Origin: Pedobacter sp. Bi126
Lineage (GTDB): Bacteria > Bacteroidota > Bacteroidia > Sphingobacteriales > Sphingobacteriaceae
DNA: 64,000 nt
Reading direction: 5' to 3'
Assembly: GCF_918698245.1 (NCBI RefSeq)
Contig: NZ_CAKKMS010000001.1
Span: 186,001-250,000 of the forward strand
The translations under genes and the position numbers were made by a program. Positions 1 to 64,000 of the stretch are shown here, one piece after another (the stretch's first letter is position 1; each line of letters begins with the position of its first letter). The notes beneath the pieces were generated by a model. It did no database searches. It was not told the DNA's origin and saw only the letters and a list, made by a program, of their open reading frames with translations.

Positions 1-1089
1 AAGCGCTTTTTCAGCCAATTGCAGGTATTCTTCCTTCGTCGATGCCAAATAAACGTGATCTGCAAAGAAATCCATCGCTTCGGTTCTGGTAGCCAGTGTA
101 GGTTTACCCATTGCCAGATACTCATCAATTTTACGGGGATAATTACCTATTGTAAGTGGATTGATCACCTGGGGGTTAAGGCAAACATCGAAACCCTTAA
201 TATATGCAGCCAGCATTTCTGGCTTTTTCGGGCCCAGAAAAAACACATTGTTTAGCTTATGGAGCTCGCTCCTGCTAAAATCTTCATCCTGTGGCCCTAC
301 AAGTACCATACTCCAGTCTGGCCTTTCTTTTGCCAGGTATAGCAGGATCTTTTCGTCGAGCCTTATGGATAACAAGGCGCCAACATAGCCCAAAACCGGC
401 TTTTTGATAGCGGAAAGATCTGATGGTATTTCCAGCACCTCATCATTACTAAAAAGCGCTAAATCGCAGCCCTGCCCAACGTAAAATGAATTCGGATTAT
501 ATTTTCTGCAATAGCCTGCCAAATAAACCGAATTGGCTACACAAAGGTCACTTTTTGCAATCAGCTCGGGCTCCATATAAGTACCATGCCGCATCCAGTA
601 TGGCGTGGCTACAACATTATCTCTCGAGTAATAAACGCTTAAATCGGGCTTCAAAAGCTCTTTTAGGTGAAAGCTCCGAAAAATATCGTTATCATTAAAC
701 AGGATAAAATTTTTAAGGCCAAGCTGAGCAACCGCACCGCAGATCGATCTGGCGAACCGGGTATTGTTGATTTTATTTAACCACCTGAACAGCCCCCTGA
801 ATCTGATCCAGTTTACAGATTCTATGATAATCTGAGGATTATACACCCAAAGGTTTGCCGATACTTCTGTCAAAGCTTCTTCTTTACCAGCAATAACGCG
901 CAATCTTTTTTTTACGCCTTCTGTATCGCGCTGCAATACACTTGTTTTTCGATCTAATGGTGCATTAACATACAATACACGGTTGTTTTTACTAAACTCC
1001 AGCGCTAAATCCTTACAATTGCTACCAATAGGAATATCCCAGGGCTGTTGCCCCACAATGATAATGTCCCTGTTATTTAGAATAGCCAT
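1..1089 (-). CDS. Glycosyltransferase, GT4-like (partial, cut by left edge)
   Basis: An uninterrupted minus-strand frame starts with ATG at 1089 and runs off the left edge, giving about 363 residues without a stop. The N-terminus (MAILNNRDIIIVGQQPWD) and the segment reading NYPRKIDEYLAMGKPTLATR near the edge match the C-terminal donor-binding region of group-1/GT4 glycosyltransferases, where a Lys and acidic residues contact the sugar nucleotide. It probably transfers one sugar onto the growing exopolysaccharide repeat unit at the cytoplasmic face of the membrane. It is the last visible gene of the minus-strand operon that starts at 6686. The donor and acceptor sugars cannot be read from the sequence, and the true C-terminus lies outside the window. 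Confidence 0.85.
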   Translation of the reverse strand, partial: MAILNNRDIIIVGQQPWDIPIGSNCKDLALEFSKNNRVLYVNAPLDRKTSVLQRDTEGVKKRLRVIAGKEEALTEVSANLWVYNPQIIIESVNWIRFRGLFRWLNKINNTRFARSICGAVAQLGLKNFILFNDNDIFRSFHLKELLKPDLSVYYSRDNVVATPYWMRHGTYMEPELIAKSDLCVANSVYLAGYCRKYNPNSFYVGQGCDLALFSNDEVLEIPSDLSAIKKPVLGYVGALLSIRLDEKILLYLAKERPDWSMVLVGPQDEDFSRSELHKLNNVFFLGPKKPEMLAAYIKGFDVCLNPQVINPLTIGNYPRKIDEYLAMGKPTLATRTEAMDFFADHVYLASTKEEYLQLAEKAL

Positions 1090-1093
1090 TGGA

Positions 1094-1183
1094 TTATGTT
1101 TTTTGTTTAGGTGTTTTTATTCCTTTAATAAACCCAAAGATGCCGGCAATTGCACCGGTAATGATCAATAATAATATCGGCAT
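1094..1183 (-). CDS. Tiny single-pass membrane peptide (29 aa) in the exopolysaccharide operon
   Basis: This 29-codon frame (ATG 1183, TAA 1094) encodes a peptide starting MPILLLIITGAIAGIFGF, followed by a Lys-rich tail ending KTPKQKT. One hydrophobic helix with a positive C-terminal end predicts a single membrane span with the tail in the cytoplasm. It sits between the GT2 stop and the GT4-like start with only a few bases on each side, which is what translational coupling would give. No family is recognised. It could be a small subunit or stabiliser of the membrane-bound synthase, or a chance frame; the tight spacing and amphipathic layout favour a real gene. Confidence 0.45.
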   Translation of the reverse strand: MPILLLIITGAIAGIFGFIKGIKTPKQKT

Positions 1184-1186
1184 AGT

Positions 1187-2386
1187 TTAAGTTTTACTTT
1201 TCCCGGCACTTGTATTTTGATGAGGCGTTGCTAAATTGGATTTTTTAACTTTCCCAATGCTAAACAGTGCGATAACCATTCCAACCATTGCCCTTGGTAT
1301 TTGCCAGATGGCAAGATAAAGCCTTTTATCCCTGTAAAATCGTATCGGTACTGAAATCAGCAGTGTAACACATATGCTAAAGAATAAAGTTAGCCATAAT
1401 ATTTTTCCTGGTCCCAAGGGATTAAAAAAAGACTGAAGGGCCATGACAAACAGCAGTCCCAGTAATAATATGCGCGGCATTAACATCGTTTGTACCGTCT
1501 TATTAAAAAATTCTATGTTTCCTTTAAGCAGTTGTTTTATTCCGGGTATGGTATATATACGCAAAAACTCAATCTGCGATGCAATCCACCTGGTTCTTTG
1601 GGTGGTAAATACACTGGCGCTGCTTACCTTCTCGTCGTAAACAAAAATATCGTTCAAATAGGTAACTTTAGTCCTGTCGCCGGCAATAAGGAAATCCATT
1701 TTTTTATCTTCACCAACGGTATTCCCCACATTTTTTAGTAAGGTATAAAAATAGCCGTAATCGAAGGCCATTCCTGATCCGATAAGCGCAGGTGAAAGTC
1801 CTAGCAATGCCTGCCCCTTGCGGTAAATGTGATTGTTTATCTCTTCATTGCAGGCATCCAGAAAAGCAAAACTGGTATCGAGATTTTTTGCGGTGCGGTG
1901 CAACTGAATAACTTTATGCCCGTGTTGAAATGAACTATTAACCGCCTCCAGGCAATGTGGTCCCATTAAATTATCAACATCAAGCACTACAGCAATATCA
2001 AAGCCGCGGTTTTTAAGCTTTTCAATTGCATATAAAAGGGCTTTGCCTTTAGTGCTTTTCTCAAAAAACACCTCAATTACCTCCGCTCCCATTACTTCGA
2101 GCTGCTCAATTGTATCAGGCTCTAATCCATCGGCAATTACTACAATTTCGAACTCCCCTTTATAATCATGTAAAAGTGCAGCACGTACACTTTCGATTAT
2201 CACCTCATCTGCATGATAGGTAGGAAACAGCACGGCTATTTTTTTATAGCTGGCAGCATATTTTTGTACACCGGCCAAAGGGAAAAGCCCCGCAAGTGCA
2301 AAAATTACCAGGTACAGGCAATTAAATGACAGGTAAATAGCCAAAACCCACAACAGCAGGTGTATAATTTTATATATCTGTTCCAT
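1187..2386 (-). CDS. Membrane-bound processive glycosyltransferase family 2
   Basis: The 399-aa protein has an N-terminal membrane anchor (about residues 5-40), a GT-A catalytic domain and C-terminal membrane helices (about 300-380). The visible motifs are those of cellulose/hyaluronan-synthase-type GT2 enzymes: an Asp in ADG near residue 86, the DxD motif DVDN at 136-139, a GED acceptor-site motif at 225-227, and QRTRW (the QxxRW motif) at 263-267. It should polymerise or add sugars from nucleotide donors at the inner membrane. Its start overlaps the 3' end of the upstream polymerase/ligase gene by 17 bases, so the two are probably translationally coupled. The polymer made is not identifiable. 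Confidence 0.85.
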   Translation of the reverse strand: MEQIYKIIHLLLWVLAIYLSFNCLYLVIFALAGLFPLAGVQKYAASYKKIAVLFPTYHADEVIIESVRAALLHDYKGEFEIVVIADGLEPDTIEQLEVMGAEVIEVFFEKSTKGKALLYAIEKLKNRGFDIAVVLDVDNLMGPHCLEAVNSSFQHGHKVIQLHRTAKNLDTSFAFLDACNEEINNHIYRKGQALLGLSPALIGSGMAFDYGYFYTLLKNVGNTVGEDKKMDFLIAGDRTKVTYLNDIFVYDEKVSSASVFTTQRTRWIASQIEFLRIYTIPGIKQLLKGNIEFFNKTVQTMLMPRILLLGLLFVMALQSFFNPLGPGKILWLTLFFSICVTLLISVPIRFYRDKRLYLAIWQIPRAMVGMVIALFSIGKVKKSNLATPHQNTSAGKSKT

Positions 2387-3827
2387 CCGATTCTAGTCGC
2401 ATTTGCTGTTCATCAAGTTCTGGTGCAATGAAGATGAAAGACCAGGACATAAACATAATTATAGATGAAGGGATCCCATTCATTACCTCATTGCCATAAC
2501 TGCAGATAAAACAGGCCACGGTACCAGCGGTAAGGGCAATCATCTTTACCCTTAGCCTCGGATCGCGGATTTTCCAGGCAATCCCGCCACATTTGCCGAT
2601 AATATAACTGGTAAGCGCAAACCAGATAACTAAACCCACCACCCCGTACATTACCCAAACTTTCACCCAATAACTATCGGGTGGTATACTGGCTATGGGC
2701 TTACCAGCATTGTAAGTGGTACCGTTCATTCCGCTCATGCCAAGACCTGCGCCAAAGGGCACATCTTCGAGGAGTTTTTTTAATTTATCTTGGTTATCAA
2801 GCCTAACGGCTAATGAAGCATCTTTCGGATTAAGTGCACTCCTTAAGCGGTTAACCTGGAAAATATGATCGCCGATAGTGGTATACTTTAACACCCCAAA
2901 ACCTGCCGCACAACAGACCACGCCTAAAATTAACACCTTGAAATTCCTGCTTAAAAAAAGGGCAGAAAATAGTCCGGCCGCCAATGCGAACAAAGCACCC
3001 CTGGTACCCGATATAGCCATACCATATAGAAAAACCAGTGCAAAGAGCGCAAAAATTATTTTTTTCATAAAACTGAAGGGTCCTGCAGCAAGCGTTAGCG
3101 CAATAACGGCCATAATTGCCTGCGAGGCACCGAACTGGCCCGCATCCGAATACATAGAAAATACCCTGAGCTTGCCGTTAATGATGTGCGTACCGGCATT
3201 GCCTGCATTTAACCACAACTGCTCTCCGTTCAACAGGCCTAAATAAAGCTGTTTCATACCGTAAAGCGTAGCAACAAGAGAAAACAGCAATATTGCAATG
3301 ATAAAGCGGTTCAGATCGGCTTTCCTGTTAAACAACAGAAATACAAATGGTGCAACCAGCAACCAGCTAAGCGCTGCAAACCTAAGCTCATTAAACCAGC
3401 CGGTAAAGCTGGCTCCGTATGGGTTTAGAAGTTGTAAAAAGCTTATAACAAACCATACCAATGAAAACAAAACATGCTCATTTTTCAGCCGGTCCCAATC
3501 GAATCTTTTTACATGAACCAGTATACTTGCCCAGGTGAGGATCAACAGCCCGTCGAGGGCAAGACCAACCGGAATATTCAGAAAATATTTCACCAAAAAG
3601 CCCAGGATAAAACAGTAGCCCAGATATACCCAAACACCCGTACGGGGATCTCGGAAAAGGCTGACCATAAAAATGCCCAGCGCCGCAATAGCCAATACGG
3701 CCAATGGCCCTAAAATCCCAAATGAATAGGTAGAGGCTGCCACCAGGACTGAAAGACACAGGGAGATTATAAAAAATATAATCTTTTTTTTATGGTCAGC
3801 AATATATGCGTTTAAATTTTTGAGCAT
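2370..3827 (-). CDS. O-antigen ligase/polymerase-like multispanning membrane protein
   Basis: This 485-aa protein consists mostly of hydrophobic helices, about 12 predicted. It has a large central hydrophilic loop (around LRSALNPKDASLAVRLDNQ) followed by a further segment near GAGLGMSG, the layout of the Wzy_C/O-antigen-ligase superfamily. Such proteins polymerise or transfer lipid-linked oligosaccharide repeats on the periplasmic side. Position between a Wzz/Wzc-like protein and a GT2 enzyme supports a role as the polymerase (Wzy) of this exopolysaccharide locus. Ligase and polymerase cannot be told apart from sequence alone. Confidence 0.75.
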   Translation of the reverse strand: MLKNLNAYIADHKKKIIFFIISLCLSVLVAASTYSFGILGPLAVLAIAALGIFMVSLFRDPRTGVWVYLGYCFILGFLVKYFLNIPVGLALDGLLILTWASILVHVKRFDWDRLKNEHVLFSLVWFVISFLQLLNPYGASFTGWFNELRFAALSWLLVAPFVFLLFNRKADLNRFIIAILLFSLVATLYGMKQLYLGLLNGEQLWLNAGNAGTHIINGKLRVFSMYSDAGQFGASQAIMAVIALTLAAGPFSFMKKIIFALFALVFLYGMAISGTRGALFALAAGLFSALFLSRNFKVLILGVVCCAAGFGVLKYTTIGDHIFQVNRLRSALNPKDASLAVRLDNQDKLKKLLEDVPFGAGLGMSGMNGTTYNAGKPIASIPPDSYWVKVWVMYGVVGLVIWFALTSYIIGKCGGIAWKIRDPRLRVKMIALTAGTVACFICSYGNEVMNGIPSSIIMFMSWSFIFIAPELDEQQMRLESDGTDI

Positions 3828-3836
3828 AGGGACTGC

Positions 3837-5990
3837 CTATTTTTGTTTTACCCCGGTAATTACCCAGCCAGCAAACTTTTCATCCTCATTTAATGCAGCA
3901 AGTGCCGCTTTCTCTTTATCATGCAATGTTGATCCGGCTACAAATACAGCAGCGTATAGTGCGATAAAGGACATCCATTCGCGGTTCGCTGCACCATCAC
4001 CCAGTGGATCAAGCACTACAATGGTTAAATCGAAGCGATCCCTGATCGAACCGAAAATCCCAGAAAGTGTTTCCCTGTCTCTTATTTCAAGTAACGACTG
4101 GCCACCAAGATCATTTTTCACGAATGAAAAAGGTTCGCTTTCAGTAACATCTGCTCCCTGCAATATCGCTCTTATTGATTGATCTACAGGCACTTTTAAC
4201 CGCTGTAGCGCTGGCGCCAGCTCCTGATCTCCAATCAATAATACTTTTTTATTCATTTGCCCAAAAGCGTATGCTAAATTTAATATGGTAAATGCCTGGG
4301 CTTGCGCTGAGCCAAAGCCTGTAATGCCCAATACTTTTTGGTTACCGCTAAAAAGCTTGTTATCGAGCTCAAAACGCAGGGCCCGCAGCTGGTTCTTAAA
4401 AGCCTGATATTCGCTTTCGGAATGCTGGCCTCCCCATATTTTAGCTATATTATCGTTATCGGGCCTAATATAATCCAACTCACCAATAAGCTTTGCAGGT
4501 AAAGCCTCCTTTAGTTCTGCACTATTATTAACTGAACGATCTAAAACAGATATCAAAAATAGTGTACAAAAACAGATTGCTAAACTGGCAATAGCGCTCA
4601 TGGCCATATATATCAGTTTTTTTGATGATTCGGGAAGTGTTGGTATCCCCTCTTGTACCAATTGCAGGCGCAACCCGATATTCTTATCCAGGCTCGTTTG
4701 GTTATAACGTGCCAGTATTTCCAGATATTCCTTTGTTGCTACATCGGCTTTTTGTTCGTGATTTTGTACGCCCGCATCAAAAGGAACCATACCGGTAAAT
4801 TTTGCATTAAGCTTGGCCAGTTCCCTATCGATATCGCTTATGCCCGCTGTCGCTTTTTCAATCTCCACACCTAGCGAAATACGACGCTGAACCAGGCTTT
4901 GTTTGGCAATAAGCGGATCGCTTACATACTGGTCATTCGATTGGACTAATCTTGAACTGAGCAAGAGTTGTAGTGAATCTACAGTCTTTTTATCTGCCGG
5001 TTTATACCCATTGCGCAAATAGTGATCTTCTGCTGCCAGGATTTTATTTTTTAAGCTGATAATCGCGCGGTTATCCTCAATCACTTCAGCACCCAGGTAC
5101 TTATCGCTGGTTCGGCTCGCCAATTTTTCATTAACGCTTTTTAATGCAGCTTGTGCGGCCTGTTTATCAATCAGAGCCTGGTTTTTCTTATTCTCATTAT
5201 CAGTAATCTGCTGATAAACGATCTGAGATTGTTTATCCAGGTTTAGCACACCGTTACGGATTTTATAGTCTTTCAACTGCCGTATCCTGTCGTTCATAAT
5301 TGCCTCTTTTTTCTTCAGCAAAGAATCGAGTACAAGAATAGCTGTATTTTTATTCCCGATTTGCTCCAGGCTATAATTATTGATAAAATCTTTCGAGAGC
5401 GTATTTACAACAAAAACTGAAAGCAGGGTATTGTTGGAGGTAAAGGCTACAGAGATAAAATCGCTGTTCTGTTCGTGGTTTATATCCAGTTTTTTATTTA
5501 GACTCTTCTCATCATAACCCATCGAAGTTACGATCTGATAAAGCTTAATGTTACCATTATCAAGCGGTGTGAGTACCTGCCGCTTGTTCAAGCGGTCTTC
5601 ATAAATGGCAATGGCCTCTTGTCTTTGCACATCGGTTAATGTCTTAATTTCTTCGCTCCATGGCTTGAACGAACCTTTTTCGTCCTTGAGGTCATGCAAT
5701 ATCAACCGATAAGAAAGCAGGCTGATATTTTTGGGCATCCTCATGATGTCCATGATGGTAGAAAACTGCTGGTTAAGTTTTATAATGATATCAGGCCCGG
5801 TATAGCTGGCATTATCAGGCGCCAGCTGCCTCGATGGATCAAGTAGACCTGTTGAGAGTTTGGCTTCGGATTTATAGTCTTTTGGCAGGTTTCTCAGAAA
5901 GAAAAAACCTGAAATCATTGTAAAAATAAAAATCAAGATGATAATCCACCTGTATCTGTTAACTGTTTCTAAGGATTTCTTTATGTTCAT
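3837..5990 (-). CDS. Wzz/Wzc-like polysaccharide chain-length protein with degenerate kinase domain
   Basis: The 717-aa protein has an N-terminal transmembrane helix (about 13-31), a long periplasmic coiled-coil region (about 200-410), a second helix (about 465-490) and a cytoplasmic Rossmann-like domain from about 552. This is the polysaccharide co-polymerase plus BY-kinase layout of Wzc. However, the Walker A position reads GFGSAQAQA (558-566) with no GK[ST], the A' motif reads VLLIGDQE in place of the usual Asp-x-Asp, and there is no C-terminal tyrosine cluster. It is therefore probably a structural co-polymerase that cannot bind ATP or phosphorylate in the usual way. It lies directly downstream of the TolC-like gene, 6 bases apart. 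Confidence 0.8.
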   Translation of the reverse strand: MNIKKSLETVNRYRWIIILIFIFTMISGFFFLRNLPKDYKSEAKLSTGLLDPSRQLAPDNASYTGPDIIIKLNQQFSTIMDIMRMPKNISLLSYRLILHDLKDEKGSFKPWSEEIKTLTDVQRQEAIAIYEDRLNKRQVLTPLDNGNIKLYQIVTSMGYDEKSLNKKLDINHEQNSDFISVAFTSNNTLLSVFVVNTLSKDFINNYSLEQIGNKNTAILVLDSLLKKKEAIMNDRIRQLKDYKIRNGVLNLDKQSQIVYQQITDNENKKNQALIDKQAAQAALKSVNEKLASRTSDKYLGAEVIEDNRAIISLKNKILAAEDHYLRNGYKPADKKTVDSLQLLLSSRLVQSNDQYVSDPLIAKQSLVQRRISLGVEIEKATAGISDIDRELAKLNAKFTGMVPFDAGVQNHEQKADVATKEYLEILARYNQTSLDKNIGLRLQLVQEGIPTLPESSKKLIYMAMSAIASLAICFCTLFLISVLDRSVNNSAELKEALPAKLIGELDYIRPDNDNIAKIWGGQHSESEYQAFKNQLRALRFELDNKLFSGNQKVLGITGFGSAQAQAFTILNLAYAFGQMNKKVLLIGDQELAPALQRLKVPVDQSIRAILQGADVTESEPFSFVKNDLGGQSLLEIRDRETLSGIFGSIRDRFDLTIVVLDPLGDGAANREWMSFIALYAAVFVAGSTLHDKEKAALAALNEDEKFAGWVITGVKQK

Positions 5991-5996
5991 TCTATC

Positions 5997-6686
5997 TTAT
6001 TTCACATTTTCCAAAACTTCGCCAATCAATGCTTCAAGAGATTCTTTCGCTTTTAAGAGATTTAGCTCTGCAAGCAATCTTTCAGAGTTAGCATAGGAGG
6101 TTAAGGTTTTGGCTTTGGTATAATCGTCCAAAGTCGATTCACCTTTCTCAAATTTGTACCGAAGACCATCGCTCGACGCTTTATTGTCGATATAGGTCTG
6201 CGCTTTAACCCTTAAATCGGCAGCCTCACGAAGATATTCAAAATATGTTTTTTTAACTTCGGATTTCAGCAGGATATCGTACTCCTGGGCCTGATAGAAC
6301 TTCTCATTATGTTCCTCTTTGGCCTGGCGCACCAAGGCTGGTGTACGGAATAAAATCCCCACATTAAAATAGATCCCGAACTGTATTCCGTTCAGCGTAT
6401 AGGGATTTGTTGTATTATACCTGGCAGCGTTGTTTGGGCTATAATTATAAGATGCGGTAAAGGCATCCAGATAGGTTGCCTTTGCAACGCCAATTTTTGC
6501 TTTTGCGCTGAGTTCGCTGGCTTTATACATTTTGCGCTTGGGGTAATTTTTCAGTGCAAGATCAACATACTTCTCCAGCAATTGGTAGTTAATATCTCCA
6601 ATAAAACTCTCCTGAGCATGAGCGATATTTGAAAAAGTGAGAAGAAAAATAAAAATTAGAGCAATCCGGGTCATTTGGTAAGGCAT
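5997..6686 (-). CDS. Short TolC-family outer membrane protein
   Basis: The 229-aa product begins with a signal peptide ending AHA-QES and continues as alpha-helical repeats rich in Ala, Glu and Lys with a beta-like segment (NGIQFGIYFNVGILF). This is the pattern of one outer-membrane-factor (OEP/TolC) repeat. Usual TolC proteins carry two such repeats in 420-480 residues, so this protein is about half size. It is the first gene of the exopolysaccharide operon and probably takes part in polymer export across the outer membrane, perhaps as a higher-order oligomer. A second in-frame ATG at 6674 (MTRIALIF) gives a more typical signal peptide and may be the true start. Confidence 0.65.
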   Translation of the reverse strand: MPYQMTRIALIFIFLLTFSNIAHAQESFIGDINYQLLEKYVDLALKNYPKRKMYKASELSAKAKIGVAKATYLDAFTASYNYSPNNAARYNTTNPYTLNGIQFGIYFNVGILFRTPALVRQAKEEHNEKFYQAQEYDILLKSEVKKTYFEYLREAADLRVKAQTYIDNKASSDGLRYKFEKGESTLDDYTKAKTLTSYANSERLLAELNLLKAKESLEALIGEVLENVK

Positions 6687-6729
6687 TAAAAGCTCCCTGT
6701 TAGCGGGAAGTATTTCTTTGGATACACTT

Positions 6730-6737
6730 CAAATCTA
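6730..6737 (-). promoter_or_regulatory. Candidate -7 box for the exopolysaccharide operon
   Basis: On the minus strand these bases read TAGATTTG, an exact match to the Bacteroidetes primary-sigma -7 consensus TAnnTTTG, about 45 bases before the ATG at 6686. No good TTTG -33 element is seen at the usual distance, so the call rests on the -7 box and its location. Confidence 0.4.
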
Positions 6738-7571
6738 ATTAAATAGAATCTTTTTTTCGTAAAAACAGATATCTTTTTTTAAGCTACATGCTGTTATTCT
6801 ATTTTCTACCATATAAAAGCTATCCGGATAATCCATAAGTTGGATTGAGTGCTTCCTGCCACCCCCCTCACCTCTTTGCTATTTAAAGGAAGAGCGACAC
6901 GCTTTACACAACCGTAATATGTTTCTATGCCCTTGGCGTGGCCGGTATTCAGATTACCAGGATAAATTTAATGCCGGACCATTTTCATTTACCTACAATG
7001 CGTATTGTCATCATCATTATGCTTTTTACAATCAAATGCTCCGATTATTGGCAAGACAATCAAAGTTCTTTGGCGTGTTATCCTTTTACTTAAAAAGAAT
7101 AAAAAAAATTGATCTACCCAAATTTCACGTTGGTGTTCAACATAAATTAACTCAATAACAGGCGTAACCAAGCTGCTTCCGTAACAGCGCTCATTCTGCG
7201 TGCGTAGCCAAGTACTAAAAACTGCATCTAGCTGTTTAATGATCAACTCACCAAACACACAGGTTGTTAACTCAGCGAAAATATCTATATTTATACCGTC
7301 ATCGTCAGCAAATCCCTACAGTAGTTTATTTAAATTACCAAAATGATGGCAAAATCCACCAATATACACAGGTATTACAGTATGATGAAATGCAGTTGGC
7401 ATAATACAGTCAGCTCAGCTACCATTATCGTGTATTTAACCGGTATACCAGCGTCCCAATCATTCAAGATTTAACAGCAGAGACTTTATAGCAAAGATCA
7501 TTATCATTTTCTACCAGGAAAAGGGACAACCATAAACTTACCAACCACATCACTAAAGCAAATATAAAACC
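6738..7571. other. Long non-coding stretch between two divergent genes
   Basis: No convincing gene is visible here. Short open frames exist on both strands around 6919-7258, but they overlap each other and have unlike composition and no recognisable motif. The stretch ahead of 7572 is A/T-rich with scattered short inverted and direct words and should contain the promoter of the 470-aa gene. No -7 box is clear enough to call. Confidence 0.5.
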
Positions 7572-8984
7572 ATGGAAAACAAAAACAAAAAACCTCAACA
7601 GCCAATTATCATTCAGTCTCCTCAGATCATCTACGGTCCAATTACTATTGCTGATCCTATCGTTTTTTCAACCAATACCCTCATCATGTGCGACATGATT
7701 ATTTTTCGAGGGGATCCACTGCCCTTGCCAGAGTTCAGGTTTCAGCTAGACAGTGCTACACTGAGGCGATCTGAATATTATTCCAAAAGATATGGGCGGG
7801 AATTTTTGAATGTTCCGGACGATTATTTTTTATTGAAAGGAACCATTGACACCTCACGCTCTGGCGTTTACCCCGTCTCAGCACGCTTCAACCCTAGTTA
7901 TCCCGATAACGGCACCCGTGAAATCCTGGGAAACTTCATCTGCGATGCAGTAGTCATAGTAGCTGACTCGCAACAGGAGGCATTCAAGCTTTATAGTGAG
8001 GTGCTCAACATGCGCAGAACAGCAGACCAGGTAAAACAAACAGGCCGCGTAAAAATGCTCTCGCTAACCACGGCCACAATGCAGGGCGTACTGGGTTTTA
8101 GCGCCATGTATACCTCCATGCTCACTGATGCCTTTCAGCGCCTTATCAACCAAGGATTTGACTCAACCGCCAGCCGCCAAAACCTAGGCCTTCCCCAAGG
8201 GCATATTACCCGTCAGGAGCTCTTTGTTTGGATGCGCTCGCAGGATGAAAAGCGGGAGTTCCGTGAAAAGACGGTGGCGATTTTTCTTGCCATGCTTCCC
8301 TCGCTCGAAGAACAGTGTGACAAGCAAATCGCCAGTCCGGCGCATAAGCACTTCGTGGATTTGCTTCGTGAACACATTAGACAGAACAGGATCAGTGCCG
8401 CTCTTGATGCCATTGAGGATTACAACAATTGGATAAAGGAAGATCTGAAAACAAATCCGGGAAGGCTTCCCTTGTTGAACGATTATTTCAAGCTGGGCGG
8501 AACACGCATCCCGGACCGTTTTCTGGAAGAGGCACTTGCAGGCATTCCCGCCAGGCAGATCAAAGCGAACGTACTGGCAGCATCGGTAGTGGCCGCAGGG
8601 GTAGAACTAGGCGTGCTGATTAATGCGATCAGAATCTCCGCCTATCTAAAAAATCTGCTCCCCTTCTCTGCACCATTGAACGGCATCAACATCAGGGCAA
8701 TAGGCCTCATCGGTGGCCCAATTGCGATCGGACTCACCCTTTTTACCGCAATCTTTTCCGCCGCTTTGGAAAAAATCGTACATGATGGAAGCTATAGCAA
8801 TCAGCTATGGCGAGTATATGAACAGGCACAGCAACAAGTGAGGCTCAAAGAGATGATCAAAAAAGAGATTACAGGAAATATATTCATCGCCAATTTATTG
8901 CAGCTGATGGCAATTCCCAGCCCTGGCCTACTGAATATGCCCTCTACTAATCTACTCAGAGAAGTACATAGACCGATCCACTAA
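7572..8984 (+). CDS. Uncharacterised 470-aa protein with C-terminal hydrophobic segments
   Basis: The protein is not recognised. It starts at ATG 7572, after a purine-rich leader, with a Pro/Gln/Ile-rich segment (about 1-30, QQPIIIQSPQIIYGPITIAD) and no signal peptide. The central part (about 130-330) is helical with many charged residues. Two hydrophobic stretches follow (about 333-352, ANVLAASVVAAGVELGVLI, and about 374-398, IGLIGGPIAIGLTLFTAIFSAALEKI), which could form a helical hairpin in a membrane. It stands alone, with about 900 bases of empty DNA on its left and a convergent Crp-like gene on its right. A soluble-to-membrane protein such as a pore former would fit the layout, but that is only a guess. 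Confidence 0.65.
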   Translation: MENKNKKPQQPIIIQSPQIIYGPITIADPIVFSTNTLIMCDMIIFRGDPLPLPEFRFQLDSATLRRSEYYSKRYGREFLNVPDDYFLLKGTIDTSRSGVYPVSARFNPSYPDNGTREILGNFICDAVVIVADSQQEAFKLYSEVLNMRRTADQVKQTGRVKMLSLTTATMQGVLGFSAMYTSMLTDAFQRLINQGFDSTASRQNLGLPQGHITRQELFVWMRSQDEKREFREKTVAIFLAMLPSLEEQCDKQIASPAHKHFVDLLREHIRQNRISAALDAIEDYNNWIKEDLKTNPGRLPLLNDYFKLGGTRIPDRFLEEALAGIPARQIKANVLAASVVAAGVELGVLINAIRISAYLKNLLPFSAPLNGINIRAIGLIGGPIAIGLTLFTAIFSAALEKIVHDGSYSNQLWRVYEQAQQQVRLKEMIKKEITGNIFIANLLQLMAIPSPGLLNMPSTNLLREVHRPIH

Positions 8985-9145
8985 TGAAAGATAAGATACC
9001 AAGGACAGCTTCCTAAATACAATATCTCAGGGGTTAATGATAAATATCTACCGAAAAAACCAAAGATGACGATGATGAAAAGCATTATTATAGTTGATCA
9101 AAATCCTGGTTGCCATGACATGATTCCTATGAATGATAAACCATG

Positions 9146-9853
9146 CTAACGATAGTTGGATCGGGCAATGAGTTTTTCAATGTTCTTAATCCAGATTTTC
9201 CTGCCATCTGTATAAAGGATATCTTCCGACTTTAGTTCTTTGAGGAGCCGGATCACATTCTCCTTTGCCAGCCCGGCAAGGTTAGCCAGGTCATGTCTTG
9301 AGATATTGATCAGAATCTCTCCATCGGTGTTAAGGTCGTGTTTATACTTTTCTCTGAGAAAAATGAGCGCTATGGCAAGCCGTTCTATGGCCGAACGCTG
9401 CGAAAAAACAGAAATACTGTTCGCCAATACTGTGTATTCATGGCTTAGTGCCTTTAACATACGTGAGGTGAGCAGGGGCGAATTGTTCAGCACCTGAAGA
9501 AAATCTTCTTTAGGTATAAAGCTAAGAACGCTCTCCTCTATAGTAGCAGCCGAATCAGGATACCGCTCTTCGGAGAGTACGGCATGGTAACCAATGAACT
9601 CTCCCTGGTTAGCAACGTATATGATCTGCTCTCTCCCACTATGATCCACTTTATACTTTTTCACCTTACCCTTATGGATAAAGTAGATCCCCGAAGGTAC
9701 AACTCCTTCCCTGAAAACCACCTCTCCTTTTCCATATTTCTGTTCAGCCTGTCCTGAAATCAGGAACCGATACTCCTCTTCGGTCAGCACATTTAATATC
9801 GAGTGCGTACTGAAGTTCCATTTATCAATGGGGAAAATTCCTGATAAGCTCAT
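9146..9853 (-). CDS. Crp/Fnr family transcriptional regulator
   Basis: The 235-aa product has an N-terminal cyclic-nucleotide-binding-like beta-barrel (about 20-130, with GEVVFREGVVPSGIYFIHKGKVK) and a C-terminal winged helix-turn-helix (about 165-225, where SRHDLANLAGLAKENVIRLL is the recognition region). No Fnr-type cysteine cluster is visible, and the ligand pocket lacks a clear RxSE cAMP motif, so the effector is unknown. It probably binds DNA as a dimer. It is encoded next to two paralogous methyltransferases, with 178 bases between its start and the nearer one, and may control them. The start is ATG 9853. Confidence 0.9.
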   Translation of the reverse strand: MSLSGIFPIDKWNFSTHSILNVLTEEEYRFLISGQAEQKYGKGEVVFREGVVPSGIYFIHKGKVKKYKVDHSGREQIIYVANQGEFIGYHAVLSEERYPDSAATIEESVLSFIPKEDFLQVLNNSPLLTSRMLKALSHEYTVLANSISVFSQRSAIERLAIALIFLREKYKHDLNTDGEILINISRHDLANLAGLAKENVIRLLKELKSEDILYTDGRKIWIKNIEKLIARSNYR

Positions 9854-10031
9854 ATATAAAGGTACGACTTATATTATTCATTAAATGCAGTTTTTCCTCC
9901 CAAGGACTATCTCTGGGCACAATCCCAGATCAACTTTATTTTAGTGCTTTCCTTTGGATTTCCTTTTTTAACCAGGCCAACGTAATGTTTTTCAGACATA
10001 TCTCCGTAAAGTGAGTGCATTAAAGTCAAAA

Positions 10032-10610
10032 TTATCCTTTGATATACATTTTGAGCTCAGGATGATAGCACTGGACAGTGGCCTTATAGGAAGGAGGGAT
10101 TTGCCCTGTTACGGTATGATAAGTAACCAACCTACAGCCTTTTGGCTGTGCCTCGAGTTTCTTATAAAGCAGCTGGCTATAAAAACGGTAAAGATCATAA
10201 TTCCTGTTAACGGTAGAGTCAATCCCACCTTCTGTATTGAGGTTCTCATAAAAGGAATTGAAAAAGTAAAGGCTCTTGTATTCCTTGAGGTCTACATCGG
10301 TTATGTTACCATGAATGAAATCAACGTTAGAAAGATTAAGATTTTCCTTCGTTTCATTTGCATATCTGATAAGGTCCCTTCTCTGGTCTATACCATAAAA
10401 AAATGTGTTGGGATTAAAAAACGCCGCAGTCAGACAGAATTTGCCAACGCCGCAGCCGATATCCATCACTTTATGGGCAGGATATGAAAGAAATTCAGAT
10501 GCTTTTCTTGCAATGTCAAGCGGTGTCCAGTGAACCTTGGAAAGTTGTTGGATATGATCGGGATATAGATAATCAAAATGAATATCATGATCAAAGTAGG
10601 TATTTACCAT
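10032..10610 (-). CDS. Class I SAM-dependent methyltransferase (copy 2 of tandem pair)
   Basis: The 192-aa protein carries the SAM-binding motif I VMDIGCGVGKFCL (about 49-61) and the acidic motif II GIDQRRDL, followed by a motif resembling post-I (VDFIHGNITDVD). Its closest relative in the window is the neighbour ending at 10657: both share WTP.DIA, KV.DIG.G.GKFCL.AA and YFYNSFFEN-like segments, so they arose by tandem duplication. The fold and the YFFNSFYEN segment recall DOT1-like or rRNA/small-molecule methyltransferases, but the substrate is unknown. Spacing to the upstream copy is about 46 bases, consistent with co-transcription. Confidence 0.8.
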   Translation of the reverse strand: MVNTYFDHDIHFDYLYPDHIQQLSKVHWTPLDIARKASEFLSYPAHKVMDIGCGVGKFCLTAAFFNPNTFFYGIDQRRDLIRYANETKENLNLSNVDFIHGNITDVDLKEYKSLYFFNSFYENLNTEGGIDSTVNRNYDLYRFYSQLLYKKLEAQPKGCRLVTYHTVTGQIPPSYKATVQCYHPELKMYIKG

Positions 10611-10656
10611 TTATTTATTGATTCGGTAATAAGAAGCACAAAATCGGGATGAGCAA

Positions 10657-11238
10657 TCAGGTGCTTTTGACATACATATTTAAAAGACCGTTAAAAGTAC
10701 TCTTGACTAAAGTGAAATTTTCAGGCACTTCCTTGCCAGAACCCTGAAAGCTAACCAACCGGGTCCCTCGTGGCATCCTATCCAGATTTGCGCTTAGGTA
10801 CTGTGTATAATACTTATATAAAGCCAACGAGGTTTCTACAGAATCGTCGATCCTCCCTATAAAATCCACATTTTCGAAAAAAGAATTATAGAAATAAAAA
10901 TGGTCGAAGGCCTTAAAGTTTATCTGGGTCATATTGGCATGGATAAATTCCAGGTTATCCAGTCTGAGAAATTCCATCGCAACATTTGCATGATGCACCA
11001 GTTCCTGCCGCTGTTCTACTCCGAAAAACATGGTTGCAGGATGCTGCCTTGCTGCTATGAGGCAGAATTTTCCGATACCACTACCGATATCGAGCACTTT
11101 TGAACCTGGAAGGGCAAGAAACCCAGCAGACTGCTGCGCTATACTTATTGGGGTCCATTGTTTTTTGGACATCAGTTGAAAATGCTCCGGGTAGAGCCAA
11201 TCGAATGTTTGATCGTCCTCGAAAATTTTATTTATCAC
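10657..11238 (-). CDS. Class I SAM-dependent methyltransferase (copy 1 of tandem pair)
   Basis: This is a paralogue of the gene at 10032-10610 with the same order of motifs: KVLDIGSGIGKFCLIAA (motif I), FFGVEQRQEL (motif II), LEFIHANMTQINF and YFYNSFFEN. I place the start at GTG 11238 because the reading from there (VINKIFEDDQTFDWLYPEH) aligns with the start of the paralogue (MVNTYFDHDIHFDYLYPDH). An in-frame ATG at 11277 would add 13 Arg-rich residues with no counterpart. The substrate is unknown. Duplicated small methyltransferases beside a Crp-type regulator suggest a regulated modification function. Confidence 0.78.
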   Translation of the reverse strand: MINKIFEDDQTFDWLYPEHFQLMSKKQWTPISIAQQSAGFLALPGSKVLDIGSGIGKFCLIAARQHPATMFFGVEQRQELVHHANVAMEFLRLDNLEFIHANMTQINFKAFDHFYFYNSFFENVDFIGRIDDSVETSLALYKYYTQYLSANLDRMPRGTRLVSFQGSGKEVPENFTLVKSTFNGLLNMYVKST

Positions 11239-11344
11239 GTTCCGTCTTAATCTTAATTGGTTCCGACAGATAGCCATACAAGGCTATTGCCAAATCTGCA
11301 TTCCAGGCTCCTGGGTTAAGCATAAGCTAAAACGCCCTCACCAT

Positions 11345-11653
11345 CTATCTTGAATGTTTTAATTTTCCGAGCCATCGGGATTCTATGATCTGCGTTAGCC
11401 TGCCCAAAAGGCCAGGCTCAATCTGTATACTTCCCTTATCAATCTGCTGCCTCCATACACACCCTTGGTCAAGGATCAGTCTGTGGTTCTTACCTTCAAG
11501 AAGTATATCCACCGAAATCTCACTTTCCAGCAACAACGAAGTCACATATGAAATAACATATAGTGTATAAACTTTGTGGCCATATGATACCGGTAATGGA
11601 ATTCCAATCATTTGCTTAATTCTTTTTATCGGGTAGACCACCACATATCCCAA
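11345..11653 (-). CDS. Small hypothetical protein, possibly the 3' part of a frameshifted gene
   Basis: An open frame of about 100 residues with a TTG start at 11653. The frame is open further upstream to about 11690, where it reads GYPAQLYGQFIVLGYVVVYPIKR without a usual start codon. It is not recognised. Charged C-terminal residues (RLTQIIESRWLGKLKHSR) and coding-like composition suggest a real or formerly real protein. It overlaps the frame at 11626-11955 in another register, so both may be halves of one broken gene. Confidence 0.3.
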   Translation of the reverse strand: MGYVVVYPIKRIKQMIGIPLPVSYGHKVYTLYVISYVTSLLLESEISVDILLEGKNHRLILDQGCVWRQQIDKGSIQIEPGLLGRLTQIIESRWLGKLKHSR

Positions 11654-11955
11654 TACGATAAACTGTCCATACAGCTGCGCAGGATATCCTTAGGTATTTC
11701 TTCCATATAGCTGTTTAAAACAATACTTCCAATATTGATATTCTCGTTCATTAAAATGCCCTGTTGACTGACCGATAAGGCACCAATGGGAAGAAGCTTA
11801 TTTATCGAACACGCCCAGAGATACTTCAATTCATGGCCATACAGGTCCTTTAACAAACCCGGAAACAAAATTATAGGGTAATGAGCTATTTTTTCCGACA
11901 AAATATCATGGAGAAAAATGATAATTATCAGTTTGACTGTGCAATGTAAATTCAA
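11626..11955 (-). CDS. Small hypothetical protein, possibly the 5' part of a frameshifted gene
   Basis: An open frame of 109 codons whose only early start is TTG at 11955; the first in-frame ATG is much further in. The product mixes a hydrophobic start with a globular-looking middle (SIVLNSYMEEIPKDIL). No family is recognised. The end overlaps the frame at 11345-11653 by 28 bases in another register. It may be separate, or joined to that frame by a lost or gained base near 11640. Confidence 0.27.
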   Translation of the reverse strand: MNLHCTVKLIIIIFLHDILSEKIAHYPIILFPGLLKDLYGHELKYLWACSINKLLPIGALSVSQQGILMNENINIGSIVLNSYMEEIPKDILRSCMDSLSYWDMWWSTR

Positions 11956-11997
11956 TATATTTTTGCCCAGTCGCCTCCAGCTGTGTTGGCAGTTAAT

Positions 11998-12750
11998 CTA
12001 GGGATGTGGTCCGATCCTCCTTTTCACCGCGCTTGCGGTCCTGTTATAATACCTTTTGGCCCTGATCCTGAATAAGTCATAAAGCAATACGGAAACAAGA
12101 ATTGCAACCGGGGCAAAAAAAGAAGGGAATCCAAAATGTTTGAAAAGATAAGCTCCTGTAATTGCCCCTGCCATGAAGAAAAAAATAATAGCAAGCCGAA
12201 GCCTGATCTTTAATTTTACAGTCTTACGCTCCTGCCCTTTATTACGCAGCGCCTGTGCCAGTTCTATCCCCAGGTCAGTAAAAGTACCCGTAAGGTGGGT
12301 AGTCCTTACGACAGAACCGGACACCATGGACACCAGTGAATTCTGCATTCCCATGGCAAAAAGAAGACTTCCGGCAAATAACTCCTTTGAGAAAAGTGTC
12401 CTATCGTAGCTTCCCCCGCAAAATGCTGAAAACAGCAGTACACCGATCTCGATGAGAATGGGAATTGAGCAAGCGTAACGTTGGTTAAGCCCCATAAAGG
12501 ACAAGATCAGGCCTGAAATAAATGCACCAGCAAGAAAAAGCATCATCCACAACGCGATAATGTGTGCTGTTCCCCAATCCTGAAAGGCTATCCTCTCAGC
12601 AAAAAGTGCAGCATGTCCTGTTACGTTTGTGGTAAGAATGTTAAATCCAAGATAGCCTTCAGCGTTGACAAAACCAGCAGTCATGCCTAACAAGCTTGCC
12701 AATCTGAGATTATGCTCATATGTTCTTTTTGGTCCTAAGTGTCTAAGCAT
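11998..12750 (-). CDS. YoaK/DUF1275 family membrane protein
   Basis: The 250-aa protein shows six or so hydrophobic helices and the family signature near its start: LASLLGMTAGFVNAEGYLGFNILTTNVTGH in residues about 17-46, where a conserved Gly/Asn-rich helix pair is typical of DUF1275. A second hallmark is the GMQNSLVSMVSGSVVRTTHLTG region (about 130-152). Members are inner-membrane proteins of unknown function, sometimes suggested to be transporters. The start is ATG 12750 and the C-terminus is Arg/Lys-rich (cytoplasmic). It has no obvious operon partner. Confidence 0.85.
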   Translation of the reverse strand: MLRHLGPKRTYEHNLRLASLLGMTAGFVNAEGYLGFNILTTNVTGHAALFAERIAFQDWGTAHIIALWMMLFLAGAFISGLILSFMGLNQRYACSIPILIEIGVLLFSAFCGGSYDRTLFSKELFAGSLLFAMGMQNSLVSMVSGSVVRTTHLTGTFTDLGIELAQALRNKGQERKTVKLKIRLRLAIIFFFMAGAITGAYLFKHFGFPSFFAPVAILVSVLLYDLFRIRAKRYYNRTASAVKRRIGPHP

Positions 12751-13127
12751 TATAATGAAATCTGATCGCGCCCAAATAAATTACGCTCCATGACATACCC
12801 GCTAAAGAGAAGTGATATGGCCGGTTTAAAATCATAAATGGTAAAACCTTCTAGGATTGGAAAGCAATTTAAAGCAAGGCCATAAAACTGTCCCCCAAAG
12901 TTCCAAATAAATCCAGTCGACTGAAACTGATAAATATCAGTATTCAAGATGATTTATTACCATGAAGGGAAAATACATTGCCGATAGCTTTGCAAAGACT
13001 GAAAACCGTCTGCCAGTGATCAAATTTTCTGAACAGCAACTAATCCCTGAAAAATCTAATGCCATAAGCATCAAAAAATATATCAATCCCAAATATTCAA
13101 TTTGCCCTTTTACCCTGTGAAAGGGCA
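12751..13127. other. Region without a convincing gene
   Basis: The minus frame at 12750-12947 begins with TTG and has no family match, and a plus frame from 12962 to 13120 (53 codons, starting MKGKYIADSFAKTENR) is short and unplaced. The stretch leads straight into the aldo-keto reductase remnant at 13128 and may contain further decayed parts of the same gene. Confidence 0.4.
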
Positions 13128-13199
13128 AACGAAAATTTCAATGTATCTGACTTTGAGTTATCCGCTGATGGTCTGACAGCCATCAAATCTCTAGATTAA
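13128..13199 (+). pseudogene. Aldo-keto reductase C-terminal remnant
   Basis: This in-frame stretch reads ENFNVSDFELSADGLTAIKS then LD and a stop, the typical C-terminal end of AKR-family reductases, where the DFELS segment precedes a helix ending in a loop. Nothing upstream continues the gene in frame. A diverged second copy of the same tail with its downstream flank lies at 51591-51706. The intact AKR gene at 13339 has a different C-terminus, so this is not part of it. Confidence 0.6.
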
Positions 13200-13302
13200 G
13201 GTATAGGACTTATTGCAGCATTTAAAACGATTGCCAATCTGACTACAACAATTACCAATTGGGCTACTTTTTACAGAACGACAATCAGGAGTTTTGTAAT
13301 GA

Positions 13303-14316
<1,014 letters not shown>

Positions 14317-14328
14317 AAACCAAAAGCA

Positions 14329-15066
14329 ATGCAAAATATTAAAGGAAAAGTTATAGCCATTACAGGCGCAAGCAGCGGAATGGGCAAAGCCATCGCCATG
14401 GAATTAGCTAAAAATGGTGCAAAGATTGTTCTGGGTGCAAGGCGAACAGCACAGTTGCAACAAATTGTTGAAGAAATTAATAGCGAAGGTGGTAAAGCCA
14501 CATTTGCTCAAATTGATGTGAGGAATAAAGCAGATCTAATTAGATTGGTCAATACAGCAGTTGAGCAATACGGAAAATTGGATGTTATTGTAAACAACGC
14601 AGGTATCAGTCAATTAAGCCGCATTGACGAACTGGATATTGAAGGTTGGGAGGAAATGATCGACATTAATCTTAAAGGCGTTTTGTACGGGATGGCAGCT
14701 GCAATTTCCGTTTTCAAAAAACAGCGATCGGGACATATCGTCAATATCATTTCAACTTCAGGAATAAAGATTGTGCCAATGCAAGGTGTTTATGCAGGAA
14801 CCAAAAATGCCATCCGCACGATTGCAGAAGCGTTTCGTCAGGAGTCAGATGGAACCATACGCATTACAGGGATTTCCCCAGGTGTTGTAAGAACCGACTT
14901 TGCTGAAAATATAAAAAACAGGGAAATGAAAACCATTATCAAGAATAATATGGAAAATTTGGCCATTAGCCCAGCTGCCATTGCCAATGCTGTTATTTAT
15001 ACCATAAGCCAGCCTGACGACGTTGAAATTGGCGATATTGTTATCCGTCCTTCAAAACAAAATTAA
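14329..15066 (+). CDS. Short-chain dehydrogenase/reductase (SDR)
   Basis: The 245-aa protein is a classical SDR: the nucleotide-binding motif GASSGMGKA (about 13-21), NNAGIS (about 88-93), the catalytic Ser in IISTSG (about 139-144), and the active-site YAGTK (about 152-156, the YxxxK motif). It should oxidise or reduce an alcohol/ketone with NAD(P)H. It is co-transcribed with the upstream aldo/keto reductase. The downstream AraC gene begins 19 bases after its stop. Confidence 0.92.
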   Translation: MQNIKGKVIAITGASSGMGKAIAMELAKNGAKIVLGARRTAQLQQIVEEINSEGGKATFAQIDVRNKADLIRLVNTAVEQYGKLDVIVNNAGISQLSRIDELDIEGWEEMIDINLKGVLYGMAAAISVFKKQRSGHIVNIISTSGIKIVPMQGVYAGTKNAIRTIAEAFRQESDGTIRITGISPGVVRTDFAENIKNREMKTIIKNNMENLAISPAAIANAVIYTISQPDDVEIGDIVIRPSKQN

Positions 15067-15085
15067 CTACATTCGTAAACGAAAA

Positions 15086-16000
15086 ATGCAACAACAATCC
15101 AACATCAATCATCTAAAAAGTATATCGCAACTGGTGCGTATCCTGGGGTTTCCTGCACCGTTGCACCCCTTGATTGCACTGGTTGATTACAATAATGTTT
15201 CGATTGAGATGTTTCCAAAAGGGCAAAAAGTAAGTCTTGATTTTTACAAAATTTCCTTTAAACCCACATTCACCGGACAAATAAAATACGGGCAGGGCTA
15301 TTACGATTTTGAAGAAGGCGGATTAGCATTTTTGAAGCCAAAACAAATCGTTTGTTCGCCGGAAGACACAGAGAGCTATCAGGGTATTGCTTTGTATTTT
15401 CATCCGGACTTTATACGAAATTATACGTTGGGAAAAACAATAAATCACTATGGCTTTTTCTCATACGATGTTTCAGAAGCCTTGTTTCTGTCGGCAAAAG
15501 AAAAAGAAATTATAGCCAATTTATTTGCTACAATAGCCAATGAATTGAATAACAACATTGACCACTTCAGCCAGGATGTTCTGGTGTCACAGATAGAATT
15601 GTTATTGAATTACAGTAACCGTTTTTACAACAGGCAATTTATTACGAGAAAAGCAATCAATCACGATATCATAACTTCTTTGGACAAACTTTTAGACAAC
15701 TATTTTGAAGAAGAAAACAGTCTGAAAAACGGCTTACCGTCCGTAAAATATATCAGTACAGAATTAAAGCTATCGCAGCGCTATCTGAGTGATATGTTGA
15801 GTTCATTGACAGGACTAAACACACAACAATACATTCAGAATGCAATCATAGAAAAAGCTAAAGAAAAATTATCAAATACAAATCTTTCTGTTTCGGAAAT
15901 TGCTTATGCACTGGGCTTTGAACATTCACAATCGTTCAGCAAGCTGTTCAAGACGAAGACAAACGTTTCGCCTTTGGAGTTCAGACACTCCTTTAATTAA
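15086..16000 (+). CDS. AraC family transcriptional regulator
   Basis: The 304-aa protein has an N-terminal cupin-like sensor domain (about 30-190) and a C-terminal double helix-turn-helix (about 200-304) with the AraC signature around KLSNTNLSVSEIAYALGFEHSQSFSKLFKTKTNVSPLEFR. I chose ATG 15086 (MQQQSNINHLKSISQL), after the SDR stop at 15066, over a longer frame that would overlap the SDR gene. It probably activates the aldo/keto reductase-SDR operon upstream in response to the substrate or a related compound. Autoregulation is likely for this family but not shown. Confidence 0.9.
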   Translation: MQQQSNINHLKSISQLVRILGFPAPLHPLIALVDYNNVSIEMFPKGQKVSLDFYKISFKPTFTGQIKYGQGYYDFEEGGLAFLKPKQIVCSPEDTESYQGIALYFHPDFIRNYTLGKTINHYGFFSYDVSEALFLSAKEKEIIANLFATIANELNNNIDHFSQDVLVSQIELLLNYSNRFYNRQFITRKAINHDIITSLDKLLDNYFEEENSLKNGLPSVKYISTELKLSQRYLSDMLSSLTGLNTQQYIQNAIIEKAKEKLSNTNLSVSEIAYALGFEHSQSFSKLFKTKTNVSPLEFRHSFN

Positions 16001-16524
16001 AAACGGCAATCAACAGACCAGTATTATTTAGTAAAGCATTACGCTGTAAGCTAAGGATGTTGCCATTCTGGTCATAACTAATGTTCTTTTCTTCGTAACC
16101 AGAAATATCCGTCCATGAACCTGAGCCCAATGTTCCTTGAGCGTAGATTGCATTTTTCAAGCGCTGTGCACTATCATAGTCAAATCTATAACCACGCTGG
16201 TTTCCGTTGACCATTTAACCGAAGAAATAAGCCCGTTATAGTAAACTGCCACTCCCAACCCTGCATCTGGTAGTTCATATCCGATTTCCATTCCAAAAAG
16301 ATCGTTTCCATCATCATTTTTATCATTTATCGTTAGCGAACTATTGTTGATACTGGTCATCCTACCGGAGATGTTTGACAGGGTTTGCGTAATCAGTTGA
16401 GAGTGAAATTTTATTAACATGGCTAATTACTCCAGATGTATCCATTTTTAACCAGCCGGCATTATTTAAAACTCTAAAGCTGTCTTTAATAGACACCTCA
16501 GTTCCGGTTTTCCAATCTTTTATT
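15993..16524 (-). pseudogene. Decayed RHS/YD-repeat protein fragment
   Basis: Read on the minus strand, this region contains RHS-type text in several registers: DWKTGTEVSIKDSF and WLKMDTSGVISHVNK near 16440-16520, LFGMEIGYELPDAGLGVAVY near 16250-16310, and QRGYRFDYDSAQRLKNAIYA and ISYDQNGNILSLQRNALL near 16030-16200. These match Bacteroidetes RHS-repeat/YD-repeat proteins. At least two frameshifts break the frame, near 16200 and near 16390. The 3' end overlaps the AraC stop by a few bases. Most of the gene, including any N-terminal or toxin part, is absent. Confidence 0.75.
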
Positions 16525-16829
16525 TATGCAGCAACTAAATCCTTTGGCAAATATATATTAAATCGATTAGACATCAATGTCGCCATTGTCTTAGCAAACA
16601 CAACGCCTTGTTACTTTTCGCCAGTATTACATGCAGCCGCTTACATTGAAATCGGGCAGCTCATTAGATCGGGACAGTCTGAAAACCGACGGTGGCTTAA
16701 GAGCGTTTATGTACGAAAGCTCCTCAACATTTCATCGGTAACGCAGCAAAACCTCCGGATCAATGGAACGCTACAATACACCATAATGCCTTGAGTTTTT
16801 TATTGAGGCCTGCTCATATTTAATAAATG
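16525..16829. other. Open but startless stretch of unknown nature
   Basis: On the plus strand one frame stays open from about 16440 to the TGA ending near 16796, but has no ATG, GTG or TTG in a good position. It includes text such as ENRRWLKSVYVRKLLNISSV. Minus-strand frames are broken by stops. It could be a remnant of an unidentified gene that joined the RHS fragment. No family is recognised. Confidence 0.3.
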
Positions 16830-17099
16830 TTATCGCTTAGCCGATTGATCAAACCCGTCGTTAAAGAACTCAGCAAGGGTGATATCCAATGCGGAAAGCA
16901 CTTTGAGCAAAGATGAGAAATACAGATCTTCCCCATTTTCATAGCGCCAGAGCTGGGTACGGTTAAGGTCATGTTTAAAGGCAAATTTTTCATAGTTCCG
17001 TTCCCCTTTCGCTTCTCTAAGGGAACGAATCCGTGCACCAACCAATTTCAAAACTTCCTTTATATGCTCGCTCTCCTCTTCGTTTTTGGCTCTACTCAT
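16830..17099 (-). CDS. XRE-type helix-turn-helix regulator
   Basis: The 89-aa product from ATG 17099 (MSRAKNEEESEHIKEVLK) consists mainly of an HTH_3 domain: GARIRSLREAKGERNYEKFAFKHDLNRTQLWRYENGEDLYFSSL, followed by the last helix ALDITLAEFF. A longer frame to 17165 adds an implausible hydrophobic stretch and is rejected. It resembles DNA-binding components of small regulators and toxin-antitoxin-like pairs. It is divergently arranged with the gene at 17216, and a 8+8-bp inverted repeat lies in the shared promoter region. Confidence 0.8.
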   Translation of the reverse strand: MSRAKNEEESEHIKEVLKLVGARIRSLREAKGERNYEKFAFKHDLNRTQLWRYENGEDLYFSSLLKVLSALDITLAEFFNDGFDQSAKR

Positions 17100-17157
17100 A
17101 ACGTAAAGTAAACCAAAATGATGCGCGAGAGGTACTCTTAAAAAGAAACAGCACAAT

Positions 17158-17189
17158 AGATACATCTTATTAGAAACAAAAATGTATCT
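17158..17189. promoter_or_regulatory. Inverted repeat, candidate operator of the XRE/small-gene pair
   Basis: AGATACAT at 17158-17165 is inverted as ATGTATCT at 17182-17189 with 16 bases between. The right arm runs into a -7-like TATCTTTA at 17185-17192, about 24 bases before ATG 17216. An operator of this shape inside the promoter of both divergent genes would fit autoregulation by the XRE protein. Binding is not shown. Confidence 0.45.
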
Positions 17190-17215
17190 TTATTTCGCGT
17201 CATATAACTAAAAAT

Positions 17216-17437
17216 ATGGAAATTGAGGAATTATTACAGACCCCTATTGACAGACTTGGTTTTAGCACTGAATTCTGTAAAGCTTGTAGTTCAATGAATT
17301 TCAGCACATTAAACGACATCACATCTCTTTTGCCTGAACGACTGATAAATAAAGAAGGGTTTAGCTATAACTGGCTGGGGGAACTCAGCGCATACTTAGA
17401 TAAGAGAGGACTGTTGCATTTATTGCAACGGCCATAG
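17216..17437 (+). CDS. Small protein (73 aa) with helix-hairpin-helix-like region
   Basis: The product (MEIEELLQTPIDRLGFST... ending LLHLLQRP) reads like a compact helical domain, with repeats of Leu spaced as in the alpha-CTD/HhH fold (MNFSTLNDITSLLPERLINKEGFSYNWLGELSAYL). It is divergent from the XRE gene. Its last 53 bases overlap the 3' end of the opposing 390-aa gene. I do not recognise a family with certainty. An HhH-type RNA polymerase alpha-CTD-like small protein is the nearest structural guess. Confidence 0.55.
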   Translation: MEIEELLQTPIDRLGFSTEFCKACSSMNFSTLNDITSLLPERLINKEGFSYNWLGELSAYLDKRGLLHLLQRP

Positions 17438-18557
17438 GAAAAAAATTGCGGTTGATCCGCAGGACCATACGCTGTAACAGATCACGCACACGTGCGGCGG
17501 TATGCTGGTCAATACTATAAAATTCTTTGCTAAGGCTTCCAGGGGAAATAACAGCTTGTCTTTTACTTTGATAGTGACCAGCAAAAAATTTAAAAATAAA
17601 CTGAAGATTCTGAGTGGCGAAAACACTTTCTTCGTACAGTAAACGAATTAAGCAGGACAAGTGAGCAACTGACATTTCCAGTGGTATTTTTGGAACAACA
17701 ACGTCACTCCCCTTGGTTAAAAACTTTTCTGCAAGTACAATTTCTTCCTTTAACCAATCCCCTATGATGGTTTTTATGGAAGGCCACGAGGGGTCAAAAG
17801 CTATGTTTTTCGCTTCTGGAGATGATGAAACTTCTGCTTTCTGCTCAACCAAATAATTAAGTCTTTCCTGCGTATGTCTAAAATCACCAAAAGCATTCCT
17901 GATTGTATCCTGGTAGTAAACAAAAAAAGATAGGTTATTGAAATTTGAACGAATAAGTAGAGAAACCAGTAATTTTTCTGCGTTATGCGAATGACAATCG
18001 AGTGAACCTAATTGATGAATAATACATCCGAAATAAGATAATGAACGAAAGGTAAATTTTACTTTTCCAATATCCTCGGACATTACACTGAACCATTTTA
18101 ATAGACAGGCTATCAGAGAAGCATTTAGGTCGCTTGACTTCAGGGTTTTCTGGATAGCACAAATATCTCCGTTAAGCTGAGAAACTAATCGTTGATGATA
18201 AATTATAGGCGCAATCGCATCGTCATTGAAATAACTGAAATAGTATTTCTGCAGATGGTCTATAAGTGCTAAAAGTTCATTTTGGGAAAGTAAATATTTT
18301 TCAGAATCTTGGGAATTAGATAATGTAATGGAAGTGGTTGATATACTATCAAGATGATAATGGAAATAACGCACCAGGGTAGCCTCTGGCGTATTGGAAA
18401 ATAATACGGCTTCCCATGCGCTATAGATTTGACCAAAGTGAGGCGTAAGATTAATTTGGGCTGTATTATCGCTGTCGGAATACTCTTGCTCAATTAAAAT
18501 TTCTTCTATATCCTTCAGTTCATTCTTAAGCATAGCGAAAGGAATTTCCCGGTGCAT
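17385..18557 (-). CDS. Uncharacterised 390-aa protein, C-terminal region RteC-like
   Basis: A helical, hydrophilic protein without a signal peptide or membrane segment. The last third (about 295-390, EMSVAHLSCLIRLLYEESVF ... FKFFAGHYQSKRQAVISPGS ... VRDLLQRMVLRINRN) has the spacing I associate with the C-terminal region of RteC-family regulators of Bacteroidetes mobile elements. That resemblance is from memory and is not a verified match. It starts 14 bases after the stop of the 48-aa peptide gene, so the two form a coupled unit. Its role may be regulation or maturation of that unit. No active-site motif is visible. Confidence 0.6.
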   Translation of the reverse strand: MHREIPFAMLKNELKDIEEILIEQEYSDSDNTAQINLTPHFGQIYSAWEAVLFSNTPEATLVRYFHYHLDSISTTSITLSNSQDSEKYLLSQNELLALIDHLQKYYFSYFNDDAIAPIIYHQRLVSQLNGDICAIQKTLKSSDLNASLIACLLKWFSVMSEDIGKVKFTFRSLSYFGCIIHQLGSLDCHSHNAEKLLVSLLIRSNFNNLSFFVYYQDTIRNAFGDFRHTQERLNYLVEQKAEVSSSPEAKNIAFDPSWPSIKTIIGDWLKEEIVLAEKFLTKGSDVVVPKIPLEMSVAHLSCLIRLLYEESVFATQNLQFIFKFFAGHYQSKRQAVISPGSLSKEFYSIDQHTAARVRDLLQRMVLRINRNFFPMAVAINATVLSYLSMR

Positions 18558-18571
18558 TATTTATATTTCTT

Positions 18572-18718
18572 CTATTGGTTGAAAATATGAGTGCTTGAAA
18601 TGATTGTTGTAGCCACCGTAGTAGTGTCAGAATCAGGCCTTTTATTCACTTCATTTAAAGATTTGTACTGTGCAACAATTTGCGTGTTTTTTTGTGGAAG
18701 TTTCTTTGATTTCATCAT
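18572..18718 (-). CDS. Small Ser/Thr-rich peptide (48 aa), candidate RiPP precursor
   Basis: An uninterrupted 48-codon frame begins at two consecutive ATG codons (18718, 18715) after an A-rich leader and ends TAG at 18572. The peptide has a basic N-terminal half (about residues 3-27, KSKKLPQKNTQIVAQYKSLN) and a C-terminal half (30-43) with nine Ser/Thr in 14 residues (SDTTTVATTIISST), then HIFNQ. It has no Cys, no GG cleavage site and no FNLD motif of classic class I lantibiotics. Its split charge pattern, tight coupling to the next gene and location a few kb from a LanB enzyme make it a plausible substrate for Ser/Thr dehydration. It could equally be a small regulator. Confidence 0.5.
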   Translation of the reverse strand: MMKSKKLPQKNTQIVAQYKSLNEVNKRPDSDTTTVATTIISSTHIFNQ

Positions 18719-18812
18719 AATTTTAATTTTTAATGTTAATTTAAGAGTCTATGCATTGGTTATATAATTTATTACAGATTCGAGCGGTTTTGTAGGTAAA
18801 ACAACATTTGTG

Positions 18813-19904
18813 ATGATAAATTTGAAAAGTTTAAAATTGAGTAAGCTAACTCGGAAGACAATTATAATCCATACTTCATTTTGGACGCTTTTTATCGCGT
18901 ATGAATTGTTCTTAGTATACTATCAAATTGGATCTCTGGAAAGGCCACTTATATATATTGTCTTTTATACAATTAACTTTGCATTTTTTTATTCCTGCCT
19001 TCATGTGTTAAATTATACTTTAGAAGGGTTAAAGAAAAATTACATTCGCGGCGTCGCTGCATATTTAGCCCTACTTATTCTTTATCTGATTATAAAAGGC
19101 TTTGCCGACTATTTACTGGGAAATCCCCAACCCGCCAATTATAATCCTTTCATATATATCAATCAGTTTCTAGCACGAAATATTGCGCGGGCCGGATACT
19201 TCACTTTGCTGGCTATATTTTATTGTTCGGCAAAGTATGTTGCTCATTATAAAAGACAGGCTTTGGAAGCCGAAAAGCGACAATTGATCATCGAAAAGAA
19301 TAACGCAGCGTTAGAAGCACAGCTTACCAAGTCTCGAAATGCATACCTACAACAACAGATCAATCCGCATATGCTCTTCAATGCGCTTAATTTCGTTTAC
19401 AACAGCGCACAGAAATATTCCGATGATGCCGCTAATTGCATTTGGCTCCTATCGGAGATTATGCGTTTCAGCCTGGAAGAAGCAGGTCCAGACGGAAAAA
19501 TCAAATTGGATAGAGAAGTTGAGCAAATTGAAAACCTCATCGCGATCAACCGCTATCGTTTTAAAGAACCGCTATATCTTAAGCTGGAAATGCATGGCGA
19601 TCTCAGTCGTTATAAAATAATCCCACTGATCCTGCTTACGCTGACAGAAAACCTGTTCAAACATGGGAACCTGACCGAACTTACCGCTCCGGCTGTACTG
19701 AAGTTAACGGCTGATGAAACCGGACAATTGACTTTTTACACCAGGAACTTAAAAAAATCAAAGAACGGACATCCCCGTCAGCGAAAAGCATTAGGTCTGC
19801 AGAACATCCGGCTCCGCATGGATTCGTTTTATAAAGACAACTATAAGCTGGAAATCAACGAACCTGGCGAATTTTACGAACTCACTTTAACCCTTAAATT
19901 ATGA
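18813..19904 (+). CDS. LytS-type sensor histidine kinase
   Basis: A 363-aa membrane histidine kinase of the LytS/HisKA_7TM-like group: four or so transmembrane helices in residues 1-150, a coiled-coil linker (about 150-185), then the His_kinase dimerisation motif LQQQINPHMLFNALNFV around residues 185-200 and a C-terminal ATP-binding domain (about 255-363) with the N-box-like TENLFKHGN. The start is ATG 18813; the upstream GTG at 18810 is also possible. It overlaps the response-regulator gene at 19901-19904 (ATGA), so the two are co-expressed. The 91-base gap to the divergent peptide gene probably holds both promoters. Confidence 0.9.
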   Translation: MINLKSLKLSKLTRKTIIIHTSFWTLFIAYELFLVYYQIGSLERPLIYIVFYTINFAFFYSCLHVLNYTLEGLKKNYIRGVAAYLALLILYLIIKGFADYLLGNPQPANYNPFIYINQFLARNIARAGYFTLLAIFYCSAKYVAHYKRQALEAEKRQLIIEKNNAALEAQLTKSRNAYLQQQINPHMLFNALNFVYNSAQKYSDDAANCIWLLSEIMRFSLEEAGPDGKIKLDREVEQIENLIAINRYRFKEPLYLKLEMHGDLSRYKIIPLILLTLTENLFKHGNLTELTAPAVLKLTADETGQLTFYTRNLKKSKNGHPRQRKALGLQNIRLRMDSFYKDNYKLEINEPGEFYELTLTLKL

Positions 19905-20638
19905 GCTTAACATGCTATATCATTGATGATGAATACCATTCAATTGAAGTACTCGATAAGTACGTCAATCAAACTCCTGGCTTGGAATTGGTTGGCAGCT
20001 CCACCAACCCGCTTTTAGCGCTGGAAGAATTATGCACTATCCAAACTCCCGATATTGTTCTGTTAGATGTCGATATGCCACAGCTCAATGGCCTTGATGT
20101 GGCAGACCTTATAGGTTCAGCGAGCAACATTATTTTCACAACCTCCTACCGCGAGTACGCACCGGAAGCGTTTGAAAAAGATGCAGTAGATTACCTGCTA
20201 AAGCCCATCAATTACGCCAGGTTTTTAAAGGCAGTTACCAGGGTGCGCTCAAATCTCACCAGTCAGACAACTCGAAGCACTGATAACCCCTTCTTTTTCG
20301 TCAAAAGCAACATTAAAGGAAAATTTAACCGGATCACCATCGCGGAGATCCTTTATATTGAAAACATAGGCAACTACATCATTATCCATATGAATGATGG
20401 AAAAGTAACCACTTACCTCACCTTAGCGGAAGTCCTTTCCAAGTTGCCTATTGAAACTTTTTCCAGAATACATCAGTCTTATATCGTCAACCATGCAACT
20501 ATTCATTCATTGGAATACGCTCAGGTAAGACTAAGCGGAGAAGTGAGTATTCCGATTGGAGGGACTTATCGTAGCGCCTTCCGGGAAAAAATCCAGCCAG
20601 CTTTAGTCATTAGCAAAAGAGACAAAAGTGATCACTAG
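19901..20638 (+). CDS. LytTR-family response regulator
   Basis: The 245-aa protein has a receiver domain (about 3-115) with the phosphorylatable Asp56 in LLDVDMPQLNG, the acidic pocket DDE near residue 9, conserved Thr/Ser and Lys (YLLKPI) residues, and a LytTR DNA-binding domain (about 130-235, with the YIENIGNYIIIHMND segment typical of the family). It pairs with the kinase at 18813-19904 through the shared ATGA. Its TAG stop overlaps that of the convergent LanB gene inside one CTAG. The target is unknown; the nearby peptide and LanB genes are candidates. Confidence 0.92.
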   Translation: MSLTCYIIDDEYHSIEVLDKYVNQTPGLELVGSSTNPLLALEELCTIQTPDIVLLDVDMPQLNGLDVADLIGSASNIIFTTSYREYAPEAFEKDAVDYLLKPINYARFLKAVTRVRSNLTSQTTRSTDNPFFFVKSNIKGKFNRITIAEILYIENIGNYIIIHMNDGKVTTYLTLAEVLSKLPIETFSRIHQSYIVNHATIHSLEYAQVRLSGEVSIPIGGTYRSAFREKIQPALVISKRDKSDH

Positions 20639-23600
20639 ACTGAAGTCCTTTCTCGGGCCAAACGCGAGCTGGTATACTTTTGCAGGCAATAGTAGACGAG
20701 CAACTCCTGTTGCCTTTGTCTAACGGAGAATGTCCGGTTCAGTTGCATATGCACCAGATCGGCCAAAAGCTCCATTTTTTTGTCTTTTGAATAGTTGATA
20801 GTAAGCCCTTTTAAAACAGACATCTGCTTTAAAAGGGGCAAAAGATGTTTTGATAATTCTTTACTTGCCAGCAAGTCCGCTATCGCTAATTTCTTCTCCC
20901 GGTACTTCTCATCCATTGCGACCTTAAGCGTTTTATCTGCACTGAACTCCGCCATAAACTGATCCTTTACCTTACCAAGGTAATCCAGAGCATCTACCAA
21001 AGAAGTAAAAAAGCAGCTGATCATGCGATAGGCAGTAAGTATAGCCAGTTCAAACTCGCTAAGTTGAAGGGAACTGTTCCCCCTTAAAGTCAATATGATC
21101 GCAGTAAGATTACTTCCCGCGCAAAAAAGCTCCTCAACATGCGAAATGAGAACGGGGCTATAGCGTTCGATTTCTCTACGGTAGGTATCTCCCTGGAAAT
21201 CCCGGATGAGTTTATCATGTCTGGATGATTCAATTTTTTTTCGCAAGGCGACGAGTATCGTGCCAAGATCACATTCTTCCGCCTGTATGCGCAGGCGCAG
21301 GTGATAACCTTTATCGCTGTAGCGGATGAAAAACCAGTTTTTGATCCGCTTTTTCTGCGCTTTAATAAACGGGAAAATCACCTTACTAAGGATTTCATCC
21401 GAAGCGCGTGGAATGCAGAAAATTTTAAGGTAAAGCCAATTACTCCCCATTAAAAAATCGCGTTGTTTTTCGCCGTAAGCAGTGGCGCTTTCCTTTTTTG
21501 AAGGTTTATAAATATTATTCCCGTGGGCAAGAAAAGCAATCATTTGCCCCGCAAGCGGCTTTTTACCGGCCAGAACGGATCGGTCTGGCCATAAATATTC
21601 CTGAATGGTTATCCTCTTAAGGCCGTGAATGCACTGCAGAAAAAACCTTGCCTCGGTGGTATTGGCCAGATCAAAAACCAACTGCTGGTCTGTTGCCCCT
21701 ATCGTGATGTGCCGGGGCAGGTGGTGCTTCTTGCGAAACCCATCCAGCGTTTTAAATGGATCAACATTATCTACCGCAGTTAAATGGTTTGTGTCTGATT
21801 CCTTAAAATTCCATTTCGCCAGACAGAGGATCACCCTTCCGTAGCAGAGCCGAGGATAAAAAGTCAGGCCCGGAAAAAAGTTTTCCAGACTAAATGAAAG
21901 TCCTGCCTGTACCCCTTGGAACTGCAGGTCACACAGCAGCCGGAAAACCGGCGAATGGTTATTTCGAAAGTTATAGGCTGTCGCCAAACGGGGAATTACT
22001 CTTTTGTTAAGCTTAGAAGACTCCAATATCAATTCACCGCCTTTAAGAGAAAGCATGACTTCGCTTGGAAGTATGAGCTTTTCGTCCGATTGTGTGGGAA
22101 ATACGTTCAAGGGTATCTCGTGTGAATAAATCGGCTTACGACGATTGATATTATCCACATGGCTATCAGACTGCTGGGCAATGTCAGCAAAAACAACTTC
22201 GGGATTTGAGGAAGTCTCCTTTGCGGCAAGCTCGCGGCAAAATTGGTGTACCAGATCACTAAAGCATGAAAACCTTCCAATCAGCGATGCGGCAGTAACT
22301 CCACCCGAGCTTTCGATGATCAGGTGCTCTCCAGTCGACCGGTACATGAGCGCCTGCGTCTGGGGCAAAGGCAATACTGCTTTTTTGTGATTTTCCAGTT
22401 TAATCAAATCATCTTCGCTGATCTGCAGGGGCGACCAGGGATCGCGTAGGGTGTCCCCTATCCAGAGTTTGAAGATAAACTGCTGGGAGGCATGCCATCC
22501 AAGCGTCCTGTTTTCTTCTTCCGGCTCAGGGAAAGGAATATTCTCCAGGATATCCTGATCAGGCATGGAGGGTTCCATCTCGCCATAATGCAGTCCTCCA
22601 TCGGGATCTAAGGCCGTCAGCAAAGGTACCCTTTCCTGATCAAAGCGGGTACGGAAATCACGGATAAAACGCGACAGATCAGCAGGCTGTTCAGCATTTG
22701 CCAATAACTGCAGCACATGGACAGCTTTGGAGAGTTCCACCTGTTCAGCAATATCTGGTCCCCCAGTTTTGTTCGGCCTTTCTAGGGCCGCATAAAATGG
22801 CTGGCCAATAGGTTTATTTTCCTTTGCTATTTCCCCGATATTCCCGGCCAAAGCCGACAGGGATGCGTCACCCGATAAAGGAATCATTGTGTAATTTTTC
22901 CAGAAGTCATTCCAGCCAGGTAAGCCAAAGGAGTTTTCCATGACCTCATTACTGATCACTTTGCCCTGAGTGCCATTGAAAACCGCACCGGCGTCAAGGA
23001 GAAACTGGATGTATTCTTCCGCTTCTGCAGCTGAGCACTCACCGTGCGCCATAATCCACCTCAAGAGGATATTTTTGGAAGCCTTTTTTGAAGATAAAAA
23101 TGAAAATAGCTGTATATTGAATTTTACGGCTGCAATCCCTTCCAGGGAAAAGCTAAATCGGCCCTTATCATCTAAAGATGATTTGGTGTAGCGGAAAACG
23201 TCATTAAACCGGTACAACGCAGGGTTGACCATCAATCCGTCTGACAGATCAGCCTCCGCCCTATTTTTCAATTTTCTCAAAAAATTCTGGTCAGGCAATA
23301 GATGAAGTACCGACTCGTCGCTTCCCGCAAGCCTGACCTGGCCACCGCTTCCCCATTGGAGTAAAGTGAAGGAGGAGAAGCTTCCAAAAGGGGTTGGTCT
23401 GAAGCACATCCGGTTATAATACTTATAAAGGGTATGTTTTTCCTTATCTGATAATTTATCGAAATCAAATTCCTTTTTTTCAAGTAAGGCATAAAACCCG
23501 GCGCTCGCCAAAAAAACTGCATTGCGAAAAGCCTGTTCCTGCAATACTTCCGGCACCCGCGAGAGATCATAGCCTGTAAAGCTATAGTACGGTGCCCGTA

Positions 23601-23649
23601 AAAACAACTGCGGTAAAAACCGGTACATCGTTGACTTATCTTCTTTCAT
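20635..23649 (-). CDS. LanB-type lantibiotic dehydratase (full length)
   Basis: The 1004-aa protein has an N-terminal glutamylation domain with the conserved RMCFRPTPFGSF motif (80-91) and a C-terminal elimination (SpaB_C/thiopeptide-type) domain from about 733. There, RYSDKGYHLRLR (776-787) and HMQLNR (967-972) are the family's conserved sites. Such enzymes use glutamyl-tRNA(Glu) to glutamylate Ser/Thr of a precursor peptide and then eliminate glutamate to give dehydroamino acids. Both domains lie on one chain, unlike the split LanB pairs of some Bacteroidetes. No LanC cyclase is seen within the window. Convergent with the LytTR gene; its start lies 89 bases from the divergent MauE start. 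Confidence 0.9.
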   Translation of the reverse strand: MKEDKSTMYRFLPQLFLRAPYYSFTGYDLSRVPEVLQEQAFRNAVFLASAGFYALLEKKEFDFDKLSDKEKHTLYKYYNRMCFRPTPFGSFSSFTLLQWGSGGQVRLAGSDESVLHLLPDQNFLRKLKNRAEADLSDGLMVNPALYRFNDVFRYTKSSLDDKGRFSFSLEGIAAVKFNIQLFSFLSSKKASKNILLRWIMAHGECSAAEAEEYIQFLLDAGAVFNGTQGKVISNEVMENSFGLPGWNDFWKNYTMIPLSGDASLSALAGNIGEIAKENKPIGQPFYAALERPNKTGGPDIAEQVELSKAVHVLQLLANAEQPADLSRFIRDFRTRFDQERVPLLTALDPDGGLHYGEMEPSMPDQDILENIPFPEPEEENRTLGWHASQQFIFKLWIGDTLRDPWSPLQISEDDLIKLENHKKAVLPLPQTQALMYRSTGEHLIIESSGGVTAASLIGRFSCFSDLVHQFCRELAAKETSSNPEVVFADIAQQSDSHVDNINRRKPIYSHEIPLNVFPTQSDEKLILPSEVMLSLKGGELILESSKLNKRVIPRLATAYNFRNNHSPVFRLLCDLQFQGVQAGLSFSLENFFPGLTFYPRLCYGRVILCLAKWNFKESDTNHLTAVDNVDPFKTLDGFRKKHHLPRHITIGATDQQLVFDLANTTEARFFLQCIHGLKRITIQEYLWPDRSVLAGKKPLAGQMIAFLAHGNNIYKPSKKESATAYGEKQRDFLMGSNWLYLKIFCIPRASDEILSKVIFPFIKAQKKRIKNWFFIRYSDKGYHLRLRIQAEECDLGTILVALRKKIESSRHDKLIRDFQGDTYRREIERYSPVLISHVEELFCAGSNLTAIILTLRGNSSLQLSEFELAILTAYRMISCFFTSLVDALDYLGKVKDQFMAEFSADKTLKVAMDEKYREKKLAIADLLASKELSKHLLPLLKQMSVLKGLTINYSKDKKMELLADLVHMQLNRTFSVRQRQQELLVYYCLQKYTSSRLARERTSV

Positions 23650-23738
23650 CTCTTCGTCGCTTTAAAGGGTATAATACCCATCTCATACTGTTTTGGCTTT
23701 TCTATTCGCCATTAATTTGTTTCTATAATTCTTTTACC

Positions 23739-24218
23739 ATGAAGGCAATTTTAAAATCAACCGTTCCACCACTGCTCGTACTGCTATTTGTATATGCTGC
23801 TTTGAGCAAGTTCTTTACTTTTTCAGACTTTGACCAGCAGCTTCACAACCAGTCTTTTCCCAGCTGGCTTGCTGATTTCCTATTGTATTTTTTGATCCCT
23901 ACAGAAATCATCACTGCGCTGCTGCTATGTTTCAAGCGGACCATCATATCTGGTCTGTTATTTTCAGCTGTACTGCTGCTGGCCTTCACATCCTACATTG
24001 CCATGGTCATGCTCCATTTCTGGGACAGGGTTCCCTGTTCATGTGGAGGCATTCTGAACCAAATGGGCTGGACCGCACATCTTATATTCAACAGTATTTT
24101 TCTGATCCTAAACCTTCTCGCTTTATATCTCTATACTTTCGAACCGAAGGAATTAAATAAGGTCAACAACATGACCAACAGCCAAACAGGGCAAGCTGAA
24201 AACCTGCGAACAGAGTAA
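23739..24218 (+). CDS. MauE-like DoxX-type membrane protein
   Basis: The 159-aa product from ATG 23739 (MKAILKSTVPPLLVLL) has four hydrophobic helices and the MauE signature Cys-Ser-Cys-Gly-Gly (VPCSCGGILNQM, about residues 105-116), which in MauE is linked to electron transfer or disulfide formation in the periplasm. A longer frame to 23592 starts inside the LanB gene region and lacks a plausible start. It runs divergently from LanB and is followed by the DUF6520-like gene. It could supply or receive electrons for thiol chemistry of a secreted product. Confidence 0.8.
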   Translation: MKAILKSTVPPLLVLLFVYAALSKFFTFSDFDQQLHNQSFPSWLADFLLYFLIPTEIITALLLCFKRTIISGLLFSAVLLLAFTSYIAMVMLHFWDRVPCSCGGILNQMGWTAHLIFNSIFLILNLLALYLYTFEPKELNKVNNMTNSQTGQAENLRTE

Positions 24219-24280
24219 GCATCATTTATTCACTAAAGTTTTTCTGAATGTTTTTTGATGTAATAAAGCATTCGTTTCCT

Positions 24281-24529
24281 ATGAAAAGGATCAAATTAAA
24301 CTTAGCTGCTATCGCATTCCTACTTGGAACAGGCATAGCAGTAGCATCTACTGCTCAAAAAGCCAATGTTAAATGGGGTTTGAATGGAAGCACGTATGTA
24401 GAGGTAACCGGCAACTACAATTGTATAGAGTCGGACCTAACCTGTACCCGCACTTATCCTCAAGGCCAAAATCCCAACATCAATCCAAGCGGCTACCTTG
24501 ACGAAGAGGTTGGTACTTTTGCTCAGTAG
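24281..24529 (+). CDS. Small secreted DUF6520-like protein
   Basis: From ATG 24281 (MKRIKLNLAAIAFLLGTGIAVAST) the product is an 82-aa peptide with a clear signal peptide, cleaved near AVAST-AQK, and a mature part rich in Asn, Gly and Pro with two Cys (NYNCIESDLTCTR). The N-terminal pattern and length fit the DUF6520 family common in Bacteroidetes, function unknown. An earlier in-frame ATG at 24248 adds an unlikely leader. It ends shortly before the rho-independent terminator at 24552. Confidence 0.65.
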   Translation: MKRIKLNLAAIAFLLGTGIAVASTAQKANVKWGLNGSTYVEVTGNYNCIESDLTCTRTYPQGQNPNINPSGYLDEEVGTFAQ

Positions 24530-24551
24530 CATCTTGTTCACCCTTTTAACC

Positions 24552-24582
24552 AGCAACCGGCATCGCGCCGGTTGCTTTTTTA
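24552..24582 (+). terminator. Rho-independent terminator after the DUF6520-like gene
   Basis: A 10-bp perfect stem (AGCAACCGGC at 24552-24561, GCCGGTTGCT at 24567-24576) with a 5-base loop is followed by a run of T on the plus strand. It terminates the MauE/DUF6520 transcript and separates it from the convergent SusD gene. Confidence 0.85.
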
Positions 24583-24583
24583 T

Positions 24584-25954
24584 TTACCGTTCATTCTGCG
24601 CCATACCGCTGGCAGAAATTTCTTCGGCCGGAATGGGCAGCACATAACGTTTATCACCAGCGATTAATGTGAATACCTGCCCTGAAACCGTCCGGACTAT
24701 AGTTTTAGCAAAGCGTGGATCTTTATTGAGCCGCTTGAGATCTCCCCAACGAAGTCCACGAAAGACAAGCTCCTTACGCCTTTCCAGAAGAACAATCTTT
24801 AGGGCACTCTCCGCATCGGCAGCAGAGAGGGGCTGGTAGGTGCCTTTGGTCCAGCGCGTGACCAGCAGGGTATTCAACTCTTTCATGGCCTCGGCAAAAC
24901 TGCCCATCCTCGCCAGTGATTCGGCGCGGATGAGGTACATTTCATCCACACACAATCCGCCAAACAGCTGCAGGCGGAATCCGGTATACCGTCCTTTGAA
25001 ATAAAAGGGAGCGCTGCCTGCAAAAAATATGCTTTTTCTCAGGTCCTTGTCTGCATAGAGCTGGTATAACTCATCAGCAACCGTGGTCCTGGTGGAGGAG
25101 GTAAATCCATGGGCTACAAGCATATCATAAAATATTACCTCAGGATTGTCTACTGTTGGAGAAGAAGGGAATGGATTGGTTGCACTAAGGCTGATGGTAT
25201 TATAATCCAGCAAGGAACGGTTCAACGCAAGCGATGCTGCCGCATATTTACCGGCCTGTTCATAATTTTCCATGTTCAGGTACACCCGCGCCAGTAGTGC
25301 ATCTGCTGCAGCTTTGGAAGGACGATTTTTAAACCGGGTCGTTTGTGGCAATAACTTTTCTGCCTCCAGCAGATCACCAATCAACTGGTCATATACCTGC
25401 TGCACGCTAGCCCTTCCAACCTTTGCATTCACATCTGCAGTGAGGCGCAGGGGTATCCCCGGATCTACGCCGGCGGTGTTCTTGTCATAGGTTTTGGAAA
25501 ACAGCTGCACCAGGTTATAAAAGGCAAATGCCCGGTGAAAAAGCGCACTGCCTTTTGTGGTGTTCCAGTCGGTCTTTGATCCTCCAGCCCCTTCAGGCTC
25601 CTGAAGTCCGTCCAGTATGATATTGGCATAAAAGATCTGCTGATAAGGACGGTTCCAGTCTGTACAAGATTGGTTCTGATAAATATCTGCGGACCATAAA
25701 TAGCTGTTTTTCTGGATCACAGAGGTAAACCCAGCCACGTCGGCATCTGTAGCGTAAAAGTCATCAGCTGAAATTTCCTGCAGCGCGGGACTGATGTTGA
25801 ATACGGTCAGGTTGTCCATCAAGGCATTAAAATCATCCACGGTAGTAGGAATGAGCAGCGCCTTATCTGGCTTTTTGTCTAGGAATTCCTTTTGGCAGGA
25901 AGTAAAAAGCAGGCCGAAGAGCAATAGGGCCATGAGCAAAAATAATGGTTTCAT
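24584..25954 (-). CDS. SusD/RagB-family outer-membrane lipoprotein
   Basis: The 456-aa product from ATG 25954 has a lipoprotein signal (LLFGLLFTSCQKEFLDK, lipobox Cys at about residue 21) and the alpha-helical TPR-like SusD fold, with the C-terminal ELVFRGLRWGDLKRL motif of the family. SusD proteins sit on the cell surface on top of the SusC transporter and bind its substrate. It follows SusC by 24 bases. This pair lacks neighbouring glycoside hydrolases, so its substrate may be a peptide or another oligomer rather than a glycan. Confidence 0.88.
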   Translation of the reverse strand: MKPLFLLMALLLFGLLFTSCQKEFLDKKPDKALLIPTTVDDFNALMDNLTVFNISPALQEISADDFYATDADVAGFTSVIQKNSYLWSADIYQNQSCTDWNRPYQQIFYANIILDGLQEPEGAGGSKTDWNTTKGSALFHRAFAFYNLVQLFSKTYDKNTAGVDPGIPLRLTADVNAKVGRASVQQVYDQLIGDLLEAEKLLPQTTRFKNRPSKAAADALLARVYLNMENYEQAGKYAAASLALNRSLLDYNTISLSATNPFPSSPTVDNPEVIFYDMLVAHGFTSSTRTTVADELYQLYADKDLRKSIFFAGSAPFYFKGRYTGFRLQLFGGLCVDEMYLIRAESLARMGSFAEAMKELNTLLVTRWTKGTYQPLSAADAESALKIVLLERRKELVFRGLRWGDLKRLNKDPRFAKTIVRTVSGQVFTLIAGDKRYVLPIPAEEISASGMAQNER

Positions 25955-25978
25955 AATATTCAGTTTCGTGATTAACAT

Positions 25979-28900
25979 TTAAAAATCAGCTTTAATGCCA
26001 AGTGCGACCGTGCGGGCCGGCGGATAGTCAAAGACGGGATAATCCGGGTCAAAACCGGTTTTGGTCGACTTCCAGATGATCCCGATGTTATTGGCATAGA
26101 GATAGACCTGCAGTTTACTAAGTGCAAGATGCTGCAGTACGTTTTTACCAAATTCGTAAGAAAGGCTGATATCCTGCAAGCGGATATTATCAGCCTTTTG
26201 GACAGTTGCAGTTGACAAATTATAAAAACTGTCCCTTGCGGCGTTGATGCCGGCAGGCATTGATGGGACGGTCGTGATCAGTTCATCCCCAGGCTTCTGC
26301 CATCGCTCACTGTACCTCCCCTGGAAGTAACCCTGTCCGGAAAGGATGCTGGAGTACAAAATGCCCGGTTGCCTAAAATAGTAACCCAGGCGATAGCTGA
26401 TGTTTGCAGAAAGGGAAAACTGCCTATAAGTGAATGTATTACGCAGGGCGCCATAGTTAACCGGACGGGCAGGGCCACTGTAAATCAGGTTATCCGCAGT
26501 CGCCGAAGACAATAGCTGCCCATAATCTTTGCTTATTTTGCCACCGATGTAACCCTGAGGGTCGCCGTTCTGGGCGTCCAGACCTGCAAAGGCATAACTG
26601 TATACCGCGTAAAAGGGTTTTCCCTGTAAAGGATAAACCTCGCTGTCGGAAAACTGTGCATATCTACTTGCCGGTTGCCGCAGGGCGTAATCTATAACCT
26701 GATCCTTGACATGGCTAAAAAAGAAACTGGTCTGCCAACCCAATTCACCGACCAAATTCCGGCTGTTTACACTAAGGTCGATTCCTGTTCCACGGGTATT
26801 TGCCGTATTGCCCCGGAAGGTGGTGATGCCCGATGAGGGTGCAAAGGCGATATCCCCGATCAGATCCATGCCCCGTTTTAAGTAAGGCTCTACCGTGCCG
26901 CTGATCCGGTTATTCTTAGTTGCAAAATCAATCCCCATATTGATCAGGCGTATACGCTCCCACCTCAGCTCGGGGTTCGGCGGGTTGATGACCTGCGCGT
27001 AGGTGGTATTGATAACATTGCCTGTCAGGTACAGCGCAGTTGTAAAGGCAGAAAGGCTTTTATTCACGTTTCCATTGTAGCCGTAGGTCAGCCTCATTTT
27101 TAAATAGGGAAGCCAATCCAGGTTATAAAAAGGCTCTTTATCAATATTCCAGGCGAGGCCCGCCGAATAAAGGGGCACCCCCTGTTGATTGGTTTTCACC
27201 CCGAACAGGTTACTCCGGTCGAGCCTCGCACTGGCAGACAGGGTATAGCGGTCAAGGTAAGTATATGCCGCATTCGAATAATAAGAAATATTCCGGTCGG
27301 TCAGGTCGGTCATGCTGTTATAAAAAGGAATGGCTGTCGAAGAACCAGCGATGGCAAACTGTGGAAACAGTGTAACGTAATCTACCCCTAGAGCGATCGC
27401 ATGGCTGTCATCATAACCATATGATCGGTTGCTGTTGCCCACCGTGTGGAAATCACGGAGTTCATACCCGGCAAATGCCGTGAGGTTATGTTTATCATTC
27501 CATTGACGGTTAAAATTCAACTGCCCTCTAATGCTCTGACTGGTAGCAGTGAGCTCGTCCATATCTAGAATCGCGCCACGCGGAATAGCGTAAGAGAGTT
27601 TCCCATTAGCATCAACTGCCGAAAAATTATTGATCAGGTTCCGGGTAAAATAGGTTTTTTCGCTCCGAAGGTTCCGGCCGTTAGCGATGCTCTGGCCATA
27701 CTGATACAATAGTGACAGTGAAAGATAAGGCTTGATTTTATAACTGGCGCCAAAATTCAGCCGGTAATCTATCAGTTTTCGGGTTTTATCCGCCAAAAAG
27801 ATTTCTTCCAAGGGTTTATAGCTCCAGTCGAGCAGTCCGCGCTGCTGCGCAGCCTGAATAAATCCCTGACGGTAGTCGTGGGTTATGGCGATGGGATTTC
27901 CCACAGCATCGGCAAGCCTGGCATAGGGATATAGCGAAGGGCCGTTACCTGTGTTGAGTCCAATCAGGCTTGTCCCGGGATTGTTGGCTGTGGTATTGCT
28001 CTGGGTATAATAAAATCCAGTCGTTATCTCCAGTTTTTTATTCAGTAAGTTGATGGACTGTCCACCATTGAAAGTATAGCGATCAAAACTGTTTCCCACC
28101 AGGTTATCCTGGTTATGGTCATACCCTCCCGACAGGTTAAAGCGCTGGATTTCGCTGCCACCGCTGAAGTTCAGGGCATATTGCTGGTTAACACTTTTAC
28201 GGTAAAAATAGTGCTCAAAATCACTCCGCACATCGTTTGAAGCCAAAGCACTAATCTGTGCATCAGCCTGACCGGCAGTGATTTTACCGTCCCTGCGGGC
28301 AATCAGCAGTTCCACTACCGGCGTAATCGCCGGATTATTGAAACCCGTTTCGGCATTTTGGTAAAAGCCCTTATCAAAAAGCGCTTTTTCGATGCCAATA
28401 AAATCCGCAGCAGACATCCTGGACTGATAAAAAACATCCGGTTTATCACCGATCGTGGCGTTGGCATTGAAACCTATTTTCAGGGGTTGGCTATAACGTC
28501 CTTTTTTAGTTGTGATGACAATCACGCCGTTTCCGGCACGGGAACCCCAGATGGAAGCCGCCGCAGCATCCTTGAGCACCGAGATGCTCTCTACGTCATT
28601 GGGGTTGATGTTATTGATATCACCATCATATGGAAAGTTATCCAGTACGATCAATGGACTGGAATTCCCATATATGGTATTCTGCCCGCGAACACTGATC
28701 AGGCCTGCCCCTGCCGACCTGCCTTTGTTGAAAAGCAGGCCCGGAGTAACATCTTCCAACCGGTCTAGCACGCCTGTACTCACCCTCCGGCTGAGCAGTT
28801 TATTATCGACCTGAACAAAAGAACCAGTAGCCCTTTCGGCCGGAAGGGTCTGATAACCTGTGGAAACGACAACCTCCTTTAACTGTGCTTCTATGGCAGT

Positions 28901-29200
28901 CAGTATAATGACGAGCGGTTGATCACCAGCCGATACACTAAGGCTGGCTTGCTCGTAGCCAAGGTAGGACACTTGCAGGGTCACTTTCGAAAGGCCCGTT
29001 TTTAAAGTAAAATCGCCCCCCTCATCAGTCAGCACCATGACCCCTGACTCTTTAAGTTTAACAGTGGCCCCAAACAAGGGAATGCGTCCGCCCGCCGCCA
29101 CAACCTTACCCTTTATTTCGTTTGTTGGCTGCTGGGCATTGAGCGGTAGACTGTAAAGCAGAAACAGCATGGCGAGGTATAGTATAATAATTTTCTTCAT
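25979..29200 (-). CDS. SusC-like TonB-dependent outer-membrane transporter
   Basis: This 1073-aa protein has a signal peptide ending NAQQ, a CarboxypepD_reg-like N-terminal domain (about 28-115), a plug domain with the SusC signature VLDNFPYDGDINNINPNDVESISVLKDAAAASIWGSRAGNGV in residues about 190-230, and a C-terminal beta-barrel ending in aromatic residues (IKADF). It should move a large substrate into the periplasm with energy from TonB. It is translated after the TlpA-like gene and before SusD. The substrate is unknown; the linkage to a thioredoxin-like protein is unusual for glycan loci. Confidence 0.9.
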   Translation of the reverse strand: MKKIIILYLAMLFLLYSLPLNAQQPTNEIKGKVVAAGGRIPLFGATVKLKESGVMVLTDEGGDFTLKTGLSKVTLQVSYLGYEQASLSVSAGDQPLVIILTAIEAQLKEVVVSTGYQTLPAERATGSFVQVDNKLLSRRVSTGVLDRLEDVTPGLLFNKGRSAGAGLISVRGQNTIYGNSSPLIVLDNFPYDGDINNINPNDVESISVLKDAAAASIWGSRAGNGVIVITTKKGRYSQPLKIGFNANATIGDKPDVFYQSRMSAADFIGIEKALFDKGFYQNAETGFNNPAITPVVELLIARRDGKITAGQADAQISALASNDVRSDFEHYFYRKSVNQQYALNFSGGSEIQRFNLSGGYDHNQDNLVGNSFDRYTFNGGQSINLLNKKLEITTGFYYTQSNTTANNPGTSLIGLNTGNGPSLYPYARLADAVGNPIAITHDYRQGFIQAAQQRGLLDWSYKPLEEIFLADKTRKLIDYRLNFGASYKIKPYLSLSLLYQYGQSIANGRNLRSEKTYFTRNLINNFSAVDANGKLSYAIPRGAILDMDELTATSQSIRGQLNFNRQWNDKHNLTAFAGYELRDFHTVGNSNRSYGYDDSHAIALGVDYVTLFPQFAIAGSSTAIPFYNSMTDLTDRNISYYSNAAYTYLDRYTLSASARLDRSNLFGVKTNQQGVPLYSAGLAWNIDKEPFYNLDWLPYLKMRLTYGYNGNVNKSLSAFTTALYLTGNVINTTYAQVINPPNPELRWERIRLINMGIDFATKNNRISGTVEPYLKRGMDLIGDIAFAPSSGITTFRGNTANTRGTGIDLSVNSRNLVGELGWQTSFFFSHVKDQVIDYALRQPASRYAQFSDSEVYPLQGKPFYAVYSYAFAGLDAQNGDPQGYIGGKISKDYGQLLSSATADNLIYSGPARPVNYGALRNTFTYRQFSLSANISYRLGYYFRQPGILYSSILSGQGYFQGRYSERWQKPGDELITTVPSMPAGINAARDSFYNLSTATVQKADNIRLQDISLSYEFGKNVLQHLALSKLQVYLYANNIGIIWKSTKTGFDPDYPVFDYPPARTVALGIKADF

Positions 29201-29215
29201 AACTAAAATTTGTGT

Positions 29216-30547
29216 TTAGCGTTTACGGATAATGAGCATTTCGATCTCTGCAGGTTTTTCGACAAAGCGCAGGTCATAGCGGGCGAGGGCTTTATTGACC
29301 TGCTCGATACTGCTCATATTTGCAGTGAGCTCAAGGTCCACCATTCCTGTATATCCGGTCTGGTCAATCACCGGAAGTGGGCTCGCCTGAAAAGGAATCT
29401 TCAACCGGTCTATGAAAACAGCGAGAAAGCAACTGGTCATTTTGCACCCAAAGCCATCAAGGTTAACCGTGGGCTGCCCGCCAGAGGTGCGGAGTTTATC
29501 TTTCGAAGAGGTACGCACCAGAGCCAGTACCTTTACTTTCCGTTTCTCCAGCCCCACCAGGTAATCGGGGAAAAATCCCTTTAACTGATCCTGCATCAGT
29601 GCATATGTCCGATCACTGGATCGTTGATTGACCATAAGCTCATAACAATATGCCCTGCCCTGCTTCAGCCAGTCCATAAAATTTGCGCCGGTTAATTTTC
29701 CAGGCTCAAATGCTTTCGAAAGTCCATCTTCCAGCACCGTTTCTTTTTTCCCTTTTTTATAGGCTATTCGGAACAATTCAGGAATGGTCAGGTTACGTCC
29801 GGTAATGCGTCTCACTGGTCCGCCTGCCTCTACCTCTACGTCTTTATAGATCCCACGGCCGATATTGGTGATATAACCTGAAAGCTGAGATCGAAAAATA
29901 CCGTTATCGAAATCCGCTCCCTCGAAAAATAAAGACTTACTGGTATCATATAGCATTTTCTCGTCCTTTTTGACCTTCAGCTCCAGCGACCCTACTGCTA
30001 ATAAGGAATTGATATTTTCAGCAGACACAGCCTCACGGTCGGTAATGGCCTTTACTACACCATCACCACCTATCCATACATAATGTGGGAGCGTTTGATG
30101 GGGAAAAAGCCGGACCAGTGTCGTATCTGCTGTAACCATCGGCAGCGAGAAAGCGTTACCAGTTTGCTGCTGCAGCTTTTTATAAAAGGCATCTACCTCT
30201 TTAAAGGACTGATAAGCTACCGGGAGGAACTGGACACGCCCTTTAAACTCTTCTTGCAAAGCCTCCATTTTAGGGATCATGGCGATACAGGGCGAGCACC
30301 AGGTTGCCCAGAAATCCAGGATCACCAGTTTGCCTTTAAAAGCAGAAAGCGGCAAGACTGCCAAATTCTGACCCGCCCCATTAAGACCGGAAACATTCCT
30401 TATCAGTACATCCGGCACCTGCTGACCGATAGAAATCCCCCGATGATCCGCAGACGCAGCCACACTGGTAACAGATGTATTTTTATCCTGGGCATGCACC
30501 CAAAAAACTGGGCATAGCAGTAGCAGGAAGCATAATTTAAGCTTCAT
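29216..30547 (-). CDS. TlpA-like thioredoxin fused to a TIGR03435-like domain
   Basis: The 443-aa product has a signal peptide (ends VHAQ), an AhpC/TSA-type thioredoxin domain (about 35-180) with the redox motif WCSPC (83-87), and a C-terminal region (about 190-443) reminiscent of the TIGR03435/DUF3738 domain, ending with PLPVIDQTGYTGMVDLELTANM and FVEKPAEIEMLIIRKR. It would act in the periplasm as a disulfide reductase or thiol-exchange protein. It is the first gene of the SusC/SusD operon, 15 bases before SusC. The fusion suggests the redox activity works on whatever the SusC/SusD pair imports. Confidence 0.8.
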   Translation of the reverse strand: MKLKLCFLLLLCPVFWVHAQDKNTSVTSVAASADHRGISIGQQVPDVLIRNVSGLNGAGQNLAVLPLSAFKGKLVILDFWATWCSPCIAMIPKMEALQEEFKGRVQFLPVAYQSFKEVDAFYKKLQQQTGNAFSLPMVTADTTLVRLFPHQTLPHYVWIGGDGVVKAITDREAVSAENINSLLAVGSLELKVKKDEKMLYDTSKSLFFEGADFDNGIFRSQLSGYITNIGRGIYKDVEVEAGGPVRRITGRNLTIPELFRIAYKKGKKETVLEDGLSKAFEPGKLTGANFMDWLKQGRAYCYELMVNQRSSDRTYALMQDQLKGFFPDYLVGLEKRKVKVLALVRTSSKDKLRTSGGQPTVNLDGFGCKMTSCFLAVFIDRLKIPFQASPLPVIDQTGYTGMVDLELTANMSSIEQVNKALARYDLRFVEKPAEIEMLIIRKR

Positions 30548-30599
30548 TTTGATTGATTTAAAACGTAAAAAAATTAGAAATTGAACCGTAAAGTAGCTC

Positions 30600-30869
30600 C
30601 TATGCCCTTACTCCTTCAATCTTCCCCTGCTCCATCAGCGTCCGCACAGCCGTGACCAAATCGATCAGGCTATCGAAAACATCACTAACTTCCTGCTCAC
30701 TGATTTTAAGCTCCAGGAAACCCTTCTTCTCATTCAAGGCATAACCCTGAAACGACTCCAACAACGTCAGCTTTATTTTATCAACATTATAGTGTTCATA
30801 AAATGATTCCAGCACCTGTTGAGTTGTTTTCAAAGAAAGGTTTCTAGAATTATAATCAGACAAGGTCAT
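30600..30869 (-). CDS. Small hypothetical protein (89 aa)
   Basis: From ATG 30869 (MTLSDYNSRNLSLKTTQQVL) the product is an acidic, soluble, helical peptide ending MEQGKIEGVRA. A longer frame reaching 30944 lacks a plausible start. No motif is recognised. It lies 52 bases before the TlpA-like gene and may share its promoter, but the link is not shown. Confidence 0.45.
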   Translation of the reverse strand: MTLSDYNSRNLSLKTTQQVLESFYEHYNVDKIKLTLLESFQGYALNEKKGFLELKISEQEVSDVFDSLIDLVTAVRTLMEQGKIEGVRA

Positions 30870-32100
30870 GAATTGATGGTTAGGAGAAATTGTTAGTTGA
30901 TTAAAGCAAGCGCAAAGTTTGACTACTTTACAGTAATATGGCAACCTGATTTTTGCAAGAATTGAAAAACCTCGGCTGCTAAGACAGATCTATTCCGGAC
31001 CTTTAATAATATTTTTGATAGGATTTTGGAGCGAAGGTGAAATAAAATCAATGTAAGAATATATAACCAAGCTCACATTGCCATAAATACAACAGAAACA
31101 TGTCAAATCATCCGGCCCCGACTTCACTCCGCCTATATTCCGCGGTACCTGCCCGGACTCATACTTATTTTTATTAATCAGTCCCTGCCTGCTACGACCT
31201 ATAGGCCAAAAGCTCCATACCGTCAATGAGCTATATAAAAAAGTCCAACAGAGAAAAAAAAACGGCAAATAACTACTATTGGTCTTCATATAACAGGATT
31301 AAAAATGCTAAACTAAAAATTGATCAAAGGCAGTCGCCCAAAGTACCCAATTGTGGAAGAGGCTAAGTGGCAGAAAAACGCCCACCCTGGCTCAAAAATC
31401 CAGATATTCCAATCCCACTACGGCAAATCCGTTTATTCTTTAAAACACAAAAAATAGAGGAAAGATGGGCAAAAAACATCCCAATAAACCAGGCCTAAGC
31501 TCCAAGCAACAAAAAATGAGGCAGGTCATCATTATTAAGAACCTATTTTATCTTGAACCATAAAGGTCAACCTGCCCCATCCAAAAAACTATTCAGGGTT
31601 CTTGGGCTTCAAGGCATAAAGCCGATCAAACGGACAAGTTAATAGAGATTGGTATAAAAATGCTTGGAAATGATGAACAATTAAAACAACATATTGGAGC
31701 ATACTCACCTCAGTAAGTACCAACCAGTTAATCCAACTTATTTTTTGTCTGCTCATAATCGTATGTTATGAGTCTTGGCGGAGAGAGGAAAAAGTGGGCT
31801 TCCCAAACCATAACCTCATAATGTTTCTCACGCCTTACGTTGAAATGGAATTACAGCAGAAGCCCACTCTTATTTTGGAAAGCTAAAGATAGCAATTCCG
31901 CTATAAGAAATGGGATAAAATCTGCTGTCCTGCTCCAACGGCGTGAGATTTGAGGTTGCAAGACTCTTAATTTTACCTTACTGGTTTTATTTTTTTATTA
32001 CGTAAATGTAAATAAAAAAAAGCTTAATGTCAAGTAATTGCATGACGATTTTAAATAAAATATAAAAGACATTGCCAATTATATTTTTATTAGCAATAAA
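30870..32100. other. Long intergenic stretch with structured repeats, no confident gene
   Basis: A minus frame at 30990-31289 has a hydrophobic start and an unusual CFCC segment but no support. Two inverted repeats are seen: AGTGGGCTTC (31793-31802) with GAAGCCCACT (31859-31868), and TCTCACGCC (31826-31834) with GGCGTGAGA (31940-31948). These could fold into RNA structures. The rest is A/T-rich and carries the promoter of the XRE-like gene at 32101. Confidence 0.5.
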
Positions 32101-32358
32101 ATGATTAGTGAGAAAGAAAAAATAATGCTGAAAAGATTCGGTCAGCACTTAAAATCTTTAAAAGAGAAACAGGAACTTTCTTATCGCGAATTTTACAAGA
32201 GAAGCGGGGTTAATACCGGAGATATTATTAAATATGAAAATGGAGAAACCAGTCCAAGTTTTATTACATTATTGAGATTGGCAATAGGTTTAAAAATCCA
32301 TCCAACAGAACTTCTGGATTTTAATTTTGGAATCGACTTTAGCGCCGGGCTGGAATAA
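32101..32358 (+). CDS. XRE-type helix-turn-helix protein
   Basis: The 85-aa product is an HTH_3-type domain: RFGQHLKSLKEKQELSYREFYKRSGVNTGDIIKYENGETSPSFITLLRLAIGLKIHPTELLDF, with the typical NGETSPSFITLL turn. It resembles the XRE protein at 16830-17099 in fold but not closely in sequence. It is a stand-alone gene with a candidate ATTGC/GCAAT inverted repeat (32071-32097) around an A/T-rich promoter. A regulator of a lost neighbour is plausible. Confidence 0.8.
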   Translation: MISEKEKIMLKRFGQHLKSLKEKQELSYREFYKRSGVNTGDIIKYENGETSPSFITLLRLAIGLKIHPTELLDFNFGIDFSAGLE

Positions 32359-32758
32359 CATAAGCTGTTATGATTAAGTGGCAAATCTGAAGATCATAAG
32401 TAACTAAAAAAAGAAGCGGCAAATAATGAAATGCTGATCATTATATCACCTAAAGCACATTTAAAAAATCTTTACCACAAAATAGGATAGTTTGTGGCCC
32501 CATTCCCATTCTTTTTTCATCACTATCCATCATTTAGACCAAAAATTTTTTGTGGTTAATTATGTATTTCAGTTTTTACCGGACACTAATGATTTTCTTT
32601 TGCGAAAAGAACGAGAAAAGATAATTCCAACAGTCGTAGACAAAAAGAAAAAAATTAGAACCAAAAGAAAATCAAGAAAGGCACAGATACCTTGATTGGT
32701 ATGATGGCCAGATGAAACGGTGAAAAGCTTTGGACCCGTAGTGAGTTAACACACCAGC

Positions 32759-32959
32759 ATGTCACCATTAGATTATTTTATCCATTTAAAATTACAAGAA
32801 GCTTGCTTGCTATTGCTTACTACAGAAATTAAGGTGAAAGATATTGCTTCTTAACTGGGCTATGATGATCAATATTATTTCTCACGTCTTTTTACTAGAT
32901 ATATGAAAGTATCACCATTGAAATATAGGCTTTCCAGACAAACCTCTAGTGCGAAGTAA
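32759..32959 (+). pseudogene. AraC-family regulator remnant with an in-frame stop
   Basis: In one frame from ATG 32759 the text reads MSPLDYFIHLKLQEACLLLL, TTEIKVKDIAS, a TAA stop at 32852-32854, then LGYDDQYYFSRLFTRYMKVSPLKYR. This is the C-terminal AraC helix-turn-helix. The stop sits where a Gln is usual (KDIASQLGY), so a CAA-to-TAA change explains it. The N-terminal domain is missing. It differs in sequence from the intact AraC at 15086. Confidence 0.75.
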
Positions 32960-33050
32960 AAAACGATAAGCAGTGATATCCTTCCTGAATAAAATCTCAT
33001 ATCAATTTCCCAGTTGACGCTTTTACCTGTGCATCTACAAAAAAACACTC

Positions 33051-33165
33051 AACAGTAATAGAATTACATTGGTAGGCGACCACTATCCTGAATTTTTAGA
33101 AAAACAAATTGGACAAATAAATACTAACAGCAATGCAAAATATCAAAGGAAAAGTGAAGGCGATC
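33051..33165 (+). pseudogene. Copy of the aldo/keto reductase-SDR junction
   Basis: This segment is closely similar to about 14246-14357 of the intact cassette: [17 protein letters not shown] followed by a spacer and AATGCAAAATATCAAAGGAAAAGT, which matches the C-terminus of the aldo/keto reductase and the N-terminus (MQNIKGKV) of the SDR gene. Only this junction is preserved. It ends next to the nagB stop. It is a fragment of a second cassette copy that was mostly lost. Confidence 0.75.
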
Positions 33166-33184
33166 TCCAGAAAGTATCACCCCT

Positions 33185-33970
33185 TCACTTTCTATTGGTA
33201 ATCTTCCAAGCTTTTGCCAATAAACTACTACTTTCGTAATCCAAAAACAAAACCACATTTGGGTGCCGCTGCATGACGGTAGCCGGATATTTCGTATCTA
33301 CCTGTTCTTCGAGGGTATTTTTAACTGCCATCGCCTTTGCACTTCCCGGAACAACGCAATTGATGAAATCTGCTTTCATTAAGCTGGGGATAGTCAAAGT
33401 TAAGGCGTGTGTAGGAACCTGACCGATATGCTCGAAACAGCCATCATTTACCTGCTGCGTCCTGCAGTCCTGATCAAGTTCTACAACTTTAACGGCATGG
33501 ATATCATTAAAATCTGCTACAGGCGGATCGTTAAAGGCTAAATGTCCATTCTCGCCTATCCCCATACAAACAATATCTACAGGATATTGCGCCAGGAGCT
33601 CGGTGTACCTCATGCATTCTGCCTGAAGGCTTTGAGCATTGCCGTTTAAATAGTTAACAGATTTAAACTTAAACTTTCCGAACAAACGTTCCCTTAAAAA
33701 ATTACCAAAACCTTGTGGAGCATCTGATGCCAAACCAATGTACTCATCCATATGAAAGGCATTGATTTTACTCCAGTTCAAATTACAATCATACAGGCAA
33801 TTTAAAAATTCATTTTGCGATGGTGCGGCCGCAAAAACCACATTAATTTCTTTTTTTGACGACAGCAGGTGGTCTACCTCCCTGGCAAACCGTTCGGCAG
33901 CAGCCGCCCCCATTGTTTTACGTGATTCGTAAACCCTCACATCAATGGTATTTTCTATAGATAATGACAT
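33185..33970 (-). CDS. nagB: Glucosamine-6-phosphate deaminase NagB
   Basis: A 261-aa enzyme from ATG 33970 (MSLSIENTIDV). It converts glucosamine-6-phosphate to fructose-6-phosphate and ammonia. The family motifs are visible: INAFHMDEYIGL (about 68-79), VDIVCMGIGENGHLAFNDPP (about 131-150), with the catalytic Asp and His in FHMDEY and the GENGHLAF loop. It is the last step of GlcNAc use and pairs with NagA at 36068. It diverges from the NagX-like gene, and a 32-bp palindrome (34011-34042) lies 41 bases upstream. LacI repression through this site is likely. Confidence 0.93.
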   Translation of the reverse strand: MSLSIENTIDVRVYESRKTMGAAAAERFAREVDHLLSSKKEINVVFAAAPSQNEFLNCLYDCNLNWSKINAFHMDEYIGLASDAPQGFGNFLRERLFGKFKFKSVNYLNGNAQSLQAECMRYTELLAQYPVDIVCMGIGENGHLAFNDPPVADFNDIHAVKVVELDQDCRTQQVNDGCFEHIGQVPTHALTLTIPSLMKADFINCVVPGSAKAMAVKNTLEEQVDTKYPATVMQRHPNVVLFLDYESSSLLAKAWKITNRK

Positions 33971-34010
33971 AGTAAACAAATTAGATTAACATCTTTTTTG
34001 CTAATGTAGC

Positions 34011-34042
34011 AAATATTTTCGTGTACGTACACGAAAATATTT
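34011..34042. promoter_or_regulatory. Perfect 32-bp palindromic operator between nagB and nagX
   Basis: The 32 bases form a perfect inverted repeat centred at 34026/34027, with the core GTGTACGTACAC at 34021-34032. The same GTGTAC/GTTAAC half-sites recur at 48762, 48840, 50030, 51363 and 51451. The location, in the divergent promoter of nagB and nagX, suits a LacI-type repressor, presumably the one encoded at 48916. Confidence 0.8.
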
Positions 34043-34091
34043 ATATTTACCTAACTTACACCTGAAAGAACAGTAAACCAAAAAGAGAATT

Positions 34092-35222
34092 ATGACAAAC
34101 GTTATGAGTAATAAGCAACGTAACCTGCCCTTAGATGTACTCAGGGGAATGACCGTTGCATTGATGATCACTGTAAACAATCCAGGGAGCTGGAACGATA
34201 TATACGCACCTTTCAGGCATGCAGAATGGCACGGCTTTACGCTAACCGACCTGGTCTTTCCCACATTTTTATTTGCTGTAGGTAATTCCATGAGTTTTAC
34301 CAAGAAAGCAATCGGGGCAGTAAGCACTGCGGAGTTCTATAAAAAAGTACTGAAAAGAAGCGCCATTATCTTCCTGATCGGCTTCTTGCTGTTATACTTT
34401 CCTTCCTTTAAAATCGAAGAAGGCAAACTCATTTTCATCAGCCCTCTTGATGTAAGGCTCTGGGGCGTGCTGCAAAGAATAGCGGTTTGTTACTTATTAG
34501 CGAGCATTGTGATCCACTATCTCCATAAAAAAGGGATTATCATTTTAAGTATATGTACCCTGCTCGGCTATTGGGCGGTGCTTTATCTAGGTAATCCAAA
34601 CGATCCATATAGCCTGCAGGGCAATTTAGTGAGAACGGTAGACCTATTGCTGTTTAACGCCAAGAATCTTTATCAAGGTTTTGGCATCCCCTTTGAACCC
34701 GAAGGCTTGTTGAGCACTTTACCTGCTACAGTAAACGTGTTGGCCGGCTATCTGATCGGGCTTTTTGTGCAAAGCCCAGGAACAACAAAAAGCAAGGTCA
34801 TCAAAACAACTATTATCGGCGCAGTCTTAGTCGCAGTTTCGATGGTCTGGAACGCCTCCTTCCCAATCAATAAAGCAATCTGGACCAGTTCTTACGTTCT
34901 TTTAACGGTCGGCTTAGACCTCTTAATCCTTGCTGTGCTTATTGTGTTCATTGAACTGGCCAACCTGCGCAAGTGGACATACTTCTTTGCCGTATTTGGT
35001 AAAAATCCGCTTTTCATTTACATCATCTCCTGGATGGTGTTAAAAGTACTGTACATGATACAGCTCGGTCGGTTATCGATAGCATCATCAGCCTACCGCA
35101 ACCTATTTCTGTCAGCAATGGAGCCTAAAAATGCATCACTGGCATTTGCCCTTGCCTATATGTTGTTAATGTGGTTAGTGTGTTGGGTTTTGGATAAACG
35201 GAAAATCTATGTCAAAGTATAA
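34092..35222 (+). CDS. nagX: NagX/DUF5009-like membrane acyltransferase-family protein
   Basis: A 376-aa polytopic membrane protein with about 10 helices and the start MSNKQRNLPLDVLRGMTVALMITVNNPGSW, the signature of the DUF5009/heparan-alpha-glucosaminide N-acetyltransferase-like family (NagX). In other bacteria NagX is needed for use of N-acetylglucosamine or its oligomers, but its exact activity is unclear. It shares the divergent promoter and palindrome with nagB. The gene symbol rests on family and context. Confidence 0.8.
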   Translation: MTNVMSNKQRNLPLDVLRGMTVALMITVNNPGSWNDIYAPFRHAEWHGFTLTDLVFPTFLFAVGNSMSFTKKAIGAVSTAEFYKKVLKRSAIIFLIGFLLLYFPSFKIEEGKLIFISPLDVRLWGVLQRIAVCYLLASIVIHYLHKKGIIILSICTLLGYWAVLYLGNPNDPYSLQGNLVRTVDLLLFNAKNLYQGFGIPFEPEGLLSTLPATVNVLAGYLIGLFVQSPGTTKSKVIKTTIIGAVLVAVSMVWNASFPINKAIWTSSYVLLTVGLDLLILAVLIVFIELANLRKWTYFFAVFGKNPLFIYIISWMVLKVLYMIQLGRLSIASSAYRNLFLSAMEPKNASLAFALAYMLLMWLVCWVLDKRKIYVKV

Positions 35223-35332
35223 ATTTACGGAGTATATCTATAGTTCTCCATACACTAACAACTTGCGATAAAAGCTTTTAACAAGCTTGGGCGGAACGGC
35301 TGTAAAAGCATATAAGTAAGATTACCAAAAAA

Positions 35333-35363
35333 AGCCGCCTTTAATAGCTAAAGAGGGCTTTTT
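35333..35363 (+). terminator. Weak terminator-like stem-loop after nagX
   Basis: An imperfect hairpin (AGCCGCCTTT at 35333-35342, AAAGAGGGCT at 35350-35359) with two mismatches is followed by a short T-run. It lies between nagX and the convergent CBM9-like gene and may end the nagX transcript. Confidence 0.4.
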
Positions 35364-35389
35364 ACTACCAGGCATGCGTGTGGGATTAT

Positions 35390-36040
35390 TTAGCCCCCCT
35401 GCGCAAATTCCAACGCTCCAAAGCAATCTGTTTTATGAAAGTTCGGCTTAGTGCCTGTAACCATATTCCATGTTAAAAAATGAGGCTCTGGTAGTCCATC
35501 GCCACATTTATAAAAGTTTCCCTTTGCTTTTAACAGGTTAAATGAGCTGATGGTGTGATGAACAAATATTTCTTTGGGGATAATGAGAACAATTTCCCAG
35601 TCGAACCCTTCCTGCTTCTTACCCAGTTTTGAATTGATCCTGGAGGAGAAGCTTATTTTACCGATTACTTCTGCAGGAAGCAGTTCACGACCGCTCCGCC
35701 TGTTACCATAACCGATCTTGGTAGCGCCCAAACAATTAAACTCAAGGTTATAGTACGCCTTGTCGTTATCAAAAGCAATAAAAAACTCTACACAACTGTC
35801 GTTATGGATATTTCCATTGTTCAGTTCGTCGGCGATAAGATAACGTTCTTCAATTTGGTACCATAGAATTATCGCATCGGTATTATGGGCAATGACAAAA
35901 TTGGCCTTGGTGTCGCTTTTAAATTCTGGCCATGGACTGTATGATATCGGCATGCGCTGCAGTTGCTGTACGGCCAACACCAGCTCATCTGCCGTAGTGA
36001 AGTCTGAGGTTTTAATATAGGGGATTTCTAGCTTGTTCAC
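35390..36040 (-). CDS. CBM9-like carbohydrate-binding protein
   Basis: A 216-aa beta-rich protein with no signal peptide at the GTG 36040 start. It has features of the CBM9-like fold (WPEFKSDTKANFVIAHNTDAIILWYQIEE, DSCVEFFIAFDNDKAYYNLEFNCLG), which binds sugar ends. It is the last gene of the chitin operon, 27 bases after NagA. No catalytic motif is visible; it may act as an intracellular sugar sensor or binding protein. Confidence 0.65.
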   Translation of the reverse strand: MNKLEIPYIKTSDFTTADELVLAVQQLQRMPISYSPWPEFKSDTKANFVIAHNTDAIILWYQIEERYLIADELNNGNIHNDSCVEFFIAFDNDKAYYNLEFNCLGATKIGYGNRRSGRELLPAEVIGKISFSSRINSKLGKKQEGFDWEIVLIIPKEIFVHHTISSFNLLKAKGNFYKCGDGLPEPHFLTWNMVTGTKPNFHKTDCFGALEFAQGG

Positions 36041-36067
36041 GGGGTATTTCGATATAAATAGTTTGTT

Positions 36068-37282
36068 TTATGGTAGATGAAGAACTGTGGCTGGCGGTTG
36101 TGATGCACTATAAACTATTTTACCGTTTACAATAGTGGTGTCTATGTTAATATCCTGATCAAATATCACAATATCAGCATCCTTCCCCTTGGTAAGTGAA
36201 CCTTTAAAGTCATCGATACCTAAAATTCTGGCGGGAGTTTCAGCGCTCATCTTAACCGCATCGAACAATGGAATATCTGCCAGATTGATCATGTTTCTAA
36301 CCAACTGATCAGCTGTTGCCACACTACCGGCAAAAGCGCTACGATCAACCAGTTTGGCCACCCCATCTTCTATAATCACTTCCATCCCACTTTTGAGGCT
36401 ACCCAGAATACTTTTGTCTGCGCCTGTACCTGCTGCACGCATCGCATCGGTGATCAATGCAGTATTTTCGGCTCCTTTGATTTTGTACACCAGTTTTAAT
36501 AAAGGTATGGGCAGATGTCTGCCGTCAACAATAATCTCCACCGTCATATTATCGATGAGATAGGCACTTTCTATCACTCCGGCATAGCGGTAGGCATTTC
36601 TACGGGATACACCAGACATGCACGAATAAAAGTGGGTTGCATGGGTAAATCCAACTTCATATGCTTTTATTACATCTTCGTAAATAGCATCGGTATGGGC
36701 AATTGCAGCAAGAATGTTTTTTGCTTTTAGTGCTTCGGCGAACTGTAGCGCTCCAGGCAATTCAGGCGCGGCACTCCACCTTTTGATCACCCCGGTGGAA
36801 GATAGTATTTCGAGATATTCGACAGGATCGGGATTTCTGATGTATTTCGGATCCTGGGCGCCTTTTTGGCTCATCGCAAAATAAGGGCCTTCTATATGCA
36901 AGCCCACAAACTGGGCTCCATCAGTATTTAATGGATGTGCTTTTTCGTAAGCAGCAATGGTCGCCAATAAATCTTGTTTTTCGCAGCTCAATGTCGTCGG
37001 CATCATCGAGGTGGTTCCGAACCTGGCATGGGTGCGTGCAATTTCAAGGAATGCTTCCAGTGTATTGTCCATAAAATCGTGCCCACCACCACCATGCACA
37101 TGCATATCAATAAAGCCTGGAGCAACATATTTCCCTTTGGCGTCAATTTCCAGGGCATTGGGAACGGAAACGTTATCGGTTGTTACTTCCTCAATTTTAT
37201 TTCCGGCAATTACTACCGTCCCGTCCTTAATTAAGCCAGATGGGGTAATGATATTGCCATTGTATATTTTAGTATAGTTCAT
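36068..37282 (-). CDS. nagA: N-acetylglucosamine-6-phosphate deacetylase NagA
   Basis: A 404-aa amidohydrolase that deacetylates GlcNAc-6-P. The metal-binding motif HVHGGGGHDF (about 61-70), the catalytic residues around HIEGPY (about 130-135), AHTDA, THFYSC and ITDAMRAAG motifs all match NagA. It stands three bases from the MFS transporter and provides GlcN-6-P for NagB at 33185. It starts at ATG 37282. Confidence 0.95.
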   Translation of the reverse strand: MNYTKIYNGNIITPSGLIKDGTVVIAGNKIEEVTTDNVSVPNALEIDAKGKYVAPGFIDMHVHGGGGHDFMDNTLEAFLEIARTHARFGTTSMMPTTLSCEKQDLLATIAAYEKAHPLNTDGAQFVGLHIEGPYFAMSQKGAQDPKYIRNPDPVEYLEILSSTGVIKRWSAAPELPGALQFAEALKAKNILAAIAHTDAIYEDVIKAYEVGFTHATHFYSCMSGVSRRNAYRYAGVIESAYLIDNMTVEIIVDGRHLPIPLLKLVYKIKGAENTALITDAMRAAGTGADKSILGSLKSGMEVIIEDGVAKLVDRSAFAGSVATADQLVRNMINLADIPLFDAVKMSAETPARILGIDDFKGSLTKGKDADIVIFDQDINIDTTIVNGKIVYSASQPPATVLHLP

Positions 37283-37285
37283 AAA

Positions 37286-38620
37286 TTAGTTCGTTGTAAA
37301 TTTCCAGTCTTTAAGCCGGTACGCATAAAAAGCGTAGAAAATGAGGTAAGTGTAACAAGGCAGCAATACCCAATAGGCTTCGCGTAAACTATGCTGATCT
37401 GCCCAATAGCCATATAGCAATGGCATGATGGCATTGCCGCATAACCCCATAATGAGGAGGGAAGCACCTGTTTTAATGAAACGCCCCAGGTTGTTGAGCG
37501 CAAGTGGCCAAACGCCGGCCCAGATCATAGAGTTTGCAAAACCTAGCGACACAATAAACCAAACCGAGATGTCGGTATGATGACCAAAAAAGGCTACTCT
37601 TCTTTCGAAAGCTAGAATGCACAGGCTGAGTATCAATCCGAGCACCGTACACACTTTTAGGGCGGTAAGCTGCGAAACAAGCTTCGGAATAAAGGAGATA
37701 CCCAACAAGTAACCTATAATAGTTGCCGTAAGCGTGTAAGAAGGGAATGTTTTGGCCTCCATAAAAGCCATCCCCTGATGTGAGGCATAGTTCACAATAC
37801 TATCAACAGCGATCACCTGAGAACCAACGTGGAAAAATATGGCAACCGCACCGAACACTAAGTGTGGAAAGTCAAAAATGCTTTTCTTATCGGCATTATC
37901 AACGGCAATGTGCGAGTCTTCGTGTTCGGTATCTATTTCGGGCAAGGGAGAATAGCGCACCAAAAATCCGAGCAATAACAATACCAGGGAAACTACGGCA
38001 TAGGGTATCACCACACGTCCAATAATTTCGTTGAGCATAACTTCTTTTTCAGTACCGACCATCAATGCTACCTTTCTAAACAGTTCGTTATCTGTTTCTG
38101 GCCGCAGAATTACCGCTGCAAAGAGTAAAGGCGCTAATATTCCAGCCATTTTATTGCATATACCCATTATACTGAAGCGCTGTGCGGCGCTATCCTGCGG
38201 ACCGAGGATAGTGATATAGGGGTTTGCGGCAGTTTGTAAGATGGCAAGGCCAATGCCAAGGGTAAAAAGTCCACTCAAAAATAGCGGGTATGTTCTGGTT
38301 AGCCCGGCGGGTATAAACAACATAGCGCCTAAGGCCATCACCCAAAAACCACACATCATGCCTTTCTTGAACCCGATTTTTTTAAGCAGATAGCCTGCAG
38401 GTAGCGACATAACCAGATAGGCAATATAAAAGGCAAATGCAACAAGGTAAGATTCAAAGTTGTTCAGCTCACAAGCAATCTTGAAAAAGGGAATAAGGAT
38501 GGCGTTGATCCAGGTTACAAAGCCAAAAATGAAGAATAGCAGGCCAATGATCGAAATTGAAACCAACATATCCTTCCTGGTAAGCGAAGACACCTGAATT
38601 GGGCTGTTTTGTAATGACAT
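37286..38620 (-). CDS. MFS sugar transporter (glucose/GlcNAc type)
   Basis: A 444-aa member of the major facilitator superfamily with 12 helices and the FucP/NagP-like N-terminal signature (LFFIFGFVTWINAILIPFFKIACELN, about 27-52) and typical GYLLKKIGFKKG loop. It probably brings GlcNAc or glucosamine across the inner membrane. It lies between NagA and the GH20 hexosaminidase in the operon. The likely sugar is inferred from context only. Confidence 0.87.
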   Translation of the reverse strand: MSLQNSPIQVSSLTRKDMLVSISIIGLLFFIFGFVTWINAILIPFFKIACELNNFESYLVAFAFYIAYLVMSLPAGYLLKKIGFKKGMMCGFWVMALGAMLFIPAGLTRTYPLFLSGLFTLGIGLAILQTAANPYITILGPQDSAAQRFSIMGICNKMAGILAPLLFAAVILRPETDNELFRKVALMVGTEKEVMLNEIIGRVVIPYAVVSLVLLLLGFLVRYSPLPEIDTEHEDSHIAVDNADKKSIFDFPHLVFGAVAIFFHVGSQVIAVDSIVNYASHQGMAFMEAKTFPSYTLTATIIGYLLGISFIPKLVSQLTALKVCTVLGLILSLCILAFERRVAFFGHHTDISVWFIVSLGFANSMIWAGVWPLALNNLGRFIKTGASLLIMGLCGNAIMPLLYGYWADQHSLREAYWVLLPCYTYLIFYAFYAYRLKDWKFTTN

Positions 38621-38629
38621 ATAAAGATA

Positions 38630-40192
38630 TTAAGGTGTGTTGTTAATTTTCTGTAACCGGGCAAGCAGGTCTAAATACCTGAAATTCCGCAATCGACCTT
38701 CTTCTGCAATTTCCATATCATACAAAAAATGGCTGTTTAACCTGGCAAATTCCGCATTGACTTCTGATACGTTTAGTTCGAGCAATTGCTTTAATAGCGT
38801 TCCCGCCTGCTTTTTATCAAAACCTTGCCTGTTTAGTTCGCTTTCAACCTCCATACAAACCAGGTAATTGTACCGGATATTGGCCATGAGCACATAATGT
38901 GCATATTCCTTTTGGCCTTTATTAACTTTAAAAGATCTGAACGCATTTAATACATACCTAGCACTATCCCTGAGTTGCTTAACCGTAAAACCTTGCTTAC
39001 TTACTTTTCCTTGATTTACCTCGTAGGGGGCTAGTTTTAATGCATTCCAGAACTGTTTCGCCTCTGATGCTGACAGGCCGTATTTATCGGCGGCATAGTT
39101 GGCTACAAAATCAGCAGGTGCAATTGCTTGCTTACTTGAAAGGGCCTTAAAAAATGCATCAACCAAAAGGTTAAAACCCGAAAGTGGATACACCCGTCTG
39201 ATCGCATGGAGATCCATAATATCACTATGCGACTCGGCAATTGGCGAATAGATGCCGGAAGTAGACCACGATGTCATGATCATTCCTTTGTAGCCGAGCG
39301 CTCTGCCTTGAGGGATAAAAACTTTCATGTTATTGAAATGCTTTTCCCAATCGGTTAAAAAATAGTTATCCGGGCTACTTCTCAATGCCGGAGATCCCCA
39401 AATTTCGAAGCCGCTCTTCATCAGCTTCTCATGGTCGCCAAATCGGTCTAACTCCCAACCATAATTCCAGTCGATAAAGATGGTTTCCTTTGGCAATGAT
39501 TTTAAGGCATCAGGATATTTAAGGGCGATGTCTGCCCATACTACTGGTTTTTTCCCCAGACTCACCACAAGCTCACACAGCATTTTGATATAGTCGCCAT
39601 ATAACCTGCCCATACCAAGTGAATCTGCTTTGCGCTTAGATTCTGGTGATTTGCCTAACAGATAAGTTTCATCTCCACCAATGTGAAAATATTTAGATTT
39701 ATGGGTACTGATGAGGTCTGTATATAAATCAGTGAACAAGGCTTTACAAAGCGCTTCCTTCATCGGGTTTACCTGTGAGTAATCTTTCTGATCTTCCCTC
39801 AACGCCTTGTACCTGTAATTTTTAAGGATGTATTCGACGTGGCCAAAACTTTGTTGCAGTGGTATCACATCAATTTTTAATGAATCACAATAGGTAATAA
39901 ACGATTTCACTTCAGCTCTGCTATAGGCGTACTTGTTGGCAATAACCGCATGTTTTTCGAATGGGTAGGTTCCCTCCCATTCCATCACCAGGGCATTGAT
40001 ACCGTTTTTACTGAGCCGAAGCGCAAATTCCTTTAAGGCGGGCATCTTCATCACCTGGATCCTTAAATCAAGATGAAAACCCTTAATGGCAAAGTCATTC
40101 CTCTGCTCAGATGTTTGGGCATAGGCATAACTGGTAGCAATGAGCCAAACCAATGCAAAAACCCACTTTGTTTTATTTATCCTCTTGTTCAC
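38630..40192 (-). CDS. GH20 beta-N-acetylhexosaminidase
   Basis: A GH20 enzyme that removes terminal beta-GlcNAc from chitin oligosaccharides. The catalytic Asp-Glu pair is visible in YFHIGGDETYLLG, and the region SQVNPMKEALCKALF matches the GH20 fold. It has a signal peptide (NKTKWVFALVWLIATSYAYAQ). The frame extends to a TTG at 40213. I place the start at GTG 40192 (MNKRINKTKWVFALVWL) because it gives a normal signal peptide and there is no ATG nearby. It is periplasmic or surface-exposed. Confidence 0.9.
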   Translation of the reverse strand: MNKRINKTKWVFALVWLIATSYAYAQTSEQRNDFAIKGFHLDLRIQVMKMPALKEFALRLSKNGINALVMEWEGTYPFEKHAVIANKYAYSRAEVKSFITYCDSLKIDVIPLQQSFGHVEYILKNYRYKALREDQKDYSQVNPMKEALCKALFTDLYTDLISTHKSKYFHIGGDETYLLGKSPESKRKADSLGMGRLYGDYIKMLCELVVSLGKKPVVWADIALKYPDALKSLPKETIFIDWNYGWELDRFGDHEKLMKSGFEIWGSPALRSSPDNYFLTDWEKHFNNMKVFIPQGRALGYKGMIMTSWSTSGIYSPIAESHSDIMDLHAIRRVYPLSGFNLLVDAFFKALSSKQAIAPADFVANYAADKYGLSASEAKQFWNALKLAPYEVNQGKVSKQGFTVKQLRDSARYVLNAFRSFKVNKGQKEYAHYVLMANIRYNYLVCMEVESELNRQGFDKKQAGTLLKQLLELNVSEVNAEFARLNSHFLYDMEIAEEGRLRNFRYLDLLARLQKINNTP

Positions 40193-40238
40193 TTTCAATA
40201 TTTTATTACTCAAGATATCATTTTCTCTCCATTATCTT

Positions 40239-41282
40239 TTACTTCCAGCTATCTGGCGGACTGCTCAACTGTGTTCTGATCCACTTGCCAGCCTCTTTGA
40301 GGTTCTCATCGGTCCATGGGCCATCCGGGCAGGTGCCTGTTTTCCAGGCTGCGCCACTGCGCGGACTATCAGAAAAGTTCCAGTTCACCCATGATATTTT
40401 TCGATCTGCAAGAAATCTGAGCCATTGCTGCGACTTTATGAAATCATTTTCTCCATCACCCCATCCATCCTGGGTGCCAAATTCGGTTACAAAAACCGGA
40501 ATTCCCCCATCAAGTGCAGCCTGTACAAAGCCCATGCGGGCATCCTGACTGGGTTTGTTTTGGTCAGCGGCATAAAAATGCATGGTGTACATGATATTGT
40601 TAAAGTTTAATGTCTTGCCAATTACATGGTCGGGCCTTGAGGCAAATTCCGGAGTGCCTACAATCACGATAGATCCGGGATCGTTATTGCGAATAATCGG
40701 AATAATCTGTTCCGCATAATTTCTAATCAGTTGCCAGGTAACCGGATACTTATCGCTATTGGGTTCATTGCAGATTTCGTAAAGCACATTCCCTTTGGCT
40801 GCATGTTTTTTGGATACGTGTTCGAAAAATGTTTTGGCCATTGCCGTGTTGGCATTTGGATCGCCCGGATGCAACATATGCCAATCAATAAGTGCATAAA
40901 CTCCCCTTTGATAACATTTTTCAACCAGGTCATCTACAAACTGTGTAAAATGTTCTGGTTTGGTTTCATAGCCTCCCTCCTGAATATACATGGAAATACG
41001 CAAAATGTCGGCACCCCAATTGTTGGTCAACAGATCGAGCGACTGGTCATTATAGCAATTACCCCTATATTGCAGGCCGTGGGTACTCATGCCCCTCAAT
41101 TGGATGGCTTTCCCCTGCTGGTTCATGAGCGTGGTTCCCACTACCTTTAACCTTCCGTTAATAACAAACGGATTGTCTTTATTTACAGGTAGCTGCCCTT
41201 CTTGCGGCGCTGCCGTTTGCTTGCCCTTGCATGATACCAACACAAAAAGGAGCATGCAGAGCAAATTCAATATTTTCTTCAT
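40239..41282 (-). CDS. GH5-family glycoside hydrolase
   Basis: A 347-aa secreted lipoprotein (lipobox near LFVLVSCKGK) with a GH5 (beta/alpha)8 domain. The acid/base Glu lies in LYEICNEPNS and the nucleophile Glu in VFVTEFGTQDG. The layout resembles subfamily 2 (endo-beta-1,4-glucanase), but within a chitin locus an endo-activity on chitosan or mixed polymers is possible. Spacing to the GH18 gene is 11 bases, so it is in the operon. Confidence 0.88.
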   Translation of the reverse strand: MKKILNLLCMLLFVLVSCKGKQTAAPQEGQLPVNKDNPFVINGRLKVVGTTLMNQQGKAIQLRGMSTHGLQYRGNCYNDQSLDLLTNNWGADILRISMYIQEGGYETKPEHFTQFVDDLVEKCYQRGVYALIDWHMLHPGDPNANTAMAKTFFEHVSKKHAAKGNVLYEICNEPNSDKYPVTWQLIRNYAEQIIPIIRNNDPGSIVIVGTPEFASRPDHVIGKTLNFNNIMYTMHFYAADQNKPSQDARMGFVQAALDGGIPVFVTEFGTQDGWGDGENDFIKSQQWLRFLADRKISWVNWNFSDSPRSGAAWKTGTCPDGPWTDENLKEAGKWIRTQLSSPPDSWK

Positions 41283-41293
41283 ATGGATATTTT

Positions 41294-42277
41294 TTACTTC
41301 AGGGCTTCTCTATGGGTTTTATCAATGAGGCTCAGTAGCGAGTTTTCATTTTGGCTATCGTATAAGAGTTGCCAGATCATTACTCCACCACCGTCTTTTG
41401 TAGCCAATATAGTTTTGTCTTTAATGGTGTTTTTTCCGTTGTAATAAATTGTGCCACCATTTTCTGGTAAGACAATTTCGTCGTAATCCATCCGTTCAGT
41501 ATATTTCGCCTGCACATCTTGCCAGGACATTTGCCTGAAGGTCCTGTCTTTACCTGGCAACTCACCAAAACCATAACCATAAAATGGAAGTCCGAGGTTA
41601 AGACTCGTCTTTTTCATGTCCCGCTCCTTATGCCAATAATCCAGATGATCCATCGCGTAAGATATTGGTGCGTGTTGCCCGGGTACCTCAGGTTTCCAGG
41701 GGCCTGTTTTGTCGTAGGCCATGATATTGATAAAATCAAACTGCGCTAAAGCTAAATTGGTTATTCGGTCTCTGGTCCACCAGGCCACCGCAGCTGATAA
41801 GAGCTTCTTTCTTTTGTTCAGTTGTTTTTTTAACCCAACAACGAAAGCCTCGTAGTTGGCATCAATGTCGTCCCCCTCCAAATCAACATCAATGCCATCG
41901 AGGTTATATTTATCCAGCACAGCAATAAAGTTGGTAACCAAAGCCTTCCTATGCTCATCTCCCAATAATTTGCCGTAATAAGCATGGCTGCTTCCCCCAC
42001 CACAAGACAGCAGCACTTTGATATTCCGCTGATGTGCCATTTGTACTACCGTATCTAAGCCAGGTACATCTTTAAAAACTCCGTCTGGACCGGGGTTGAT
42101 GAAAGCAATATTGAGATGTGTTATTTTTCCCAGATCAACTTTCTTCAGGTCTTGCACCATATTTGCCCGCGACCAGATATAACCGATTACTTTAAACTGG
42201 GCATGCAAGGGGTTAACAGTGGCCAGGACCAAAAGCATTAAGCCACAGATCCATTTTTTGTTATTGCTGTAAATCAT
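41294..42277 (-). CDS. Secreted GH18 chitinase
   Basis: A 327-aa GH18 enzyme from ATG 42277 (MIYSNNKKWICGLMLLVLATVNPLHA signal). The catalytic DGIDVDLEGDD motif (the DxxDxDxE signature, Glu as acid) is in place. Residues such as MAYDKTG and QLPGKDRTF-type segments are typical. It should cut chitin or chitooligosaccharides, producing the substrates for GH20. It is in the operon downstream of the GH18-like binding protein. Confidence 0.9.
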   Translation of the reverse strand: MIYSNNKKWICGLMLLVLATVNPLHAQFKVIGYIWSRANMVQDLKKVDLGKITHLNIAFINPGPDGVFKDVPGLDTVVQMAHQRNIKVLLSCGGGSSHAYYGKLLGDEHRKALVTNFIAVLDKYNLDGIDVDLEGDDIDANYEAFVVGLKKQLNKRKKLLSAAVAWWTRDRITNLALAQFDFINIMAYDKTGPWKPEVPGQHAPISYAMDHLDYWHKERDMKKTSLNLGLPFYGYGFGELPGKDRTFRQMSWQDVQAKYTERMDYDEIVLPENGGTIYYNGKNTIKDKTILATKDGGGVMIWQLLYDSQNENSLLSLIDKTHREALK

Positions 42278-42360
42278 TTGTATAGCTTTTGCAAAAGTTA
42301 TTATGTGCTTTTTTCTGGAACCAGCGCCAATCAACTGACCAACGCTGGCCCAATAGGGTA

Positions 42361-43734
42361 TTATTTAAGGGTATTGTAAACCGCCTGGGTTAAAGAGTTG
42401 TTTCCTGATACATCAAAATCTCCCTGCCAGATATAGGCACCCAAAAAGTCGCTTGTTTTAATGAAATTTGCTTTTTGGGTAACCAATGGCACGCCGTTGA
42501 AATAAATTGCCAAGGGAGCCGGTGTCAAATCTACTTTCTCCTTATCGAAAGCTGTAGGATATAAAGCCAGAATATCTTTATAGGCAATATAGTTGAATGA
42601 GGTAAAGCTCGCATTGTTGCCATTGGCATCAACTGCGGTGTACCTTAATCCCATAGCCGGGATGCCTACTACGATTTTATTAAGCGGCAGTTTAGCTTTC
42701 CAAACATTGGCACTGCTTACCATGTAATCGTAGCCTGAAGGATTGCCCAATGGCTTGCCCGTACCGGTATTTAAACCGCTTTCAAAAGCACGAACATGAA
42801 CCCAGTTTACATTGGTCAGACTTGCAGCCGTGTAGTTACTGTGTGTGTAATTTACCGGTACAGTGAGGGTAATGATTTTGGAAGTGCCCAATGCATTGCG
42901 CAACTCATTGATAAAAGTTATCGTTGCAGCCATGTTAGCTGTTGTAGTTGCTTCTACGGTATTGCCCACATCGGCCATCATTACATCTACCCCGTCCATG
43001 TTTCGTAAGGCCAGGTAATCTTTAACGGCCTGTGCCAGTGCGGTACGCTGAGTTGCATTCTTCAATGCCGAACCAAAAGTATTACTGTCATAAATATTCC
43101 AGCCGTTCGCCGAAAGTGTGGCACTAATGCCCAGTAGCACCGGAACACCAGCCAGGTGTGCCTTGGTCACAATTTCCTGCGATTTCCTGCCCGTTTCTCC
43201 TTTAGAAACATCCAACAATCCGGCAGCATTAATTAAGCCCGCCTTGAAGGTAACATGTGTTACATTATTCCAGTTCATGTTGCTGATATCGCCATTCTCC
43301 CCCAGGTACGACATCACCACCTTGGTGTAGCTTTTAGGCGTAAATGCCGTTCCAGCAGCAGCCAATACAAACACATCTTTAAACCGGCTTACCGTGGTTC
43401 CGTTATAAGTGGCTTCTACTTTTATGCGATAATCGCCAGCGGCTGTAGCCGTGAAAGCATATTTTTCGCCAGTAGCTACTTGTTTGTCGTTTACCTTCCA
43501 AAGCACTTGCACCTTTCCTGCAGGCGTAAATTGCAGTGTATTGAATGTAATAATTTCTCCCGGTTCCAATACTTGGGTTGCATTGGGAGTTGGGAAAATA
43601 GATGCAATGTCTCCGCCAATAATTCTTGGCACATAATCATAGTCCTTTTCCTGTTGGGCTACCTCGTTTTCTTTACAACCAAAAAAGAAGGCCATAGCAA
43701 ATAAGGCGTATATTAATAATTTGATTTTTTTCAT
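42361..43734 (-). CDS. GH18-fold surface protein lacking the catalytic Glu (with PKD-like domain)
   Basis: A 457-aa lipoprotein (signal and lipobox near FFFGCKENE) with a PKD-like beta-sandwich (about 40-125) and a GH18-like domain (about 130-457). The position of the DxxDxDxE motif reads DGVDVMMADVG (247-257): the catalytic Glu is replaced by Asp and the motif core is altered. It sits directly after SusD, the usual place of a surface glycan-binding protein (SusE/SusF position). It therefore probably binds chitin rather than cutting it. The earlier ATG at 43806 is not needed for the signal. Confidence 0.85.
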   Translation of the reverse strand: MKKIKLLIYALFAMAFFFGCKENEVAQQEKDYDYVPRIIGGDIASIFPTPNATQVLEPGEIITFNTLQFTPAGKVQVLWKVNDKQVATGEKYAFTATAAGDYRIKVEATYNGTTVSRFKDVFVLAAAGTAFTPKSYTKVVMSYLGENGDISNMNWNNVTHVTFKAGLINAAGLLDVSKGETGRKSQEIVTKAHLAGVPVLLGISATLSANGWNIYDSNTFGSALKNATQRTALAQAVKDYLALRNMDGVDVMMADVGNTVEATTTANMAATITFINELRNALGTSKIITLTVPVNYTHSNYTAASLTNVNWVHVRAFESGLNTGTGKPLGNPSGYDYMVSSANVWKAKLPLNKIVVGIPAMGLRYTAVDANGNNASFTSFNYIAYKDILALYPTAFDKEKVDLTPAPLAIYFNGVPLVTQKANFIKTSDFLGAYIWQGDFDVSGNNSLTQAVYNTLK

Positions 43735-43772
43735 CTCTTTAAATTTTGTACGATCATTATTAATGATGTTTA

Positions 43773-45359
43773 TTATTCCTGATCCCACCAAACGCGTTTG
43801 GTCCAATCGTCTGTACCGATAATTTTAATCGCGGCTTCTACATTAGCGGCATTCTGCTGTTTCTCGGATAGTGGATATTCAAATCTTCTGGGTATGGTTT
43901 GTGATACCGATTCGGTAGTAGGCGACGGTACCAATACCGGAAATCCGCTTCTGCGCCAGTTGGCATAGGTTTCGTTTCCATTTAACAACAAGGCAATCCA
44001 CAACTGAGTATTAATCTGCTCTAATTCTCTGCCCACAACTAAGGGATTGGCGGTTTTGAAGTTGTTGATTTCGGTTGCCGTTACCACCGGACCACCTGGA
44101 TATAAGCTAAGCTGTTGCATGGCTGCCTCCACGCCTTTGTAGTAGTGCTCTTGTGCAGTGCCACCTAAGTTCAAACCGAAACGCTGTGTCGCATCGGCCA
44201 ATAGCAGTTCTACCTCAGCATACGTAATGTGGAAGAATGGTGCATCGTTTCTCAGTAAGTTATGGTTTAACTGTGGCTTAAGGTCTATGCTTCTGGGTGT
44301 GTAAGATGTGCCGTTTGCCAATGTAATGGCAGTGGTGCTTAACACATCATCAGAGTTATAACGGCCCGGGATTGCACCCACCAAGCCTATTTTAGCCCTA
44401 ACCTGTGCCGTAATATCTTCCCGCTCCAGGAATCTGGTCGGGGCTACCGGATTGAATTCGCGGTAACATTTAATCAGATGGTTTACACGCGGATCATTGG
44501 TAACCGTTAATGCATTTAAGAAGGTGTTTACTACACGGCCCATTTCATTTTTACTGTTCCAGGCTGCTGAAATTCCGTTCGGGCGTGGATCCTGATAACT
44601 GTTGGGAACATTCTCATGCCTGGTCATACAGATATCGGCATTGCTTGTGAAAACACCGCCGGCATAAGCTGCCTGGATTTCAGCTTTGCCCTTTTCCGGA
44701 TCTCTCTTCGCCAGGCGAAGAGCTAAGCGCAACCGGAGTGAGTTGGCGAACTTTTTCCAGGCGGAGATATTGCCTTTGTAAAAATACTCGTTGGGCACCC
44801 TATCTTTAGCCGCATCTAACTGGGCAGACGCTTCGGCCAATTCCTTAAAGAAATCGTAATAAATATCTTTCTGCGCGTCAAACTTCGGCCTGATCTGCCC
44901 GGTAGATCCTTTCCCTGCCTCAAAATAAGGGATATCACCATAGGTGTCAGTCAACCGGGCGAAGATATACACCTTCATGATCCGGCACATGGCGTTGAGG
45001 TTGGTTTGGTTGGCCACCCCTTTGCTGCGTTCTACCGCATCAACAATGTTAACCACATCGTTTTGATAGCTCTCATCGAACATCCGCCAGAGGTAAGAAG
45101 GCGTTTTCTTATACACCGCACCAAAACTCATGTTAAAAGCACCGGCAAACTGCTGCATCATCGGGATGAGCATAAAATAGTTTGTGCGTTCCTGTATGCC
45201 CAAATCGCCCGAAAAATATACCTGGGTGTACATCAGCTGACTGGCAGGATCTAAATTAGATGATCTGGTAGGGTCTACATTCAGGTCACCAAATTTCTTG
45301 CACCCCAGTGAAGTCAGGATCAGCAGGAGCATTACTATATATGTTATTTTTTGTTTCAT
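43773..45359 (-). CDS. SusD/RagB-family lipoprotein (chitin locus)
   Basis: A 528-aa surface lipoprotein from ATG 45359 with the lipobox LTSLGCKKF and the SusD-like helical fold. It shares the DPTRSSNLDPASQLMYTQVYF and WIALLLNGNETYANWRRSGFP segments of the SusD-like_2 group. It covers the SusC transporter of the pair at 45371-48607 and binds the oligosaccharide. It is separated from SusC by 11 bases. Confidence 0.9.
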   Translation of the reverse strand: MKQKITYIVMLLLILTSLGCKKFGDLNVDPTRSSNLDPASQLMYTQVYFSGDLGIQERTNYFMLIPMMQQFAGAFNMSFGAVYKKTPSYLWRMFDESYQNDVVNIVDAVERSKGVANQTNLNAMCRIMKVYIFARLTDTYGDIPYFEAGKGSTGQIRPKFDAQKDIYYDFFKELAEASAQLDAAKDRVPNEYFYKGNISAWKKFANSLRLRLALRLAKRDPEKGKAEIQAAYAGGVFTSNADICMTRHENVPNSYQDPRPNGISAAWNSKNEMGRVVNTFLNALTVTNDPRVNHLIKCYREFNPVAPTRFLEREDITAQVRAKIGLVGAIPGRYNSDDVLSTTAITLANGTSYTPRSIDLKPQLNHNLLRNDAPFFHITYAEVELLLADATQRFGLNLGGTAQEHYYKGVEAAMQQLSLYPGGPVVTATEINNFKTANPLVVGRELEQINTQLWIALLLNGNETYANWRRSGFPVLVPSPTTESVSQTIPRRFEYPLSEKQQNAANVEAAIKIIGTDDWTKRVWWDQE

Positions 45360-45370
45360 GATCGACATCT

Positions 45371-48300
45371 TTAGAATTTAACATTGAGGTTAAAACCCCA
45401 ACCTCTCCGGGTGGGAAGTGAACCATATTCCAGGCCCTGGCCATTGCTGTTATTGTAATTGGAATCAGGATCTACATTGGGTACATCCTTATAGATGATA
45501 AAAGGATTTCTTGCCACCAGGCCTAGCGACGAGCCTTTCAGTCCCAGCTTTTTATTCAATGCCTGTGATAAAGTATAGGTAAGCGTCAGGTCCCTCACCT
45601 TCACATAAGTAGCCTTATAAACAAATGGTGTTGCAATATTAGAACCGTCGGTAGCAAAGGTTGTCCAGTACAGTGTCGGATCCATAGCTCTTGTATTCGC
45701 CGTGTAAACCGGATTAGCCGCAGTACCGGTATTGATTACGCCTTGTGGCACAAATCCCCTTACTTTTCCTTCCGCGGCCCATTCTGCAGCGGTTTTTTTA
45801 GCGGCCAAACGGTTTTCTTCAGATAAGATCCACTCGTCTCTTCCCGCTAAGGTTGCTGTTGCAGAGCCTCTGGCATGCATAAATAGATTGGTCATAGAAA
45901 ATAGATCTGCACCGTATTTCACATCAAAGCTGGCGTTCAAACTGAAGTTTCGATAAGAAATCCGACTGGTTACCCCGCCGGTCCAATCAAATACCCCCTT
46001 GCCCAGAACCTTCATTTTAGGATCGATAATGGGCAACAGGTTGGTAGAGTTTAAGATCACGTTGCCATCCGGGTCTCTCATAAAATCGTATCCCATTAAA
46101 GTTCCGTACTGCTCTCCAGGTTTGGCTACCACCCGTAAGCCTGCCCAACGCGCCTCTGATAGCGAGAGGTATTCGCCTACCCGGTCAGACAAAGACGCTA
46201 CTTTACTTACGTTTCTGGCGAAGTTGACACTGATGTCCCACTTGATTCTGCTTTTATCAGACAGCGGACTTGCCGAAACCAATAATTCGATCCCATGATT
46301 GGCGATTACGCCCGCGTTTATCAGCTGTTGTGGATAGCCTGATGAGAACGCAGCAGGTACGATGTTGATCTGGTCTCTTGATTTTGAACTATAGTAAGCC
46401 GCATCAAAATTAACTTTGTTTTTAAAAAACTTCAGGTTGGTACCAATTTCGAAAGACCTCGTTCTGGTTGGTTTCAAGTCGATCGGTGGAATCACCCGAG
46501 ACGAAATTTTGCCATTCAATGCCCCGTTAAAAGGAAGCTGATTAAGTGAATAGTACAAATCCAATAAGAAAGGATCAGTATCATTTCCAACCTCTGCTAC
46601 CGATGCCCTTAACTTACCGAACGATAAAATGTTACTATTAATTTTAAAAGCATCGGTAAATACAAAGCTGGTAGAAAGTGATGGATAAGTGTAAGTATTG
46701 TTATGCTCGGGCAAGGTTGAAGATTGATCTCTTCTTACGGTAGCGTCTAGATAAAGATATTTTTTAAAACCTACCGTTATAAGTCCGTAAACAGACCTGA
46801 TGGTACGCGGAATATCGTTAGGAATCACCGATTTATCTAAATAACTACTGGCACTGATGGCGTCTAAAACAATCATATTTGAGAAAGCAGATGTCGTGCC
46901 TTTCCGAATGCGGTTATTGATGCTTCCACCTAAGCGTGCGGAGATGTTAAAGTCTTTGCCAATCTGCCTGGTATAACTTGCCAAAGCTTCTACCTGATTG
47001 GTCGTGTAACGTTGGTTAACCTGATCAAGCTGTCCGCCCAATGCCCCGGGTGTCGTTTTTGGCCTATAGCTTTCATAGTCCAGAAACGTAACATCAGTTG
47101 CTGCTTTAGCATTTAAACTAAAACTCTTGGTAAACTGATAGGTTGCGTTTAACGATCCGGTAAGCCGCTCTTTAGTCGTCTTGTTATACATTTCCTGGAT
47201 TACCCAATAAGGATTGATACGGAATTGGCCACCGCCCCAATCAACATAATCGCCCTGCGCTGTTTTGTAGTTTGTTTTAAACAGTTCTTGATCTATATTA
47301 TTGGCCAGACCATTGAAGTTCATGCCGATATTGGAAGGAGAATCGCCCAGTCCGGCCCTGTTGTTCACTTTCTCGTTCATATAAGTTGCCCGTACATCAA
47401 GCGAGAACTTGTCGCCGAATTTCGAACGTCCCGAAAAAGTATAAGTATTTCTTTTGATGTCACTTGTTGGCACAATATCCTTATACCGCAAGTCTGCTGC
47501 AGAAAACCTGAAGTTCGATTTATCTGTAGAACTGCTCAGGGCTATTGTATTATTAAAGGATGAACCTGTGCGGAAAAAGTTCTGAATGTTATCTTTAACC
47601 AGCGCATAAGGCCTGCTTACACCGTCGAAACCCACCAGATTGATTCCTGGATCCAGGCGTGGACCGAAATTGATGAAAAGACTATTGAAAGCCGAAGCCT
47701 GATCAACCGGTAATAACTGGTTTCTTCCCTGTCCGTATAAATATTGGACATCATCATATTTCGTCAATTGTGTTTCTATCGAGTTGGTACTGTTAAAATC
47801 TATCCCGAGCTCTTTGCTGTTAGCACCTTTTTTGGTCGTAATTAAGATTACACCATTACCGGCCAAACTTCCGTAAAGTGCCGTTGCTGCGGGGCCTTTC
47901 AGTACCGTTACCGATTCCACATCGTCAGGATTGATTGCAGAAATTGCATCTCCCATATCTACCCCGCCACCGAATTGATCGGTCCCTACCTGGCCGTAAT
48001 TAGAATTGTCCATCGGGATACCATCTATTACATATAAAGGCTGGTTATTTCCTGTAATACTTGTTGAACCCCTGAGTACAACCCGAGATGAACCTGCCGG
48101 ACCACCAGCGGTACTTGTAATAACCAATCCGGCCACCTTACCTGCCAGCGAATTGATTACATTCGTTTCTTTGGCCTTATTAATATCATCTCCGTTAACC
48201 TGCGTAACGGCATAACCGAGTTCTCTTTCGCTGCGCTTGATACCGAGAGCGGTTCTTACCTCGACGGTATTCAAAGTGGTTACATCCTCTCTCAGCCGGA

Positions 48301-48607
48301 GGTCAACCCGTTTTTTGGAGTCGCGTGCCACAAAGAACTGCGTAGCCAAACCCACGCTACTTACCTGAATAGTATCCCCATTGCCGGCCCTCACCGAGTA
48401 TCCACCAGACGCATTAGTGTTGACCACCTGTTTGGTCTTTTTATTCAGCACACTAACATTCGGCAATGCGAAGTTATGTTCATCGGAAATTATCCCGGTT
48501 ACATTAAATGCCCCTGTTTGCCCAAACACGGTTTTGGGAAAGGTCACTAACAGAAACAGGAAAATGAAACCGAGAAAAACCCTGGTCATTTGTAAAAGTC
48601 GTTTCAT
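45371..48607 (-). CDS. SusC-like TonB-dependent transporter (chitin locus)
   Basis: This 1078-aa outer-membrane transporter has a signal (FPKTVFGQ), a carboxypeptidase-like regulatory domain, a plug with VLRGSTSITGNNQPLYVIDGIPMDNSNYGQVGTD and SVTVLKGPAATALYGSLAGNG, and a barrel ending FNLNVKF. It would import chitooligosaccharides with SusD. It leads the long operon to the CBM9-like gene. Two GTTAACGTACAC operator sites are upstream at 48762 and 48840. Confidence 0.92.
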   Translation of the reverse strand: MKRLLQMTRVFLGFIFLFLLVTFPKTVFGQTGAFNVTGIISDEHNFALPNVSVLNKKTKQVVNTNASGGYSVRAGNGDTIQVSSVGLATQFFVARDSKKRVDLRLREDVTTLNTVEVRTALGIKRSERELGYAVTQVNGDDINKAKETNVINSLAGKVAGLVITSTAGGPAGSSRVVLRGSTSITGNNQPLYVIDGIPMDNSNYGQVGTDQFGGGVDMGDAISAINPDDVESVTVLKGPAATALYGSLAGNGVILITTKKGANSKELGIDFNSTNSIETQLTKYDDVQYLYGQGRNQLLPVDQASAFNSLFINFGPRLDPGINLVGFDGVSRPYALVKDNIQNFFRTGSSFNNTIALSSSTDKSNFRFSAADLRYKDIVPTSDIKRNTYTFSGRSKFGDKFSLDVRATYMNEKVNNRAGLGDSPSNIGMNFNGLANNIDQELFKTNYKTAQGDYVDWGGGQFRINPYWVIQEMYNKTTKERLTGSLNATYQFTKSFSLNAKAATDVTFLDYESYRPKTTPGALGGQLDQVNQRYTTNQVEALASYTRQIGKDFNISARLGGSINNRIRKGTTSAFSNMIVLDAISASSYLDKSVIPNDIPRTIRSVYGLITVGFKKYLYLDATVRRDQSSTLPEHNNTYTYPSLSTSFVFTDAFKINSNILSFGKLRASVAEVGNDTDPFLLDLYYSLNQLPFNGALNGKISSRVIPPIDLKPTRTRSFEIGTNLKFFKNKVNFDAAYYSSKSRDQINIVPAAFSSGYPQQLINAGVIANHGIELLVSASPLSDKSRIKWDISVNFARNVSKVASLSDRVGEYLSLSEARWAGLRVVAKPGEQYGTLMGYDFMRDPDGNVILNSTNLLPIIDPKMKVLGKGVFDWTGGVTSRISYRNFSLNASFDVKYGADLFSMTNLFMHARGSATATLAGRDEWILSEENRLAAKKTAAEWAAEGKVRGFVPQGVINTGTAANPVYTANTRAMDPTLYWTTFATDGSNIATPFVYKATYVKVRDLTLTYTLSQALNKKLGLKGSSLGLVARNPFIIYKDVPNVDPDSNYNNSNGQGLEYGSLPTRRGWGFNLNVKF

Positions 48608-48915
48608 TTTAATAGTTTGTTGGTTTAAAAATGTTTAGTTGTTGTGGTTCTTCAAAATTAAAATAGCTATTTTCTCGGGCTGCGCGATACCCATAAGCCA
48701 GCTGTACTAAAATGTTTTACGATAGGGATGCGTTTATAATTGGTTACCGTCAGTATTCACCGTTAACGTACACGTTCTTTGGTCAAAAAAAACATAGAAG
48801 GGTTTTAAACTCCTATGAACATTTTCGTTTACCTGTTTCGTTAACGTACACGAATATATTGAATATTATTTCAAAAGCAAATTTTACAGCCATTTTTTTT
48901 ATAAAAAAATTATAG
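48608..48915. promoter_or_regulatory. susC promoter region with two LacI-type operators
   Basis: The region between the LacI stop and the SusC start holds two exact copies of GTTAACGTACAC (48762-48773 and 48840-48851), 78 bases apart. They lie about 155 and 233 bases before the SusC ATG. The paired layout matches that seen before the GH18 gene at 50202, which also has two sites 88 bases apart. No -7 box was called with confidence. Confidence 0.75.
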
Positions 48916-49974
48916 CTAGTTTTTATAGTAAATGTAGTTTTCTTTGGTAATGATGTCGATTGGCATATATTGTACGCTTTCTACCGTGGCCTGCAACAGG
49001 TGCTGATAGATAGACATCACCCCTTTGTAACCCTGCTCCTGCGGCTTTTGGCAGATCAGAAAATCAATGGTACCATTTTTCAGGTGGGTTATATTTTCTT
49101 CTAGAAAATCATATCCCATTAGCTTTACATCTTTAATTTTGTATTCGTTAAAAAACTTCGCTACAGACGATACCCTGGAGTTGGTCACGAAAACCAGATT
49201 GGGCCTGTTTTTTTCGAATTGCTGTTTTAAGATTTTTTGAAGGGAGTTATAGTCGGTTTCGTTTACATCAATTTTATCTATATCAACTACTATATTTTCT
49301 TTTTCAAAGTAGGCCCTGAAACCTTCCTCTTTTTTTAAAAGGTGATGGTGCAGGTCAATCTCCCTAGAGATGTTAACCAATAGTACCCGCTGTGACGGCG
49401 AAATGAGGTATTTAGACAAGTGGGCGGCCAGGTATCCACTTTGAAAGAGGTCTGGACCGATGTATGCTATGTTAGCCTGATTGGCCAGATCCGAATTGAT
49501 CAAGACGAATGGAATATTGTGTTGTCTGCAACGCGCCAAGAAATTAATCGATTCTTTTTCGAACATGGGCGCCAATAGCAGTCCGTCATAACCTTTTTTA
49601 AGGATAATATCTGCCTGGTTGATGAAAGTTTGTTTGGCATTTTGATCGAAGAAGTAATGTTCAACCATCACTCCGAAATTCCTGATTTCTGAAGCAGCCT
49701 GGTTTATTCCCTTCAACGGAGCGTTCCAATAGCCGGTTTCATTGGAAACGGATGGGATTAAAGCAGCAATTTTAATTACTTTTTTTGAGGCAAGCATCCG
49801 TGCCATAATGTTGGGCTGGTAATCAAGCTCTTCGATAATTTTTTGGATCTTTTCCTTCGTTTTCGCCGAAACCCCTAACCTGTTGTTGATCACCCGATCA
49901 ACGGTTCCGATAGAAACGTTGGCACGTTTTGCTATCTCTCTTATGCCCGTGCTATTTTCAGCTTGTTTTTTCAT
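48916..49974 (-). CDS. LacI-family transcriptional regulator of the chitin locus
   Basis: A 352-aa regulator with an N-terminal LacI helix-turn-helix (IREIAKRANVSIGTVDRVINNRLGVSAKTKEKI, residues about 10-42) and a periplasmic-binding-protein-like sugar-sensing domain (about 60-350, with LLAPMFEKESINFL and YLAAHLSK). It is in an ideal position to control the neighbours: six operator-like sites occur around susC, itself, the GH18 gene and nagB/nagX. The start is ATG 49974; a TTG at 49983 is less likely. The effector is probably a GlcNAc-derived sugar. Confidence 0.9.
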   Translation of the reverse strand: MKKQAENSTGIREIAKRANVSIGTVDRVINNRLGVSAKTKEKIQKIIEELDYQPNIMARMLASKKVIKIAALIPSVSNETGYWNAPLKGINQAASEIRNFGVMVEHYFFDQNAKQTFINQADIILKKGYDGLLLAPMFEKESINFLARCRQHNIPFVLINSDLANQANIAYIGPDLFQSGYLAAHLSKYLISPSQRVLLVNISREIDLHHHLLKKEEGFRAYFEKENIVVDIDKIDVNETDYNSLQKILKQQFEKNRPNLVFVTNSRVSSVAKFFNEYKIKDVKLMGYDFLEENITHLKNGTIDFLICQKPQEQGYKGVMSIYQHLLQATVESVQYMPIDIITKENYIYYKN

Positions 49975-50029
49975 CCCTAACAAATGTAGAGATAATTAAA
50001 GAACAGAACAATGGTATAAGCGCTAAAAT

Positions 50030-50041
50030 GTTAACGTTAAC
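50030..50041. promoter_or_regulatory. LacI-type operator before the lacI gene
   Basis: GTTAACGTTAAC is a perfect palindrome 56 bases upstream of the LacI start. It shares half-sites with the other operators (GTTAAC, CGTTAAC), suggesting negative autoregulation. Confidence 0.65.
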
Positions 50042-50201
50042 GGATAGTAAATTAAAAAATCAGTGGCATAGAAGAAATTGAATAATAACCTGATAAAGTT
50101 TGGATTACACTGAGGGTTATGAGGTTATATAAGTGCCTTAATTATGCCAGAAACCGCAAAAACGGTTTCTGGCATATAAGATAAGCATACCTTGAATTGA
50201 G

Positions 50202-51281
50202 TTAGGGAGCCGGTGTATTAATTTTCCTTCCTACGGCCTGCAGCAGGCTATACGTTCCGGTAACATCCTGTGATAGTTCCCAGATCATTACCCCTTTTAT
50301 ATTTTGGGCTGCATATTTCGTTTTCGCTTCTATAGCGGTGATACAATTGTATTTATAGCCATCGTAGGTATCTACATAGGCTACCGCCGAAGCGCCGTAA
50401 TCGGCAATTAATTGCGCCCAGGATTTGTAGCCAGCACCCACAGTAGGTTTATAACCGTAAAAGGGAACGCCCAATACCAATTTGGAAGCAGGAACGCCAA
50501 GCGTGAGAAACTTATTGATATGTTGGATGGCCGCATCATATGAAGAGTGGTTCGAGGTGCCGCCCCATCCATTATCGTAAGACATAATACTGATCAGATC
50601 CAGATAGGCATAGGAAGAACTTGGGATTTCTCCACCATTAAATGCAGCGGTTGCCGCGGTAACCAGTTTGCCAAGCGGGTTTATCTTGGCCCTCAATGCC
50701 GCCACAAAAGGGGCAAAGTTTTGTTCTGCTTTGATCTGATTTAGCGTTGACCCCTCCACATCGATGTCTATGCCGTCGAGATTGAAATAGGTAGCAAAAG
50801 AAGCAAGGTTGTTGATAAAGTTGGTACGGTTGGCAACGCGGAACTGCACGGCAATATCACCGGCAGCTGTATCCGGATCTCCCCCACCTATCGAAGCCAG
50901 TACTTTTCTTCCCTCTGCATGTGCCTTGCTTACTACCGCGTTAATTTCTGCAGCAGTAAAATCGCTGAACAAGGGTTGCCCATTGGCCATCATACCGCCA
51001 CTGGAACTGGGTGCAAAAAAAGCGAGGTTAACGTGGGTTACAATACCGAAATCTATCGAATTGGCCAGGTTAGAAACGCTACTTACCCAGCCAGGCACAT
51101 AACCGATTACTACTTTGTCGGGATTAGTGACTAGCGCCTGGCTACCTGCAAGCATATTCACACCAGATACTTTTAGGTCCTCGTCTCTAGTACTTAATGG
51201 GATTTCTTTTTGCTTGCTGCAAGCAGCGGTTACCAACACTGCCAGCGCCAGTATTAGGGATTTTAAATTTTTCTTTTTCAT
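50202..51281 (-). CDS. Secreted GH18 chitinase (second copy)
   Basis: A 359-aa GH18 protein from ATG 51281 (MKKKNLKSLILALAVLVTAACSKQKE, lipobox AAC). The catalytic motif DGIDIDVEGS is intact, so it is active. The longer open frame to 51374 crosses the operator at 51363, so the downstream start is preferred. Two LacI sites (51363-51374, 51451-51462) lie upstream. It is transcribed separately from the susC operon but toward lacI. Confidence 0.9.
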   Translation of the reverse strand: MKKKNLKSLILALAVLVTAACSKQKEIPLSTRDEDLKVSGVNMLAGSQALVTNPDKVVIGYVPGWVSSVSNLANSIDFGIVTHVNLAFFAPSSSGGMMANGQPLFSDFTAAEINAVVSKAHAEGRKVLASIGGGDPDTAAGDIAVQFRVANRTNFINNLASFATYFNLDGIDIDVEGSTLNQIKAEQNFAPFVAALRAKINPLGKLVTAATAAFNGGEIPSSSYAYLDLISIMSYDNGWGGTSNHSSYDAAIQHINKFLTLGVPASKLVLGVPFYGYKPTVGAGYKSWAQLIADYGASAVAYVDTYDGYKYNCITAIEAKTKYAAQNIKGVMIWELSQDVTGTYSLLQAVGRKINTPAP

Positions 51282-52015
51282 TGTTTTTGGTTTTAGGTTG
51301 TTGTTAAATCTATTTTGGATGGTATGCTTATCGGTAGATATTTTAAAAAAGTCAAAAAAAACGTTAACGTACACGTAAATTGAACGTAATTTGTTTTAAA
51401 TAAGGTTGATTAATGAAGAAATGACGGGGGAAAGCGGCTTTAAACGAATCGTGTACGTTAACAAATATAAATTAATATTTTATAAAAGCAAATACGACCG
51501 GAAGAATGACATGCAATAAAGAATAACATAAGTCAGATTTCAGCGAGGAAAAAACAGTTATCATTTTTAGAATATAGTGTTCGCCGATGGCCAAACTTTT
51601 CTGCCACCGCCGATGATCTGACAGTCATCAAATCGCTAGATAAAAGGTAGCGGATTTATTTACAGTATTTAAAAAACGTTTGAAAATCTGACTACAACAC
51701 TTAGAAGATGTAAACTAATTCTAGTATTATAACTCAAAAACGACAAGCTATAGCAGGACGAGTCACATATTCCCTATCCTACTAAGGCATATTTGTTTTT
51801 TTTGAAATTAGAGTATATAACTCAAATAATTGCGTCTTTAATTAATAAGCGGATGGAATTTTTAAAGTTCACAAAATAAAACGATTATTTACTTGTAGGG
51901 AAGTTGCTAGGTACATAAAAAAAAGCGCCGCCAAACAACTTAAGGAAGCTAAATATGCCGTTTAAAGCTCCATTATAATCGCAGAACGCTTAACCGTTTG
52001 AAATAGATATTATTT
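51282..52015. other. GH18 promoter region with operators and gene remnants
   Basis: This 734-base stretch holds the operator pair of the GH18 gene (51363-51374 and 51451-51462, GTTAACGTACAC and GTGTACGTTAAC). At 51591-51650 it has a remnant of an AKR C-terminus (ADDLTVIKSLDKR then stop), similar to that at 13128-13199. The rest is A/T-rich and has no convincing gene. The promoter of the GH43 gene at 52016 should lie in the last 150 bases. Confidence 0.7.
51591..51706 (+). pseudogene. Second aldo-keto reductase C-terminal remnant
   Basis: The coding-like part ends TADDLTVIKSLDKR and a TAG stop (51648-51650). It is similar to the remnant at 13128-13199 (SADGLTAIKSLD). The similarity continues into downstream noncoding bases up to TCTGACTACAAC, near 51706 and 13250. 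Two decayed copies of one ancestral AKR segment are the simplest explanation. Confidence 0.55.
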
Positions 52016-53056
52016 ATGAAATTTGGATTTATAACCTTGTTGCTAATTGCTGGCGCAGCTTCCGCTCAGAAAAAGACCAAAGTTACTCAGGAAAAGGATA
52101 TGAGTTCCTATCTGATGGTTTACTTTAAAGACGACACGCATGGCTTACACATGGCACTCAGCCCAGACGGCTACACATTTACAGATGTTAACAAGGGCAA
52201 ACCTGTAATCGCAGGTGATACTATCGCAATTCAAAAAGGAATCCGCGATCCTCATATAACTCGCGGACCGGATGGAGCATTCTACCTGGCCTTGACTGAC
52301 CTGCATGTTTTTGCTAAAAAAGCAGGCCTTCGTGATACTGAATGGGAGCGGGATGGTAATCAATACGGATGGGGCAATAATCGCTCTTTGGTTTTAATGA
52401 AGTCAACCGACCTCATACACTGGTCAAGAACAATTTTGCGTGTAGATCAGGCTTTTCCCGGATTAGAAGAAATTGGCTGTGCCTGGGCTCCGGAAACCAT
52501 TTACGATGAGGAGAAGAAAAAAATGATGATCTATTTTACCATGCGTTTCGGCGATGGTAAAGACAAGGTTTACTATTCGTACATGAACAATGAGTTCACA
52601 AAAATGGAAGCCAGGCCGAAACTTCTGTTTGAATATCCTAAAGAGGTGTCTTATATCGATGCGGATATTACCAAGGTGGGTAATAAATATCATATGTTTT
52701 ATGTACCCCATGATGTAGGTGCCGGTATTAAACAGGCGGTATCCGATTCGATCAATACTGGCTATGTATACGATGCTAAGTGGTATGATCCTGAACCCAA
52801 AGCCTGCGAAGCTCCTAACGTTTGGAAGCGTATTGGATCTGATAAATATGTGTTGATGTACGATATTTATGGCATCAATCCGCATAATTTCGGTTTTAGC
52901 GAAACTTCAGATTTTGTGAATTTTAAAGATCTGGGGCATTTCAACGAAGGCGTAATGAAAACAACAAATTTCACGTCGCCTAAACATGCGGCCGTTATTC
53001 ATCTTACCAAAAAGGAAGCCAAAAAGCTTGCCGTTCATTGGGGGTTGAAACTTTAA
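52016..53056 (+). CDS. GH43-like glycoside hydrolase (copy A)
   Basis: A 346-aa secreted protein with a signal peptide (LLIAGAASAQ) and the five-bladed beta-propeller of GH43-type enzymes. Asp in KGIRDPHITRGPDGAFYLALTD and Glu in CAWAPETIYDEEKKKMMIYF are the expected catalytic positions. It would act on arabinose- or xylose-containing chains. It is followed 23 bases later by a second GH43 gene; the pair is probably an operon. Confidence 0.82.
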   Translation: MKFGFITLLLIAGAASAQKKTKVTQEKDMSSYLMVYFKDDTHGLHMALSPDGYTFTDVNKGKPVIAGDTIAIQKGIRDPHITRGPDGAFYLALTDLHVFAKKAGLRDTEWERDGNQYGWGNNRSLVLMKSTDLIHWSRTILRVDQAFPGLEEIGCAWAPETIYDEEKKKMMIYFTMRFGDGKDKVYYSYMNNEFTKMEARPKLLFEYPKEVSYIDADITKVGNKYHMFYVPHDVGAGIKQAVSDSINTGYVYDAKWYDPEPKACEAPNVWKRIGSDKYVLMYDIYGINPHNFGFSETSDFVNFKDLGHFNEGVMKTTNFTSPKHAAVIHLTKKEAKKLAVHWGLKL

Positions 53057-53079
53057 ACAAAGACTTTTATAAAATAAAT

Positions 53080-54561
53080 ATGACTGCACCTAATTTCTTC
53101 AAAAAGATCACTCTTTTACTGGTATTTGCAAGGCTTACATTTTGTGTGCTTGCACAAGAATACCCAAAAGCTATTTTAAGAGGTGATTATCCCGACCCAA
53201 GTATTATGCGTGATGGAGACGATTTTTATATGACCCATTCTCCCTTTACCTATTCTCCTGGATTTTTAATATGGCATTCGAAAGACTTGTTTAACTGGAA
53301 ACCAATAACACGAGCCATGCCAGACCTGGTTGGTTCTGCCATGGCGCCCGATCTGCTGAAACACAACGGTAAATATTATATATATTTTCCGGCTAGCGGA
53401 ACCAACTGGGTAATATGGGCAAATGATATACGAGGCCCCTGGAGTAAACCGATTGATTTAAAAGTCCCCTTTATTGATCCAAGCCATGCAGTAGGCGAGG
53501 ACGGCAAACGTTATTTGTTCGTTAATGAAGGTCGTATGGCTCCCCTGGCGACCGATGGGCTTTCTGTCACTGACACATTGAAAGAAGTTTATAAAGGATG
53601 GGAATATCCTAAAAGCTGGATTACTGAATGCAAGTGCCTTGAATCTCCAAAGATTTTAAAAAAAGGCAGTTATTTCTACATGGTAACAGCCGAAGGTGGC
53701 ACAGCAGGTCCTGCAACGAGCCATATGGTTATAGTTGCGCGCTCAAAAAGCATTCAGGGTCCTTGGGAAAACTCACCATATAATCCGATAGTACATACTT
53801 ATTCATCAGATGAAAAATGGTGGTCTAAAGGACATGGAACATTGATTGACGACGTAAAAGGAAATTGGTGGATCGTGTATCATGCCTATGAAAATGGATA
53901 CCATACCCTTGGCCGGCAAACACTAATTGAACCCATTGAATGGACAACAGATGGTTGGTTCAAAACAGCAAAAGGAAAGATATACTCTGGAACAAAAGAA
54001 AAAGTACTTTCATCAGGCTTTACGCTATCAGATAATTTCAATAAAAAGACGCTTGGATTGCAATGGATGGCCTGGAAAGGTTATGATTCGAATGCTATTG
54101 AGTTGAAAAATAGTAGCCTTTATTTAAAAGCTAAAGGTATAAGTCCTGCGGATGCACAACTTTTGCTAACTACTGCTCCGGATACAAGCTATGAAACCCA
54201 GGTCGAGGTCACTTTAAAAGGAGGAAGTACAGGCGGACTGATTTTGTTTTACAATGAGAAAGCTTTTGCTGGCATCGCTTCCGATGGAAAGAATTTTATC
54301 GTCTATGAAAATGCAGGTAAAAAATCAAACAAGGCTAGCCGGTTTGGAGAGCGTTTTTATCTTAAAATTGTAAACAAACGCAACAGATGTGACATGCTAG
54401 CCAGCAAAGATGGCAAAAGTTGGATAGCGCTTCAATCTGACTTGGATGTATCAGGCTTAAACCACAACAAATATGGTGGTTTTTTTGCATTGAGACCTGG
54501 ATTTATTTCTGCAGGAAAAGGAGAGGTAATACTGGATAATTTCAAATATGCAATCAGATAA
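53080..54561 (+). CDS. GH43-family glycoside hydrolase (copy B)
   Basis: A 493-aa GH43 enzyme with signal peptide (ARLTFCVLAQ). The propeller domain (about 20-300) has the catalytic Asp in RGDYPDPSIMRDGD and Glu in TECKCLESPKIL, followed by a C-terminal beta-sandwich (about 310-490, DUF1349/GH43_C2-like) with a WMAWKGYD segment. It should act as a beta-xylosidase/alpha-arabinofuranosidase. The start is ATG 53080 (MTAPNFFKK); an earlier in-frame ATG at 53038 overlaps the upstream gene. Confidence 0.88.
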   Translation: MTAPNFFKKITLLLVFARLTFCVLAQEYPKAILRGDYPDPSIMRDGDDFYMTHSPFTYSPGFLIWHSKDLFNWKPITRAMPDLVGSAMAPDLLKHNGKYYIYFPASGTNWVIWANDIRGPWSKPIDLKVPFIDPSHAVGEDGKRYLFVNEGRMAPLATDGLSVTDTLKEVYKGWEYPKSWITECKCLESPKILKKGSYFYMVTAEGGTAGPATSHMVIVARSKSIQGPWENSPYNPIVHTYSSDEKWWSKGHGTLIDDVKGNWWIVYHAYENGYHTLGRQTLIEPIEWTTDGWFKTAKGKIYSGTKEKVLSSGFTLSDNFNKKTLGLQWMAWKGYDSNAIELKNSSLYLKAKGISPADAQLLLTTAPDTSYETQVEVTLKGGSTGGLILFYNEKAFAGIASDGKNFIVYENAGKKSNKASRFGERFYLKIVNKRNRCDMLASKDGKSWIALQSDLDVSGLNHNKYGGFFALRPGFISAGKGEVILDNFKYAIR

Positions 54562-54596
54562 GACAAAGCTATGCTATGGAATTTATAACTAAACCA

Positions 54597-54836
54597 TGCT
54601 AACCTATCCCTCTCGTCGAGCTAAGGCCCTGGCTCGGGAGGCAAGCCTTATGGTTGTTACCAGACAAAGGCGATCTTCGATTTGATTTTAAATCCAACAA
54701 AAGGTATTCTAACTACCGGAAGGAGCTCGATCTAAACAGAGGACTTGTTGCGGTCTCTTATGTACAAGATGGAATAAGATTTAAGCGTGAGATTTTTGTA
54801 AGTAATCCGGACAGGGTGAAGGTAAAAGATACTTAG
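54597..54836 (+). pseudogene. GH95-like alpha-fucosidase fragment
   Basis: Text such as KALAREASLMVVTR, then, after a frame change, PDKGDLRFDFKSNKRYSNYRKELDLNRGLVAVSYVQDGIRFKREIFVSNPDRVKV, matches the N-terminal domain of GH95 alpha-L-fucosidases (YRRELDL..VSY..DGV.. REIF.S.PDQV). A frameshift near 54655 and a stop at 54834 break it, and the catalytic domain is absent. It sits after the GH43 pair and suggests a larger hemicellulose/pectin locus was here. Confidence 0.7.
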
Positions 54837-54941
54837 TTAATTGCCTTTTTCCTGAAAAAAGGTAACAATGGAGAATGATATCGAACAATTTAGTCAATGA
54901 AACTGCTGAACATATCTACTGAGAAACAAAGAATTAGGAGC

Positions 54942-54981
54942 AAAAAAAAGGGACAAAATCATTCGAAAATGTCTTTGTCCC
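54942..54981 (-). terminator. Terminator after tRNA-His
   Basis: On the minus strand GGGACAAAG (from 54981) pairs with the CTTTGTCCC-like arm TTTTGTCCC (to 54950), and a run of T's follows to 54942. It directly follows the tRNA's 3' end (54988). Confidence 0.75.
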
Positions 54982-54987
54982 ATTACG

Positions 54988-55062
54988 GGTGGCTGATGGG
55001 GCTCGAACCCACGACCCTCGGCACCACAAACCAATACTCTAACCAACTGAGCTACAGCCACC
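54988..55062 (-). tRNA. tRNA-His (anticodon GTG)
   Basis: On the minus strand the cloverleaf is clear: acceptor stem GTGGCTG with CAGCCAC, D-arm containing TAGCTCAGTTGGTTAGAG, anticodon loop TTGTGGT with GTG, T-arm GGGTTCGAGCCC, and the additional 5' G typical of tRNA-His. The CCA end is not encoded. A short ORF over this region (54894-55121) is a shadow. Confidence 0.95.
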
Positions 55063-55237
55063 GTATTTTTTAGTGTCACAAAAGTACGACTTTTAATATT
55101 TCTTGCAAATATTTTTTTCAAAGTTTTTACAACTAATTTTTAATTCCTTAACATTCAATTATTTGAAATCGAAAAAAAATTTCAGAAGCAGATAAAACAA
55201 GCTATTTTGAACCTAAAAACATAACTTTACGGCGTTT

Positions 55238-55702
55238 ATGATCGAAATTTATACAGACGGAGCAGCTAGCGGAAACCCAGGACCAGGTGGTTGGGGTACA
55301 ATTTTAAGGGCAGGACAGCACTATAAGGAATTAAGTGGCGGCTTTAGAATGACCACCAATAACCGCATGGAACTATTGGCTGTAATAAAAGGATTAGAGG
55401 CGTTAAAAAGCCTAAATCAACAAGTAACCGTTTACTCCGATTCGAAATATGTAGTAGATGCTGTGGAGAAGAAATGGGTTTTTGGCTGGGTAACCAAAAA
55501 TTTTAAGGATAAAAAGAACAAAGACCTGTGGTTGAGATTCCTGGAACTGTATAAACTTCACAAAGTGAAATTCATCTGGATTAAAGGCCACAACGATCAT
55601 CCTGAGAATGAGCGTTGCGACCGTTTAGCTGTTTTTGCGTCACAAGACAAACAAAACCTGGCTATAGATACTTTTTTTGAAGCAGAGAGAAGTAAGATAT
55701 AA
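55238..55702 (+). CDS. rnhA: Ribonuclease HI
   Basis: A 154-aa RNase HI that cuts RNA in RNA-DNA hybrids. All catalytic acidic residues are visible: Asp in IYTDGAASGNPGPGGWG (5-21), Glu in NNRMELLAVIKGLE (46-59), Asp in VYSDSKYVV (about 70) and Asp/Glu-containing KGHNDHPENERCD with a conserved His (about 120-132). It begins at ATG 55238 and stands alone, opposite the fbp gene. Confidence 0.97.
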   Translation: MIEIYTDGAASGNPGPGGWGTILRAGQHYKELSGGFRMTTNNRMELLAVIKGLEALKSLNQQVTVYSDSKYVVDAVEKKWVFGWVTKNFKDKKNKDLWLRFLELYKLHKVKFIWIKGHNDHPENERCDRLAVFASQDKQNLAIDTFFEAERSKI

Positions 55703-55708
55703 CCAATC

Positions 55709-56788
55709 TTAATCAATTCCGCCAACTACATTTAAATTCTCTAGTTTCGTTTCTACATTGGCATCAATCGAGATTGATTTTGCTGTATACAACAACATCA
55801 TTTCTTCAGCCTTTTCTACCATATGTTTTGACCCGATAAAAATCGGAACTCGCTGATGCAATTCTGTAGGTTCAATTTCGAGTATACGCTCAAAACCTGT
55901 GCTGGCTTTGCCTCCAGCCTGCTCAATAATAAAAGACATCGGGTTACACTCGTACAATAATCTTAATTTCCCATTAGGTGAGCGCGAAGTGGTTGGGTAA
56001 ATATAAATCCCACCCTTAATTAAATTCCGGTGGATGTCGCCAACCATAGAACCAATATAACGTGAAGTATAGGGGCGTTTAGTGGCCTCATCCTCTACCT
56101 GACAATATTTGATGTACTTTTTAACGCCATCAGGAAAATGAACATAATTGCCTTCGTTTACAGAATACATATAACCTGTTTCAGGTATTTTCATCTGGGG
56201 GTGAGAAAGACAAAATTCACCAATAGAGGGGTCTAATGTAAAACCATTAACACCCTTCCCTGTGGTATAAACCAACATGGTAGATGAACCATAAATAATG
56301 TAACCGGCAGCTACCTGTTCTGTACCTTTTTGCAACACATCCGTTATACTGGCTCTGCCATCAACCGATTTTCTGCGATAAATAGAGAAAATTGTCCCTA
56401 CAGCAACATTTACATCCGTATTGGATGAACCATCTAAAGGATCGATACAGACGATATACTTGGCATTTTGAGAAACCGGCGATTCGATATGAATAATATC
56501 ATCTTCTTCCTCGGTAGCAACAATACAGCATTCGCCACCACTGGTTAACGCAGCAATAAACTGTTCATCAGCATAAACATCTAGCTTTTTTTGTTCCTCA
56601 CCCTGAATATTGGTGGTTCCCATATCGCCTAAAATATCAACCAAACCAGCTTTATTAATTTCGCGGTTTACAATTTTTGCAGCTATACCAATATCCCTTA
56701 ACAACCTCGAAAGCTCTCCTTTAGCATATGGGAAATCTGCTTGTTTTTCTATAATAAATTGTCCTAGTGTTTTAACGCCACAAACCAT
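55709..56788 (-). CDS. fbp: Fructose-1,6-bisphosphatase class 1
   Basis: A 359-aa enzyme of gluconeogenesis that hydrolyses fructose-1,6-bisphosphate. The metal-binding and catalytic motifs are present: EEDDIIHIE (about 95-103) and [12 protein letters not shown] (about 116-127, the class I signature). It is separated from the phosphoesterase gene by 20 bases, likely co-transcribed. Its stop is 7 bases from the rnhA stop, convergent. Confidence 0.96.
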
Positions 56789-56807
56789 ACTTAGTGTAAA
56801 TTTTACA

Positions 56808-57299
56808 TTATCTACCCGATAACTCTATAACCTCTAAGGTATGAATATTTTCATCAGATATGCAAAAACGAATGAGGGTTCTCACTTTGTGCCAACCGTG
56901 TTTTCCAGCCGCACCGGGGTTTATATGCAGACATTTTATTTTTTCATCGAACATTACTTTCAAAATATGTGAATGCCCTGTAATGAATAATTTCGGAGGG
57001 TTAGTGTATATTTCAGGCTTAACATAAGATGAGTATCTTCCTGGATATCCACCTATATGCGTCATCCAAACATCAACCCTTTCGCAGCTAAATCGATTTT
57101 GCTCTGGAAACTCCGCTCTAATCGCACTATCATCTATATTTCCGAACACGCCACGCAAAGGTTTAAACGCCGCCAAAGGCTCGGCTACATTAGGGCCAAA
57201 ATCTCCGGCATGCCAAATTTCATCTACCCCATCGAAGTGTTTAAAAACCGCATCATCTAAAAAACCGTGTGTATCAGAAATTAAACCTATTTTTTTCAT
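56808..57299 (-). CDS. YfcE/MJ0936-type metallophosphoesterase
   Basis: A 163-aa phosphodiesterase with the metallophosphatase motifs [11 protein letters not shown] (metal site), [14 protein letters not shown] and KLFITGHSH, and a conserved INPGAAG-type end segment. It may cleave phosphodiesters in small molecules. It heads the operon with fbp. Confidence 0.9.
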
Positions 57300-57489
57300 T
57301 ATGTAAACTTAATTGTGCCCCTTAATTTACAGGACTGGCAAAATCTTTCGACCACTTTTCGCTAAAACAAATCCTCAAAGGGTTGACAAATCTTTTAAAA
57401 ATGGTGATTAAATATTATAAAAAAACACGACAGCGATTATACAATGTTACCATTGTTCCCTACCCCGCCATCCATCCAAAAACCATAAG

Positions 57490-58191
57490 CTAAAAGGCCA
57501 GAAAAAAATCCTTCAGCAATTCTTTATAAGCAGCTGTATGCGCTTTTAACGATTCATAAATATAAAAATCATTTTCCTTCAAAACCGCTTTACCTTTTTT
57601 TAAACAGATCACTTGCCTAAAGGTTGGTTTGCTTTGATCAGAATGAATATGTATCCGCTCTGCAAGCGATAAATTATAATGTGCAGCATTACCAATAACC
57701 TCATCAGCTTGTTTTACCGGAAGGATTAACCAAATCATACCTTCATCGGCCAATAACCCACTCGTTTTTTTAATGAGCATGCTAAAAAAGTCTTTATCTG
57801 CATGCCGGGCTATTCCTTTTCTAAATGCCTCACTTTTTAAATCGTTTACAAAAAAGGGTGGATTAGAGACAATCAGATCGAATTGCTGAGCATAGTTATA
57901 TTGTTCAATTGTTGTGTGGTTAATGGTTAACCGCTCACTGAAAACAGATAATTGAAAATTCTTTCCAGCAGTTTGTGCGGCCTGTTCATCAATTTCTACA
58001 GCTTGTATATTTGCTTCCGGAAAACGTTGAGCCAACATCAAGGCAATTACACCGGTTCCCGTTCCAATATCCAATATACTTTTAGGTTTTTCGTGATTTA
58101 CCATCGCCGCAATTAAAACACCATCCGTGTTGATCCTCATGGCGCAACCCGTTTGGTCGACTTCAAACTGTTTGAACTTGAAAATACTCAT
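57490..58191 (-). CDS. trmN6: tRNA1(Val) (adenine-N6)-methyltransferase TrmN6
   Basis: A 233-aa enzyme modifying A37 of tRNA-Val. It has the SAM motif SILDIGTGTGVIALMLAQRF (about 39-58) and the catalytic NPPF motif in LIVSNPPFFVNDL (about 103-115). The N-terminus FKFKQFEVDQTGCAMRINTDGVLIAAM is the family hallmark. It is coupled to the VOC gene: its start lies one base beyond that gene's TAG stop. Confidence 0.92.
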   Translation of the reverse strand: MSIFKFKQFEVDQTGCAMRINTDGVLIAAMVNHEKPKSILDIGTGTGVIALMLAQRFPEANIQAVEIDEQAAQTAGKNFQLSVFSERLTINHTTIEQYNYAQQFDLIVSNPPFFVNDLKSEAFRKGIARHADKDFFSMLIKKTSGLLADEGMIWLILPVKQADEVIGNAAHYNLSLAERIHIHSDQSKPTFRQVICLKKGKAVLKENDFYIYESLKAHTAAYKELLKDFFLAF

Positions 58192-58192
58192 C

Positions 58193-58573
58193 CTAAATTT
58201 CGTACAACTCTAAAGGCAAACCATCAGGATCAGCAAAAAAAGTAAAGCGTTTATCGGTAAACTCATCAATACGGATCGGTTCGGTAATAATGCCATGATC
58301 ATTTAAACGCGAAATCTCTTTTTCTATATCATCAACCTCAAAAGCTAAATGACGTAAACCCTGAGCCTCTGGCCGCGATGGCCTTGCAGGAGGGTTTTCG
58401 AAAGAAAACAGCTCGATCTGATATACACCATTTACCGCAAGATCTAATTTATACGATTTCCTTTCAGCCCGGTAAACCTCTGCCAAAACGGTAAAACCTA
58501 ATTTATTCACATAAAAATCTTTCGATTTTTCATAATCTGAACAGATAATGGCAATGTGGTGGATGCGAAGCAT
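58193..58573 (-). CDS. VOC/glyoxalase-family metalloprotein (SMU1112c/YaeR-like)
   Basis: A 126-aa protein from ATG 58573 (MLRIHHIAIICSDYEKSKDFYV). It carries metal-binding His (IHHIAI), Glu (IELFSF), His (LRHLAFEV) and Glu (LELYEI) residues of the vicinal-oxygen-chelate fold, similar to glyoxalase I-like proteins. The longer frame to 58633 lacks a good start. The substrate is unknown. It is in an operon with trmN6. Confidence 0.88.
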   Translation of the reverse strand: MLRIHHIAIICSDYEKSKDFYVNKLGFTVLAEVYRAERKSYKLDLAVNGVYQIELFSFENPPARPSRPEAQGLRHLAFEVDDIEKEISRLNDHGIITEPIRIDEFTDKRFTFFADPDGLPLELYEI

Positions 58574-58639
58574 AAATAATAACTGAATTTTGAATGAGTA
58601 AATGAGTGAGTTAGCGTTTAGGCAAATTTGCACATTCTA

Positions 58640-58790
58640 TAATTGAATCAACCAATAATTATTTCAACATTCTCTCATTCAAAATTCACTCATTCTATCA
58701 TCAGCCATTCTCTCATTTAATAATTCTCTCATTCGATCATTATATTTTGACATTCAATCATTCAAAATTCTCTCATTCAATCCTGTAATC
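58640..58790. repeat. Degenerate tandem repeat upstream of purL
   Basis: Several copies of words such as CATTCTCTCATTCAAAATTC, CATTCTATCAT, CATTCTCTCATTT and CATTCAATCATTC follow one another in a 150-base stretch. The unit is degenerate and about 15-30 bases long. It separates the VOC/trmN6 operon from purL. Confidence 0.7.
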
Positions 58791-58816
58791 ACACCAGTTT
58801 TTTCATATAAAAAAGC

Positions 58817-58824
58817 TATTTTTG
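58817..58824 (+). promoter_or_regulatory. Candidate -7 box of purL
   Basis: TATTTTTG matches the Bacteroidetes -7 consensus TAnnTTTG and lies 18 bases before ATG 58843. No -33 TTTG element is clear. Confidence 0.45.
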
Positions 58825-58842
58825 CAACTTCAAAAAAAAAGC

Positions 58843-61800
58843 ATGATTCATTTCTTCCTTAGTCAATCGCAGGCGATTTTTGTTCTACAAACAGACAAAG
58901 CGCTTTCTACCACTGATATTACTAAACTTGAATGGTTATTTGGCGGTGCCAAAATCTCGCAAGAAAAAGCGCTAACAGGCTTTTTCGTTGGGCCAAGAGC
59001 AGCAATGATTACTCCATGGAGTACCAACGCAGTAGAGATTACCCAAAACATGGACATGCAGGGAATCATCAGGATTGAAGAATTTAAGCAGGTTGACGAA
59101 AGTTTTGCGGATTACGACCCGATGCTTTCTCAAAAATACGACAAGCTCGATCAAGAGGTATATACCATCAATATCAAACCTGAACCGATTTTAGAAATCA
59201 CCGATATTGCGGCTTACAACAAACAAGAAGGGCTTTCTTTAAGCGATGAAGAAGTTGAGTATTTAAATACTTTAGCGCAAAAATTAGAAAGACCGCTAAC
59301 CGATTCTGAAGTTTTTGGTTTCTCCCAAGTGAATTCGGAACACTGCCGCCATAAAATTTTCAATGGTAAATTTGTAATCGATGGCGTAGAGCAACCTACT
59401 TCTTTATTTAAGCTGATCCGCAAAACATCAGAAGAAAATCCTAATGATATTGTTTCGGCCTATAAAGATAACGTAGCTTTTATCAAAGGCCCGAAAGTGC
59501 AACAATTTGCACCTAAACGTGCCGATGAGCCTGATTATTATACGACAAGCGATTTTGAATCGGTAATCTCATTAAAAGCAGAAACCCATAATTTCCCTAC
59601 TACAGTTGAGCCTTTTAATGGTGCAGCAACAGGTTCGGGTGGTGAAATTAGGGACCGTTTGGCAGGTGGACAAGGTTCGTTACCTTTAGCAGGAACTGCC
59701 GTTTACATGACTGCGCTTTCGCGTTTAGAAGATAACCGCCCTTGGGAAAAAGGCGTTGAAGAAAGACAATGGTTATACCAAACCCCGATGGATATCCTGA
59801 TCAAAGCATCAAATGGTGCTACAGATTTTGGAAATAAATTCGGTCAACCGCTTATTACGGGTTCGGTTTTAACCTTCGAGCACGAAGAAGATTCCAGAAA
59901 ACTGGGTTTCGATAAAGTAATTATGCTTGCAGGTGGTATCGGTTACGGTAAAGCCAGTCAGGCGCAAAAACTTAAACCACAGGAAGGCGATAACATCGTT
60001 ATCCTAGGCGGAGAAAATTACAGGATCGGAATGGGCGGTGCAGCCGTTTCATCTGCAGATACTGGTCAGCACGGAAGCGGCATCGAATTAAATGCCATCC
60101 AGCGGTCAAATCCTGAAATGCAAAAACGTGCTGCAAATGCGGTGCGTGGTATGGTAGAAAGCGATCACAATTCGATTATCTCTATCCACGATCACGGTGC
60201 AGGCGGTCACTTAAACTGTTTATCAGAGCTGGTTGAAGAAACTGGTGGATTAATAGATCTTGATAAATTGCCAGTGGGCGACCCTACCCTTTCGGCCAAA
60301 GAAATTATCGGAAACGAATCGCAGGAAAGAATGGGTTTGGTGATCGGCAACGAGCATATCGAAACCTTACAAAAAATAGCAGACCGCGAACGCTCACCTA
60401 TGTACACCGTAGGTAAAGTAACCGGCGATCACCGTTTTACCTTTAAATCTGCAACAACAGGTTTAAAACCTATGGATTTTGAATTGGCCGCCATGTTTGG
60501 CAGTTCACCAAAAATCGTAATGGACGATCAAACCATCGATCGTAAATATGAAGCTGTAACATATAACAACAACGAATTAAACAACTACTTAGAACAGGTG
60601 CTTCAATTGGAAGCGGTTGCAGCTAAAGATTGGTTAACCAATAAAGTAGACCGTTGTGTGGGTGGCCGTGTAGCCAAACAACAATGTGCAGGCCCACTAC
60701 AATTGCCTTTAAACAACTGTGGTGTAATGGCTTTAGATTTTCAGGGGAAAGAAGGTATAGCCACTTCAGTTGGCCATGCACCACTTTCGGCCTTGATCGA
60801 TCCTGCAGCGGGTAGCCGCAATGCGATTGCAGAATCACTTTCGAATATCGTTTGGGCACCGCTAAAAGATGGCTTAAAAAGTGTTTCACTTTCTGCCAAC
60901 TGGATGTGGGCCTGTAAAAACGAAGGCGAAGATGCCCGTTTATATACAGCAGTAAAAGCTTGTTCTGATTTTGCCATCGATTTAGGAATCAATATCCCAA
61001 CCGGAAAAGATTCGTTATCGATGAAACAGAAATACAAAGATGGTGATGTAATTGCACCGGGAACAGTAATTATTTCTGCCGGAGCAAATTGCGATGATAT
61101 TACCAAAGTGGTTGAGCCGGTGCTTCAAAAAAACGGTGGATCAATTTATTACATCAACCTTTCTAATGATACCTATAAATTAGGTGGTTCATCTTTTGCA
61201 CAGATTTTAAACAAAATCGGCACAGAAACACCTGATGTTAAAGGTGCTGATCAATTTAAAACAGCTTTTAATACCCTTCAGCAATTAATCAAAGCTGACA
61301 AAATCCAGGCAGGTCACGATATTGGTAGCGGTGGTTTAATCACAACCCTATTGGAAATGTGTTTTGCCGACCGCGATTTGGGCGCTTCGATCGATTTGTC
61401 TTCACTGGCAGAAGCAGATAGCATTAAAGTATTATTTGCAGAGAACATTGGTATTGTATTCCAGGCTGATGCTTCGGTTGAAGATACCTTTGCACAAACC
61501 GGCGTTGCTTTCCATAAAATTGGTGAGGTTACCCAATCGGCTAAACTGGAAGTTAAAAATGCTACTGATCGCTTCAGCTTTGATATCGACCATTTACGTG
61601 ATGTTTGGTTCAAAACTTCGTACTTATTAGACAGTAAACAAACCGGAAACGGATTAGCGAAAGAACGTTTCGACAATTATAAAAACCACGTATTAAATTA
61701 CACTTTTCCATTACAATTTGATGGAAAGAAACCTGTAATCGATCCGACTAAACCACGACCAAAAGCAGCCATTATCCGCGAAAAAGGAAGTAATTCTGAG

Positions 61801-62505
61801 CGCGAACTGGCCAATGCCATGTATTTGGCGGGTTTTGATGTGAAAGACGTACACATGACCGATTTAATTACCGGAAGAGAAACTTTAGAAGACATCCAGT
61901 TTATAGGTGCAGTTGGCGGTTTCTCTAACTCTGATGTTTTAGGATCGGCGAAAGGTTGGGCAGGTGCATTTTTATACAACGAAAAAGCAAGGGTAGCATT
62001 AGAAAAATTCTTTACCCGTCCTGATACCTTATCAGTTGGGGTTTGTAATGGTTGCCAGTTATTTGTAGAGTTGGGCTTAATTAATAAAGACCACGAAGAA
62101 AAACCTAAAATGCTCCACAACAAGAGTGGTAAGCACGAAAGTATTTTCACATCGTTAACCTTACAAGAAAACAATTCTGTCATGTTATCTACCCTGGCCG
62201 GAAGCACTTTAGGTGTTTGGGTATCGCATGGCGAAGGAAGATTCTCATTGCCGTACGCAGAAGACAAATATAAAATCGTAGCTAAATATGCTTACGAAAC
62301 TTATCCGGCTAGCCCCAATGGCTCAGATTACAACACCGCAATGTTATGTGATGAAACTGGTCGCCACCTGGTCATGATGCCACACATTGAGCGTTCATTG
62401 TTCCAATGGCACTGGGCAAATTACCTACAAGGCCGTAAAGACGAAGTTTCGCCGTGGATGGAAGCCTTCGTAAATGCACGCAAGTGGATTGAAAACAAGG
62501 GATAA
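58843..62505 (+). CDS. purL: Phosphoribosylformylglycinamidine synthase (single-chain)
   Basis: A 1220-aa large-type PurL (FGAM synthase) for step four of purine synthesis, with N-terminal PurS-like, two synthetase (AIRS) domains and a C-terminal glutamine amidotransferase domain. Visible motifs are SEHCRHKIFNGKF (about 170-182), HNFPTTVEPFNGAATGSGGEIRD, HDHGAGGHLN, and the class I GATase catalytic Cys in VGVCNGCQLFVEL with HGEGRFSLPY. The start is ATG 58843 (MIHFFLSQSQAIFVL); the upstream ATG adds a Lys-rich leader that is unlikely. A strong terminator follows. Confidence 0.97.
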   Translation: MIHFFLSQSQAIFVLQTDKALSTTDITKLEWLFGGAKISQEKALTGFFVGPRAAMITPWSTNAVEITQNMDMQGIIRIEEFKQVDESFADYDPMLSQKYDKLDQEVYTINIKPEPILEITDIAAYNKQEGLSLSDEEVEYLNTLAQKLERPLTDSEVFGFSQVNSEHCRHKIFNGKFVIDGVEQPTSLFKLIRKTSEENPNDIVSAYKDNVAFIKGPKVQQFAPKRADEPDYYTTSDFESVISLKAETHNFPTTVEPFNGAATGSGGEIRDRLAGGQGSLPLAGTAVYMTALSRLEDNRPWEKGVEERQWLYQTPMDILIKASNGATDFGNKFGQPLITGSVLTFEHEEDSRKLGFDKVIMLAGGIGYGKASQAQKLKPQEGDNIVILGGENYRIGMGGAAVSSADTGQHGSGIELNAIQRSNPEMQKRAANAVRGMVESDHNSIISIHDHGAGGHLNCLSELVEETGGLIDLDKLPVGDPTLSAKEIIGNESQERMGLVIGNEHIETLQKIADRERSPMYTVGKVTGDHRFTFKSATTGLKPMDFELAAMFGSSPKIVMDDQTIDRKYEAVTYNNNELNNYLEQVLQLEAVAAKDWLTNKVDRCVGGRVAKQQCAGPLQLPLNNCGVMALDFQGKEGIATSVGHAPLSALIDPAAGSRNAIAESLSNIVWAPLKDGLKSVSLSANWMWACKNEGEDARLYTAVKACSDFAIDLGINIPTGKDSLSMKQKYKDGDVIAPGTVIISAGANCDDITKVVEPVLQKNGGSIYYINLSNDTYKLGGSSFAQILNKIGTETPDVKGADQFKTAFNTLQQLIKADKIQAGHDIGSGGLITTLLEMCFADRDLGASIDLSSLAEADSIKVLFAENIGIVFQADASVEDTFAQTGVAFHKIGEVTQSAKLEVKNATDRFSFDIDHLRDVWFKTSYLLDSKQTGNGLAKERFDNYKNHVLNYTFPLQFDGKKPVIDPTKPRPKAAIIREKGSNSERELANAMYLAGFDVKDVHMTDLITGRETLEDIQFIGAVGGFSNSDVLGSAKGWAGAFLYNEKARVALEKFFTRPDTLSVGVCNGCQLFVELGLINKDHEEKPKMLHNKSGKHESIFTSLTLQENNSVMLSTLAGSTLGVWVSHGEGRFSLPYAEDKYKIVAKYAYETYPASPNGSDYNTAMLCDETGRHLVMMPHIERSLFQWHWANYLQGRKDEVSPWMEAFVNARKWIENKG

Positions 62506-62525
62506 GAAACTGATGGAAAGTATAA

Positions 62526-62561
62526 AAGGATGATGGAATTAAAACCATCATCCTTTTTTTT
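62526..62561 (+). terminator. Rho-independent terminator of purL
   Basis: A perfect 11-bp stem (AAGGATGATGG, 62526-62536, with CCATCATCCTT, 62545-62555), an 8-base loop and a T-run lie just after the purL stop at 62505. Confidence 0.85.
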
Positions 62562-63052
62562 GTTAATCATCATTCTATAGTTGGATCGTCATGCTGATCC
62601 GATAGCTATCGGATTTATTTCAGCATCTATCATGCTAATTAGTCACTGAACACCTAAGCTCAGGTACAAATAAATCATATAAATTGTCACGCTGAGGCAT
62701 GAAGAATCTCTAACAGATAGCTACTTGCTTTAATTTTCGTGGCGTTGAAATGGAAAACAATAATAGTAAGCTTTCCATAGCTGAAGGATTCTTCACTGCG
62801 TTCAGAATGACAATCTTACGATATTAAAATAAAAAAAACGGCCTGGGCACCGCCCAAACCGTTTCAATTTACCCAACCTCACATTTTTCTATAAGCGCAT
62901 TAATAGAAAAATCATTTAATTATTAAAAAGAGATGTCATTCTGTCCAACGGACTCCTATGGAGGGCAGTATCGTCATGCTGAACTTGATTCAGCATCTAT
63001 CATGCAGCTTAGAAAGCATCCCCCATTATTCGTTTTACATCATCCATCCCGC
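62562..63052. repeat. Intergenic repeats of Bacteroidetes type between purL and tonB
   Basis: The stretch has two copies of the GTCATGCTGA...TTCAGCATCTATCATGC element (62588-62637 and 62971-63004), and a long imperfect inverted repeat pairing GTCACGCTGAGGCATGAAGAATC (62686-62709) with GGATTCTTCACTGCGTTCAGAATGAC (about 62786-62811). Similar short repeats are widespread in Sphingobacteriaceae genomes. There is no gene in this stretch. Confidence 0.7.
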
Positions 63053-63904
63053 TTACATCATCTGAAAATTAATCGCCATATTATACCTTACACGCACCGG
63101 AACTCCTTTATTTTTCCCTGGTTTCCATAGCGGTGATTTTTTTATAACTTTAATGGCTTCCTCATCACAACCAAACCCAATCCCTTTAATTACAGATACA
63201 TCGGTAATCGAACCATCTTTCTCTACGACAAAGCTTACAAATACTTTTCCTCCAGCACCTTCTTCCTGTGCCCTTGAAGGATACCTTAAATTACGTTCCA
63301 TATATTTAGACCACGCTTTGGTACCACCGGTAAATTCAGGGTACTCATCAGCGCCTAAATAAATCTCTTTATCTTCGGGTGTTCCTGTACCTTCTTTAGC
63401 AGTTCCTGAACCATCACCACTACCTTTACCTTTATTGTCGGTTACTATTGCAGCAGGCGCAACTACTCCATCCTGTGTCTTAGTGCTGATCACTGCTAAT
63501 TTTATATCATCAACTGTCGGAGGAGGGGGAAGCTCTGTTTTATTAACCACCACCACTTGCGATGGAAGCGCTATTGTTTTAACCTTTACCGGATCGGCTT
63601 TTGCAGGTTCAGGTTTTTTCTCGGGTTTAGGTTCGTCTTTTTTCATCTGATGAATTTGATCAGGCAAAGTTGTCTCGGTAACTGTTGTAACGGTATCAAC
63701 AATTACATCTTTCGGAAACAGTTTTGCATAAATCAAAGGAGAAAAACACAACAATAAGAATAGACTACCAGATACGAAAAGTGCTCTTGTCATAATCGAT
63801 GAAGATTTAGACCTTAATTCATAAGCACCATAATTTTTGTTGCGGTCTGCAAATACAAGATCGAGCCACTCGGTTTTGTATACGTTAATTAAAGAGTTGA
63901 ACAT
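63053..63904 (-). CDS. TonB-family energy transducer
   Basis: A 283-aa protein from ATG 63904 (MFNSLINVYKTEWLDLVFADRNKNYGAYELR). It has one transmembrane helix (about 39-62), a Pro/Lys-rich periplasmic linker (KKDEPKPEKKPEPAKADPVK), and a C-terminal TonB_C domain (about 195-283) with YPSRAQEEGAGGKVFVSFVVEKDGSITDVSVIKG. It transmits energy to outer-membrane transporters such as SusC. The N-terminal YGAYELR motif is usual for Bacteroidetes TonB proteins. An earlier in-frame ATG at 63997 is less likely. Confidence 0.9.
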   Translation of the reverse strand: MFNSLINVYKTEWLDLVFADRNKNYGAYELRSKSSSIMTRALFVSGSLFLLLCFSPLIYAKLFPKDVIVDTVTTVTETTLPDQIHQMKKDEPKPEKKPEPAKADPVKVKTIALPSQVVVVNKTELPPPPTVDDIKLAVISTKTQDGVVAPAAIVTDNKGKGSGDGSGTAKEGTGTPEDKEIYLGADEYPEFTGGTKAWSKYMERNLRYPSRAQEEGAGGKVFVSFVVEKDGSITDVSVIKGIGFGCDEEAIKVIKKSPLWKPGKNKGVPVRVRYNMAINFQMM

Positions 63905-64000
63905 AGCTTTTAGTTTTATAGCATGATGCGGCAAAATCAGCAATTCCATAAAACATTTAAAAAATCTATTTTCTTTACAAAAAATGAAATTTTTCATCTG

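Follow-up and report, generated by a model that had tools for sequence, protein, structure and literature searches.

What might a full-length LanB dehydratase make from a peptide without cysteine, in a genome in which no LanC is matched? The locus raising this question lies in a 64,000-nucleotide stretch of the Pedobacter sp. Bi126 genome, which we refer to as the window. The gene order is LanB, LytTR regulator, LytS-type kinase, a 48-aa Cys-free peptide and a 390-aa protein (P390) (Table 1). The original prediction had placed a two-component system between the peptide and LanB, and a Pfam scan bore this out with a PF06580 kinase and a LytTR regulator. We further found that LanB is convergent with this pair and that P390, directly behind the peptide, is part of the unit; both points were absent from the original prediction.

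Table 1 Features of the locus and its neighbourhood (positions within the window).
Feature	Position	Strand	Description
P390	17385..18557	-	390 aa, predicted all-helical, no known family; 14 bp behind peptide gene
Putative precursor peptide gene	18572..18718	-	48 aa; Lys-rich leader half, core SDTTTVATTIISSTHIFNQ, no Cys
Element CGAATCTGTAATAAA	18768..18782	-	About 50-64 bp upstream of peptide start; kept in most close Pedobacter copies
LytS/YpdA-type sensor kinase (PF06580)	18813..19904	+	Divergent from peptide gene
Response regulator	19901..20638	+	LytTR DNA-binding domain (Pfam scan)
Full-length LanB dehydratase	20635..23649	-	1004 aa; glutamylation and elimination domains, catalytic residues conserved
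Imperfect palindrome GGGTATTATACCC	23667..23679	-	18-30 bp upstream of LanB
MauE-family membrane protein	23739..24218	+	Divergent from LanB
DUF6520 small protein	24248..24529	+	Sole match found in own genome
SusD-like lipoprotein	24584..25978	-	Frequent neighbour; role in system only putative
SusC/RagA TonB-dependent receptor	25979..29200	-	Frequent neighbour; role only putative
AhpC/TSA-thioredoxin-like protein	29216..30547	-	Frequent neighbour; role only putative

Translation of 18572-18718 on the reverse strand gave the peptide as it had been described, Cys-free and with nine Ser/Thr in residues 30-43. The second ATG (18715, 47 aa) is the likelier start because several homologues begin there. 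The peptide is under frame-specific purifying selection: across five Pedobacter copies, mean pS was 0.55 and pN 0.22 in the peptide frame, compared with pS/pN of 0.28/0.29 and 0.24/0.30 for the two alternative frames. This selection, together with a position fixed across dozens of loci, leaves virtually no chance that the small ORF is a fortuitous reading frame, as its shortness and the lack of any Pfam or NCBIfam match to the window peptide might otherwise suggest. Composition differed between the halves of the 82 distinct peptides collected, with Ser/Thr at 34% in the C-terminal and 16% in the N-terminal half, and Lys/Arg at 5% and 25%, respectively. A single-sequence peptide search gave matches in 9 genomes; a match in G014 lies inside a 542-aa frame and is probably due to chance. 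NCBIfam matches among the peptides were taken to be chance hits on short Thr- or Lys-rich strings, with no family in more than 2 of 26 members of type 1 (the gene order of the window) or 1 of 13 members of type 2 (a sister order, see below). They comprised, in a search mode that displays no curated cut-offs, a TyrR-type helix-turn-helix (E 0.00017, two members), Shiga toxin A-chain models (E 0.011-0.079, one member) and IteS (E 0.042, one member).

LanB was found to be complete, PF04738 and PF14028 scoring 230.8 and 183.4 bits, each above its cut-off, in keeping with the claim that it carries both glutamylation and elimination domains. With positions set by alignment to NisB, R80, R84, R785, R787, E826, R829 and H967 were identical in 77 of 77 aligned LanBs, while R459 was kept in 76 and T86 in 70; these residues have a known role in NisB. 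The residue count and the LanB tree used 77 of 79 rows, as sequences under 800 aa (L104, whose LanB is split into two ORFs, and L159) were dropped. Judged from these residues, the active sites of LanB are intact.

We found no match to LanC (PF05147) in the organism's own genome (6.29 Mb, 99.98% complete). Since the core is Cys-free and the genome lacks LanC, the product should contain no lanthionine, and would be either linear and dehydrated or cross-linked via another nucleophile. Some relatives with this locus have a LanC-like gene elsewhere in the genome, which would be expected if the product were an ordinary class I lanthipeptide with its LanC encoded at a distance. For the window peptide, the absence of Cys already refutes this, and given also the missing LanC match and the 74 of 82 distinct peptides without Cys in the C-terminal half (8 have one), we regard it as a negligible explanation. 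The best peptide carried Cys in its core half at 6 of 64 loci. LanC was present within 10 kb of LanB at 8 loci, one of which has a kinase/regulator pair within 2.5 kb; at L158, counted as LanC-type, kinase and regulator matches lie 4.1-4.9 kb from LanB. At L208, from a genome of another family, a LanC-like gene stands beside the same arrangement and the peptide is Cys-free. The pair was present with no LanC nearby at 67 of 79 LanB loci in a non-random sample, and many LanBs of the Sphingobacteriaceae are therefore probably not lanthipeptide synthetases.

The system resembles class I lanthipeptides (nisin NisA/B/C, pinensins and other Bacteroidota members) in its full-length two-domain LanB and short leader-core precursor, and nisin also in its two-component regulation. 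It differs in having no core Cys, no LanC in the genome, no recognised exporter or protease within the cluster, and a regulator of the LytTR type. Lanthipeptides of Pedobacter lusitanus were reportedly described by Caetano and colleagues in 2020. L160 and L167, both LanC-containing loci from the same family as the window, encode Cys-rich Gly-Gly precursors. Thiopeptides and goadsporin are RiPPs that likewise use LanB chemistry without lanthionine or LanC. They employ split LanBs with azole-forming and cyclising enzymes, whereas the window LanB is a single chain with no other modifying enzyme recognised beside it: no YcaO/cyclodehydratase or pyridine synthase was found among ten neighbouring proteins scanned, and the TbtD_PbtD model, with a cut-off of 325 bits, gave LanB a score of 13.3.

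We then asked how far the arrangement is conserved. The sample of 79 LanB loci was chosen rather than random (the highest-scoring P390/LanB loci first, followed by a selection of further LanBs). The type-1 order was observed in 30 of the 79, window included, with the peptide present in 30 of 30; two further loci (L079 and L099) have this order with inserted genes. In a scan of named genomes, each of the 14 loci (13 genomes) carried a peptide ORF immediately ahead of P390; six of the 14 peptides had no part in training the profile (L114, L120, L121, L122, L123 and L127). Pedobacter suwonensis DSM 18130 and P. soli DSM 18609 are two named strains that contain the locus. Such a kinase was present within the sequence read at 71 LanB loci, and a profile-matching peptide was divergent from it in 64 of them (E <= 0.01), counts that include the 30 type-1 and 13 type-2 peptides on which the profiles were trained. 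The seven loci without a match at this threshold were scored as misses (L112, L113, L158, L161, L162, L166 and L174); by eye, L113 and L174 contain Thr-rich peptide candidates. The small ORF thus accompanies LanB and retains a tail rich in Ser/Thr and poor in Cys, as had been anticipated, and a Ser/Thr-rich leader-core precursor co-conserved with LanB is what is expected of a LanB-dependent RiPP. In a class-wide search, PF14028 was matched in 39 of 345 genomes. Among the 30 loci listed (about 1.5 kb either side), each of the seven from the same family matched a kinase or a regulator (as a fragment in L200); of the 23 from other families, solely G483 had both, and G321 had a weak regulator match. 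No description of this gene arrangement was recognised among the open-access papers listed in literature searches, and this conserved bacterial system of LanB and a Ser/Thr-rich peptide is apparently undescribed.

P390 was modelled by AlphaFold2 as a helical protein (mean pLDDT 78.9, pTM 0.65), and Foldseek against the PDB gave no match at E <= 0.001. The highest score in a structure comparison (VIA), Z 7.2, was to helical proteins with no relation to P390 and was uninformative on fold identity. Pfam scans gave no RteC (PF09357) match; profile-profile comparison with the RteC C-terminus gave a weak similarity (44% probability over 41 columns). It had been reasoned that a peptide found mainly with the 390-aa gene in genomes lacking LanB would speak against a LanB substrate. 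Such a distribution was not seen for close P390 relatives (E <= 1e-20), 33 of 36 of which have LanB within 10 kb by manual reading. The exceptions were G186, whose LanB is 41 kb away, contig C1 of G106, a genome with LanB at another place, and a contig-edge copy in G212. Genomes with no LanB match at E <= 1e-20, such as G115, G140, G227 and G230, do harbour distant P390 relatives (about 20-25% identity).

A sister type, at the genome's own second LanB, has the order LanB, kinase, one to six peptides (six in L146), regulator. It was observed in 20 of 20 further loci picked by LanB, 19 of them with Cys-free peptides, and P390 was not found in sister-type loci. The type-1 and type-2 peptide profiles matched at 57% probability, which is suggestive only. 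These loci bear on whether the two-component system instead uses the peptide unmodified, as a signal or small regulator, with LanB merely adjacent and modifying something else. The kinase/regulator-peptide-P390 set is indeed kept without an adjacent intact LanB in three loci (L108, L127 and L211), the genomes concerned being G186, G106 (contig C1) and, from the named scan, M. endophyticus, in which LanB is reduced to a 107-aa remnant, and the promoter repeats described below tie the peptide to the regulator rather than to LanB. However, LanB is still present elsewhere in G106 and G186, the leader/core asymmetry and Ser/Thr-rich tail fit a LanB substrate, and the sister type groups LanB, kinase, regulator and Ser/Thr-rich peptide even without P390. 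We therefore consider an unmodified signal improbable.

We favour, with a probability of about 0.7, a non-lanthionine RiPP that LanB dehydrates and that a dedicated LytTR two-component system controls. On this reading, the neighbouring full-length LanB would turn the precursor peptide into the RiPP. Glu-tRNA-dependent glutamylation and elimination at Ser/Thr is established LanB chemistry, and at the C-terminal core it would yield dehydrobutyrine and dehydroalanine. LanB very probably acts on the window peptide, which would be dehydrated and stay non-lanthionine. The divergent LytS/LytTR pair would control the peptide promoter, and thereby P390 directly behind. That the regulator drives the peptide is likely for the family as a whole and less so for the window copy; sensing of the product by the kinase is somewhat less than an even bet. 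By eye, the kinase has several hydrophobic stretches at its N-terminus.

The layout is that of an autoinducing-peptide circuit, making a signalling role somewhat likelier than a purely antimicrobial one. Agr and plantaricin are, like sil, LytTR peptide circuits; they differ in their Gram-positive hosts and, to our knowledge, none is LanB-modified. The sil circuit has a LytTR regulator and direct repeats of 21-bp period before circuit promoters (PMC2766830), and LytTR sites consist of 9-11-nt repeats with 11-13-nt spacers (PMC4847170, PMC2766830). Family-wide repeats upstream of the peptide match this published operator layout: at 49 non-redundant loci, direct repeats of 21-bp period scored a mean of 6.47/9 compared with 5.54 in shuffles (sd 0.12, maximum of 200 shuffles 5.92), and 21 bp was the best of 31 spacings. 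These tests used the nearest peptide per locus, at loci with E < 0.01. The window peptide promoter has no clear 21-bp repeat (best 5/10); a clear one is seen at the peptide promoter of a type-2 locus. Upstream of LanB there is little if any repeat signal, since the score in 69 loci (5.71/9) was near that of shuffles (5.51, sd 0.10, maximum 5.77) and 21 bp was the fourth-best spacing.

Characterised LanB products are often antimicrobial. If the peptide were an antimicrobial or served in competition, with P390 providing immunity or regulation, the divergence of peptide cores between species and the tandem precursors of the sister type would fit. We consider this unlikely, as no dedicated exporter, protease or recognisable immunity gene was recognised among the genes scanned beside the cluster, P390 was not found in the sister type, and the largely shared flanking ORFs of 15 same-genus sister loci point to a fixed chromosomal locus rather than an arms race.

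If the product is cross-linked, the His conserved behind the Thr run would be the obvious candidate nucleophile. Ser/Thr followed by His occurs in the C-terminal half of 33 of 42 type-1 peptides. Noursin, a copper-binding class III LanKC product with one Cys, a labionin ring and a His-butyrine cross-link (PMC10206099), is a precedent for His addition to dehydrobutyrine in a dehydrated RiPP. A histidinobutyrine-like, metal-binding product could be taken up or acted on by the SusC/SusD/thioredoxin/MauE neighbours, and MauE and SusC matches together flank 21 of 51 stretches searched, window included. However, there is no cyclase candidate, the Ser/Thr-His pair is missing from 9 of the 42, and MauE was unmatched in loci before rteC/tra genes, in L086-L089 and in the sister type; we consider this version improbable. 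The cyanotins (PMC7268733) are a precedent for some Cys-free cores within a precursor family of a lanthipeptide enzyme, but are LanM-linked, with precursors often far from the enzyme gene.

In 12 related loci, P390 is followed by rteC and then tra genes. This resembles the rteA/rteB-rteC-transfer-gene cascade of CTnDOT (PMC1976400) in that a two-component system immediately precedes an rteC homologue and tra genes; it differs in that LytS/LytTR replaces RteA/RteB, LanB and the peptide are added, and P390 lies in between. The window copy itself has no adjoining rteC/tra genes (no match in 11001-34000). We tentatively suggest, as a possibility well short of even, that Sphingobacteriaceae use a LanB-dehydrated, ring-free pheromone sensed by the LytS kinase, with LytTR driving peptide-P390 and, on conjugative elements, rteC-tra, thereby timing transfer. 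With the loci that precede rteC/tra genes, which occur in Mucilaginibacter for instance, the idea of gene transfer under the control of a peptide can be tested directly in Bacteroidota. More generally, LanB, peptide, kinase and regulator form a simple set for asking what a ring-free LanB product does and whether dehydrated peptides act as signals in Gram-negative bacteria. Lanthipeptide surveys that start from LanC (PMC7268733, PMC3091789) would miss such loci by design.

The palindrome GGGTATTATACCC has its sole genome-wide match upstream of LanB, and this motif, or a variant with A first, precedes LanB in 15 of 79 loci, window included.

In the window, the gene for a short peptide is directly followed by that for P390, a 390-aa protein. 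A LytS-type kinase (PF06580) and a response regulator with a LytTR domain are encoded between the peptide gene and LanB, which converges on the regulator gene with a 4 bp overlap. Translation of the peptide gene and a domain search of LanB confirmed the original prediction of a Cys-free peptide and a full LanB with a two-component pair between them. The second ATG of the peptide gene (18715) is the likelier start. Past LanB lie genes for MauE, DUF6520, SusD, SusC and a thioredoxin-like protein. The genome encodes one further LanB and has no match to LanC. A helix-turn-helix-like ORF (-) lies beside P390 (16830-17437), along with a small ORF (+) whose product looks, by eye, like the RNA polymerase alpha C-terminal domain; helix-turn-helix-like ORFs were also seen by eye near the P390 paralogues of three related loci (L085, L108, L127).

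Features of the window locus and of the other LanB locus in this genome
Feature	Position	Strand	Remarks
P390	17385-18557	-	390 aa, 14 bp behind the peptide gene
Peptide ORF	18572-18718	-	48 aa, Lys-rich first half, tail SDTTTVATTIISSTHIFNQ, no Cys
PF06580 kinase	18813-19904	+	divergent from the peptide gene
Response regulator with LytTR domain	19901-20638	+	divergent from the peptide gene
LanB	20635-23649	-	both Lant_dehydr domains above cut-off
LanB palindrome	23667-23679		GGGTATTATACCC; single occurrence in the 6.29-Mb genome
Type 2 peptide, second LanB locus	L110 12200-12343	+	contig C4

We searched 301 Sphingobacteriaceae genomes, including this one, and found relatives of LanB (E <= 1e-20) in 149, of P390 (E <= 0.001) in 107 and of the peptide, by single-sequence search (E <= 0.01), in 9. 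Forty stretches were annotated, and 79 LanB loci, chosen by us rather than at random, were tabulated later. The window arrangement LanB-regulator-kinase-peptide-P390 (type 1), with 1.95-2.4 kb from LanB to P390, was found in 30 of the 79, window included, and all 30 encode a profile-matching peptide. Two loci (L079, L099) show the same order with inserted genes; in L079, two IS110-family transposase genes lie between LanB and the regulator (9580-12451). A P390-profile scan of named genomes yielded 14 loci in 13 genomes (Pedobacter, Mucilaginibacter, Hufsiella and two MAGs), each with the peptide just ahead of P390, six of them outside the profile training set. The peptide is under purifying selection in the annotated frame only: among five close Pedobacter copies, pS and pN were 0.55 and 0.22 in this frame, and 0.28/0.29 and 0.24/0.30 in the other two.

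As predicted, the small ORF co-occurs with LanB across relatives, a profile-matching peptide being divergent from the kinase in 64 of the 71 LanB loci for which the stretch read includes a kinase of this kind. The contrary case, a peptide occurring mainly with the 390-aa gene where LanB is absent, fits poorly with close P390 matches (E <= 1e-20), 33/36 of which have LanB within 10 kb. Distant P390 relatives are present in genomes with no LanB match. In three loci (L108, L127, L211), kinase/regulator, peptide and P390 are kept and an adjacent intact LanB is missing; the peptide is therefore associated more closely with the regulator than with LanB. The cluster showed no recognisable exporter or protease, and P390 weakly resembles RteC but otherwise has no informative relatives.

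The second LanB locus of this genome has a sister arrangement (type 2), LanB-kinase-Cys-free peptide-regulator, with PorP/SprF and OmpA-type genes upstream. All 20 further loci, picked by LanB, share the type 2 order, with 1 to 6 tandem precursor copies; L146, L138 and L149 carry 5-6 similar genes between kinase and regulator. At 19 of these 20 loci the peptides lack Cys; at L149, four of the five contain a single Cys. The type 1 leader approximates K-L-P-x-K-K and is followed by a D-P/T-T run, a Thr-rich stretch and T-T-T-H; the type 2 leader approximates K-L-x-K-K-T-V-F-V-Y-K-N, with a core in most members of about T-x-P-T-G-D-x-S-H-T-V-M-T-S. The predicted Ser/Thr-rich tail is kept: across 82 distinct peptides, Ser/Thr content is 34% in the C-half vs 16% in the N-half, Lys/Arg content is 5% and 25%, and 8 have Cys in the C-half. 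Of 42 type 1 peptides, 33 contain a Ser/Thr-His pair in this half. Neither type is covered by an NCBIfam family, and Pfam gave no match to the window peptide. In L161 and L162, which also have the kinase/regulator pair, the candidate precursor ahead of LanB is another Ser/Thr-rich peptide (FLKLEKE..SADH leader).

Of the 79 non-random loci, 67 have the pair at most ~2.5 kb from LanB and lack a LanC match within 10 kb, another 7 contain LanC and no pair within ~2.5 kb, 4 have neither by these limits, and one (L166) has the pair plus weak partial LanC matches. In L158, a LanC-type locus, the pair lies 4.1-4.9 kb from LanB. Ordinary Cys-rich Gly-Gly precursors occur in the LanC loci L160 and L167; a simple filter found none in the remaining ones. 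In the LanB tree, a single supported group of nine contains all six LanC-type rows, together with L166 and the kinase-linked L161 and L162. All 77 LanBs compared share the catalytic Arg, Glu and His residues (R459 in 76, T86 in 70), which suggests that they are functional; L104 has its LanB divided between two ORFs. One exception comes from another Bacteroidia family (L208 7022-8591), where the arrangement with a Cys-free peptide has a LanC-like gene (23% identity) at its side; a LanC that lacks a Cys substrate might add an external thiol.

Most likely, the regulator would drive expression of the peptide and P390, and LanB would dehydrate the Thr-rich core. As the core has no Cys, the Dhb residues would either remain as they are or be attacked by a different nucleophile; noursin, as presented in PMC10206099, is a precedent for His adding to Dhb. 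LanB chemistry and LytTR circuits are each already known, and we found no description of their union on Cys-free, LanC-free peptides in the open-access literature searched.

An RteC homologue is encoded within ~100 bp past P390 in 12 loci (L090, L092, L093, L095, L098, L100, L101, L102, L104, L105, L212, L213). In these, TraE/TraF/TraG-type genes follow in the same direction, from 1.4 to 6.7 kb further along (Pfam identities taken from L093), with TraG unmatched in L100 and L213 and TraE without a separate match in L212. The window has no such genes between 11001 and 34000. In CTnDOT, as outlined in PMC1976400, the RteA/RteB two-component system switches on rteC, and rteC in turn governs excision and transfer genes. 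By gene order, the place of RteA/RteB ahead of rteC is held in the 12 loci by the LytS/LytTR pair and the LanB peptide. The product could be a signal, an antimicrobial or metal-binding; of these, a signal is favoured by how the circuit is laid out and by its link to rteC-tra.

LytTR regulator sites are described as two 9-11-nt repeats with 11-13-nt spacers (within PMC4847170, PMC2766830 and PMC6193735). For 49 non-redundant loci, we scored all repeat spacings of 10-40 bp in the region ahead of the peptide gene. The best spacing was 21 bp, with a mean of 6.47/9 matches; 200 dinucleotide shuffles at this spacing gave a mean of 5.54 (sd 0.12, maximum 5.92). Leaving out type 2 Pedobacter loci changed little: the remaining 44 loci gave 6.36, and their shuffles 5.53 with a maximum of 5.89. 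Ahead of LanB (69 loci), 21 bp was only the fourth-best spacing (5.71 vs 5.51 in shuffles, sd 0.10, maximum 5.77). The repeat sequence varies by clade and the spacing is constant. The window peptide promoter is an exception (best 5/10); a block upstream of it, CGAATCTGTAATAAA, is kept in most close relatives. Just ahead of the LanB start codon, a palindrome, GGGTA-N-TATACCC, was found in 15 of the 79 loci, with A first in two.
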